From Membranipora membranacea (taxonomy: Eukaryota > Bryozoa > Gymnolaemata > Cheilostomatida > Membraniporidae): a stretch of DNA of 64,000 nt. Below, piece after piece: positions 1 through 64,000 of this stretch. Numbering within the stretch: position 1 is the first letter of the stretch; each line of letters opens with the position of its first letter. A model generated the notes under the pieces. That model was not told the origin of the DNA. It did no database searches and saw only the letters and a program-made list of their open reading frames with translations. Both the position numbers and the translations under genes were made by a program. The stretch is from NCBI GenBank assembly GCA_914767715.1, contig OU612075.1, positions 1,366,001 through 1,430,000 of the forward strand, in the 5' to 3' direction.

Positions 1-82
1 ACAAATTTATAATGAAGCCCAATACACATTATAATACAATAAATACAAACGAGCTAAGCTGTAGGTAGTAATGAAAATCTAG

Positions 83-201
83 TCACGCGATAAGCTCAGA
101 CCAGCCTAGAAAAGAGTGTCCAGAAAAACAGTGGTGTAGGATATCTGATATATTATAAGGCAGGGAAAAATGACAGCTTTTAGGGTGAAACAAAGTTGAG
201 C
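83..201 (-). CDS. Putative terminal exon, 39-residue C-terminal tail
   Basis: The acceptor TTTCTTTTAG lies just before 201. The in-phase frame runs 39 codons (start GSTLFHPKSCHFSLPYN, end SELIA) to TGA at 85-83. The tail shares nothing with the Pro-rich tails of the two paralogous caspase copies. It could instead be untranslated or an alternative exon, because the true last exons may lie beyond the window edge. Confidence 0.4.
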
Positions 202-3200
202 CTAAAAGAAATGAGGTTGACTAGAGTCTTAGTGTTTGTCAGCACCACATTTGACCTGTAGCTTACCTGGTAACCATTCTAGAGTAGTATCTGTATTACC
301 ATCAGGATATCTGGGATCTGTCAGAGATTGTGGATGTTCTCCAGCCTCTCTCATATTAACTCCAGGTCTGAGGTATAACTTTCTCATATCAGTCAGCGTC
401 GATACAGTCTTTGGCATCTGAGGAACATTGTCAGTAACTGCTTCTCTTATCTGTGTAATATAGAGTGTGGTGTATTTATTAGTTTTTGTGGGCTCAATTC
501 AATTTACGGAATTGAGGAAAAATTATAAAAGACTGAAGTGATCGACTTTTACTGACCAAACAGGTCTTAAGAAGTGATCAGTCCAGTCTATAATCAGAGA
601 AGGGAGTGAAGAATACATGATGGACAGACTTCTAGAGACAACAGTAGATAAAATAGGTATTGTTTTTATTTCTGAGTGTGAAGGTATTTTATTGTGTCTC
701 TCAGCATGAGTCAGAGAGCAAGGAGGATTGCGGGCAGTAACAGGTAACAGTACAAAATTAATAGTATGAGTTATCCTCTTATGAAAGTGAGTACACAACT
801 CCAGAATGATCCTACAAAACTACAATATATTCAACAGGTATAGCAAAGGAACTGACAGACAACCTGTAATATTTATGTAGATTTAGGCATTCCTCATGTT
901 CTGTTTGTAGCCTTGTTAAGATGCAACAAAAGATGGCAATGTGACAAGGCTATTATACATTTGTTTCGTTATTACAAATAAGGCCAGTCTGTCTGAAACA
1001 AATTTATACATATCAAATGCGACTCCAAGCTTACAATCTAAGTAAAAGCACACTAGACATTAGTATTTTATTACACTTGCCACTCTGCCAACCTTCAGTA
1101 TCAGTATTTTAAATGACATGCAATTATTGTGCACCTAATATAATAATATGCTTACCATTTCGGCCAAGGTGGCGACATCATATTTTCCAGCAAACTTGTA
1201 GAATGTTACGACAAGAGCTCTGATGAAAGGTGATCCTGTAGCAGCTGATCTCAGGGAAGCAAAAGCTGGAAAAAAGAGGACTGAGATAAACGGCAAGCTA
1301 TTGTTATGGAAGCTTTTGTTTGTAACTTAAAGTCTGACACTATCTCTTGTGGATTGTCTTAAACTAAAAAACATATAGGATGAGCGAGACCAAAAAGATT
1401 ATTCAAGATTGTTAATTTCATTATCAGCGCCTTACAAGTCTCAAGTTTTCAGCTAGAGTGCTATGTTGCTACTAATAGGCTTATCAAAGATTCAGACTTA
1501 AATCAGCTATGGTTGGTCAGTCGCTCTAAAACAAGTCATTCGTAGGATATTTTACATAAATCGCTCGGAATGTCACAGGTCACAGTTTTTTTTACACTTA
1601 CTATCAAAGCTAGATTGCATGATGAGTAAATCAGCTATGGATATCTTTTTGTTGAGACTGTCTAACTGGAATAACTCATCTGTGACCTCACTTCCTCTCC
1701 GGCGCACTTCTACTATTCTAGGTTCTGATGTTGTGATTGGTTGAGGTGCTGCTGCATTCTCTGGACTCGGCAGAGATTGATTTGCGGAATCTAACAGCAT
1801 CTCTCTGCGCCCTGAAATGACAAACAAATTAAATATTATAACATCCCTACACAAATATATATACTATAACTTAATACTTATTACAATTCACAACACAGAA
1901 GAAAATGTGAAGGGACAGGAGTCGTCTGTTCAATCTGAGTGGCTTGATACTGAATTGTTGGGTTATGTGCAGCGAAATTTCCTGGAAAAGATATCTAAAT
2001 CATGTACCCACCTCCAGCACAGGCTTGTATTATAATGAGCTTTGGTTTTCCCTGCATGGCTGGGAAGTTACGAGGTGACAACAGGTTGTATATGTCTGTC
2101 AGTTTTACAAGTTTACCATCAACACCTGCTACACAGTTCTCAGCACCATGACTTGTGATCACCAGTACGAACACTCCAAGGTTCTTATATACAGATTCTC
2201 CTGTTTCATCCACTAGCTGGGTTTCCTTGTGGATAGCTTCTACCATCCCCTGAAATGATTTTTATAGACTAAGACATTATGTTCAGCATAACGCTAATAT
2301 CCAAAAGTAATATGGTGTCTGTAAGCTCTCAGAGTACAAAATCAGCTTCATTTGACTTTTAAATTAGTCTGCGTCCCCCCAGACTCTTGACCCTGTGCGC
2401 CCCCTCACTCATATAATATAAGGGATTACACATTTTAGCCATTTTTAGTATGTGAAGATCAGTAATGAGAAACTCTGTCAACTTTTGAGAGTAGATCTAC
2501 TATTTTTCCAATTCTAATTTCTACACTTCTGATTTTCTCATAAAGCATGGTAATCTACAATTTTTTTTATTTTGAACTCATGCCTACGTTTTTGTAATCA
2601 CTATACTAATTCAGTACCTTTACACAATCATACTTCATGCTTATTTGGCTCATGCGCTCCTCCCGGACCCTCCCCACACACTATGGGCCTGCGGCCGTCA
2701 ATAACCACCAAGCTATCTTGATCCCCGTAAAATCAACTTTATTTTCAACAGAGATATTTGGCAACTTTGACACTTTATCAGCAATGCTTTGTACTATGCT
2801 ACAAATGAGTTGCATTTTGCCATCGATATGATTGAATTGATATTTACCTTTGCTGTGTAGTTCTGATGACCACCTGCAACAACAAACCCGAGCTTCACCA
2901 TAAGAGCTCTCATATTTCTGTAGTCATGTTCTGAACCATTCCTGTATGAGCCGTCAGGTAGCTTGTACTCATTAGATATTAGGAGTGCTCTCCCTCGTGT
3001 CTCAGTCATTGTATACTGGAAGAAAAGGGCAACTATATAAGTATCAACAATATCAGTATTTTAGTTATATCTGACATCATATTATTGGGGCTGTGATATG
3101 TCAGCTGTAGTCATCAATTTCATCTACATCATTTTCATGATGATAAAGTAAAACAAATTAACAGAAGATAGTGTAACTCATAGAAAGGAATGTCTGCATG

Positions 3201-6200
3201 TAATTTTCCGCATCTTCCTAAGTTCAAAAAAATTATAATTATAATGATTTCATAAGAAAAAGACATAAAGATATACAGCTGGAGTCAGTGTAACCTGATT
3301 GGCTGAGAGTCCGACAGTATTTATCTGAGGGTCCTGAATTATAAAAGCTGGTTTCTCTCTCATCTCCTTCATTATCTCCTCAATCATTGCTCTGTCTACG
3401 GCTGCAGCTTCTAGAAGAGAGAAAAAAAAACAGATCACTTAGCGATCTGTTTAGTCTGATAGAGAAAATTAAGTGAATAACAAGCTTCTCCATTCCCAGA
3501 ATATCTAACACCTCACATGTCACCTGACACCATCATCACAAAGACTGTTTAAAAGCTTTAACCTACCATTAGGTACTGCTGGTACAGCTGGAAGACGGAT
3601 CAGGTAGTCTTTGATTTGACTCTTCTCTGCAGCTGTCAACTCAAAACCTGTCAAATGGGAGGAATTTATAATCATACAATGGCTCAGAGCATGACATGTA
3701 TACAGTAGATCCGGTAATTTGTCAATAATTCAATACTATTCATAAAGGCTACTCACACGGATATCTGAGTGGTGAGGGCACTGTGGGAGGTCTTCCCTCA
3801 GAGCTGTCGTTACCACATGGTACTGGATCGATTCCTGTGAAGTTATCCAACCGCTGGCTGAAGGGCTGGTCTGTCTCAGGATCCTCTGGTGGTCTGTACC
3901 AGTCAGGATCTCTCACCACGTCAGGTTCTAACTCTTCAGAGCGGAGGCAGTGAGCGCAGTAGAATGTACACACAGGATGAGCAGCTACCCAGACCGATTT
4001 CAATTTGTTGAGAATCGTTTCTAATACTTCAAAGACTCTCTTCCAGGCTGCATCAAGCTGTTCTACTGGTGTGTCAGTGTAGAGTAAGATCTCATGCCTG
4101 ATGTGATTGTGAAGGAGAGTTGTTACGTTCTGACCATGAGTAACAGATGATCCATTCTTTGCAGCTTTGATCTGATAACGATGATCAGTGAAAAGGTTCA
4201 AAAAGGAAACTACAAGCAGGTGGTAGACGTAAGATGGTGGAGGTAAACTGTCAAACCTCACAGCCATTTTTATTCTCAAAAGACCGGCAGAAGGAGAACG
4301 GAGCACGATGACATCTGGTGAGAGGTAGGGGATGATGTACTCCTTTCCATGATTTCTCTGGATGGGTCCACAAAGAAGATAGAAAGTTTTCAGAAGACAG
4401 ATGGCCCTGTCTTCAGGAAAACACAGACTCTCAAATAGACCTGTAAGCAGACGCTCGTCAAGGACACCACAACCCTTGAAGGTATCAACAAGCTCGCTGT
4501 ACTTCTCGGCAGTAACTCTACGCCTATCAAAGTAAAAGGGCCTGAAAGTAGCCACTCTTTTGTCCCACATTTCACCACGACGGTGATCAAACAGTGTAAG
4601 TATCACCTTTGTGATTTCGGAGATATTGTGGAAGACAACATCGCTCAGCATACTTTCGTTCTCAAACCACATCAACCTGCCTTCATTATGCATATATCTG
4701 ATTACAATCAGAGGGCCTTGTGCAGGAAAAGATTTCAATATATCCTCAACTTGAATGAAAGGCTCAAGCTGGTCATCGATAAAACGTGCTATTTTCTCCC
4801 AAATAAAGGGAATTTTGGTCGAGTGCCTGTTACATCTCAGAATCAATGCGTCGAGTAGAGAAAGGATATTGTCCACCTCATCCAAATTTTTGCCAAATTC
4901 AAATATGTCCTGCAGACTGAATATCTTCACACCTCTTGCTGAGAAGTGATCAATCGTTGTTATCATCTTTCTATCCTGTAACTTTTCCTTCCTTTGTTTT
5001 TCCTGCAGGATGACTGCCTCTTCTGCAAGCATCTCATTCCGAAGTTTCTCAACAGCATCAAGCAGCTCACCTCTCCTTTCATCAAAGAGTTCAGGAGACA
5101 GTTTGTCTTTATGAGTTAGGACGAGAAATGGAGGACCCAACTTGGGACAGGGCAGGTACAAATGAGCGAGATATTCAACACACAGCTGTTTAGTGGCCTC
5201 TTCAATGTTCTCTGACCTGACTAGCTGATCAAACTGCTCCATGTTTATAACCACAATCGGGATATAATTTGGCCTAATAAGCATCTGGTATGATATGCGA
5301 TAAACTTGGTCACCACCAAAGTCAAACATTCTCAGCATATTCTCACCCATGGATACCTCGTTGACTTCAAACACTCTTGTAGTCTCATCGTCCTCGGCAG
5401 ACTCATCTCTATGTGTGAGCTCTCGTGTCCGACTCTTCAGACTTCTTATCAGACTAGTTTTTCCTGCCATTCTGTTCCCGATGACTGCTGCAGAAATGAT
5501 CGGTCGCTTGACACCAGATCTCTCAGCTAGATCTGTGTAGTATTTCCTGATTGCAGCTAATCCTTGAACACAGACTGCATATGGAGGAGATTTGAGACCA
5601 CGAGAATCACTACAGTCCAGCTCTATCAGGTTTGGTAAGTCTATCACTGCTGGATGAAGCTCCTCTAGAGATCTTATGAAAGCCAGATTCAGATGTGTGA
5701 GAGACTTCAGTCTGGTCACCACAGCAGGCAGATATCTGAATTTGTTGTGGCTGAGATTTAACTTCTCTAGTCTGGTCAGACTATCCAGCCTATAGGAATT
5801 CGAATAGATGAAATGAAGGTGATGTCAATGAAGCAATTAGAGACAAACCAATAATATGTATACAATAATGTGGATGACACTAAAGTGGGGACTGACAGAC
5901 TTACACATTTGATGTACAAACCAAACGTTAAAATTGCTGACACAACCTAGCCTTGTCACGCCTTGTCATTTTTTTGGTTTTTTTGAGTGAAAAAACCAAA
6001 ACCCGTGGCAGCGTGACAAGACTAGACACAACCAACTACGATGGGCCATGTTTATTTTCTGCATTTAACACATGAACTGAATTTTAACTTTTCTAAATTG
6101 TATACCCTTTAAACCATCCACCAATATTTTTCAAAGTTATGATTTTGGCTTTTAAAATGATTTGATTTGAAGTTGTTGAACCTGAGATATAACTTCTCTA

Positions 6201-9200
6201 GTCGGGTCAGACTATCCAGCCTATAAGATTAATAATAGATGAAATGAAGGTGATGTCGATAAAGCAATAAGAGACAAAACAATAATCTGTATAATAATGT
6301 AGGTAACACTCAAGTGTGGACAGACAAACTTACACATTGGATGTAAATACCCAATGCTAAAATTTCAGACATAACTACCTATGATTGGCCATATTTTCTT
6401 TCTGCATTTAAACTTTTCTGGATGGTCTATCCTTCCAATTATCCACTAATATATTTCATACGCCATGAGACCTTTGATCAATATCTTTGTTGGGATTGCA
6501 GACACAGACTGCCAAATCTGTTAAAACTATGTTAACTGGTGGGGATCGTTTTATATGTTGTAATTTAGAATTAAAAGTTTTGATAATATTAAATTCCTTA
6601 AAAGATAGTTTGGTGATTTGTATCATAGCAGGATGCGCTTGAATTTCATCGTAAGTAAATTGTAGGATAAAGCTAAAGTGACCTGTCTTAAAAATTAAGT
6701 TGAATAGGGTTGTGTTAGGAGTTTTTTCCTCAGATTAACAGATGAGACCATGAATATGCAATTTATTATTTATGTTATCATCGGAGCACAGTGCACATTT
6801 TTGGCTGATGGCCAGGGAAATTAGGATAGAGTCTAAACGGAAAGATATTATATATGGATCTTATGCTCAACTACTTAATTGAACCAGAATTTAATTTAAT
6901 TTAAGTCGATAACCATTATATCATTTATAATGATAAGTATTATTAAAAGACAATCCAGCTTTGAATTTAGTACACATACTACATACATAGGTCATGCCTA
7001 AAATGATTTTTTGAAAGAAAAACTTTGCATTTTAATTTCATAATAATCCAAAACAATCCTCCATTTAAATCAATACACCTGGAATTTTTCTGTAAGGAAA
7101 ATTCCCCACATCCTCCTACACTGAGCTTCAAGGCGTTTGATGAGGTATTTATATTTTAACATATATTTTATATTTAATTTGAATCGTTATAGAAAAACAG
7201 AATTTCAAACACCTATTTCTAAAATAATACAGGGCAAATCTTTGGTTATCCTAAAATATTAGAAAAAACGTGGTAAGCTAACACTCCAGCAAAAATTGTA
7301 TTCTGCTCCTACAATGGTCAACATTAATTTTTGCAGGACTTTGATGTCATCTGATTATCAAGGGACATAACGTCAACAAACACAACAAGCTGAACTATAG
7401 GAAAGTTTACTATTGAAAAATAGGAATCAGGAGTGGTGTAAAGGTGAACATGTCTAACATGAAAATTAATCAAGATGTAAAATGTTCAAGTTTCCTGACA
7501 CATCTTATATCATAATTTCAATCATCAAATTACATTAAAAAATTAGAAACTTTAACTATACCCAATAAAATCATAATAGATGCCGTAGTTCAATGTTTTA
7601 TTGATTGTTGTATCTATCACAGGACCAGGTTGAGACTTCATTGGTCAACTTTTTTAGGACCAACAAATTTTCCTAATCTAATTTGAATGCCCCTGCAAAC
7701 CGCTGACAGTGTAGTGAACAATTTGTATCCCTTTCTGTCTGATATGAACATCATTACTATCAGAACTGATCCTAAAAGAGCCTCATGAGTCAAAAATTGA
7801 AGCTGACAAAATTTGAAGTTTTAAAATTGTTGATAATCTATTCCTCTGGAACCCGCCTATTCACTTATACAGCCTCACAAGTGAAAAATTGAACTTCAGA
7901 AAATAAGCGATGAGGGAAAAAGCATTCAAACTTATCTGAAGCTCTTATCTATTAAGATACACACACACCAGACTCACCTTTCATCTAATGATGATAGCTG
8001 ACAGCCAGACAGACTCAGCACTCTGAGGGAGGTAAGACTGTATATAACAGGAGGCAGACCACCCACTGAGAAGTCATTATCTCCTATATCCAGCACCTCC
8101 AGCTGGGTCAGCTTAGATAGTCTGTCAAATATGTACAAAATAATGTTATATGCAATCAAGACGTACAAGATGAAAGATTCCTGATTAAATTATATCCTAT
8201 AATATTAACACGCGTCACAAAATAGCATTATATCTTTACCAATTTAAATCATATATAAAATGGATACAATTTAAAAATTCAATCAGTGGTTATTTTAGCA
8301 CAGACCGAGATGAGGCTACACTGATTTTCTTGTCGCAAATAATTCAGCTAAAATAAACTGCTGTCAAATTGTACTAAATTGATACCTCCTTCTGTTTTAT
8401 GATAAATTTATACAAACAGAACTGACACTAGATGAGATTGGACAAGAGAGCTACTTTATTAGTCTAGTTCTGATCCATCATCCCCCCTCCCAAATTTTAC
8501 ATATATCTTAAGTATGCACAATTGGTGAGCACAAAAAAAGGAATGTGAAATAAATAATTTTGGTCAAGCTGATAGAATGTGAAGTTTTAAAGTTGTTGAT
8601 ATTTTGACTTTCCTGGAACCCAACTATTTTTCGTCACAGCTTATTTATATGATCCATCATCTTCCCAAATTTTAGCTTTACCAGAACACAAAATGGAATT
8701 TGTGATGACAAAAAAAGGAATCGGGAATAAATAAATTTGGTGAAACTGATAGAATGTGAAGTTTTGAAATTGTGGAAAATATATTCTTCTGGAACCCGCC
8801 TATCTTTTTATACAGCCTCGTGAGTCAAAAATTCAACTTCAGATAATCATGGAGGGAAAAAGCATTCAAACTTATCTGAAGCTCTTATCTATTGAGATAG
8901 ACACACACCAAACTCACCTGTCATCTAGAGATGATAGATTACAGCGAGACAGATACAGCACTCTGAGGGAGGTAAGACTGTATATAACAGGAGGCAGACC
9001 ACCCACTGAGAAGTCATTACGTCCTATATGCAGCTCCTCCAGCTGACTAAGCTCAGATAGTCTGTAAAATATGTACAAAATAATGTTATATGCAATCAAG
9101 ACGTAGGAGATGAAAGATTCCTGATTAAATTATATCCCATAAATTGACAAGCCTCACATTGTTTCAATCAAAAAATAGCAATATATTCTTACCCATTCAA

Positions 9201-12200
9201 ATCATATATAAAATGGATACAATTTAAAAATTCAATTAGTGGTTATTTTAGCACAGACCGAGATGAGGCTACACTGATTTTCTTGTCTCAAATAATTCAG
9301 CTAAAACAAACTGCTGTCAAATTGTACCAAATTGATACCTCCTTCTGTTTTATGATAAATTAATACAAACAGAACTGACACTAGATGAGATTGGACAAGA
9401 GAGCTACTTTATTAGTCTAGTTCTGATCCATCATCTTCCCAAATTTTAGCTTTTCCAGAATGCAAAATGGAATTTGTGATGACAAAAATAGGAATCGGGA
9501 TTAAATAAATTTGGTGAAGCTGATAGAATGTGAAGTTTAAAAATTGTGGATAATATATTCTTCTGGAACCCTCCTATCTTTTTATACAGCCGCGTGAGTC
9601 AAAAATTCAACTTCAGATAATCATGGAGGGAAAAAGCATTGAAACATGTCTGAAGCTCTTATCTATTGAGATACACACACCAGACTCACCTGTCATCTAG
9701 AGATGATAGATTACAGCGAGACAGATCCAGCACTCTGAGGGAGGTAAGACTGCATATAACAGAAGGCAGACCACCCACTGAGAAGTCATTATCTTCTATA
9801 AACAGCTTCTCCAGCTGACTAAGCTTAGACAGTCTGTCAAATATGTACAAAATAATGTTATATGTAATCAAGACGTACAAGATGAAAGATCCCTGATTAA
9901 ATTATATCCTATAATATTAACACGTGTCACAAAATAGCATTATATCTTTACCAATTTAAATCATATATAAAATGGATACAGCTTGAAAATTCAATTAGTG
10001 GTTATTTTAGCACAGACCGAGATGAGGCTACACTGATTTTCTTGTAGCAAATAATTCAGCTAAAATAAACTGCTGTCAAATTGTACCAAATTGATACCTC
10101 CTTCTGTTTTATGATAAATAAATACAAACAGAACTGACACTAGATGAGATCGGACAAAAGAGCTACTTTATTAGTCTAGTTCTGATCCATCATCCCCCCT
10201 CCCAAATTTTACATATATCTTAAGTATGCACAATTGGTGAGCACAAAAATAGGAATGTGGAATAAATAATTTTGGTCAAGCTGATAGAATGTGAAGTTTT
10301 AAAATTGTGGATAATATATTCTTCTGGAACCCTCCTATCTTTTTATACAGCCTCGTGAGTCAAAAATTCAACTTCAGATAATCATGGAGGGAAAAAGCAT
10401 TCATACTCATCTGTAGCTCTTATCTAATGAGATACACACACCAGACTCACCTGTCATCTAGTGATGATAGCTGACAGCCAGACAGATCCAGCACTCTGAG
10501 GGAGGTAAGACTGTATATAACAGAAGGCAGACCACCCACTGAGAAGTCATTATCTGTTATCGACAGCTCCTCCAGCTGACTCAGCTCAGAGAGTCTGTCA
10601 AATTAGTACAAAATAATATTATATGTAATCAATCAGTACAGGATACAAGATTTCAGATATTTCTCATAATGTATCATCAAATATCACATTATATTACACA
10701 GTTACTCCATCTAACTTAGTCTATCAAATATAATTTAGCCAGTAATTGATTTTTCTATGTCCCATTGCTATCATAATATACTAATCAAATAATTTGGACA
10801 TATTATGTCTAAATTATCTATATTTGATTATAAGAATATCATATATCATGTTATCTCTTTTACAGCTAGGTAATTTGAAAATAAAACTTTGTTGAAATGA
10901 ATTTGTATTTTGAAAAACACAAATTGTTGCATTCACAACTGATGAATGAATTAGAAATAATCATAACAATGATTACAATTTCCATCTAATTCTACTCACC
11001 CTGTAAGTGATCCACTGATATACCCCAGATAGAGATGTGTAAGATGAGGAGCTATAGACCTCAGACTATCAGGTACCTCACTGACTTCTATATACATGTG
11101 AGTTATAGAGTGAGATCCTGCTCTACTCTTTATCTCACTGATAGTCTGAGGTTTGTTAGTAACTGTGATCTCATCAGCCTCACCTCTACGTCTGATATAC
11201 AGATCACCAAACCTTAATAATCCTGCTCTCACACTCTCTACCTCTGCCTCTCCACTGTGTCTGTACCAGACATTATATTCTATAATATAATGATAATAAT
11301 CATAATATATAATCAGTGCTGTCATCCTAATAAGGTCTTGTTAATGTGTAATCTGGTATTTATCTGTTTATACTGATAATCATCTTGTCTCTCATCATAT
11401 GATATGATAATATGATTATGGGCTGATTAGCTATTAGCTTATTATGATGTAAGAGATCACAACACCAGAATAAATAAAAAACCCGCTCTACTGTATAGCC
11501 CCACAACTCCTGGTATGACCAATTGTTGTGGTGATGGTTTTATCAGGACGTTTGAAGGTAGTGGTTTTGAATAAATTATTGGCTTCTGTATAGAAATAAC
11601 TAACATACAATTTGACTGTCGGTTTTCTGTACTGAAAATATAATTGCGTGCAAATGACTAAATAATCTTGCGAGATGGGAGCATACCCTATTGATTTACA
11701 AGCTCAAGATTTGGAATCATCATAAATCGTCGAGAACGAAATGGAAATTTTAATTTCATCTGTCTACTTAGCTCCAAAGTGAGATCTGCCTTTGATTGCC
11801 CCAAACCTAGTGAGAGTCCCCTGAGTAAAGTACAGGGGGTCATAATAGTGAGGAGATTATTTTTGTCGTTATGAAGCTTGTATGAGCGGGGGAAACTAAG
11901 CTGGTATGGGCAGAGGGGGGATACTAAGCTGGTATGTGCGGGGGGATACTAAGCTGGTATGAGCAGGGGGGGGGGGTACTAAGCTGGTATGAGCGGGGGG
12001 GATACTAAGCTGGTATGAGCGGGGGGATACTAAGCTGGTATGAGCGGGGGGGATACTAAGCTGGCATGAGTGGGGGGATACTAAGCTGGTAAGAGCGGGG
12101 GGGGGGGATACTAAGCTGGTATGAGCGGGGGGATACTAAGCTGGTATTAGCAAAAAGTTTGTGGTTACTTACTCGGTTCCTCATCCCTGTCCTCACCATC

Positions 12201-12269
12201 ACTCTCACTCTTATTTTTTTTCTCACTTTTACTCTTCCTCTTGAAAAATCGTTTCACTGCACCGAGCAT
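83..12269 (-). CDS. LRR-Roc-COR-caspase fusion protein, 15-exon gene model (1416 aa)
   Basis: Exons, high to low coordinate: 12269-12173, 11318-11000, 10594-10451, 9833-9690, 9061-8918, 8121-7978, 5789-3757, 3647-3567, 3410-3295, 3015-2848, 2249-2012, 1811-1602, 1265-1156, 450-267, 201-83. Every junction is GT-AG, every phase matches, and the total of 4251 nt is 1416 codons plus TGA. Domains: basic then acidic N-terminus (1-32), unassigned region (33-138), LRRs (about 139-400), Roc GTPase (about 430-620), COR (about 640-910), linker (about 1009-1074), caspase p20 (1075-1210), linker (1211-1265), p10 (about 1266-1350), tail. Roco proteins are known GTPase scaffolds that normally carry kinase or death domains, so a caspase here would put proteolysis under GTPase/LRR control; that role is inference. 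Least certain are the first exon, the weak donor of exon 9 and the last exon. No transcript evidence is available. Confidence 0.8.
267..1811 (-). CDS. Caspase interdomain linker and p10 exons (1811-1602, 1265-1156, 450-267)
   Basis: Exon 12 is a Ser/Pro/Ala-rich linker with aspartates suited to self-cleavage (MLLDSANQ, QLDSLNKK), then the p10 start IADLLIMQSSFDS. Exon 13 has FASLRSAATGSPFIRALVV: SLR occupies the place of the caspase SWR motif, keeping the second S1 arginine, and GSPFIRAL matches the usual GSWFIQAL. Exon 14 has QMPKTVSTLTDMRKLYLRPG, matching the closing beta-strand segment of caspases. A 40-residue extension follows. The order and lengths fit a complete p10. Confidence 0.88.
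2012..3015 (-). CDS. Caspase p20 exons (3015-2848 and 2249-2012)
   Basis: Residues 1075-1210 form the large caspase subunit. The first exon has YTMTETRGRALLISN, the usual start of the fold, then RNGSEHD, where Arg corresponds to the first S1-pocket arginine. The second exon carries the catalytic His in ITSHGAENC (His1164) and the catalytic Cys in IIIQACAGG (Cys1207). The His-Cys spacing of 43 is close to that of animal caspases. QACAG replaces the common QACRG. The intact set indicates a working C14 cysteine protease rather than a pseudo-caspase. The intron between them (2847-2250) holds no recognised gene. Confidence 0.9.
3295..3647 (-). CDS. Two short linker exons between COR and caspase (3647-3567 and 3410-3295)
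   Basis: The exons encode about 66 residues: FELTAAEKSQIKDYLIRLPA, then a helical segment with MIEEIMKEMREKPAF, then INTVGLSANQ. This is the position of a caspase prodomain, but it is too short for a complete DED or CARD and shows no motif of either; it looks like a predicted helical linker. The phase runs 1 to 1 and then 1 to 0. The donor of the second exon (GTTACA) is weak, so its edge could shift. Confidence 0.65.
3757..5789 (-). CDS. Large exon: last LRRs, Roc GTPase and COR domain
   Basis: The 2033-nt exon encodes residues 331-1008. It starts with LRRs (LDSLTRLEKLNLSHNKFRYL and two more), then Roc: P-loop GNRMAGKT at 435-442, switch II DFGGDQ at 487-492, and THKD at 556-559 in the NKxD guanine-recognition position. 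A charged helical linker with a Glu/Lys-rich run follows, then COR (about 640-910). The end carries a CxxC (FYCAHC) like the Cys pair seen after COR in some Roco proteins, then an acidic/proline-rich tail. In the Roco family the Roc-COR tandem is a GTPase and dimerisation unit. All three GTP-binding motifs are intact, so nucleotide binding is predicted. Confidence 0.92.
5942..6033. repeat. Short hairpin element in the intron upstream of the Roc-COR exon
   Basis: An inverted repeat: CCTTGTCACGCC and a T-rich arm face an A-rich arm and GCGTGACAAG. It looks like a miniature foldback element. A related motif (CCTTG...CAAGG) occurs near 890-945 and in the receptor-like repeat units. Confidence 0.6.
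6180..6330 (-). pseudogene. Decayed duplicate of the start of the Roc-COR exon
   Basis: Minus-strand sequence from about 6226 reads LDSLTRLEKLYLRFNNF behind an acceptor-like TTATAG, matching the start of the exon at 5789 and its upstream intron (about 5741-5890). No donor or Roc sequence follows. It is a partial tandem copy of an LRR exon start, probably non-coding now. Confidence 0.6.
6330..7977. other. Long intron with no recognised gene
   Basis: This AT-rich intron lies between the Roc-COR exon and LRR exon 4. I see no open frame with splice signals and no clear repeat beyond the partial exon duplicate at its low-coordinate side. It could harbour transposon remnants that I cannot name. 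Confidence 0.6.
7978..8121 (-). CDS. LRR exon 4 of 4 (two leucine-rich repeats)
   Basis: This 144-nt phase 2-2 exon encodes LSKLTQLEVLDIGDNDFSVG and LTSLRVLSLSGCQLSSLDE. It is followed by a 2.2-kb intron before the Roc-COR exon, much longer than the introns between LRR exons. Its second repeat matches LRR exon 1 (GCQLSSLD) more than exons 2 and 3, suggesting that the inner two arose last. Confidence 0.85.
8918..9061 (-). CDS. LRR exon 3 of 4 (two leucine-rich repeats)
   Basis: This 144-nt phase 2-2 exon encodes LSELSQLEELHIGRNDFSVG and LTSLRVLYLSRCNLSSLDD. Acceptor TTTTACAG precedes 9061 and donor GTGAGT follows 8918. It differs from its neighbours at HIGR and YLSR, again on the variable face of the repeat. 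Confidence 0.85.
9690..9833 (-). CDS. LRR exon 2 of 4 (two leucine-rich repeats)
   Basis: This 144-nt phase 2-2 exon encodes two repeats (LSKLSQLEKLFIEDNDFSVG and LTSLRVLDLSRCNLSSLDD). Differences from the neighbouring LRR exons cluster at the solvent-facing positions after each LxL, for example FIED against SITD, as expected if the ligand surface varies. The flanking intron is close to identical to those around the adjacent LRR exons. Confidence 0.85.
10451..10594 (-). CDS. LRR exon 1 of 4 (two leucine-rich repeats)
   Basis: A 144-nt symmetric phase-2 exon encodes two repeats, one around LSELSQLEELSITDNDFSVG and one around LTSLRVLDLSGCQLSSLDD. The LxxLxxLxLxxN/C spacing fits cytosolic plant/Roco-type LRRs. 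Acceptor TTTGACAG precedes 10594 and donor GTGAGT follows 10451. Whole-codon length and equal phases mean one such exon can be added or lost without a frameshift, which fits the tandem duplication seen here. Confidence 0.85.
11000..11318 (-). CDS. Second exon: unassigned N-terminal region leading into the first LRR
   Basis: It encodes residues 33-138, beginning with a tyrosine-rich stretch and including GLLRFGDLYIRRRGEADEIT. The last part, LTHLYLGYISGSLTG, has LRR spacing and continues into the next exon. The donor is GTGAGT at 10999-10994, phase 2, the same phase used by all four LRR exons that follow. I recognise no domain before the LRR; the region is predicted cytosolic because no signal peptide or membrane segment is visible. 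Confidence 0.7.
11880..12152. repeat. G-rich minisatellite in intron 1
   Basis: About ten units of roughly 25-29 bases share GATACTAAGCTGGTATGAGC followed by a run of 5 to 12 G. The G-run varies in length between units. It lies in the first intron of the fusion gene, 20 bases from the exon 1 donor. The spaced G-runs on the plus strand could form quadruplex structures. Confidence 0.95.
12173..12269 (-). CDS. First exon of the LRR-Roc-COR-caspase gene
   Basis: ATG at 12269-12267 opens 32 codons beginning MLGAVKRFFKRKSKSEKK and ending in an acidic Ser/Glu/Asp run. The strong donor GTAAGT lies at 12172-12167. It leaves phase 1 and joins the acceptor CAG before 11318, which restores the LRR reading frame without a stop. 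The Lys/Arg cluster followed by an acidic stretch could be a membrane- or RNA-binding tail or a nuclear signal; no family is recognised. The alternative start is the ATG at 11325, inside what this model treats as intron; it would also encode the LRR frame and would remove this exon. Confidence 0.55.
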
Positions 12270-12453
12270 CTTAGCTGAAAGCAGATAGTGTATGTAAAAC
12301 AGTACCCAGTGAGAGATAAAACGGGACATGGATTGCACGAGTCAGAGACAATGACTGATTAGCTCGAGTTTTATTCATTAGTCTGTATTTTGACTGGAGG
12401 GGGAGCAACTCCAAAAGCTGGCAGATGGACCCCAATCTACCTACCTCCCAACC

Positions 12454-12783
12454 AATGAACTAAACCTCCAGGAAGAACAACTCATAGTTAAGCTGGCTGC
12501 TGATTGGCTAATTCCGAAAAATTGAAAAATGATGTGCATGCATAAATAATGGTCACTTGAAATTAGAGAGTGATCAGTAAAAAATGGAATTGCAATCACT
12601 AGGAGTAATTGTTTATGATGAAACATGGTTATGAGGGATAACAGGACTCATACCTTCAACTGCCTGTCCAACATTCCATGATTTAGAGTCAGATGACACA
12701 TTCCTCAGCATATCTTGCTTGTATATGCTGATTTTAATAAGTTTTTCATCATTTTACAATCAAAATGTGATTGTTCAATGTTG
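12454..12783. repeat. Partial copy of the inverted-repeat element at 14066-14931
   Basis: From CCAATGAACTAAACCTCCAG to about 12783 the sequence nearly matches 14083-14405. The outer terminal repeat is missing on the left and the right half diverges. It is a truncated copy of the same non-autonomous transposon. Confidence 0.75.
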
Positions 12784-13284
12784 GCTGCCCTTATAAGTCA
12801 AATCTACATCTGCTGTAAATTTTATGATACTTACTGATATGTTAGATAGGGTCTGTGCTGAGTTTTCATGAGAAGAAATTACCAATCAATCCAATTTGGA
12901 GTTTTCTGTTGCTTAGCTCGGATTACACAGTAAATGCAGCCAATGTAAGCTGCTAAAAAAACAGACAAGATAAGAAAAACACTAAGCCTCTAGAGATGGT
13001 AGGACTCCCCGGTCAAAGCACAGAACCCTAAGAGCAGGACTCCACCGCTCAGATACGTCAGGACATATCTTAAGCTATGATTCCCAATATAAGTCCATTT
13101 GTAAGTTTCACTTCATAGAATCTACATCTCAGGGTCAAATGCCTAACACTGAATGTTAGGGTTTAAAATTTTTAATTTTTTAATGACAGCTGAAATGATT
13201 GATGACATTCCTATAAGGAAATTCCCCTTATATCACAAGTTACTTCAAATACCATGATATCAAAGATTATAAATACTCAGTCAT

Positions 13285-14012
13285 TGATGATATCATCACA
13301 GAGTAAAGATATACAGAGAGGACACTTCAATGATAGTTATAGTGCCTGTGGTTTTTGATTCACTGGGGGAAAATTGTGCAAAGATGGATGCCAAAAACTC
13401 ATTATCTCAATATGTTATAATGGCATTTTTCTTGCAGACATCCCTTCCTTTGATGGGCCATAATTCATTCTGTATTCATCCTAAAGACTGATTTCCAACT
13501 TTGTTGGAATGTCCAACCTTCAAGCTATACACAATATTGTTGTCATTTTTTTTGCTAGGATTCATAGGCTAAGAGTAATCCAGGTTTTTAAAATGAGTTT
13601 TTTCATATAGATTTACATGTGACAATTGATAGACGGCTGGTCATCAAAATTAGGAAATGTCCGTGCATTGACCTAAGCCCCATGTAAATCTATATGATAA
13701 AACTCTTTTTAAAAACCTGGATTACTCATAGCCTATGTATCCTAGCAAAAAATGACAACCATATGGTGTATAGCTTGAAGATTGGACATTTCAGAAAAGT
13801 TGGAAATCAGTCTTTAGGATAAATACAGAATGAATTATGACCTATCAAAGGTGGCTTTGTCTGCATGACAAAACTCCACTGTAACTTATATATATTCTGA
13901 AATTGGCAGGTGGCCAGATTGATGAATTTCCCCCAGTGGAAAAAAACCGCAGGCACTATAACGATCATTGAAGTGGCCCCTCTGTACATCCTTACTCTGT
14001 GATATCATTGTG
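13285..14012. repeat. Large foldback element with about 330-bp inverted arms
   Basis: Arms 13285-13620 and 13680-14012 are imperfect inverted copies. For example ATATAGATTTACATG at about 13607 mirrors CATGTAAATCTATAT at about 13680, and CACAGAGTAA near 13300 mirrors TTACTCTGTG near 13993. The loop is about 60 bases. I see no coding sequence and assign no transposon family. Confidence 0.85.
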
Positions 14013-14065
14013 TCAAAATAATACTGTTGTCTGTGGTTGAAGATAATGACAGCTAGGAATGCTAA

Positions 14066-14931
14066 CAGAGACTATAGATAATAGACCAATGAACTAAACC
14101 TCCAGGAAGAACAACTCATAGTTAAGCTGGCTGCTGATTGGCTAATTCCGAAAAATCGAAAAATGATGTGCATGCATAAATAATGGTCACTTGAAATTAG
14201 AGAGTGATCAGTAAAAAATGGAATTGCAATCATTAGGAGTAATTGTTTATGATGAAACATGGTTATGAGGGATAACAGGACTCATACCTTCAACTGCCTG
14301 TCCAACATTCCATGATTTAGAGATGACACATTCCTCAGTATATCTTGCTTGTATATGCTGATTTTAATGGGTTTTTCATCATTTTACAATCCAAATGTGA
14401 ATGTTCAATGTATTTACCTGCAAGGTATATGTTCTTTGCAATATAGCCCATAGCTCCATTTTTTTAGATTGATCAATTATGGGTTCTGCATAGAGATTCC
14501 AGGATTTATAGAGTGAAAAATTAACATTTTAATGACTTTTCTCTTCATTATTTTTGAGGTTTAAGCATTGTATATCTGAAAAGGATGGCACCTCAACTGT
14601 CAATGAGCATCTTCTCTATAGTCCCATGTCTCAGTTTAGTGAAATACACTATCAGTTATGAGAATATTTGGTGTCAACACCATGGCCATCAAGCCTCATC
14701 ACTAAGCGTATTCACAGAATTGCGGTTATTTTCTAGTGAGTCAGTGTATTCAGTGTAACCCACCCCTAATTGCTACAAAAGAACTTGGGCTATCATGGAA
14801 TTATGTTTCCAATTTAGTGTGATTTTGAGAGGACAACTCTGAACCAACTGCACACACCTCAATTGGTCATGTAACTGCAGTTGTTCTTCCTGGAGGTTTA
14901 GTTCATTGAATAGACTAATCTATAGTCTCTG
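14066..14931. mobile_element. Non-autonomous DNA transposon with ~50-bp terminal inverted repeats and target duplication
   Basis: The ends are CAGAGACTATAG and CTATAGTCTCTG, and the inverted match continues inward about 50 bases (through GAACTAAACCTCCAGG). ATGCTAA flanks both sides (14059-14065 and 14932-14938) as a direct repeat, consistent with a target-site duplication. The CAG start and 7-8 base duplication resemble hAT-type elements, but no transposase is present. Confidence 0.8.
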
Positions 14932-14938
14932 ATGCTAA

Positions 14939-17580
14939 TAACAAAGATTATAAAGTCATTGCTAATATCATTATCTATTGAACCAACATCCCACTCTTCT
15001 GTGGTACTAACCAAATATAACAGTTTGGATAATTACTGAACAGTCTGTGGTGACAGTGGTCGATTTTCTCGGTATGTGACGTTATGTGAACAGCCTTCTA
15101 AATGTTAGCAATTCAAGTTTGGTCTACAATAAATTACAATACATCAATAAATCATTGTGATTTGTACAACTGCACGAACATGAAGTAATGTAAAAAAACC
15201 TTTTAAGACTATACAGTATCAGTATTTTTATCAAATTCATAAACATTCAAATGTAAGATCTGCTCACATTCATCGTGAGTGATAAGTATGGTTGAAGGTA
15301 AGGGAAGGTTTAAAGTTTCTAAACTCGGAAACAAAATCTGAAAATGTCAGCTATCTAAAAGTTAGCCTCATTCATGGAATGGTGCATAGTAATAGGATAA
15401 TAATTATCGGCTTCACCACAACTAAACATCACAGATCATTTCCAAATTATTATAACCAAGAAATTATTGTCTTTGAATGGCTATAACACATTATATCCCT
15501 TACCTCGATCAGTGACCAGTGACCAGTGACCTGTTACCAGTACCTAGTGACCAGTGTCCAGTGACCAGTACCCAGCAATCAGTGATCAGTTTCTCTGTAG
15601 ATGGTCTTCTCACTATAGGATTTTGTTCATTAGTAGGACCTGCTTGACTCACTGTAATATATCATATCAGAAAATTGAATTTTGCTGCGGTAAATTTCAT
15701 TCACAGCAGACATGGCACTGATCAAAATTCACAACCATGACAGCCTGATAGATAGATGAGCTTTATACAAGGAAGTTCTGTCAGTGTCGCAATAAAAACT
15801 AAGTGAATGTCATAACTGCTCAATATGTCAGGTTAACATTAGTTTGAGCATGTTAACATAATATATGCATGCAAAGCTCTCGCTTCAAACAAAACGCATC
15901 TGATTGAACAAAGGTGCAGTATTTTATTAGGTCAATATTATTTTATACCAGTATTTATACTATTTATACTATCATGTCTCCGGAAGATGTGGAGGCTGTA
16001 CTGCCATGTGATTCGGCTGAAGCGCTCACAAATATTAAAAACAGGGCATGAGTATTAATGAAAATATAAAATGTAATATTATTCCACTTACATAATTACC
16101 TTAATTACATTTTTTAGATCCTATCCCAATCTCCAATAGAATTGAGAATCTATATTAACTCTGTCTGCACATTTCACTAAATTATCTAAAATCTCATCCC
16201 TGTAAGGTTCCTCCCCCTTTTATTACAGACAGTCCTATTCTCTCACATGGAACCACATTTTTCACAGTTTGATTGGATAAAACAGTGAACACCTCACATC
16301 TATAATAACCAGTCTGTTATCATCGCATGGCTACTTATAGTCAGACTCAATATTCTAACAATGACCCTCTTAGTACTGATAAAGCAAACTGTCTATATCA
16401 TGGTATTGAGCACCATCTAAGGGTACATATATCGTAATACACATATATCATCATAGTGGAGACAAATGGTGGTTTAGCTACAGAACCAAACATGTTCATT
16501 TAGGAGTCAGTCAGAGCTAAAATCTGAAAACCTGACAACTATCATAATCATGCTTCACTGTTATCATGCTAGCTGAGTGATATCAGCGTAACAAAATTAT
16601 ACAAAACCCCAATAGGGATCTGAAAAAATGGCTTTGTGGCAGAAATCATTTATTTATCTCGAACAAAAGTGAATTGGCTCTCTGTAGTTAAGTTTGTTTA
16701 AGGAGTACAGCTTCAGCTTGATGAAACTTTTCTGCCAGTAAGGAAGTATTATAAGATTTTATTGCAGCGCACACTTCCTTCAATTTCGAAATAGGCATCT
16801 AGTTACAACTCTTGCATCTGCCATTTGCCTCAAAGGCATCTGGTTGTTTAAAATACATAAGGAAACAAACCTTTTAGATGCAGGATATTACTGTCCGAAA
16901 CCAATCTGAATATTACTGTACTGAACCCATCTCATCGTACGTTGCGAGCCACTGAGTAAAATCATATTATGCAAGCTGGCGTAAAATGACACAGTTATAA
17001 TACTCTCTACTTGTGGAAAAGTTTCACCAAGCTAGAACTCTGCACTCTCTACTTACCTCAATATTCAACATCAAATTGTAGCAGCAGTATTGATACACTG
17101 ATAGGGATGTACGTCTCAATCACTCTTATAGGACAGGTCTGCAGAGGTTATCTGATGTCACCATTTGTAGTGATTTATAAGCTCACAATCTACGGTAAGT
17201 AATATATAATAATAATTATCTGATCTCTGTAAGTAATATATACATACAACAGTTATCTGATGCCTGTAAATATAGTCTGATACAGGTTGAAAGGTTTACA
17301 GGCATTTGGTAATTAAAGATGAAAAAATAATGGTTTAGGTTGAATACAGTCTGCCCTAAAGCCCGCTGTTACCTGTTCCTCATCAAACTGCCACAATCTG
17401 ACTATGACACTGACTATGGTATCTTGAAACCCTCAAAAACACCCAACTCAGTCCAACGCTGCAAATGTTTGGGCCACTTGACCTATAAATTGGATATTTT
17501 TGAGAGCTTACCAATACATCTCCTAATATTATCATACTGGCTGAGATGCTAGATAAATTTCACCTTATCCAGTTCTACAG
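14939..17580. other. Region with no recognised gene
   Basis: I see no convincing exon here. It contains a short tandem array at 15507-15590 and, near 17040, minus-strand GTAAGTAG donor-like sites in frames that contain stops. Those could be decayed exons of an unrecognised gene. Confidence 0.5.
15507..15590. repeat. Short tandem repeat built on CCAGTGA
   Basis: Imperfect copies of a 7-10 base motif (GACCAGT/GATCAGT) run for about 84 bases. Confidence 0.85.
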
Positions 17581-17584
17581 TTGC

Positions 17585-17656
17585 CTGTATTTGGAGTTGC
17601 TCTCCTCTACCCAACAATAAGTTGCCAGCAGGAAGACAGAGCAACTCGGAATACAG
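17585..17656. repeat. Hairpin MITE of the GGAGTTGCTC family
   Basis: CTGTATTTGGAGTTGCTCTC faces GAGCAACTCGGAATACAG in inverted orientation across a 34-base spacer. The same terminal sequence recurs at many places in the window, so this is a short repeat family. Confidence 0.8.
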
Positions 17657-19190
17657 ATATATTTGATTTAACCTGTTCTAACCCATCTCTACCCTATCAT
17701 ACGCCACCATGTCATACTTGGTATAAAATCACCAACGGATGTAAGAGTTTGAAATGATTGAAATATCGTATATTTCTGCACACTGATTCAATATTTAAAC
17801 TTGCGACATACTCTACTTACCCTGCTCCATACCATCTGATCAGAGAGAAGAGAGCACTGATACAATCTTACAGGTAAGTTCTGTAGAGTGGACTGGATAA
17901 GTAGATGTTGTTCAATAAGATCTATCACCTCCTGTAAGTAATAAATGTGAATAATTAAAATATGAATTGAGAGGCAATACTGTTAAATATTCTGTTACAC
18001 TTGAGCAGTTTGGCGATCGCTGGTGGTACGACATTGGTATGGGTTCGATAAAGCTAAGACCTAAGGTTTATGTTTATGCTCATTTACAATCACTAACTTA
18101 CCTTGTCAGGATAAGATGGTATAACTTATTATATTATATTCACTCACCGGACAGTTACTATTGGAGAGAGAAGATTCTACACCAGTCAATATTAGATTAT
18201 ACCAAGTTCTAGAGGAAGGATGGAGCTCACAGGCACAATGCTACTGGGTCGTTGATGACAGCCAGCTTAATATGAAATATACATAAGGAAGTTTTCTCTT
18301 TATATCATGTGATATTAGACTCGAGTATTAAACACAAGTTGAACTTGGTACCACTTATCAAAAAAAGCCTGTGACCACAAGTTGAGCATTTATAACATTA
18401 TTGCATTGATTCCACAAAAGGTTGAGTGTTTGGCCACAGTCTAATATTGATAGTGGTTTTAGGCTGATAATATAATGCCTCTAACAGGTATGAAATAAGG
18501 GGCGCCTGTACAGCTAATATAAAAATAATGAAGCGAAGTCATAGATAGCGGGTACATAAATAATACTCAAGCCTCGTCCCTGTTTTTGAGGAATGGTGTC
18601 ACTACTACACCCACTGTGTCCCTCATAGGAAATATCAACTCGAATAATAAATAAGCAAAGTAAACACCCTCTACTTCAGTTTCTGAAGAAAAACATTTAT
18701 TCCTGTATTAAAAATCATGATTGGACACTATAAATGGCTGATGATCACAAATATTACAAGTTTAATATCATCAGTATATTTGCCTTAAAAACTGGTCGGC
18801 CATACTTTGACTAAAGAGTTTAAAAGTTCTCTGATGAGCCTAGCTCTGGATGTTATAGAATGGATGGATGGATGTTGAATGGGTGGAGGTTGATCTAGAT
18901 TTCATGAAATGCATTGCATCATTTAATTGTTTATGTATATATATGTATAGATATGAGTTATTTGTGATCACGCAGAGAATCCGTTGAGATGTCAAATAAT
19001 CAGCTCTTGTAAATAAAGTGTTGCATTGATGATGTCACAGTCACAACTGACAAGTCCAACCAGTCTATAGCCCACACCACGGCTGTGAAAACAGACATCA
19101 TTACTCTCGTCAGGGTGTGAAGAATAACTCACTAACTTCTTCATTCCCGCATCACTTAAATATGACCACAATAAACATAATAATGATAAA
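17657..19190. other. Region with no recognised gene
   Basis: AT-rich sequence with scattered donor-like GTAAGT sites on both strands but no exon that I can defend. It ends in the TA-rich minisatellite that borders the first receptor-like unit. Confidence 0.5.
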
Positions 19191-19194
19191 GTTA

Positions 19195-19282
19195 TATTGG
19201 ATATATATTATATATATATATTTTATGTTATATTGGATATATATATGATGTTATATATTATATATATATTATGTTATGACTG
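19195..19282. repeat. TA-rich minisatellite at the edge of receptor-like unit 1
   Basis: Units of the form TTATGTTATATTGGATATAT are repeated a few times. Longer arrays of the same unit lie at the equivalent edge of units 2 and 3. Confidence 0.85.
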
Positions 19283-19397
19283 CCTGTTTCTTCGTACTTT
19301 GTGGCAGCTTGGACTGAATACTGGACAAATAATTATAATAATTATCAGACTCTGCTTGAACTTAAGTTGATAGTAGTTTAGAGTCAGACTTCGTTAC

Positions 19398-19505
19398 CAT
19401 GGTGATCTTTATACCACATCTGTCTTTAACTCTGATTGCATCAGGGGAGCTGCAGATGGTCAACTTAGGACCCTGATAGAAGACGTCCTCAAAGTCAGTC
19501 CGCGA
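19398..19505 (-). CDS. Exon-like block of an unknown cysteine-containing protein
   Basis: A 108-nt block lies between acceptor GACGTAG and donor GTAACG, giving 36 codons in one open frame: SRTDFEDVFYQ, then LTICSSPDAIRVKDRCG, then IKITM. The other two frames contain stops. Related blocks occur near 29950-30050 and 43370-43460 with nearly the same peptide; the former has a frameshift. No family recognised. Confidence 0.45.
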
Positions 19506-20110
19506 CTACGTCAGTATATACTTGTATCGATAAGGGAGTATGTCTCAGATCTCATTGCGTAGATAGACCTAGTAAAGTTAACATAGATATATAACTCTTG
19601 TGATTGGTTCCAGGTAAATCTTACCCTTATCACGGCAGCCGATTTTTGGACCACAGATATAAGGGGAAGTTCATCTTTTCATCAATTTTAAACTCCAGGC
19701 AGTTCATATATTTGCTCAGTCTATTTCCTGTAAGTTTTTGTCAAGACAGTCTCAAGGCAAATATGACATCATGCTGCAACATTGAGGGAAGAGTAATTAG
19801 GGAATACATCTCAGCCACTTGTCACATATTGAAATCAAAACTCAAAATTTATTTTTGATGTTCAATTCATTTTTATTCTCAATGGGTGACCGCAAAAACT
19901 GAGACTAAGTGGTCTGCAATTTTGCCATTTTTTTTATTCAATTTTCGAACAAAAGAATTTGCAGAGTAATATAGGAGCTCTTGCTGAGATGCAGGAAAAA
20001 CACCTAAGTTTTCACCCAAATGCTCAACTCGAGCTAAAATACTATTATGCATTTGAATACGACAGACCTGTGACTGTGTTATGTTATGACGTAATGACAG
20101 GACTACATAC

Positions 20111-20200
20111 CAGGAGATGAAGTGATATTTCTTGCAGTGACTTCTCCGTATTGTACTGTATACATACTGAGAGGAGTAAGCGGACACTGGAGCAGCTCTC
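20111..20200 (-). CDS. Exon-like block with beta-sandwich-like sequence
   Basis: A 90-nt phase 1-1 block lies between acceptor TCAG and donor GTATGTAG. It reads ELLQCPLTPLSMYTVQYGEV, then NIT, a possible N-glycosylation site. PLSMYTVQYGE resembles the C-strand region of fibronectin type III or Ig-like folds. Counterparts near 30640-30730, 31460-31550, 44050-44140, 49360-49450, 54250-54335 and 55060-55160 keep the peptide, often with TGxNITTPPG. Symmetric phase 1 is typical of extracellular domain exons. The fold assignment is tentative. Confidence 0.45.
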
Positions 20201-21117
20201 CTGATTTCTAACAGACTTCTCCAGTCAGCTTATATGTCACCTTCTACAGAATGAAGACCAGATAAATCATCATAACTTTTACTAGCCCTAACATAACATA
20301 ACATAAACCAGATATATTATCATACCTTTCTACCACCCCAAAGTTAAATAAGAGTTATAGCAGTCGTCTCCCCTGTGAATTGGCCAGTATGCATTGTGCT
20401 ACAGCCTGATATAACATGGAGCTACAGTGAGTATTAGAATATACTACTTTACAGCCTAGATCTAATTATTCACCTTCCATCAGCTGTACCCAGTATTTCC
20501 CCACACTCATGCTCATAGAACAAAGACAGACTACGGAGATGCTGAGAGGTCAAGAGGTCATCCTACCGGGTTTTGTGAGGAGCTTTCTTATGAAGACAAC
20601 TATTTACGTTTGAGAGGCACAGAGTCAAGAGTGACTCAGTAGAATGATCTAAGAGGGATTATTCCTCACATTTACTGGTGAATAACTCTGATATCAGGTG
20701 ATCCAGTAGAGGCTAATATACATTCTCTCTGTGATATCCTTTCATCAGAATATCTTCTCTGCGTGTTGAGCCGACACAAATCCTGACTATAACCTGGCTC
20801 TCAATGTAGAATTATCACAATTTATAGAATTCTCTGGTGGACTCCATCTGCAAATGCCACATTCAGCATAAAATGGAATGTGTGCTACCAGGGAATTCAA
20901 GATTAAATTTTATTTGCATTGTGGGATTGATGTTGACATGCCATATTGATCAATGATCAACGTGGAAAAAAAACAGCCATTCAACTGTATCCCAAAGACT
21001 TGCTTTCAGCTTTTGTTCTGTCCCATCATCAGAAAATATCCACATTAACAATATTTCTTGCGATTTTACATTAGGCAATTGTTTAAATAATTTATGTTTC
21101 AAAGTCACATAGCTTAT

Positions 21118-21180
21118 ATTGACAAGCCTTGTTTGTGGTAGAGGGAAGGGGTCTCATCTCCCACAAGGCTTGTCAGTATA
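21118..21180. repeat. Hairpin TGACAAGCCTTGT, present in every receptor-like unit
   Basis: TGACAAGCCTTGT faces ACAAGGCTTGTCA across about 35 bases. The same hairpin lies near 32342-32400, 45026-45084, 50332-50390 and 55945-56003, each next to the TCIVHCRY block. Confidence 0.8.
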
Positions 21181-21211
21181 TGTTGATAGCTGATATGTGA
21201 CAAGTGCTTAC

Positions 21212-21339
21212 AAACTTTTCTGTTGGCCTTAGTGAAGACCACAGCAGTCCTGGTACCATATTAACGATTTCTGTGTGATGTCCATATATGACAGCTTCAT
21301 CACTCAAGGTCATATATCTACAGTGTACTATACAGGTAT
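21212..21339 (-). CDS. Exon-like block containing TCIVHCRYMTLSDEAV
   Basis: A 128-nt block follows acceptor TTAATTTTAG and precedes donor GTAAGC. One frame is open: TCIVHCRYMTLSDEAVIYGH, then NMVPGLLWSSLRPTEKF. It is preserved at 32563-32436, about 45245-45118 and about 56166-56038 with mostly conservative changes, which suggests past coding selection. Family unknown. Confidence 0.45.
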
Positions 21340-22380
21340 CTAAAATTAAAGAAATAATGTGGTAATTAATGATAACAGTTGTGTAATTCTCAATATTACT
21401 ATACTCTACTATATATTGACTAGACATAAAGGATGTGGTCTTCATGTAGGCATGAACAGGCTTAGAGGGACATCAGTATATAAATAAGTAACGATGTATG
21501 GGATCTACACAACGAGTTCCTAGAACAGTTGGCATATCTTAACATGTAACTGATTTATTGAGCTCGGTCAGGTTGCCAGGCAACTCATGAAGTTTATAAC
21601 TTGTGTAAATCAGCCTTCAATAATATGGAGTTGTTATCTCTCTGAACTTCTACTGCAGAGAGTAAATAACTCCCATTTGTAGTAATATTGTGTAATAAGA
21701 TTAATATTCTATTAACAACCAAATTGCACCACATGTATACTACAAAGTATAACCAGTTATGATAGATTACCTTGTGACTCTCTGCTGATATTCTTATAAG
21801 CTCTCACACAGCCAGCTGTGTCTGGTGATTTGGATTTCATGAACTCCACACAAACTTCATCATCATTATACTATTAGCTGTAATATAAAGTGAAACATAT
21901 AAGCTCTGACATCAGAATTAATGACCGGGTTTTCATAATTTTTATGTGTATTTGCATTTCATATTGTTTATGAGAACAACTTGCTGTGTGTTGTAGTTGA
22001 CAGATTTAATGGTGTATGAGACGAGCCAAATCAAGTCATCCCATTCACCAGTAAATCAGTCAATAAACAATTAAAAATATAAGTAAAAGCACATGCTGAC
22101 AGAAGAAAATCACACAACGGCGAATGCCAGAGAACTCCAGATAAACATACAGCAAAAAAACTGACAACTTATCCTGTCAAGTATGACATCATTACTTAGA
22201 AGGTGAGGAAGTGCACACTATCCACATAAAATATATACTATAAGGATATTGTGCAAATCCAGTGATCCAAAGCTACTGTATATACACTCCTAGGGTTCGG
22301 TCAGTGAGGTGGCTAGCCTCAATACTGTGGGATTATCATCACATAGGATATATCTAAGACCAAGTTATATCTAGTCGTCC

Positions 22381-22468
22381 TGTATTCAGCATTGCTCTCC
22401 TCCACTGATAAGCTTCAGAACTCCTGATTGCGGCTTATCAGTGGAGGGGAGCAACCCCAAATACGGGC
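22381..22468. repeat. Hairpin MITE of the GGAGTTGCTC family in unit 1
   Basis: TTGCTCTCCTCCACTGATAAG and CTTATCAGTGGAGGGGAGCAA are inverted copies. Equivalent hairpins sit at 33566-33660, 46191-46278, 51090-51178 and 57175-57265, so the insertion predates the segmental duplications. Confidence 0.85.
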
Positions 22469-24687
22469 CATCTGTTATCTTGGCTAACTTGAGCTTTAAC
22501 TACTGCTGCCACTCAGGGAAATACGTGCTTATCGCATTCTGCATAGCTCAAAACTAACAAAATGAGCAGTTTCACCCACTGGGCAAATAATTTGCACAAA
22601 CTGACTGTCAAAATCAGGATATACAATTAATGATCTAGCAGAAATAGTGAAATAATTACCGCCTTGCTAGTTGGGTTTGATGACAGCAACACCTAGTGCA
22701 TTGATTTCATACTCTGATTTTGACATCAGTTTGTGCAAATCATCAATTAGTTGTCTTGGACCTACACAGAGTCAACATAGCACACATTTCCCTGGATGGC
22801 AGCAGTATTTTAAGTATACTTGATCTAGGTATCACTTACTTGGTTCTTACATGTCATGACAATGACAGCGTTTCATTGTATGATTCAGAATATCTCTTTT
22901 TCATACAAACTACAGACAACTCCTGATCTGAGCATCTCAATCCATCTCTGGTCTGTGTGCTGACCACATCATTCATCAGCTAGAAGTTACAGAAAATGAG
23001 CAACAAATTAGAGTATAGCTCATGATAATTGGTCTTGTGTCATCTTTAGTCGAATCATCATGATAACATATCTCAAGTTTGCAAAAAAGGTGAATAATAT
23101 TTGTAACCTCTTGGAGAATAGGACTGGAGGCTTACCTGTCCAGCATAGACAATATGTACAGGTGAGCAGAGTGATAAAACATAACTGACTGACTTAATAC
23201 AGTATTTATGTTGTTATGTATGTATGTATATTGTATTGTTATCAATACTTGATAAAATTCATTGTTGTTTTGCTCTGTGATGCCAAAAGAATATAAAATA
23301 AATTATAAATAAAAAAATATAAAAAGTATCTATAAAACGTCTAACTTATAAGATGGAATTAAGCAGCCGAGCACACCCTGTTCTGAAACAGTTTTTACGA
23401 ATGTTTACTCGCTGCTTGGGAATACAGAATCTACCAGAGTGCAGTCTCACTAGCTCGATTGGTGCATTGAGGCTAGTAAAGGTACGCAGACATTTACTTA
23501 TAAAACGTTCCTGGTACTCTTTTTATCATGCGTTTTCAGGTCTGTTTACATTGATAAGCTTTAGGTTGCCTTAAGATATTACCGAATGGTGGCTAAGTGT
23601 CCTCATCATCTCACCAGTCTGAGTGTTGAGTCTGTAATGTAGCTGAGATAAAGGAAGGACTAGTAATATAAGTCACACACCTGTATAGAGATGGTGACTT
23701 GTCAGTAAAGTCTCTAGTATCAGAGTGTCTCTCTCAACTCTCTTGTATGTGAGGTAACTTCCTGTTAGTGTAGCCTGAGATCTATAATATGGTTGCATAG
23801 CCTGACATCGCATCTCCTTTCTTCAATATTTGAGCTCTGCTGCTGTCTTCTTAGCTCAAAGAAACTTCCAATATCGACCTACAATCAGTGTGTCAAAACA
23901 CTGGTGACCAACATGAGTAACATACAGTATGACTTAGCATCAAGCTTCCATACACTTAGCTTGGTAATAGAAATATGTCACCTTGATGCGCTGATCAGGT
24001 ACTTATTTCTATATTATCTACTCTCGGTCTATTAATCGGACAAAAGTATCGTGCAAATACAAATATGTCCATACATGTAGTACATGCTCTGGTGTGCTGA
24101 CCAGATAGTCCATTCTAAATTAGTGATGTAGCTGAATTTGAGATTAGCTAAATATATCTATCACCATAATTTCCTCAGGTGTTTGGTGAGTTTGTGCACT
24201 TTGCAAACCTACCTAACTTTACCTTCGGTAAGTGCCAATAAAGCCGTCTTATGAAATACAGCGACTCAATCGACATTGGAAAAATTACAGCTAACACCAG
24301 CTATGTCAGCCAGCTTTTACAGAGTAAAACAGTTGAGTAAATATTCAGCTAGTTATAAATTTCACTATTTCAATAATGTATGAAAAGGAAATTGTCTCCT
24401 CTTTTGAATACTTCAATCCTCTAGGGTATCACATGATAAGACAGTATAGGTACAACAGACCACTTATATCTATACACTACTTAATTATGATCAATTATCT
24501 GAATCTCCTTGACTTCTAAGAAACAGGCCTCAATCACACAGCGGGTATATATGATATACAACTAAAAAGATATCCTCACATATAAAACTCAGATATAACA
24601 TCAAATATTGAATCTCATTAAAGATATAAAGCCCAACCCACCTCCCTACCACTCTGTCATACCAAAACCTCACCTTTCACAGTCAGA

Positions 24688-24902
24688 GTCACTCAAAAAC
24701 CTGGGACTTTGGCAATGTAAGACTGCCCCTCTTGGGGGAGGGGGGGCATGGGCCCCTGGGACTTACATGTCTTTACTTTGCCAATGTCCACTATCAACCA
24801 TAGTTGATAGTGGACATTGGCAAAGTAGAGAATTGTAAGTCCCAGGGGCCAATGGGGGGGGGGGGGGGCTCAAACATAGCCAAAGCCCCAGGTTTTTGAG
24901 TA
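24688..24902. repeat. Compound palindromic element
   Basis: The outer arms are CTCAAAAACCTGGG and CCCAGGTTTTTGAG. An inner near-perfect hairpin pairs ACTTTGCCAATGTCCACTAT with its complement around 24783-24826. The related position in units 3 and 4 (about 48215 and 53110) lacks it, so it is a unit-1-specific insertion. Confidence 0.8.
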
Positions 24903-26400
24903 GTACACCTGTGGTTATTATGAAAACTCACTGAATTGATTAACCAGTTTCCCTGTTGCATACCTAATCTATATAGGATAATATATCATGTATAATTACC
25001 TAGACAATGGAAAAGGAAATCTGCCCGTAATAACAAGACAAAGTACAAAGTGGTAGCATTTAATTAATAGATAGAAAGTCTTGGTACTTAGTAGAGTAGT
25101 ATTACTAGAAGCAAAGGAGTCCTTGCTATAGTTAGTAGTTTATCGTGACCTACTAACTGCTAAGCTAGACTGGTTCAAGGGTCATAGTATATCTAATACC
25201 AAGGCGGAATACTCCTTGCTAATACCCGTGACAGGTTTCTCAAGGGTATAATAACCCTTGGGTTTCTTCTCTGATTTGTCCATGTTCAGTTTTTGAAAAT
25301 GATCTAAGTTGACTAACTGTCTACAGGAAACAATGTATATAATTAGTCAAAATATTGAATTTACAACAATGATTGGCTCATATTGAAAAGCATGACCAGC
25401 CTGTATCCATAATGATACGGCTGAGAGTATGTGCACACAACTCCCACTTCATATTTGACAACACTTGACACAAAAACATACAAGCAAGTAACTCCTTGAT
25501 GAAAGACATTTATGATATCTATTGAGGCCAGACAGTGTAAAGCGTAAACCAAAACCACTCATATGAAGCAGTAGTGATGTCTAAATGTATTTCCGCTGGG
25601 TTTTTAAACATTATCACCAAATTGCAAGTGAAAAACCATTTTCCACTTTTTCTTGCAGAGGCAGAAAATAAAGCAAAACTACTAGAAGACTTGAGACTAG
25701 TGTATTCTATTCAACTACTTTGCTAGGATGAAGTTAAAATTCGCCTGTCAACTCATGAATTCACTTATCTCAAAAACTGGAGTAAAAAAAGGTTAAACCG
25801 CTCCGTTCAATGAAAATCAAAGGTCTAGATGCTAACTTTCATAATCATTGGCAAAGAACAATATATGATTCAATGTCTCAATACATGTAATAATATTGAG
25901 AAAGCGAATGAAAATGACTTGAAAAGAATATCATAGGAAATGGGAAATAGGTAACAAAATACAGCATACAACACAGGGAGGCAAATGCAGCATATGATTA
26001 ATTATTTTACACACTATACAGATCAAAACCGCCATGTGTTGTACAATATGTTGAACTGTAGACCTATGAAAACTACAGTAAATCACACAGCAGTAGGATA
26101 ACATCATAGTATAACTGCTGCCTAAAGTATAACTTACACCAGCTGCCTCCACATATATAATAATATCATAGTAAATAATATATCATAGATAATTATAACA
26201 ATGTACAAATACAAACTGTCTTACAATCATGAAAGGTTGGCTACATCGTTAACAAAACAGCAGCATGAAGAGTAATAAAGTTATATACACTATACACACT
26301 ATACAAAACTCTCTTAGTTAGAAGCAGTAATATAATATGAGTGGAGGCTGGGATTACTCGAGACTCTCACATCAGGGAGCTTATAGATAAATAAATAAAT
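24903..26400. other. Spacer of the ~14.4-kb tandem repeat, no recognised gene
   Basis: Stretches around 25090-25150 and 25280-25400 (for example TATTACTAGAAGCAA and GATTGGCTCATATTGAAAAG) recur at 39540-39600 and 39615-39705. They mark the left part of the repeat that contains a caspase copy plus a receptor-like unit. No exon seen. Confidence 0.6.
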
Positions 26401-26418
26401 GTATCAGGTATGCCCTGT

Positions 26419-26606
26419 TCATGGGCTCGGAGCCGGGCCTGCTCTCGGTCTAGGAACAGGCCTTGTTCTCGGTCTAGGAATAGGCCTTGTTCTCGGTCTA
26501 GGAGTAGGTCTAGGTCTCACTATGGGTGCTGCTGTCCTGATTCTCCATCGTATGTAATTCCGTACTTGAGGCCGAGTGTTTCCGACCGCCTCGGTGGTTT
26601 TCAAAT
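26419..26606 (-). CDS. Terminal exon of caspase copy 2: Pro/Arg-rich tail
   Basis: It encodes NLKTTEAVGNTRPQVRN, then YIRWRIRT, then about six imperfect PRPRTRPI-like repeats, and ends GPAPSP before TGA. YIRW is shared with the tail of copy 3, so the exon is homologous although the repeats differ. The upstream donor is CCAA|GTAAAA instead of the CCAG|GTGAGT of the other copies and may splice poorly; read-through would end after three more residues. Confidence 0.65.
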
Positions 26607-29124
26607 CTATAATGAAACCAAACAGATTATTTTGGAAAAAAAAGATTTCAACAGTACTTTGGCATTTCAAAGTGCAAACAACCAGCTTCTGTAAAACAAA
26701 AATGGAGCGGCGTATTCTTCCCACTTTCATGATTTTATTTAAGCCAAAATTATAATTTGGACTTTGGAGAGTGATGTAAAAGTCAAGATCACATTGTGTT
26801 GAGCTATTTTCAATTTGTAATCTTTAATAATTTTTACTTGGTAACCATTCTATAGTTGTGGTAGTATTACCATCAGGATATCTGGGATTTGTCAGAGATT
26901 GTGGATGTTCTCCAGCTCTTCTCATATTAACTCCAGGTCTGAGGTATAACTTTCTTAGGTCTGTGAGAGTAGATATCATCTTCGGCATCTGAGCTACGTA
27001 AGCTGCATTCAGACCAGGATTAGCTGCAAGGTAAGCCTGTGTTTGCTCTACTCCATATCTACTGACAGCCTCTCTTACCTTTGTGTAGAAAATGAAAATT
27101 ATACCAAAGACATCAATATGGAGATGGGCGCATATGCTAAACAACTCAAATATAACCATATCAAGTAGAGATCAATTTTTAGTTATATGTGTGTTTATCA
27201 TGATTTGGAATTTGAGGCAATATATCACATTTCTGGTGTGGATAGTGTTCTTGTAGCTGAGGGTGGTAGTTGGCCCTGACAGAATTAAGTTTTTTGTATT
27301 GCGGTGTCAACCTGTCATTCTAGTTCACACATCCTAGTTCGAATTATGGCCATATGCGGTAATACTCACTAGCTCCCCCAAAGTTACGACATCAAACTGT
27401 CCTGCAAACTTGTAGAGCGTTACGACCAGGGCTCTGATGAATGCCGATCCTGTTACAGCTGATCTAGGAGACACAAGCGCTACAAAACAATTATTTATTA
27501 TGAAACTAATCTGAGTACAATGGGCATTAAACCTGATATTATGACATCACAAAGATTGGGAGAGGGAAGTTGTAGAACAGATGACTATGAATAGTCGATT
27601 AAGTAAATGATGTTGGAAGACTCAAATTTGGACTCATATACTCTCGAATACCTTATTCATTAGTCATTTTTGTTAACAGCCAATGTATGAGAGGAACTTC
27701 CAAATATAAAACTTACTGTCAAAACTTGATTGCATAATTATCAGATCAGCCACTGATATTGTTTCATTGATACTGTCTACTTCAGGTAACAGCTGTATGA
27801 CATCACTTCCTGTCTGATACAGATCTCCTTCTCTAGGTGCTGATGATGTAACTTCTAGATCAGATGGAGGGGGGAGAGGTTCAGGTGCAGCTGCACTCAG
27901 CTCTGAGATTGAGGGAACTGAGTCTGTAGTATCTAACAACATCTCTCTGCTACCTGTAAGGACAATCACCAGAAACTGATACCAGAACACCGTAGTATTC
28001 ACACATCATATAGATAGACACATACACAGAGTATACTGGTGTTTTTAGTGGAAGTTGTATTGACCTACTAAATATGTATCAAATCAAATCTCATTGATTT
28101 GTACGGAGTTGCTTACACTCGACTGCACAGTTGTCAGACCTGGGAGAGCAACTCCAAATTAGAACTACGAGTTCAGACTTGATCGATATAGCAACATGGC
28201 AGAGTAGCATTGAGTAAATTTTACATATTTAATTGATCAATTTGCCTGTGTTTGGAGTTGCCCCTCCTCTACAGCTGCGTGACATGTAGAGAGGGGCACA
28301 GGCAAATGTATCAAACTTGATCTATACATTATTACCATCAACAATCACACTTACAACATGTTTAATATATATATATCCAATACCCTCAATGACCCATGTG
28401 TTGATGTTTGACAGCTTTCAAAATTGTGGAATATTTCAGATGCTGCTCATTACTTAACACGGAATAAACTTTACCTGGAGATCGTGGCCGGCTGCTCAAA
28501 CTAAAAGATAGGTTAATATTTCACTTACTTCCAGCACAAGCTTGTATTACGAGGAGTTTTGGTTTGCCCAGCATGGCTGGGAAATTTCTTGCAGAGACCA
28601 TCTTGCTGATGTCTGACAGCTTGACCAGTTTACCGTCCACACCTGCCACACAGCCTTCAGTGCCATGACTTGTAATCATCAGTACAAACACTCCGAGGTT
28701 CTTATAGACAGATTCTCCTGTTTCATCTACCAGTAGTGTCTCTCTGTGAATTGCCTCCACCATTTCCTGAAATATAAATCAAGTTGTGACATCAATAAGC
28801 TACACCTGCAAGGTTAACAACATTATCACAAAAAATGTGTGTACGTGACAAGAAAGAGTATTTTTAGTTACGGATAATGATTGCGTCTATAAGTAAGGTA
28901 AAGAAATAGATAAGTGAATGCAACTATATTTTACACTCATGTTAGATTGACACGATCAATACCTTTGCTGTGTAGTTCTGATGACCACCTACAACAACAA
29001 ACCCAAGCTTCACCAAAAGATCTCTCATATTTCTGTAGTCATGTTCTGAGCCTTTCCTGTATGAGCCGTTGGGCAGTTTGTACTCATTAGATATTAGGAG
29101 TGCTCTCCCTCGTGTCTCAGTCAT
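26419..29124 (-). CDS. Stand-alone caspase, paralogue copy 2 (six exons, 391 aa)
   Basis: Exons 29124-28963 (its exon opens at 29130), 28766-28529, 27953-27717, 27479-27370, 27078-26838, 26606-26419. All phases match the fusion gene and close at TGA 26421-26419. It has TETRGRALLISN, RKGSEHD, the catalytic His in ITSHGTEGC, the catalytic Cys in LVIQACAGS, VSPR for the second S1 arginine, and the p10 end QMPKMISTLTDLRKLYLRPG. No prodomain, LRR, Roc or COR exon is found upstream: homology to the fusion gene stops within the intron, near about 29350, and a TA-rich minisatellite follows. It is either a prodomain-less caspase starting at this Met, the 3' half of a gene whose upstream exons are in the receptor-like unit, or a 5'-truncated duplicate that is not expressed. 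Confidence 0.75.
28105..28308. repeat. Two GGAGTTGCTC-family hairpins between p20 and linker exons of caspase copy 2
   Basis: 28105-28156 (GGAGTTGCTT...GAGCAACTCC) and 28241-28308 (TTTGCCTGTG...CACAGGCAAA, with CCCCTCCTCTAC facing GTAGAGAGGGG) are inverted repeats. The second is cut by the deletion that removed the p20 exons in copy 3. Confidence 0.8.
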
Positions 29125-29387
29125 TGTATACTGGAAATAAAAGGCAAATATATAAGTACCAACACAATCTGTGTTTTGTTCCTACTCGACTTAATAAATA
29201 ATTGAGGCTGTGATAAATCAGCTGACATGACAAAGCTTATCTTTCTTGTAAAATGATATAAAAGAATTTCTGAATATTGTGTAATTGATAGGGAGGGAGA
29301 ACGTACGCATGTAATTTTAAGCACATGAGATTCACAGCATCTTGCAAAAGATATAATTATCACATTAAATAACACAATAAAAAGACA

Positions 29388-29685
29388 TATATATTGGATA
29401 TATATATATATTATGCTATATTGGATATACATATTATGTTATATTGGATATATATTATGTTATGTTGGATATATATATTATGTTATACTGGATATATATT
29501 ATGTTATACTTGATATGTATATATTATGTTATACTGGATATATATATATATATATTATGTTATACTGGATATATATATATATATTATGTTATAATGGATA
29601 TGTATATAATGTTATATTGGATATATATTATGTTATACTGGATATATATATAATGTTATATTGGATATACATATTATGTTATGCC
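29388..29685. repeat. TA-rich minisatellite between caspase copy 2 and receptor-like unit 2
   Basis: Around a dozen units of TTATGTTATAYTGGATATATA, 20-30 bases each, with variable TA runs. It sits exactly where similarity to the fusion gene intron ends. Confidence 0.95.
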
Positions 29686-32600
29686 TATTGATGTTTAACC
29701 AATCTGCTGCCTGTTTCTTCGTACTTTGCGGCAGTTTAGACTGAATACTGGACAAATAATTATAAGAGGATTTAGTATCAGATGTACTAATAGAGTTATA
29801 TCAATGAGGCAGCGAACCCAGCATATCACTATGTTAATATGTGTTCACATTTAGAGTCAGACTCTGATCTTAACTAACACGAGTTCACATTGCTTGAACT
29901 TAAGTTGATAGTAGTAGTTTAGAGTCAGACTCCGTTGACATGGTGATATTCATACCACATCTGTCTTTAAACTCTGACTGCAACAGCAGAGCTGCATATA
30001 GTAAACTGATAGAAGACGTTCTCAAAGTCAGTCCGCGACTACGTCACTATATACTTGTATCAATAAGGGAGTATGTCTCAGATCTCATTGCGTAGATAGA
30101 CCTAGTAAAGTTAACAAAGATATATAACTCTTGTGATTGGTTCCAGGTAAATCTTACCCTTATCACGGCAGCCAATTTTTGGACCACAGTTATAAGGGGA
30201 AGTTCATCTTTTCATCAATTTTAAACTCCAGGCAGTTCACATATTTGCTCAGTCTATTTCCAGTAAGTTTTTGTCAAGACAGTCTCAAGGCAAATATGAC
30301 ATCATGCTGCAACATTGAGGGAAGAGTAATTAGGTGATACATCTCAGCCACGTGTCACAAACTGAAATCAAAACTCAAAATTTATTTTTGATGTTCAATT
30401 CATTTTTATTCTCAATGGGTGACCGCAGAAACCGAGACTAAGTGGTCTGCAATTCTGCCATTTTTTTATTCAATTTTCTAACAAAGGAATTCGCCGAGTA
30501 ATATAGGAGCTCTTGCTGAGATGCAGGAAAAACACCTAATTTTTCACCCAAATGCTCAACTCGAGCTAAAATACTACATGCATTTGAATACGACAGACCT
30601 GTGACTGTGTTATGTTATGACGTAATGACAGGACTACATACCTGGAGGTGTAGTGATATTTGTTCCGGTGACTTCTCTGTATTGTACTGTATACATACTG
30701 AAAGGAGTAAGCGGACACTGGAGCCGGTCTCCTGATTCCTAAAAAACTTCTCCAGTAAGCTTATAAGTCACTATCTACAGAATAAAGACCATATAAGTTA
30801 TCATAACTTTTACTAGCGCAAAGCTCAATAAGAGTTATGGTAGTTGTCACCCCTGTGAATTGGCCAGTATGCGTTGTGCTAAAGCCTGATATAACATGGA
30901 GCTACAGTGAGTATTAAAATATATTACTTTACAGCCTAGATCTAATCATTTTTGGACCACAGTTACAAGGGTAGATAAATATTCGTATGTTTTTCATGAA
31001 TTCTAAACTAAACTTTAGGCAGTTCATATATTCACTCCGTCTATTTCGAGTCTCAAGGCATATATGATTTCATGCTGCGACATCGAGGACGGTTGTTTTA
31101 ATGGTAGAAAATCACCTCATTTTACCATTTCTTTTACTGTCAGACCAGACCATGGGCTTGGTAATCAGGCAGGATATCTCAGCCATGTGTCAGATTGAAA
31201 TAAGGAACTATGTTATGATGTCATGTTTAAAGCATTTGTATACAGTGAGTGACCACAAAAACCGAGGTTTTATGGTCTGCAATTTGGCCAATTTTTATAC
31301 AATTCTCAAACTAAAATAATTGCCAAGTCATATAGGACCTCTTTATGAGATGCAGGAAAAACGCCTAATTTTTCACCCAAATGCTCAACTCGAGTTAAAT
31401 TGAATACGACAGACCTGTGACTGTGTTATGTTATGACGTAATGACAGGACTACATACCAGGAGGTGTAGTGATATTTCTTCCAGTGACTTCTCTGTATTG
31501 TACTGTATACATACTGACAGGAGTAAGCGGACACTGGAGCAGCTTCCCTGGTTTCTAACAGACTTCTCCAGTCAGCTTATATGTCACTACCTACAGGAAA
31601 TAAAACATATATATTATCATACCTTTCTACTACCCCTAAGTTAAATAAGAGTTATAGCAGTCGTCTCCCCTGTGAATTGGCCAGTATGCGTTGTGCTAAA
31701 ACCTGATATAACATGGAGCTACAGTGAGTATTAAAATATACTACTTTACAGCCTAGATCTAATTATTCACCTTCCACCAGCTGTATCAGTAGTTTATCAT
31801 ACGATACACATGAAACAAAGACAGACTTTGTCGGTGCTGAGTCTGGGTAATTCTGAGAGGTCAAGAGGTGATCCTACCAGGCTCTTTGATGTCCTTTCTT
31901 ATGAAGACAACTATTTACGTTTGAGAGGCACAGAGTCAAGAGTGACTCAGTAGAATAACCTAAGAGGGATTATACCTCACACTTACTGGTGAAGAACTCT
32001 GATATCAGGTGATCCAGCAGAGGCTAATATACATTCTCTCTGTGATATCCTTTCATCAGAATATCTTCTCTGTGTGTTGAGTCGACACAAATCCTAAGTA
32101 TAACTTGGCTCTCAATGTAGAATTATCACCATTTTATAAAATTCTCTGGTGGACTCCATCTGCAAATGCCAATGTCAATGATCAACGTGGAAAAAAACAA
32201 CCATTCAACTGTATCCCAAAGACTTGCTTTCAGCTTTTGTTCTTTCCCATCATCAGAAAATATCCACATTAACAATATCTATTGCGATTTTACATTAGGC
32301 AATTGTTTAAATAATTTATGTTTCAAAGTCACATAGCTTATATTGACAAGCCTTGTTTGTGGTAGAGGGAAGGGGTCTCATCTCTCACAAGGCTTGTCAG
32401 TATATGTTGATAGCTGATATGTGAAAAGTGCTTACAAACCTTTCTGTTGGCCTTAGTGAAGACCACAGCAGTCCTGGTACCATATTAACGATTTCTGTGT
32501 GATGTCCATATATGACAGCTTCATCACTCAAGGTCATATATCTACAGCAAACTATACAGGCATCTGAAATTAAAGAAATAATGTGGTAATTAATGATAAT

Positions 32601-33565
32601 AGTTGTGTAATTCTCAATATTACTATACTGTACTAAATATTGACTAGACATTAAGGATGTGGTCTTCATGTAGGTATGAACAGGCTTAGAGGGACATCAG
32701 TATATAAATAAGTAACAATGTATGGGATCTACACAACGAGTTCATAGAGCAATTGGCATATCTTAACATGTAACTGATTAATTGAGCTTGGTCAGGTTGC
32801 CAGACAACTCATGAAGTTTATAAATTGTGTAAATCAGCCTTCAATAATATGGAGTTGTTCTCTCCCTCTCTCTGAACTTCTACTTCAGAGAGTAAATAAC
32901 TCCCATTTGTAGTAATATTGTCTAATAAGATTTAATATTGTATTAACAACCAAACTGCACCACATTTATACTACTAAGTATAACCAGTTATGATAGATTA
33001 CCTTGTGACTCTGCTCATATTCTAATAAGCTCTGACACAGCTGTATCTGGTGATCTGGATTTCATAAACTCCACACAAACTTCATCATCAATCTATTAGC
33101 TGTAATATAAAGTGAAACATAAAAGCTCTGACATCAGAATTTCTGACTGGGTTTGCATATTTTTATGTTTCTGTGAACAATTTTCTGTGTGTTGTAGTTG
33201 ACGGATTTGATGATGTATGCAACGAGCCAAATCGAGTCTCATACATCATTAAATCAGTCAATTAACCATTAAAAAAATAAAAGTAAAGGCATGTGATCAC
33301 ACAACGTAGAATGTCAGAGAACTCCAGATTAACACCCAGCCAAAAAACTGACAACTTATCCTGTCAAGTATGATAGCATTACTAAGAAGGTGAGGAAGCT
33401 CTCACTATCTACATAACACATAGACTACAAGGATATTGTGCAAACCCAGTGATCCAAAGCTACTGTATATACACTCCTAGGGTTCAGTCAGTGAGGTAGC
33501 TATCCTCAATACTGTAAGTTTCTCATCACATAGGATATATCTAAGATCATGTCTGATCTAATTGT

Positions 33566-33660
33566 CCTATATTCAGCATTACTCCTCTCTACTGATATTA
33601 AACTTCAGGACTCCTGACTGCGGCTTATCAGTAGAGGGGGAGCAATTCCAAATACAGGCC
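33566..33660. repeat. Hairpin MITE of the GGAGTTGCTC family in unit 2
   Basis: Equivalent to the unit 1 hairpin; the left arm has CTCCTCTCTACTGAT and the right arm ATCAGTAGAGGGGGAG. Confidence 0.8.
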
Positions 33661-33772
33661 ATCTGTTATCTTGGCTAACTTGCGCTTAAACTATTGCTGC
33701 CACTCAGGGAAATGTGTGCCTATTGTAAAGCTCAAAAATATCAAAAAGAGGCTACCATCTCATCATTGTCAC

Positions 33773-34449
33773 TGTAACAGTCAGCAAATAGCATACCATG
33801 ACTGATAACTATGACTTATCACATAAACAAATCCTAAAGCTATCTCATGCAAAACTTCCTATTATAGCATAGTGAAAGCTTTCTTCATTGTTCAATTGTA
33901 CACTGCCTACATATACCATAATGATTTCACTCTTTGCCATGAGCTCCTCTGGCGCAGATCATCATCTAGCTATTAGCTCATGGCAGATTGTCACATACAA
34001 AACATTTAACCTTTACTTTAACTCAGCTGACATAATGTACTGTGTGCTAATAAGGCTAATAAGGTAAATAATCCTTCCAACATACTTGATTTTATACGTC
34101 CTACAATTTGATGTATTGAAACATTCTCTATTTTGTATGTTATTGCAAAGCTATTTCTCTGCTTTATGATGTGCCTTTTACCACATAGATTTCACTGTAC
34201 GTCAACTTACTTATCTTTCAACTGTTCTTTACAGTTATTACGAATCAACATGATCCTGTAAAACTACACCTATAATACACCACGCACTGTAAACGTTACA
34301 TTATGGTATATGTAGGCAGTGTACAATTGAACAATGAAGAAAGCTTTCACTATGCTATAATAGGAAGTTTTGCATGAGATAGCTTTAGGATTTGTTTATG
34401 TGATAAGTCATAGTTATCAGTCATGGTATGCTATTTGCTGACTGTTACA
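33773..34449. mobile_element. 677-bp inverted-repeat transposon with empty sister site
   Basis: About 155-bp arms (from TGTAACAGTCAGCAAATAGC inward, and its complement at the right end) surround an AT-rich core without coding capacity. GTCAC flanks both sides (33768-33772 and 34450-34454). The nearly identical sister segment has a single GTCAC at 57377-57381 and no insertion. It is a non-autonomous element that moved after, or was lost since, the 9-kb duplication. Confidence 0.9.
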
Positions 34450-35324
34450 GTCACCCAATGAGCAAGTTATTTGCACAAACTTATCGCCAAAATCAGGGTA
34501 TACAATTAATGATCAGGTTGAAATAATTACCGTCTTACTAGTTAAAAACAATGACGTGAACAACCAGTGCATTAATTTCATACTCTGATTTTGACATCAG
34601 TTTATGCAAATCATTTGCCCATTGGAGCCTCAATTAGTTTTCTTTAGCTACACAGAACTCAAAGAGTACACATTTCCCTGAGTGGCAGCAGTATTTTAAG
34701 TATACTTGATCTAGGTATCACTTACTTGGTTCTTACATGTCATGAGATTGACAGCGTTTCATCATATGATTCAGAATCTCTCTTTTCACACAAACTACAG
34801 ACAACTCCTGATCTGAGGATCTCAATCCATCCATCTCTGGTCTGTGTGCTGATCACATCATTCATCAAGCTAGAAGTTACAAGAAATGAGCAACAGAATA
34901 GAGGAGAGGTCATGATAATTGGTCTTGTGTCATCTTTAGTCGAATCATCATGATAACACATCCAAAGTTGGCAATAAGGCATAAGACATAACTGACTGAC
35001 TTAATACAGTATTTGTAGTGTTACTCTTTTTATCACTAGGGTATCACCGAATGGTGGCTAGGTGTCCTCATCATCTCACCAGTCTGAGTGTTGAGTCTGT
35101 GATGTAGCTGAGATAAAGGAAGGACTAGTAATATAAGCCACACACCTGTATAGAGATGGTATCTTGTCAGTAAAGTCTCTAGTACCAGAGTGTGTCTCTC
35201 AACTCTCAGGTGTGGAAGGTAACTTCCTGTTAGTGTAGTGTGATCAGAGAAGTATGTCACTGTAGGCGTCTAACTTCATTGCGCAGAAAAACCTGACAAA
35301 ATAGGCAATTACGCAATATGCTTA

Positions 35325-35405
35325 TATCATAAACATATTAATATGTTTATATCATAAACATATTAATATGTTTATATCATAAACATATTAATATGTTTAT
35401 GGTTT
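35325..35405. repeat. Three to four tandem copies of a palindromic 26-mer
   Basis: ATATCATAAACATATTAATATG repeats in tandem; the sister segment at 58256-58284 has one copy. The unit itself is an inverted repeat centred on ATTAAT. Confidence 0.9.
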
Positions 35406-35763
35406 ATATAATATAGTAGATGATTTGGGGTAGTTATCAACTCCAAATCAACACACCACAAAACAATGCAGAGACCACTTATCCAGCCTAGTACTAAAAC
35501 ATTACCAAGTGTGGAAAAAGAACTCTCTTTTATATCCAATGAACACAGTTTATATACCCTAGGGGATTAAAGCTCGTGATTTAGTGCTGACTTAATCTTA
35601 GCTAGCACCGTATGTTCAGCACATACGGTGGGAGCTTATATCAAGTTTAAAAGGTGGGTGAATCTTAGCTAGCAAAGGTCTCAACATATGAAACATGTTT
35701 GTAACATTTTTCCCTGCAGATGCTTTACTACTCAAGGCTATTAGGTTCTCCAGAACACTGGTA

Positions 35764-35767
<4 letters not shown>

Positions 35768-35804
<37 letters not shown>
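35768..35804. repeat. (TA)n microsatellite
   Basis: An uninterrupted TA run, shorter in the sister copy at about 58651-58678. Confidence 0.95.
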
Positions 35805-35808
<4 letters not shown>

Positions 35809-38800
35809 ATGTAACTATGATTTCGCTAAGACAGGTTTCTAAATTAGATTTTCATCCCATAGTGTAGATCAAGGAATTATTTACATCGATCATGCATACA
35901 TGATGTTAACAGATTATTACTCATACATCCATATTATCTCCCCTCCCTCACAGACAGCAGACAACTCCCGATCTGAAGGTATTAATGTATATCTTGGTCC
36001 TGATCACATCATCAGTCAGCTGTAAGTTAAAGTAGAGGGTCATGACATTCTACCTTGAGGTTACCCAAATTACAGAGAAATACAGCAGACTGGACAGGTG
36101 AGCCAATCGATTATAACATAACTACTAGACACTCCATCAAACTTTGGTGTTATTGATCCTTTGGTGTCATTGAGGTTGTAGAGTTGTCTGACACATGAAC
36201 ACTTTTGTAACAACTCTAACTGCAAAATAGAATGGTTGTTTGGTGGTATCAAGATTTTTGAGTTTACATGTTTTCGCATGTGGTACTTGATTTTCTCATG
36301 TATAATTCGAATCACATCAGTCACGCCAACAGATTGATATGACTCGACTCATACACCAGCCAATCAGCTTCATTACTGCAACTAAAAAACATAAGTTCAC
36401 CGCACCACAAGACAATCAAACTATTCGGTCTGATATACCTAACCAGATAACAACAATGAGGTGTCAGACAACTCCGAATAAGCAGCCAACATCGAATACT
36501 GACAACAAATCAAGTACAGTATTTAAATGTTACAAGGAATGTTACAATGAAACCCCGGCTACTATCTAAGGGAAACAAAAGTATTACATTGTTGTAGGCT
36601 AATTTCTTAATCAAAAATTTGTGAACATATATATTTGATACCTGAAAATGGTGAGTATGTACAAAATATCAAAGTATCACTTTATTTTCTCGCATGCTCA
36701 TGACGTGATGTGGGCAGCTTATCTGGTAACCATTTACTGTTTACCCGCGGACAGCAGACTACTCCTGGTATGAGTCTACTATCTTCTGTGTGCTGTTTAC
36801 ACCACAGCTCAACTAAAGTAATAATATATCATCAATAAAGTAAATAAGATGTTACAAGATACAACCTTCACCTTCATACTGATACAGATGGAGTTATGGT
36901 TGGATAAGCAGCAGATTATCCTAGAGAAGTTGCATATAAATGTTTGAAGCTCTCAAGGCAGCTTATCTTAACTAATTCAACTTTCAACAGTAAATGTTAA
37001 ACCTCAGTAACAATTGAAACTTATGAAGGTTAGGCGTCACGGTTGCAGTTTACAAATCAACTTAGCTGATCAAGTTCAATCATAGGTGAATGAAAAATAT
37101 CAGCGGTTGTGAGACACTGTGGGAGAGGGTACGGATATTATACTCAACCTCTTTACTCACTGTTTCAAACCAGTGTTCTCTTCTCACACTCTCGGACTAC
37201 AGTATAAGTGTAACCATCTACATAATATACATAATAGGTTTTTTTTGTTGCTGCAATCAAGAGCGGAAGTTAATCTATTTACTGCAACTCGTAGCATCAT
37301 ATAAGAAGATATCGTCTGTAACATAAGTGAAGCCCTTTACAAAAGAGAGCTGCACTGTATCAGTAGACACAAACATAGCAGGGGCGCTGAATTATAATTC
37401 ACCATTTTACAACCTTTCCTAAAATATTCAGTATTATCTTCCAATTAAAATAAGTGAAAACTATTTCCGATTTGTTCAGTTTTCAAAAGGTTGTAAAATG
37501 GTGAATTATTATACAAAACACCTGTTAGGTTTTGTGACTTGGACTCATTTGCCTGCTGCGCCAAGATTCTGTTGTGTTGAGACAGATATCAGACAAAAGA
37601 AGAGAAAAACTGGGCTACTGTTGAGTTTTCAGCCTCATCATCGAGAAAAATTTGGTGCCCTAAGTTTCTCAATTATTCAGCACTCATGAAGTCATGACTT
37701 TACATAATAAACTAACATAACAATACTCCCCGTTATACCCATCACAACATTCGTCACATCGCTAACATGTGTGACATTCTATACTTCCATCTACATACCT
37801 AGTACATCTTTGGCATGTCTTCAGCTGATCGTGAGCTTATTCCCTCCCTCTCCAGTATCACATGGGAGCTCACTCCATATCATTCACCATGTGACAATAC
37901 CTGTTATACATATGAAATGGTCAGAAATAAATATGAGATCAGACAAAAAATCAACAATGACCAAAGTAACTGACTGCCAAACAGCTTCAGCTAGTTTAGA
38001 CAACTTTTCTCGTCATATGTTCAATTACTGAGCATCCTGATCCAGTTTATGTATTGAGAGTTAAGGAGTAAGGTCTTGTCATATATCTGACAATACCTGT
38101 TATGGTTCAGAAGTGGTCAGATATAAATATGAGATCAGACACAAATCATAATTCTAACATAAATACACCACTACCAGACAACTTCAGTAAGTTGAGTCAG
38201 CTAGTCTTCTCAGTCATATATCTACTTGACTCGTAACAGCTGATTATCCTCATCCTGTCCGTGTGCTGAGAGATCGTATAACTAATAGTACTACTATCAT
38301 AACTTAATATAATGATGGTATTCGCACTGTTTGCGCATTACAAAGAATGGAGTTGTGATCTCATTTACCTCAGACAGGGGAAGCTATAATGTCCGTCTAG
38401 AATCGTATACCGGAGAGCTGTATCGTCCTCCGGTCTTCAGGCATCTGATCATCTCACACCACTTCTTACTATCCTGTATCAATTCGTCAGCTTCAATCTG
38501 TCAATTTATGAAAATATTTTGTGGCTGCATAACGTCACAGTCTGACCAATATCCTATATATGGTCAGCTATCACATAGAATGTAACCAGGGTGTAATGTG
38601 CTGTGAATCTGTATCATTATGGTAAAAGTCTTAAAAAATAAATATTTGGTGAAAAGGTTCAGATAATATTAAATAATTATATAAAGATACCGTTTTCACT
38701 TCCGCTAGATCACTTCATTTATAAGTGTAATTTAAGTCCAATCTATACATCTTCAGAAAGCCTGTGGTGACGATTCATGTGTGTGTGTGTATGTATACGT

Positions 38801-39290
38801 AGTTATGGCCTATCATGTTCATCCCTAATACTTCATGTGTTATAATCAATAACCTTGTGCTCCTCTGCTGATATTCTGATGATCTCACAGACAGCTGTAT
38901 CTGGTGATCTGATTCTCTTCAAGGTAAGCCAAGGAGTAACTCCTTGGTTAAATGTCTCCGTCATCCAGCTTGTACTTATAATAATAAACTGTAACAGATA
39001 ACCGCACATAAAAACCTAGTCTGATATAAGACAAGATATTAAATCCCTTCCTTTCCCTTCCCCCCCCCCCCCCCTCACCACTAGCCAGTGGGCAGGCAGT
39101 CGCAGGCTGTCGACCGTGACAGCCTGCCCAGGCTACCTTACCACTCTGTTTCAGATATCTCAGGGATATAGAAATTACTTGAGAATTGATCCCTCTGAAC
39201 AGGACAATTACAATGTCAGCTGTGTGCTGTAAGAATGCTCCCAGCAACAGATTAGGTATTTTGGCCTCATACCAGGTATATTTTTAAATT

Positions 39291-40640
39291 TTAATTTGCA
39301 AATGAATGCTTAAATGTATGTCAGAGAATGTGCATCAAAGAATTGATTGAATAATAATAATAACTTACACACAGATTTGAACCAATGAAGGAGTTCATTG
39401 ATTGTTTGAACCAATACAATTGAGTAGTTCTTATTGTGAACCTATCTATATAGGCTATCATCATCTAGACAATAGATCAAAATATGCTCAGAAGATAGGA
39501 TAAAACTTTTTAGATACCTCTGTATTTGTACTAAGTGCAAAGTAGTATTACTAGAAGCAAGGAGGACTGTCCTTGCTAGAAGTAGTAGATCTGTTTTGTC
39601 ATAATAAATGTGGTGAAATGATCTGAGTGGACTCACTAGTTTCAGGAAACAACAAATAATTGGTCAAAATATTGTGTTTTTAACTATGATTGGCTCATAT
39701 TGAAAAGTATGAAACACACAAGCAGCCACACCATGCCCTTGTCCATGAACATACAACTTGAGTATGGGCACACAACTTCCTTCAATAATTTTTACCATGC
39801 ATGGATTGCCCTGGTTTGACCATACCGCTTTGTACTTGCTTGCTGCCCAATTACTAACAATACTATAGCATAGTTTTAAGCTAATTAACTCCAAACTATA
39901 TTGTCACTAGCTAGTGCGTCAACGGATCCATGTAGCTTGTTGTGCTCATGATATTCCTTTGGCCGAAACAGCAATTTAATCATGACTCATGTCTCATTAT
40001 ACTGATGTATACTTCAACTTCAGCTTCTCGATAAAGGAGCAACAATACTCCGAGGGAGAATACTCAGATGAGAGATGAGAGATATTTACTGGATTACGTG
40101 ATTACGCTAATTTAGCGAACATATGTGGGATCTGTTATACTATTTTGAGAAGGAAATAGCAGTGTTTCTTTGACAGCCCACTCATCGTTGCCTCATTGGC
40201 TTTTATTCACAACCAAGTGATATGTTCGTGCGTAGGGTCATAACACAAGTTTTACAAAGCCTTATAAAACTAACATTGGTTTATTTTGCATGATGATTAA
40301 TTGGATCCTTCGGAATCTTAATCATTCAATATAATATGATTTAGTAGACCACATCTTTTCAAAGTTACTGAGTCTTAGGATACGCTATACCACAAGTTGA
40401 TCACCAGTTAATATTAATAGCGTATCACTATAATAGAGGTCATTTATTAATTATACATTCATTTGTACAGGATTCTGATGCCGAAAAGCTTCTGAATTGA
40501 TATAAATATACATAATGTAAGGTCAGATAAATGTCATCTACTGCAACTCAAATAATATAATACAACTTTCCCCAACACTTTTAGACAATAAATAGTACAG
40601 TGTCTCTGTAAATGAATGTAAAATAAATCATTGATTAAAA
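39291..40640. other. Spacer of the ~14.4-kb tandem repeat, no recognised gene
   Basis: Similar in parts to 25080-25420. The rest is AT-rich sequence without exons that I can support. Confidence 0.55.
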
Positions 40641-40705
40641 TTATATATCTTTCCACCTCAAAGTAGTAGCTAACAAATTTAACAGTGTCGTTACATGAAG
40701 CTCTC

Positions 40706-40965
40706 TCATGGAGCATGAGCAGCCAGTGTAGCTGGGGCAGCCGGAGTAGCTGGAGCAGCCGGAGTAACTGGAGCAGCCGGAGTAGCTGGAGCAGCCGGAG
40801 AAGCAGGAGTAGCCGGAGTAGCTTGAGCAGCCGGAGTAGTTGGAGTAGCTGGAGCAGCTGGAGCAGCTGGAGTAGCTGGCACTCTTCTCCTCTTCAGAAT
40901 ATTCCATCTGATATAAGTGTAAGTTCTAGATTGGGGATAATTCATGTCTTCGTCGGCCATACGAT
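40706..40965 (-). CDS. Terminal exon of caspase copy 3: Pro/Ala/Thr-rich tail
   Basis: It reads DRMADEDMNYPQSRTYTY, IRWNILKRRRV, then about 55 residues of imperfect PATPA pentamer-like repeats, ending LAAHAP before TGA. The DNA is a 15-base-type tandem repeat built on GCAGCCGGAGTAGCTGGA (plus strand). The plus-strand frame through it (Ser/Trp-rich) is judged a shadow. The YIRW segment ties it to the tail of copy 2. Confidence 0.65.
40722..40885. repeat. 15-bp tandem repeat encoding the PATPA tail
   Basis: About eleven imperfect copies of GAGCAGCCGGAGTAGCTG-type units; the length is a multiple of three throughout, so the minus-strand frame is maintained. Confidence 0.9.
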
Positions 40966-41259
40966 CTGTAATGTGACAATAACAGTAGCTAACTATGATA
41001 TATTAGTTTGGCTTCATTTTATTAAAATTAGAGTGAGTTATCCATATAACCTATAACAAATGTAATATTACTTTATCACTGCACTCAAAAATTCAAAAGT
41101 GTACATGTAGAGGGGGTAGGCTAGTTCTCGATGCAAAAAAATTGATCCAGATCTTGAAAAAATTCTACTTGAAATAATGAGCCACAAAACCTTTGAATGA
41201 ATTTTGTTAGATTACCTGACATAAGGTCTGATATCTAACCACAGCAAGCAGCTACTCAC

Positions 41260-41283
41260 CTTGACCCTGACTATCATCTGTAC
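41260..41283 (-). CDS. 24-nt in-frame microexon in caspase copy 3
   Basis: The acceptor ATTTAG and donor GTGAGT bracket 24 bases encoding roughly GTDDSQGQ. The phase (1 to 1) matches the preceding exon (ending LP) and the following tail exon. I found no equivalent in copies 1 and 2. Confidence 0.6.
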
Positions 41284-42744
41284 CTAAATATTTCAATGAA
41301 AGGACAGCAGTACGCTACTCACCTGGTAACCATTCTATAGTAGTATCAGTATTACCATCAGGATATCTGGGATCTGTCAGAGATTGTGGATGTTCTCCAG
41401 CTCTTCTCATATTAACTCCAGGTCTGAGGTATAACTTTCTCAGGTCCGTGAGAGTAGATATCATCTTCGGCATCTGAGCTATGTAAGCTGCATTCAGACC
41501 AGGATTAGCTGCCAGGAAAGCCTGTGTTTGCTCTACTCCGTATCTACTGACAGCCTCTCTTACCTTTGTGTAGAAAATAAGCATTATATATAAGACATCA
41601 ATATGTAGACGGGACCATACGCTATACAATTCAAATATAAGCATAATCAAGCCGAGATCAAGTGTTGATTTGGAATGTAAGGTCAAAACATCTCACATCT
41701 GGTGTGGATGGCGTTCTCGTAGCTGAGGGTTTTTGTTGACCCTGACAGAATGAAGTTTTATATGGCAAGGTTTGACTCTCATTCAAGTTCACACACCTGG
41801 TCCCTATTAAATTAATGCGTTATAATACTCACTAGCTCCCCCAAAGTTACGACATCGAACTGTCCTGCAAACTTGTAGAGCGTTACGACCAGTGCTCTGA
41901 TGAATGCCGATCCTGTTTCAGGTAATCTGGGAGACACAAATGCTACAAAACAAGTATTCATTATGATGTTAACCTGAGTACAATGGGCATTAAACCTGAT
42001 TTTATGACATCACATAGATTGGGAGAGGGAAGTTGTAGAACAGATGATTATAAATAGTTGATAAAGTAAATTATGTAGAAAAGGCTCGAATTTGGACTCA
42101 TATACTCTCGAATACCTTACTCCTTTGTAATTTTTGTTAACAGCCATTGTATGAGAGGAACTACCAAATATAAAACTTACTGTCAAAACTTGACTGCATA
42201 ATTATCAGATCAGCCACTGATATTGTCTCATTGATACTGTCTACTTCAGGTAACAGCTGTATGACATCACTTCCTGTCTGATACAGATCTCCTTCTCTAG
42301 GTGCTGATGATGTCACTACTAGATCAGATATAGGGGGGAGAGGTTCAGGTGCAGCTGCACTCAGCTCTGAGTTTGAGGGTGTTGAGTCTGTGTTATCTAA
42401 CAACATCTCTCTACTACCTGTAAGGACAATCACAAGTAACTGATACCAGAACACAGTAGTAAACATACATCATATAGAGAGCCACGTACACACAATAATC
42501 TGGTGATTTTGTTGTGTTGGCCTACTAATTATGTATCAGATCAGATCTCATTGATTTGTAAGGAGTTGCTACCACTTGACTGCACAGTTGTCAGACCTGG
42601 AAGAGCAACTCCAAATTAGAACTATGAGTCCAGACTTGATCGCTATATCAACACGGCAGAGCAGTATTGAGTAAATTTTACATATTATTAATAGATCAAG
42701 TTTGATCCATTTGACTGCGTTTGGAGTTGCCCCTCCTCTACTGC

Positions 42745-42760
42745 GGCGTGACCAGTACCT
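42745..42760. other. Deletion junction that removed the p20 exons of caspase copy 3
   Basis: Left of the junction the sequence matches copy 2 up to about 28283 (inside a hairpin element); right of it the match resumes at about 29153. About 870 bases, including both p20 exons, are missing. Confidence 0.8.
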
Positions 42761-42917
42761 GTGTTTTGTTCCTACTCGACTTAATAAATAATTGAGGCTG
42801 TGATAAATCAGCTGAAATCACAAAGTTTATCTTTCTCGTAAAATGATAAAAAGAATTTCTGAATATTGTGTAATTGATAGGGAGGGAGAACGTACGCATG
42901 TAATTTTAAGCACATGA

Positions 42918-43098
42918 GATATATATATTATGTTATACTGGATATATATATTATGTTATATCGGATATATATTATGTTATACTGGATATATATATATTAT
43001 GTTATGATGGATATATATATTATGTTATATTGGATATATATTATGTTATACTGGATATATATAATGTTATGTTGGATATATATATTATGTTATGCCTA
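42918..43098. repeat. TA-rich minisatellite between caspase copy 3 and receptor-like unit 3
   Basis: Same unit as at 29388-29685 but shorter, in the equivalent position. Confidence 0.95.
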
Positions 43099-43099
43099 T

Positions 43100-46000
43100 T
43101 GATGCTTAACCAATCAGCAGCCTGTTTCTTCGTACTTTGCGGCAGCTTGGACTGAACACTGGACAAATAATTATAAGAGGATTTAGTATCAGATTTACTA
43201 ATAGAGTTATATCGATGAGGCAGCGAACCCAGCATATCACTATGTTAATATGTGTTCACATTTAGAGTCAGACTCTGATCTTAACTAACACGAGTTCACA
43301 TTGCTTGAACTTAAGTTGATAGTAGTAGTTTAGAGTCAGACTCCGTTGACATGGTGATATTCATACCACATCTGTCTTTAACTCTGACTGCAACAGCAGA
43401 GCTGCATATAGTAAACTGATAGAAGACGTCCTCAAAGTCAGTGCGCGACTACGTCAGTATATACTTGTATCGATAAGGGAGTATGTCTCAGATCTCATTG
43501 CGTAGATAGACCTAGTAAAGTTAACAAAGATATATAACTCTTGTGATTGGTTCCAGGTAAATCTTACCCTTATCACGGCAGCCAAGTTTTGGACCACAGA
43601 TATAAGGGGAAGTTCATCTTTCCATCAATTTTAAACTCCAGGCAGTTCACATATTTGCTCAGTCTATTTCCAGTAAGTTTTTGTCAAGACAGTCTCAAGG
43701 CAAATATGACATCATGCTGCAACATTGAGGGAAGAATAATTAGGTGATACATCTCAGCCACGTGTCACATACTGAAATCAAAACTCAAAAATTTTTTTGG
43801 ATGTTCAATTCATTTTTATTCTCAATGGGTGACCGCAGAAACCGAGACTAAGTGGTCTGCAATTCTGCCATTTTTTTATTCAATTTTCGAACAAAGGAAT
43901 TAGCCGAGTAATATAGGAGCTCTTGCTGAGATGCAGGAAAAACACCTAATTTTTCACCCAAATGCTCAACTCGAGCTAAAATACTACATGCATTTGAATA
44001 CGACAGACCTGTGACTTTGTTATGTTATGACATAGTGACAGGACTACATACCAGGAGATGTAGTGATATTTCTTCCAGTGACTTCTCTGTATTGTACTGT
44101 ATACATACTGAGAGGAGTAAGCGGACACTGGAGCAGCTCCCCTGATTTCTAACAGACTTCTCCAGTCAGCTTATATGTCACCATCTACAAAATGAAGACC
44201 AGATAAATTATCATAACTTTTACTAGCACAAAGCTAAATAAGAGTTATGGCAGTTGTCTCCCCTGTGAATTGGCCAGTATGCATTGTGCTACAGCCTGAT
44301 ATAACATGGAGCTACAGTGAGTATTAGAATATACTACTTTACAGCCTAAATCTAATTATTCACCTTCCATCAGCTGTACCCAGTATTTCCCCATACTCAT
44401 GCTCATAGAACAAAGACAGACTACAGAGATGCTGAGCCGAGGTAACTCTGAGAGGTCAAGAGGTCATCCTACCGGGTTTTGTGAGGATCTTTCTTATGAA
44501 GACAACTATTTACGGTTGGGAGGCACAGAGTCAAGAGTGACTCAGTAGAATAACCTAAGAGGGATTATACCTCACACTTACTGGTGAAGAACTCTGATAT
44601 CAGGTGATCCAGTAGAGGCTAATATACATTCTCTCTGTGATATCCTTTCATCAGAATATCTTCTCTGTGTGTTGAGTCGACACAAATCCTGAGTATAACT
44701 TGGCTCTCAATGTAGAATTGTCACAATTTTATAGAATTCTCTGGTGGACTCCATCTGCAAATGCCACATTCAGCATAAAATGGAATGTGTGCTACTAGGG
44801 AATTCATGGTTAAATTTTATTTGCATTGTGGGATTGATGTTAACATGTCATATTGATCAATGATCAACGTGGAAAAAAACAACCATTCAACTGTATCCCA
44901 AAGACTTGCTTTCAGCTTTTGTTCTGTCCCATCATCAGAAAATATCCACATTAACAATATTTATTGCGATTTTACATTAGGCAATTGTATAAATAATTTA
45001 TGTTTCAAAGTCACATAGCTCATATTGACAAGCCTTGTTTGTGGTAGAGGGAAGGGGTCTCATCTCCCACAAGGCTTGTCAGTATATGTTGATAGCTGAT
45101 ATGTGACAAATGCTTACAAACTTTTCTGTTGGCCTCAGTGAAGACCACAGCCGTCCTGGTACCATATTAATGATTTTTGTGTGATGTCCATATATGACAG
45201 CTTCATCACTCAAGGTCATATATCTACAGTGTACTATACAGGCATCTGAAATTAAAGAAATAATGTGGTAATTAATGATAATAGTTGTGTAATTCTCAAT
45301 ATTACTATACTGTACTAAATATTGACTAGACATTAAGGATGTGGTCTTCATGTAGGTATGAACAGGCTTAGAGGGACATCAGTATATAAATAAGTAACGA
45401 TGTATGGGATCTACACAACGAGTTCCTAGAGCAGTTGTCATATCTTAACATGTATCTGATTTATTGAGCTTGGTCAGGTTGCCAGACGACTCAGACTTCA
45501 GAGAGTAAATAACTTCCATTTGTAGTAATATTGTGTAATAAGATTTAATATTCTATTAACAACCAAATTGCACCACATGTACGCTACAAAGTATAACCAG
45601 TTATGATAGGTTACCTTTTGACTCTCAGCTGATATTCTTATAAGATCTGACACAGCCAGCTGTGTTTGGTGATTTGGATTTCATGAACTCAACACAAACT
45701 TCATCATCATTATACTATTAGCTGTAATATAAAGTGAAACGTATAAGCTCTGACATCAGAATTAATGACCGGGTTTTCATAGTTTTTATGTTCATTTGTA
45801 ATTCATATTGTTTATGAGAACAACTTGCTGTGTGTTATAGTTGACAGATTTAATGATGTATGAGACGAGCCAAATCGAGTCATCCCATACACCAGTAAAT
45901 CAGTCAATAAACAATTAAAAATATAAGTAAAAGCACATGCTGACAGAAGAAAATCACACAACGGCGGATGTCAGAGAACTCCAGATAAACATACAGCAAA

Positions 46001-48250
46001 AAAACTGACAAGGTGAGGAAGTGCTCACTATCCACATAAAATAGATACTATAAGGATATTGTGCAAATCCAGTGATCCGAAGCTACTGTATATACACTCC
46101 TAGGGTTCGGTCAGTGAGGTGGCTCGCCTCAATACTGTGGAATTATCATCAAATAGGATATATCTAAGACCAAGTTATATCTAGTTGTCCTGTATTCAGC
46201 ATTGCTCTCCTCCACTGATAAGCTTCAGAACTCCTGATTGCGGCTTATCAGTGGAGGGGAGCAACCCCGTATACGGGCCATCTGTTATCTTGGCTAACTT
46301 GAGCTGTAACTACTGCTGCCACTCAGGGAAATATGTGCTTATCACATTCTGTATAGCTCAAAACTAACAAAATGAGCAGTTTCACCCACTGGGCAAATAA
46401 TTTGCACAAACTGACTGTCAAAATCAGGATATACAATTAATGACCTAGAAGAAATAGTGAAATAATTACCGCCTTGCTAGTTGGGTTTGATGACAGCAAC
46501 ACCTAGTGCATTGATTTCATACTCTGATTTTGACATCAGTTTGTGCAAATCATCAATTAGTTGTCTTTGACCTACACAGAGTCCACATAGCACACATTTC
46601 CCTGGGTGGCAGCAGTATTTTAAGTATACTTGATATAGGTATCACTTACTTGGTTCTTACATGTCATGACAATGACAGCGTTTCATTGTATGATTCAGAA
46701 TATCTCTTTTTCATACAAACTACAGACAACTCCTGATCTGAGCATCTCAATCCATCTCTGGTCTGTGTGCTGACCGCATCATTTATCAGCTAGAAGTTAC
46801 AGAGAATGAGCAACAAATAAGAGTATAGCTGATGATAATTGGTTTTGTGTCATCTTTAGTCAAATCATCATGATAACATATCTCAAGTTTGCAAAAAAGG
46901 TGAATTATATTTGTAACCTCTCGAAGAATAGGAATGGAGGCTTACCTGTCCAGTATAGACAATATATACAGGTGAGCGGAGTGATAAAACATAACTGACT
47001 GACTTAATACAGTATTTATGTTTTTACTCTTTTTATCATTCGAATTCAGGTCTGTTTACATTGATAAGCTTTAGGTCGCCTTAAGATATCACCGAATGGT
47101 GGCTAAGTGTCCTCATCATATCACCAGTCTGAGTGTTGAGTCTGTAATGTAGCTGAGATAAAGGAAGGACTAGTAATATAAGTCACACACCTGTATAGAG
47201 ATGGTGACTTGTCAGTAAAGTCTCTAGTATCAGAGTGTCTCTCTCAACTCTCTGGTGTGTGAGGTAACTTCCTGTTAGTGTAGCCTGAGATCTATAATAT
47301 GGTTGCATAGCCTGACATCGCATCTCCTTTCTTCAATGTTTGAGCTCTGCTGCTGTCTTCTTAGCTCAAAGAAACTTTCAATATCAACCTACAATCAGTG
47401 TGTCAAAACACTGGTGACCAACATGAGTAACATACAGTATGACTTAGCATCAAGCTTCCATACACTTAGCTTGGTAATAGAAATATGTCACCTTGATGTG
47501 CTGACCAGGTGCTTATTTCTATATTATCTACTCTCAATCTATTAATCGGACAAAAGTATCGTGCAAATACAAATACGTCCATACATGTAGCACATGCTCT
47601 GGTGTGCTGACCAGATAGTCCCTTCTAAATTAGTGATGTAGCTGAATTTGAGATTAGCTAAATATATCTATCGCCATAGTTTCCTCAGGTGTTTGGTGAG
47701 TTTGTGCACTTTGCAAACCTACTTAACTTTACTTTCGGTAAGTGCCAATAAAGCTGTCTTATGCAATAAAGCGACTCAATCGACATTGCAAAAATTAAAG
47801 CTAGCGCCAGCTATGTCAGCCAGCTTTTATAAAGTAAAACAGTTGAGTAAATATTCAGCTAGTTATAAATTTCACTACTTCAATCATGTATGAAAAGGAA
47901 ATTGTCTCCTCTTTTGAATACTTTAATCCTCTAGGGTATCACAACATGATAAGACAGTACAGGTACAACAGACCACTTATATCTATATACTACGTAATTA
48001 TGATCAATTAATTACCTTGTGATCCTCTGCTGATATTCTGATAATCTCAGACACAGCTGTATCTGTTGATCTGAATCTCCTTGACTTCTAAGAAACAGGC
48101 CTCATCACACAGCGGTTATATATGATATACAACTAAAACAGATATCCTCACATATAAAACTCAGATATAAGATCAAATATTGAATCTTATTGAAGATATA
48201 ATGCTCAAACCCCCTCCCTACCTCAAAGTCAGTCAGTATTAATAAGTGAA
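43100..48250 (-). repeat. Segmental duplication, receptor-like unit 3
   Basis: Closely matches unit 1 from end to end, with deletions near 45490 and 46010. It has the SRTDFEDVFYQFTICSS block (about 43460-43370), the YTVQY block (about 44140-44050), the TCIVHCRY-type block (about 45245-45118), the SPNTAGC block (about 45713-45613), the NETLSLS-stop frame near 46715-46670, and the SPDTAV-type block near 48090-48013 (FRSTDTAVSEIIRISAEDHK before a GT). A frame at 43235-43090 with YNYLSSVQSKLPQSTKKQAA could be a receptor tail. Confidence 0.55.
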
Positions 48251-48324
48251 GTATGTCTCAGACGTCACTGTGCAGATAGACCTGGGAAAAGAAACACAGA
48301 TAGTTATAACTATTCTAATTGGTT

Positions 48325-48803
48325 GCTAACTTGAAAATCCTCATCTACAAGACTGCTATACGGCCAGCTCTGGCGTATGGGAATGAGACCTGGCCAGTAA
48401 CAAGAACCCTTATAGACAGGGTTAGCTCTTGTGAAATGCGAATACTAAGGTACTGCATGGGGATAAGCTTAGAGGAACATCGAAGGAATGAAGAGATAAC
48501 TTCCGAAGCAAATATAATGCCAATCAGGTATGTCATGAGGAAAAAGAGGCTAGAATGGTATGGTCATGTTTGTCGACGTGAGAGTAATGAAGATATCAGG
48601 AGAGTGTACGAGATGAGGGTAGAGGGAAGCAGAGGGCGTGGACGGCCAAAACAGCGCTGGAGTGACACAATCAATGCCGACCTTCGCTGGCTAGATCTAG
48701 AACGAGGTGATACAAGTGACCGAATAAGGTGGAGAAGTTTGGTTGAACTAGGAGTCAGGCAAAAACCCGCCACCCGATCAGGACATGGCGGTGAAAGGTG
48801 AAC
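48325..48803 (+). mobile_element. Captured RTE-like LINE fragment, copy 1 (C-terminal ORF piece)
   Basis: One open frame (48319-48801) reads KILIYKTAIRPALAYGNETW, RLEWYGHVCRRE, and GRGRPKQRWSDTINADLRWL before a stop. This is the region just C-terminal to the reverse transcriptase in RTE-type non-LTR retrotransposons. AATTGGTT flanks both sides (48317-48324 and 48804-48811). The piece is cut at its 5' end, has no poly-A or simple-repeat tail, and carries no RT catalytic motif. Confidence 0.85.
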
Positions 48804-48811
48804 AATTGGTT

Positions 48812-51800
48812 CCATGTAAATCTCACCGTTATCACAGCAGCCTATTTTTGGACCACAGTTACAAGGGTAGATAAATATTTGTATGTTTTTCATGAATTCT
48901 AAACTAAACTTCAGGCAGTTCATATATTCACTCAGTCTATTTCGAGCCTCAAGGCATATATGATTTCATGCTGCAACATCGAGGACAGTTGTTTTAAGGG
49001 TAAAAAATCACCTCATTTTACCATTTCTTTTACTGTCAGACCAGACCATGGGCTTGGTAATCAGGCGGGATATCTCAGCCACGTGTGACAGATTGAAATA
49101 AGGAACTCTATGTTATGATGTCATGTTTAAAGCATTTGTACGCAGTGAGTGACCACAAAAACCGAGGTTTTATGGTCTACAATTTGGCCGTTTTTTATAC
49201 AATTCTCAAACTAAAAAAATTGCCAAGTCATATAGGACCTCTTGCTGAGATGCAGGAAAAACACCTAATTTTTCACCCAAATGCTCAACTCGAGTTAAAT
49301 TGAATATGACAGACCGGTGACTGCGTTATGTAAAGACGTTATGAGAGGACTTCATACCTGGAGGTGTAGTGATATTTGTTCCGGTGACTTCTCTGTATTG
49401 TACTGTATACATTCTGAGAGAAGTGAACGGACACTGGAGCCGGTCTCCTGATTGCTAACAGTCTCCAGTCAGCTTATATGTCACTATCTACAGGATATAA
49501 ACCAGATATATTATCATACCTTTCTACTACCCAAAAGTTAAATAAGAGTTATAGCAGTCGTCTCCCCTGTGAACTGGCCAGTATGCGTTGTGCTAAAGCC
49601 TGATATAACATGGAGCTACAGTGAGTATTAAAATATACTACTTTACAGCCTAGATCTAATTATTCACCTTCCACCAGCTGTATCAGTAGTTTATCATACG
49701 ATACTCATGGAACGAAGACAGACTTTGTCGGTGCTGAGTCGAGGTAACTCTGAGAGGTCAAGAGGTGATCCTACCAGGCTCTTTGATGTCCTTTCTTATG
49801 TGGACCACTATATATGTTTGAGAGAAATGAAATCAGAAGTAACTCAGTGGAATAATCTATGAGGGATTATACGTCACACTTACTGGTGAATAACTCTGAT
49901 ATCAGGTGATCCAGTAGAGGCTAATATACATTCTCTCTGTGATATCCTTTCATCAGAATATCTTCTCTGTGTGTTGAGTCGACACAAATCCTGAGTATAA
50001 CTTGGCTCTCAATGTAGAATTATCTTAATTTTTTAGAATTCCCTGATGGACCCCATCTGAAATTAAATGCCACATTCAGCATACAATGGAATATGTGCTA
50101 CTAGGGAATTCAAGGTTAAATTTTATTTGCATTGTGGGATTGATGTTAATATGCCATATTGTTCAATGATCAACGTGGAAAAAAACAACCATTCAACTGT
50201 ATCCCAAAGACTTGCTTTCAGCTTTTGTTCTGTCCCATCATCAGAAAATATCCACATTAACAATATTTATTGCGATTTTACATTAGGCAATTGTTTAAAT
50301 AATTTATGTTTCAAAGTCACATAGCTTATATCGACAAGCCTTGTTTGTGGTAGAGGGAAGGGGTCTCATCTCCCACAAGGCTTGTCAGTATATGTTGATA
50401 GTGACTGATATGTGACAAGTGCTTACAAACCTTTCTGTTGGCCTTAGTGAAGACCACAGGCAGTCCTGGTACCATACCTTTTGACTCTCTGCTGATATTC
50501 TTATAAGCTCTGACACAGCCAGCTGTGTCTGGTGATTTGGATTTTATGAACTCCACACAAACTTCATCATCATTATACTATTAGCTGTAATATAAAGTGA
50601 AACATATAAGCTCTGACATCAGAATTAATGACCGGGTTTTCATAATTTTTATGTGTATTTGCATTTCATATTGTTTATGAGAACAACTTGCTGTGTGTTG
50701 TAGTTGACAGATTTAATGATGTATGAGACAAGCCAAATCAAGTCATCCCATACACCAGTAAATCAGTCAATAAACAATTAAAAATATAAATAAAAGCACA
50801 TGCTGACAGAAGAATATCACACAACGGCGAATGTCAGAGAACTCCATATAAACATACGGCAAAAAAACTGACAACTTCTCCTGTCAAGTATGACATAATT
50901 ATACTTAGAAGGTGAGGAAGTGCTCACTATCCACATAAAAAAGATACTATAAGGATATTGTGCAAATCCAGTGATCCAAAGCTACTGTATATACACTCCT
51001 AGGGTTCGGTCAGTGAGGTGGCTAGCCTCAATACTGTGGGATTATCATCACATAGGATATATCTAAGACCAAGTTATATCTAGTCGTCCTGTATTCAGCA
51101 TTGCTCTCCTCCACTGATAAGCTTCAGAACTCCTGATTGCGGCTTATCAGTGGAGGGGAGCAACCCCAAATACGGGCCATCCGTTATCTTGGCTAACTTG
51201 AGCTTTAACTACTGCTGCCACTCAGGGAAATACGTGCTTATCGCATTCTGTATAGCTCAAAACTAACAAAATGAGCAGTTTCACCAACTGGGCACATAAT
51301 TTGCACTGTCAAAATCAGGATATGCAATTAATGATCGAGCAGAAATAGTGAAATAATTACCGCCTTGCTAGTTGGGTTTGATGACAGCAACACCTAGTGC
51401 ATTGATTTCATTCTCTGATTTTGACATCAGCTTGTGCAAATCATCAATTGGATGTCTTTGACCAACACAGAGTCCACATAGCACATATTTCCCTGGGTGG
51501 CAGCAGTATTTTAAGTATACTTGATCTAGGTATCACTTACTTGGTTCTTAAATGTCATGACAATGACAGCGTTTCATTGTATGATTCAGAATATCTCTTT
51601 TTCATACAAACTACAGACAACTCCTGATCTGAGCATCTCAATCCATCTCTGGTCTGTGTGCTGACCACATCATTCATCAGCTAGAAGTTACAGAAAATGA
51701 GCAACAAATTAGAGTATAGCTCATGATAATTGGTCTTGTGTCATCTTTAGTCGAATCATCATGATAACATATCTCAAGTTTGCAAAAAAGGTGAATTATA

Positions 51801-53180
51801 TTTGTAACCTCTTGGAGAATAGGACTGGAGGCTTACCTGTCCAGTATAGACAATATGTACAGGTGAGCGGAGTGATAAAACATAACTGACTGACTTAATA
51901 CAGTATTTATGTTGTTACTCTTTTTATCACGCGATTTCAGGTCTGTTTACATTGATAAGCTTTAGGTCGCCTTAAGATATCACCGAATGGTGGCTGAGTG
52001 TCCTCATCATCTCACCAGTCTGAGTTGTGAGTCTGTAATGTAGCTGAGATAAAGGAAGGACTAGTAATATAAGTCACACACCTGTATAGAGCTGGAGGCT
52101 TATCAGTAAAGTCTCCAGTATCAGAGTGTCTCTCTCAACTCTCTGGTGTGTGAGGTAACTTCCTGTTAGTGTAGCCTGAGATCTATAATATGGTTGCATA
52201 GCCTGACATCACATCTCCTTGCTTCAATATTTGAGCTCTGCTGCTGTCTTCTTAGCTCAAAGAAACTTTCAATATTGACCTACAATCGGTGTGTCAAACC
52301 ACTGGTGACCAACATGAGTAACATACAGTATGACTTAGCATCAAGCTTCCATACACTTAGCTTGGTAATAGAAATATGTCACCTTGATGTGCTGATCAGG
52401 TACTTAATTCTATATTATCTACTCTCAATCTATTAATCGGACAAAAGTATCGTGCAAATACAAATATGTCCATACATGTAGTACATGCTCTGGTGTGCTG
52501 ACCAGATAGTCCCTTCTAAATTAGTGATGTAGCTGAATTTGAGATTAGCTAAATATATCTATCACCATAATTTCCTCAGGTGTTTGGTGAGTTTGTGCAC
52601 TTTGCAAACCTACCTAACTTTACCTTCGGTAAGTGGCAATAAAGCCGTCTTATGAAATAAAGCAACTCCATTGACATTGCAAAAATTAAAGCTAGCACCT
52701 ATGTCAGCCAGCTTTTATACAGTAAAACAGTTGAGTAAATATTCAGCTAGTTATAAATTTCACTACCTCAATCATGTATGAAAAGGAAATTGTCTCCTCT
52801 TTTTGATACTTCAATTCTCTAGGGTATCACGATATGATAAGACAGTATAGGTACAACAGACCACTTATATCTATATACTACGTAATTATGATCAATTAAT
52901 TACCTTGTGATCCTCTGCTGATATTCTGATAATCTCAGACACAGCTGTATCTGTTGATCTGAATCTCCTTGACTTCTAAGAAACAGGCCTCATCACACAG
53001 CGTTTATATATGATATACAACTAAAACAGATATCCTCACATATAAAACTCAGGTATAAGATCAAATATTGAATCTTATTAAAGATATAAAGCCCAAACCC
53101 CCTCCCTACCTCAAAGTCAGTCAGTATTAATAAGTGAAGTATGTCTCAGACGTCACCGTGCAGATAGACCTGGGAAAAGA
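48812..53180 (-). repeat. Segmental duplication, receptor-like unit 4 (rearranged)
   Basis: 48830-50460 matches the second sub-copy of unit 2 (about 30950-32480). At about 50476 it joins unit-1-type sequence from within the SPDTAGC block (about 21775 onward) and follows it to the SPDTAV block at about 52980-52900. The join deletes the intron after the TCIVHCRY block. It is a mosaic of two unit types. Confidence 0.6.
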
Positions 53181-53212
53181 AACACAGATAGTTATAACTA
53201 TTCTAATTGGTT

Positions 53213-53691
53213 GCTAACTTGAAAATCCTCATCTACAAGACTGCTATACGGCCAGCTCTGGCGTTTGGGAATGAGACCTGGCCCGTAACAAGAACCCTTA
53301 TAGACAGGGTTAGCTCTTGTGAAATGCGAATACTAAGGTACTGCATGGGGATAAGCTTAGAGGAACATCAAAGGAATGAAGAGATAACTGCCGAAGCAAA
53401 TATAATGCCAATCAGGGATGTCATGAGGAAAAAGAGGCTAGAATGGTATGGTCATGTTTGTCGACGTGAGAGTAATGAAGATATCAGGAGAGTGTACGAG
53501 ATGAGGGTAGAGGGAAGCAGAGGGCGTGGACGGCCAAAACAGCGCTGGAGTGACACAATCAATGCCGACCTTCGCTGGCTAGATCTAGAACGAGGTGATA
53601 CAAGTGACCGAATAAGGTGGAGAAGTTTGGTGGAACTAGGAGTCAGGCAAGAACCCGCCACCCGATCAGGACATGGCGGTGAAAGGTGAAC
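53213..53691 (+). mobile_element. Captured RTE-like LINE fragment, copy 2
   Basis: Nearly identical to 48325-48803 and with the same AATTGGTT flanks (53205-53212 and 53692-53699). The shared flanking sequence shows that the insertion was duplicated with its host segment, not inserted twice. Confidence 0.85.
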
Positions 53692-53699
53692 AATTGGTT

Positions 53700-56600
53700 C
53701 AATGTAGATCTTACCGTTATTACAGCAGCCTATTTTTGGACCACAGTTATAAGGGTAGATAAATATCCGTATGTTTTTCATGGAGTCTAAACTAAACTTC
53801 AGGCAGTTCATATATTCACTCAGTCTATTTCGAGTCTCAAGGCATATATGATTTCATGCTGCAACATCGAGAACGGTTGTTTTAAGGGTAAGAAATCACC
53901 TCATTTTACCATTTCTTTTACTGTCAGACCAGACCATGGGCATGGAAATCAGGCGGGATATCTCAGCCACGTGTGACAGATTGAAATAAGGAACTCTATG
54001 TTATGATGTCATTTTTAAAGCATTTGTACGCAGTGAGTGACCACAAAAACCGAGGTTATACTGTCTGCAATTTGGCCGTTTTTTATACAATTCTCAAACT
54101 AAAATAATTGCCAAGTCATATAGGACCTCTTGCTGAGATGCAGGAAAAAGACCTTATTTTTCACCCAAATGCTCAACTCGAGTTGAATTGAATACGACAG
54201 ACCGGTGACTGACTCTATGTAAAGACGTTATGACAGGACTACATACCAGGAGGTGTAGTGATATTTCTTCCGGTGACTTCTCTGTATTGTACTGTATACA
54301 TACTGAGAGGAGTAAGCGGACACTGGAGCCGGTCTCTTGATTCCTAAAAAACTTCTCCAGTAAGCTTATATGTCACTATCTACAGAATAAAGACCATATA
54401 AGTTATCATAACTTTTACTAGCGCAAAGCTCAATAGGAGTTATGGTAGTTGTCTCCCCTGTGAATTGGCCAGTATGCGTTGTGCTAAAGCCTGATATAAC
54501 ATGGAGCTACAGTGAGTATTAAAATATATTACTTTACAGCCTAGATCTAATCATTTTTGGACCACAGTTACAAGGGTAGATGAATATTTGTATGTTTTTC
54601 ATGAATTCTAAACTAAACTTTAGGCAGTTCATATATTCACTCCGTCTATTTCGAGTCTCAAGGCATATATGATTTCATGCTGCAACATCGAGGACGGTTG
54701 TTTTAATGGTAGAAAATCACCTCATTTTACCATTTCTTTTACTGTCAGACCAGACAATGGGCTTGGTAATCAGGCGGGATATCTCAGCCATGTGTCCGAT
54801 TGAAATAAGGAACTATGTTATGATGTCATGTTTAAAGCATTTGTAAGCAGTGAGTGACCACAAAAACCGAGGTTTTACGGTCTGCAATTTGGCCGTTTTT
54901 TATACAATTCTCAAACTAAAATAATTGCCAAGTCATATAGGACCTCTTTATGAGATGCAGGAAAAACGCCTAATTTTTCACCCAAATGCTCAACTCGAGT
55001 TAAATTGAATACGACAAACCGGTGACTGCGTTATGTAAAGACATTATGAGAGGACTACATACCTGGAGGTGTAGTGATATTTGTTCCGGTGACTTCTCTG
55101 TATTGTACTGTATGCATACTGAGAGGAGTAAGCGGACACTGGAGCCGGTCTCCTGATTCCTAACAAACTTCTCGTCAGCTTATATGTCACTACCTACAGG
55201 AAATAAAATAGATATATTATCATACCTTTCTACTACCCCTAAGTTAAATAAGAGTTATAGCAGTCGTCTCCCCTGTGAACTGGCCAGTATGCGTTGTGCT
55301 AAAACCTGATATAACATGGAGCTACAGTGAGTATTAAAATATAATACTTTACAGCCTAGATCTAATTATTCACCTTCCACCAGCTGTATTAGTAGTTTAT
55401 CATACGATACACATGAAACAAAGACAGACTTTGTCGGTGCTGAGTCTGGGTAATTCTGAGAGGTCAAGAGGTGATCCTACCAGGCTCTTTGATGTCCTTT
55501 CTTATGAAGACAACTATTTACGTTTGAGAAGCACAGAGTGAAGAGTGACTCAGTAGAATAACCTGAGAGGGATTATCCCTCACACTTACTGGTGAAGAAC
55601 TCTGATATCAGGTGATCCAGTAGAGGCTAATATACATTCTCTCTGTGATATCCTTTCATCAGAATACCTTCTCTGTGTGTTGAGTCGACACAAATCCTAA
55701 GTATAACTTGGCTCTCAATGTAGAACTATCACAATTTTATAAAATTCTCTGGTGGACTCCATCTGCAAATGCCAATGTCAATGATCAACGTGGAAAAAAA
55801 CAACCATTCAACTGTATCCCAAAGACTTGCTTTCAGCTTTTGTTCTTTCCCATCATCAGAAAATATCCACATTATCAATATCTATTGCGATTTTACATTA
55901 GGCAATTGTTTAAATAATTTATGTTTCAAAGTCACATAGCTTATATTGACAAGCCTTGTTTGTGGTAGAGGGAAGGGGTCTCATCTCTCACAAGGCTTGT
56001 CAGTATATGTTGATAGCTGATATGTGACAAGTGCTTACAAACCTTTCTGTTGGCCTTAGTGAAGACCACAGCAGTCCTGGTACCATATTAACGATTTCTG
56101 TGTGATGTCCATATATGACAGCTTCATCACTCAAGGTCATATATCTACAGCAAACTATACAGGCATCTGAAGTTAAAGAAATAATATGGTAATTAATGAA
56201 AACAGTTCTGTAATTCTCAATATTACTATACTGTACTAAATATTGACTAGACATTAAGGATGTGGTCTTCATGTAGGTATGAACAGGCTTAGAGGGACAT
56301 CAGTATATAAATAAGTAACAATGTATGGGATCTACACAACGAGTTCATAGAGCAATTGGCATATCTTAACATGTAACTGATTAATTGAGCTTGGTCAGGT
56401 TGCCAGACAACTCATGAAGTTTATAAATTGTGTAAATCAGCCTTCAATAATATGGAGTTGTTCTCTCTCTCTCTCTGAACTTCTACTACAGAGAGTAAAT
56501 AACTCCCATTTGTAGTAATATTGTCTAATAAGATTTAATATTGTATTAACAACCAAACTGCACCACATTTATACTACTAAGTATAACCAGTTATGATAGA

Positions 56601-58647
56601 TTACCTTGTGACTCTGCTCATATTCTAATAAGCTCTGACACAGCTGTATCTGGTGATCTGGATTTCATAAACTCCACACAAACTTCATCATCAATCTATT
56701 AGCTGTAATATAAAGTGAAACATAAAAGCTCTGACATCAGAATTTCTGACTGGGTTTGCATATTTTTATGTTTCTGTGAACAATTTTCTGTGTGTTGTAG
56801 TTGACGGATTTGATGATGTATGCAACGAGCCAAATCTAGTCATCTCATACATCATTAAATCAGTCATTTAACCATTAAAAAAATAAAAGTAAAGGCATGT
56901 GATCACACAACGTAGAATGTCAGAGAACTCCAGATTAACATCCGGCCAAAAAAACTGACAACTTATCCTGTCAAGTATGATAGCATTACTAAGAAGGTGA
57001 GGAAGCTCTCACTATCTACATAACACATAGACTACAAGGATATTGTGCAAACCCAGTGATCCAAAGCTACTGTATATACACTACTAGGGTTCAGTCAGTG
57101 AGGTAGCTATCCTCAATACTGTAAGTTTCTCATCACATAGGATATATCTAAGATGATGTCTGATCTAATTTTCCTATATTCAGCATTACTCCTCTCTACT
57201 GATATTAAACTTCAGGACTCCTGACTGCTGCTTATCAGTAGAGGGGGAGCAATTCCGAATACAGGCCATCTGTTGTTTTGTCTAACTTGTGCTTAAACTA
57301 TTGCTGCCACTCAGGGAAATTTGTGCCTATTGTAAAGCTCAAAAATATCAAAAAGAGGCTACCATCTCATCATTGTCACCAAATGAGCAAGTTATTTGCA
57401 CAAACTTATCGCCAAAATCAGGGTATACAATTAATGATTAGGTTGAAATAATGAAATAATTATCGTCTTACTAGTTAAAAACAATGACGTCAACAACCAG
57501 TGCATTAATTTCATACTCTGATTTTGACATCAGTTTATGCAAATCATTTGCCCATTGGAGCCTCAATTAGTTTTCTTTGAGCTACACAGAACTCAAAGAG
57601 TACACTTTTCCCTGAGTGGCAGCAGTATTTTAAGTATACTTGATCAAGGTATCACTTACTTGGTTTTTACATGTCATGAGATTGACAGCGTTTCATCATA
57701 TGATTCAGAATCTCTCTGTTCACACAAACTACAGACAACTCCTGATCTGAGGATCTCAATCCATCCATCTCTGCTCTGTGTGCTGATCACATCATTCATC
57801 AAGCTAGAAGTTACAGAAAATGAGCAACAGAATAGAGGAGAGGTCATGATAATTGGTCTTGTGTCATCTTTAGTCGAATCATCATGATAACACATCCAAA
57901 GTTGGCAATAAGGCATAAGACATAACTGACTGACTTAATACAGTATTTGTAGTGTTACTCTTTTTATCACTAGGGTATCAACAAATGGTGGCTAAGTGTC
58001 CTCATCATCTCACCAGTCTGAGTGTTGAGTCTGTGATGTAGCTGAGATAAAGGAAGGACTAGTAATATGAGCCACACACCTGTATAGAGATGGTATCTTG
58101 TCAGTAAAGTCTCTAGTACCAGAGTGTGTCTCTCAACTCTCAGGTGTGGAAGGTAACTTCCTGTTAGTGTAGTGTGATCAGAGAAGTATGTCACTTTAGG
58201 TGTCTAACTTCATTGCGCAGATAAACCTAAAAAAATTGGCAATTACGCAATATGCTTATATCATAAACATATTAATATGTTTATGGTTTGTATAATATAG
58301 TAGATGATTTGGGGTAGTTATCAACTCCAAATCAACACACCACAAAACAATGCAGAGACCACTTATCCAGCCTAGTATCAAAACATTACCAAGTATGGAA
58401 AAAGACCTCTCTTTTATATCCAATGAACACAGTTTATATACCCTAGGGGATTTAAGCTCGTGATTTAATGCTGAGTTAATCTTAGCTAGCACCGTATGTT
58501 CAGCACATACGGTGGGAGCTTCTATCAAGTTAAAAAGGTGAGTGAATCTTAGCTAGCAAAGGTCTCAACATATGAAACATGTTTGTAACATTTTTCCCTG
58601 CAGATGCTTTACTACTCAAGGCTATTAGGTTCTCCAGAACACTGGTA

Positions 58648-58682
<35 letters not shown>

Positions 58683-61674
58683 ATGTAACTATGATTTCGC
58701 TAAGACAGGTTTCTAAATTAGATTTTCATCCCATAGTGTAGATCCAGGAATTATTTACATCGATCATGCATACATGATGTTAACAGATTATTACTCATAC
58801 ATCCATATTATCTCCCCTCCCTCACAGACAGCAGACAACTCCCGATCTGAAGGTGTTAATATATATCTTGGTCCTGATCACATCATCGGTCAGCTATAAG
58901 TTAAAGTAGAGGGTCATGACATTCTACCTTGAGGGTACCCAAATTACAGAGAAATACAGCAGCCTGGACAGGTGAGCCAATCGATTATAACATAACTACT
59001 AGACACTCCATCAAACTTTGGTATTATTGATCCTTTGGTGTCATTGAGGTTGTAGAGTTGTCTGACACATGAACACTTTTGTAACAACTTTTGCTGCAAA
59101 ATAGAATGGTTGTTTGGTGGTATCATGATTTTTGAGTTTTCATGTTTTCGCGTGTGGTACTTGATTTTCTCATGTATAATTCGAATCACATCAGTCAGTC
59201 CAACAGTTTAATATGACTCGACTCATACACCAGCCAATCAGCTTCATTACTCCAACTAAAAAACATAAGTTCACCACACCACAAGACAAGCAGACTATTC
59301 GGTCTGATATACCTAACCAGATAACAACAATGAGGTGTCAGACAACTCCGAATAAGCAGCCAACATCAAATACTGACAACTAATCAAGTACAGTATTTAA
59401 ATGTTACAAGGAATTTTACAATGAAACCCCGGCTACTATCTAAGGGAAACAAAAGTATTACATTGTTGTAGGCTAATTTCTTAATCAAAAATTTGTGAAC
59501 ATATATATTTGATACCTGAAGTTGGTGAGTATGTACAAAATATCAAAGTATCACTTTATTTTCTCGCATACTCATGACGTGATGTGGGCAGCTTACCTGG
59601 TAACCGTATACTGTTTACCCGCGGACAGCAGACTACTCCTGGTATGAGTCTACTATCTTCTGTGTGCTGTTTACACCACAGCTCTACTAAAGTAATAATA
59701 TATCATCAATAAAGTAAATAAGATGTTACAAGATACAACCTTCACCTTCATACTGATACAGATGGAGTTATGGTTGGATCAGCAGCAGATTATCTTAGAG
59801 AAGTTGCATATAAATGTTTGAAGCTCTCAAGGCAGCTTATCTTAACTAATTCAACTTTCAACAGTAAATGTTAAACCTCAGTAACAATTGAAACTTATGA
59901 AGGTTAGGCGTCACGGTTGCAGTTTACAAATCAACTTAGCTGATCAAGTTCAATCATAGGTGAATGAAAAAAATCAGCGGTTGTGGGACACTGTGGGAGA
60001 GGATACGGATATTATACTCAACCTCTTTACTCACTGTTTCAAACCAGTGTTCTCTTCTCACACTCTCGGACTACAGTATAAGTGTAACCATCTACATAAT
60101 ATACATAATAGGTTATTTTTGTTGCTGCAATCAAGAGCGGAAGTGAATCTATTTACTGCAACTCGTAGCATCATATTAGAAGATATCGTATGTAACATAA
60201 GTGAAGCCCTTTACAAAAGAGAGCTGCACTGTATCAATAGACACAAACATAGCAGGGGCGCTGAATTATAATTCACCATTTTACAAACTTTCCTAAAATA
60301 TTCAGTATTATCTACCAATTAAAATAAGTGAAAACTATTTTCGATTTGTTCAGTTTTCGAAAGGTTGTAAAATGGTGAATTATTATACAAAACACCTGTT
60401 AGGTTTTGTGACTTGGACTCATTTGCCTGCTGCGCCAAGATTCTGTTGTATTGAGACAGATATCAGAAAAAAGAAGAGAAAAACTGGGCTACTGTTGAGT
60501 TTTCAGCCTCATCATCGAGAAGAATTTGGTGCCCTAAGCTTCTCAATTATTCAGCACTCATGAAGTCATGACTTTACATAATAAACTAACATAACAATAC
60601 TCCCCGTTATACCCACCACAACATCCGTCACATCGCTAACATGTGTGGCATTCTATACTTCCATCTACATACCTAGTACATCTTTGGGATGTCTTCAGCT
60701 GATCGTGAGCTTATTCCCTCCCTCTCCAGTATCACATGGGAGCTCACTCCATATCATTCACCATGTGACAATACCTGTTATACATATGAAATGGTCGGAA
60801 ATAAATATGAGATCAGACAAAAAATTCAACAATGACCAAAGTAACTGACTGTCAAACAGCTTCAGCTAGTTTAGACAACTTTCCTCGTCATATGTTCAAT
60901 TACTGAGCATCCTGATCCAGTTTATGTATTGAGAGTTAAGGAGTAAGGTCTTTTCATATATCTGACAATAGGCCTACCTGTTATAGTTCAGAAGTGGTCA
61001 GATATAAATATGAGATCAGACACAAATCATAAATCTAACATAAATACACCTCTACCAGACAACTTCAGTAAGTTGAGTCAGCTAGTCTTCTCAGTCATAT
61101 ATCTACTTGACCCGTAACAGTTGATTATCCTCATCCTGTCCGTGTGCTGAGAGATCGTATAAATAATAGTACTACTATCATAACTTAATATAATGGTGAT
61201 ATTCGCACTGTTTGCGTATTACAAAGAATGGAGTTGCGATCTCATTTACCTCAGACGGGGGAAGCTATAATGTCCGTCTAGAATCGTATACCGGAGAGCT
61301 GTATCGTCCACCGGTCTTCAGGCATCTGATCATCTCACACTACATCTTACTATCCTGTATAAATTCCTCAGCTTCAATCTGTCAATTTATGAAAATATTT
61401 TGTGGCTGCATAACGTCACAGTCCGACCAATATCCTATATATGGTCAGCTATCACATAGAGTGTAACCAGGGTGTAATGTGCTGTGAATCTTTATCGTTA
61501 TGGTAAAAGTCTTAAAAAATAAATATTTGCTGAATAGGTTCAGATAATATTACATGATTATATAAAGATATCGTTTTCACTTCCGCTGCATCACTTCATT
61601 TATAAGTGTAAATCAAGTCCAATCTATACATCTTCAGAAAGCCTGTGGTGACGATTCATGTGTGTGTGTGTGTC
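53700..61674 (-). repeat. Segmental duplication, receptor-like unit 5, sister of unit 2
   Basis: From about 54240 it follows 30640-38790 almost base for base, apart from the 677-bp element and short-repeat length changes. It has tandem YTVQY blocks, TCIVHCRY at about 56166-56038, SESYDETLSIS near 57720-57675, and HTEDSRLIPGVVC near 59660. 53700-54240 is most similar to the start of unit 4. Confidence 0.6.
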
Positions 61675-61772
61675 AGTGGGTATACATAGAGTATATAATA
61701 ACTCTATGGACATATATTAGCAATCACGGACCAGGATATCCAAAATCAAAATCCGTGTTTAAAGTAGGTAAG

Positions 61773-61848
61773 CCAGCCTGAATAGCTCAGTGTGTAGAGC
61801 GTCTGCCTGTGGATCAAGAAAGTTGTGGGTCGAATCCCAACGATGTCA
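61773..61848 (+). ncRNA. tRNA-like sequence (SINE head or tRNA pseudogene)
   Basis: The D-arm pairs GCTC with GAGC around TAGCTCAGTGTGTAGAGC (A-box-like), and GGGTCGAATCCC is B-box-like. The acceptor arms and the anticodon stem do not pair, so this is not a working tRNA. A following segment ending TTATAGGTGAGGAAATACGG may be the body of a SINE-like element. Confidence 0.6.
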
Positions 61849-61929
61849 TTTTTTTTTCAAATGGGTGCTTTATAACTGGAGCATTTTTACTTTTCCCAAG
61901 GTGGGTGTCTTATAGGTGAGGAAATACGG

Positions 61930-62670
61930 TACATACAGAATTTAGATTTTTCAAAGGCCTTTGACAAGGTGTCCCACAAGAAACTTCTGTATAAGTTATG
62001 TTTTTACGGCATTGACAACTTCTCAATGAGCTGGATTAAGGGATTTTTGAATGGTAGAACCCAAGAGGTAGTTGTTGATAACAAGTCATCATCTCCATCC
62101 AAGGTCACATCTGGCGTTCCCCAGGGAAGCGTCCTTGGTCCGCTCTTGTTTTTGTTGTATATTAACGATTTACCTTCTTATGTTATAAATGGTTCTCAAA
62201 TACGACTCTTTGCTGATGATTGCATAATATATCGTGAAATTAAATCTCCGGTTGATTGTCAACATCTACAGGAGGACCTGAATAGTTTGCTTGACTGGGA
62301 ACAAGATTGGTCATTGGAATTCCACCCTAAGAAATGTGAAGTACTAACAACAAGTTTAAAAAGAAAGCAAACGCAGGCATCGTATAAATGGCAATCACTA
62401 GAAAAGCGAAAAGCAGTTATCTGTTTAGTAATCTTTTACAAAACACACTATAATCTGATTGATATATCTTCCTCTCTGCTTGTTCCATCCTTTAGTCATA
62501 GTCAAAGTTATTTAATTCCACAATCGAGGACATAGCTTTTTCAAACAACTTTTTTTCCAAATACCATCCGCCTCTGGAATTCGTTGTCACCGAGTGTTGT
62601 CAAGGCCAAATCCCTCAACTCTTTTAAGTCTCAAATGTCAACAAGTTATTAGTTCCAGAATTATATTTTA
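61930..62670 (+). mobile_element. CR1/L2-like non-LTR retrotransposon fragment (reverse transcriptase)
   Basis: An open frame (about 61930-62535) has DFSKAFDKVSHKKLLYKL, SGVPQGSVLGPLLFLLYIND and FADDCIIY: the catalytic FADD box and the preceding domain are intact. After about 62370 the frame is diverted by an internal deletion. Downstream sequence at about 62560-62650 still reads FFPNTIRLWNSLSPSVVKAK in another frame, the usual C-terminus of CR1/L2/Jockey-type ORF2. No endonuclease domain is present. It is a dead, 5'-truncated and internally deleted copy. Confidence 0.88.
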
Positions 62671-62957
62671 GAAACACACTGCACCAAACGCACCACAACA
62701 TATTATATTTATTGCACCTGCACCTTTTAAACTGTGCGAAATACTCACCCGAGTCATGCACAATAATGGCATACTACTACTATACAGAGTTTGACTTTTG
62801 ACCTTGAGCTGGCAAAGCCAATCAAAAGCCCGGTGTATTGACACACACCCACACCCTCCCGCCACGCCTACGGCATGTGGATAGGGCTGCGCCCGATCAT
62901 TATGCTCATCTCTAAAAAGTCAGCGAGTGAATTTTTGTAGAATATACGTCCCTGGTG

Positions 62958-63490
62958 TGTGTGTATACATAGTTATGGCCTATCATGTTCATCCCTAATA
63001 CTTCATGTGTTATAATCAATAACCTTGTGATCCTCTGCTGCTATTCTGATAATCTCACAGACAGCTGTATCTGGTGATCTGATTCTCTTCAAGGTTAACC
63101 AAGGAGTAACTCCTTGGTTAAATATCTCCGTCATCCAGCTTGTACTTATAATAATAAACTGTAACAGATGACCGCACATAAATACCTAGTCTGATATAAG
63201 GCAAGATATTAAATCCCTTCCCCTCCCTTCCCCACCCCTCACCACTAGCCAGTGGCCAGGCAGTCGCAGGCTGTTACCCCCGACAGCCTGCGACTGCCTG
63301 CCCAGGCTACCTTACCACTCTGTTTTAGATATCTCAGGGATATAGAAATTACTTGGGAATTGATCCCTCTGAACAGGACAATTACAATGTCAGCTGTGTA
63401 CTGTAAGAATGCTCCCAGCAACAGATTAGGTATTTTGGCCTCATACCAGGTATATTTTTAAATTTTACTTTGCAAATGAATGCTTACTGA
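62958..63490 (-). repeat. End of segmental duplication, unit 5 continued
   Basis: Continues the match to 38787-39290 (SPDTAV block at about 63110-63030). A local palindrome CAGGCAGTCGCAGGCTG / CAGCCTGCGACTGCCTG at 63257-63303 is more perfect here than in the sister. Confidence 0.7.
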
Positions 63491-63720
63491 GGTCTGAGTA
63501 AGCAGTCATTTGAAAAACGAAATGTTGTGTTACAATACTAATGTATGTCAAAGAATGTGTAACAAAAAATGGATTGAATAATAATAATAACTTACACACA
63601 CTGATTTGAACCAATAGCGTCTTGATGAAAGGGCAAAACAGGATTCTCTCACCAGAGAGAAACTAGAGCGCAAACAATCAGCTATATTGCAAATATAAGG
63701 ATGTATGTAAGGATGTATGT

Positions 63721-64000
63721 AATCTATTGAATTATCTCCAATTTCACCCTAATTCCACCACTAGGATCTCGAGGCTTGGTTCGCTGAAACAAAATGAGGG
63801 CCAATCAAAATCCAGACCAGTCAAGATTCAATTTCACACTGAGGTTATGAAAATAGATTTCCTTCGTAAGTTTAATAGTCTGAATTCGCCACACAAAGAA
63901 GGAATGTTTGCCACGCTGGACCTCACCAAAGACGAACAAGAGAAAGAGTTCATCATGAGGCGTGCAAGAAGGTCACTAGCTGAAAAGTTTCCAGATAATA
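63721..64000 (+). CDS. LINE ORF1-like reading frame, cut by the window end
   Basis: An open frame runs to the window end: SRLGSLKQNEGQSKSRPVK, FHTEVMKIDFLRKFNSL, then LDLTKDEQEKEFIMRRARRS. The pattern of RPVK, a hydrophobic strand, then DLT followed by a basic helix resembles ORF1 proteins of non-LTR elements (an RNA-binding fold). Similarity to the unit 2 sister ends near 63610, so this belongs to a separate insertion. No start is assigned. Confidence 0.5.

Follow-up and report, generated by a model that had tools for sequence, protein, structure and literature searches.

A candidate LRR-Roc-COR receptor carrying its own caspase, and its expanded gene family, in the bryozoan Membranipora membranacea

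Introduction

A gene of the bryozoan Membranipora membranacea appears to unite leucine-rich-repeat (LRR), Roc-COR GTPase and caspase sequences in a single protein, and we put at roughly 0.7 the probability that it encodes a one-chain receptor-protease, a member of a large, tandemly expanded family, working by LRR sensing, a Roc-COR switch and caspase dimerisation. The gene lies on the reverse strand of the window, by which we mean the whole stretch of 64,000 nucleotides analysed here (contig OU612075.1, positions 1,366,001 to 1,430,000). The fusion is real and not a chance neighbourhood of two genes, and the gene represents an animal version, new and expanded, of an LRR-Roc-COR-caspase design published from bacteria.

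Gene structure and domain architecture

A preliminary description of this DNA gave the gene fifteen exons, of which exons 1 to 14 hold, the first as a prediction only. Exon 1 (12173–12269) supplies a predicted start ATG at 12269 and a charged N-terminus; its phase fits exon 2, and the surrounding DNA is conserved in a second copy of the gene (copy 2). Within intron 1, a short tandem repeat (ATACCAGCTTAGTATCCCCC) was seen by eye at 11899–12135. Exon 2 (11000–11279) encodes the N-terminal VWYRHSGEAEV... stretch preceding the LRRs; it falls inside a collinear alignment to protein P0002 of another bryozoan, Watersipora, and a local piece of it is 40% identical to P0002 residues 47–109. Four LRR cassettes of 144 nt follow as exon 3 (10451–10594), exon 4 (9690–9833), exon 5 (8918–9061) and exon 6 (7978–8121). 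Exon 7 (3757–5789), assigned by Pfam and fold comparison, holds the last LRRs, the Roc GTPase and COR; a truncated copy of its start lies on the same strand inside intron 6 (6166–6219). The C-terminal extension of COR (FELTAAEKSQIKDYL) is encoded by exon 8 (3567–3647), and the linker preceding the caspase by exon 9 (3295–3410). The caspase p20 starts in exon 10 (2848–3015; RGRALLISN...RNGSEHD) and continues in exon 11 (2012–2249) with the catalytic SHG and QACAG; exon 12 (1602–1811) carries the interdomain linker, of low pLDDT in the transcript-like protein P0022, and the start of p10, exon 13 (1156–1265) more of p10 (SLRSAATGSPFIRAL), and exon 14 (267–450) the p10 C-terminus, spliced to a final exon that lies beyond the window's left end. 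The fifteenth exon of the earlier model (83–105, reverse strand) was rejected as unsupported, because P0022 runs on past ...EWLP into another exon and the left flank has an equivalent last exon, read by eye at about -117 to -311.

Pfam, motifs and fold agree on the composition claimed at the outset, namely LRR, a Roc domain with intact motifs, COR and a complete caspase. The Roc domain shows GNRMAGKT (P-loop), DFGG and THKD, and its Pfam score stands at the cut-off (26.7–27.9 bits against 27). COR comes immediately after Roc, an assignment made from homologues and fold, Pfam by itself being too weak in this protein; in the fold comparison, Roc-COR has the fold of LRRK2. C-terminal to COR, Pfam places Peptidase_C14 (3e-29, 1364-aa model), with the p20 His/Cys dyad and the p10 pocket residues present, and with the His, Cys and Gln positions retained, as are the Arg positions found by alignment to CED-3. 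Among solved structures, in a comparison set without bacterial caspases, the best caspase matches were CED-3, caspase-2 and caspase-9.

The caspase thus has intact catalytic residues. Pfam matched neither CARD nor DED nor Death anywhere in the 1364-aa model, and neither CARD nor DED in P0001, P0002, P0004, P0022 and P0026, which separates these proteins from initiator caspases. Pfam likewise found in the model no kinase, which places it apart from the LRRK and DAPK groups, and no NACHT/NB-ARC, which places it apart from NLRs, its NTPase being Roc. Proteins of MFHAS1 type have nothing C-terminal of COR, where this one has a caspase. Rfam gave no match within the window.

Copies, repeats and sequence divergence

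Copy 2, with all domains, is located beyond the right end of the window, at 81073–68804 in the window's numbering, and 5712 aligned bases are 97.2% identical. Exons 7–14 have 0 gaps in 3140 nt, against 40 gap columns for 2529 aligned positions in the introns. Exon 7 differs between the copies as much as the introns do (97.7% vs 97.5% identity); exons 7–14 differ by 19 synonymous and 33 non-synonymous codons, and 16 of the 33 amino-acid differences fall in residues 329–408, at the LRR end and in the stretch just after. Among the four LRR cassettes, 11 of 17 amino-acid changes occupy 10 of 47 codons that we take, from the usual LRR pattern, to be the ligand face, a concentration reached by 61 of 100,000 permutations. 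Summed over the six cassette pairs, which are not independent, this face has 42.9 non-synonymous and 2.1 synonymous changes, and the remainder 25 and 19. The cassettes vary mostly on this presumed ligand face, as immune receptors do.

Two partial duplicates lie further along the reverse strand. The first consists of caspase exons only (26824–29130), in an open frame and with no Roc-COR found upstream within the window; with a likely last exon at 26607–26422 it spans 26422–29130, and it is 75% identical to the fused caspase. Its similarity to the fused gene starts inside intron 9, as expected of a 5'-truncated duplicate. Between the two p20 copies, 40 of 61 differences are at third positions, with 32 synonymous and 20 non-synonymous changes in 135 codons. 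The second (40709–42423) has its caspase part at 42423–41324, lacks p20 exons and has a proline/alanine-rich last exon. Parts of the window are themselves repeated, and a 99-aa ORF recurs on the reverse strand in four similar versions (21176–21472, 32400–32696, 45082–45378 and 56003–56299). On the forward strand lie a reverse transcriptase ORF (61876–62532; RVT_1, 4.7e-25) and two near-identical 160-aa ORFs (48319–48798 and 53207–53686), which look retrotransposon-like by eye and had no Pfam match at E <= 0.001.

Association of Roc-COR and caspase exons across the genome

The genome searched comprises 339 Mb in 18 contigs. From 269 candidates, 66 Roc-COR exons on seven contigs were scored, all except one without internal stop (65/66). 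A caspase match stands downstream on the same strand, at most 2,233 bp away, in 46 of the 66; within 12 kb, none of the 66 has such a match upstream on its own strand, nor any on the other strand. The remaining 20 lack a caspase match within 5 kb, but at least two of these were missed wrongly, namely the gene of the window itself and the one at locus L026, so that 46 is a lower bound for the Roc-COR exons of the family that are followed by a caspase. Seen from the other side, 145 caspase-domain matches were counted over all contigs (exon by exon, and hence a lower bound), which amounts to a very large caspase expansion, and 47 of them have a scored Roc-COR exon no more than 5 kb upstream.

Sampled caspase loci, each with 10 kb of upstream DNA, give a similar picture. 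This sample is not random, since it holds 20 of 80 planned stretches, from contigs C11, C9 and C10 only, with L017 and L018 overlapping; a Roc-COR exon lies upstream on the same strand in 15 loci, in 13 of these at 0.7–1.9 kb from the p20 exon, and none was found in the other five. At L022 and L026 a single exon of 170 nt encodes both the COR extension and the pre-caspase linker; no stop interrupts its join to the Roc-COR exon, and a phase-matching acceptor leads from it into the p20 exon, the splice sites being predicted and picked by rule. The claim that these parts form one gene is supported by the collinear Watersipora proteins, the locus sample, the genome-wide association and the single-exon linkers.

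The two linker exons behave differently in comparisons. Exon 8 matches Watersipora linkers with a score reached by 0–4 of 2000 shuffles; exons 8 and 9 jointly (60–328 of 2000) and exon 9 alone (872–1595 of 2000) gave no significant match to them. In L014–L016, exon 9 has 94–97% nucleotide identity, with flanks of 55–60% before and 75–77% after it, and exon 8 has 70–74%. Gene conversion of the whole stretch was rejected as the source of this high exon 9 identity, as the flanks are less alike; yet the codon changes (3 synonymous, 10 non-synonymous) show no purifying bias. The window's exon 9 resembles exon 9 of L029 (2 of 5000 shuffles) and L030 (3 of 5000). The second half of the 170-nt exon of L022 is like exon 9 of L021, L027 and L028 (0 of 5000 each) and L030 (17 of 5000), and unlike that of the window, where 4585 of 5000 shuffles score as high.

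Alternative readings and transcript evidence

No transcript spanning Roc-COR and caspase and no full-length mRNA was found, and caspase-only transcripts are possible. In the transcript-like proteins P0022 and P0025 (jgi), the first residue is the exon 10 Met that opens MTETRG, and P0026 joins exon 9 in frame to the caspase. P0026 was rejected as support for a fused transcript, because its mapping to L030 shows that its first part, between exons 8 and 9, is the intron upstream of exon 9; it supports the exon 9–caspase join only. The preliminary description had named transcripts starting at the caspase exons as the sign of two adjacent genes, and here the outcome is mixed, as these three proteins begin at or just before the caspase, which could reflect alternative starts, broken contigs or retained introns alike. 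Such starts are what would be expected if an LRR-Roc-COR gene and a separately transcribed caspase gene, 0.7–2.2 kb downstream and beginning at MTETRG or exon 9, travelled as a pair. The two duplicates near 29 and 41 kb that hold caspase exons only, the stop that unspliced exon 8 reaches 15 codons further on, and two Watersipora proteins with LRR-Roc-COR and no caspase (P0009 and P0011) fit such a pair as well. Even so, we consider it unlikely: exons 8 and 9 are only 156 bp apart and exon 9 is needed to restore the reading phase, both linker pieces make up one exon open and in frame on both sides in L022 and L026, and three Watersipora paralogues are each predicted as a single protein.

A reading compatible with the one-chain receptor is that the gene has a mixed output, in which an internal promoter or splicing would add a caspase-only isoform, acting as amplifier or regulator, to the full-length receptor-caspase. 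The occurrence of collinear proteins together with transcript-like ones starting near exons 9–10 speaks for it, but the short proteins may be products of broken contigs or retained introns, and we hold it as tentative, at somewhat less than even odds. It seems highly improbable that the caspase part is a pseudo-protease, whether dead or with a regulatory role; QACAG in place of QACRG and the 41-kb copy without p20 point that way, but the catalytic and CED-3-aligned positions are kept, the p20 copies show a third-position bias, and the active-site motif of caspase-9 itself is QACGG.

Relatives and origin

A first protein search with the caspase and linker (7990 candidates scored) gave three matches at E <= 1e-3, all with Roc and caspase: two Watersipora proteins, with Roc below the Pfam cut-off, and one Owenia protein. 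A second search gave 18 matches at E <= 1e-8, among them three further proteins of note: P0004, which has a caspase and a Roc match of 26.2 bits, short of the cut-off, and the caspase-less P0009 and P0011. P0001, P0002 and P0004 of Watersipora subatra share the domain order of the window protein and, like it, a sub-threshold Roc, but differ in LRR number and linker; they are uncharacterised entries, two of them named MFHAS1-like or homolog. P0001 and P0002 are collinear with the window protein at about 34% identity (P0002 over 36–1337 at 34.5%, P0001 over 1056 columns at 33%). The protein of the annelid Owenia fusiformis (P0003) also has Roc and COR-A followed by a canonical caspase, but no LRR match.

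In a caspase tree of 26 rows with long branches, from which for that reason we draw no relation across phyla, the window's caspase, its 29-kb copy, P0022, P0026 and P0027 group with Watersipora and Bugula caspases (99/97), and the Owenia fusion with Owenia and Lingula caspases (96/93), so that the Owenia fusion is probably separate. The fused label takes four changes on this tree; 133 of 500 shuffles do with as few, so the count does not beat chance. From these groupings and changes, the fusion of Roc-COR with a caspase probably has two or more origins, or else was lost in part.

The architecture has precedents. According to the available text of Kaur et al. 2021 (PMC8195603), the C-terminal effectors of prokaryotic LRR-AP-GTPase-COR proteins number at least 24 and include caspase; these conflict proteins share with the window protein its domain order, N-terminal rapidly evolving LRRs, Roc-COR, caspase and many paralogues per genome, whereas the window's is an intron-rich animal gene, whose caspase best matches animal caspases among the solved structures compared. 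With the Roc-COR alignment as query, neither a pattern-based scan of bacterial contigs nor a scan of viral ones confirmed a relative. As far as the text of PMC5094078 goes, sea-anemone NG1 is an animal LRR-Roc-COR protein with an in-cis immune effector, TIR in place of caspase. Human MFHAS1 and LRRK2 have the LRR-Roc-COR core in common with the window protein, but after COR the former has nothing and the latter a kinase (PMC6337361); the available main text of that paper distinguishes three Roco groups, assigns a caspase to none of them and nowhere uses the word. In the accessible parts of two further papers, exon-wise LRR shuffling is reported for brown-algal ROCO genes (PMC11378527), and caspase and COR are among the abbreviations of a sponge NLR figure (PMC12909245). 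A search of open-licence literature, with subscription papers outside its coverage, found no description of an animal Roco-caspase. The preliminary remark that none had been described stands to that extent; the protein is not unique, given the undescribed Watersipora (three) and Owenia (one) proteins, and what is new is the animal variant with a caspase rather than the architecture as such.

Proposed mechanism and implications

In well-studied animal systems, sensor and caspase are separate proteins linked via death-fold adaptors. Family membership and architecture here suggest a self-contained immune or cell-death receptor. The LRR face would bind a microbial or damage ligand, and binding would shift Roc-COR, which may act as a GTP-regulated dimerisation switch by analogy with LRRK2, whose fold it shares, and bacterial Roco proteins. 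The switch would pair two in-cis caspase domains; once dimerised, these may cleave themselves in the Asp-containing p20–p10 linker, predicted to be disordered from its low confidence, and the active caspase, to judge from its catalytic residues and fold, would cleave substrates after Asp and lead to cell killing or inflammation. No death-fold prodomain or adaptor would be required, and the chain might replace an apoptosome-like assembly. This is the simplest reading of the architecture, and it is from the architecture that we infer a ligand, control by GTP, an active protease and the death of the cell.

We lean, by a modest degree, towards regarding the family as an NLR-like arm of immunity or allorecognition, composed of dozens of tandem, fast-diversifying sensor-GTPase-protease genes without death-fold adaptors, a counterpart of bacterial LRR-Roc-COR-effector defence that was invented at least twice in animals. 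The architecture mirrors a published bacterial defence design. If the proposed reading is true, a receptor in which a GTPase is followed by the receptor's own caspase would count among the simplest animal cell-death receptors known; it would connect the biology of Roco proteins (LRRK2, MFHAS1) directly with a protease as output, and would offer a readout for how the nucleotide state of Roc-COR drives dimerisation.
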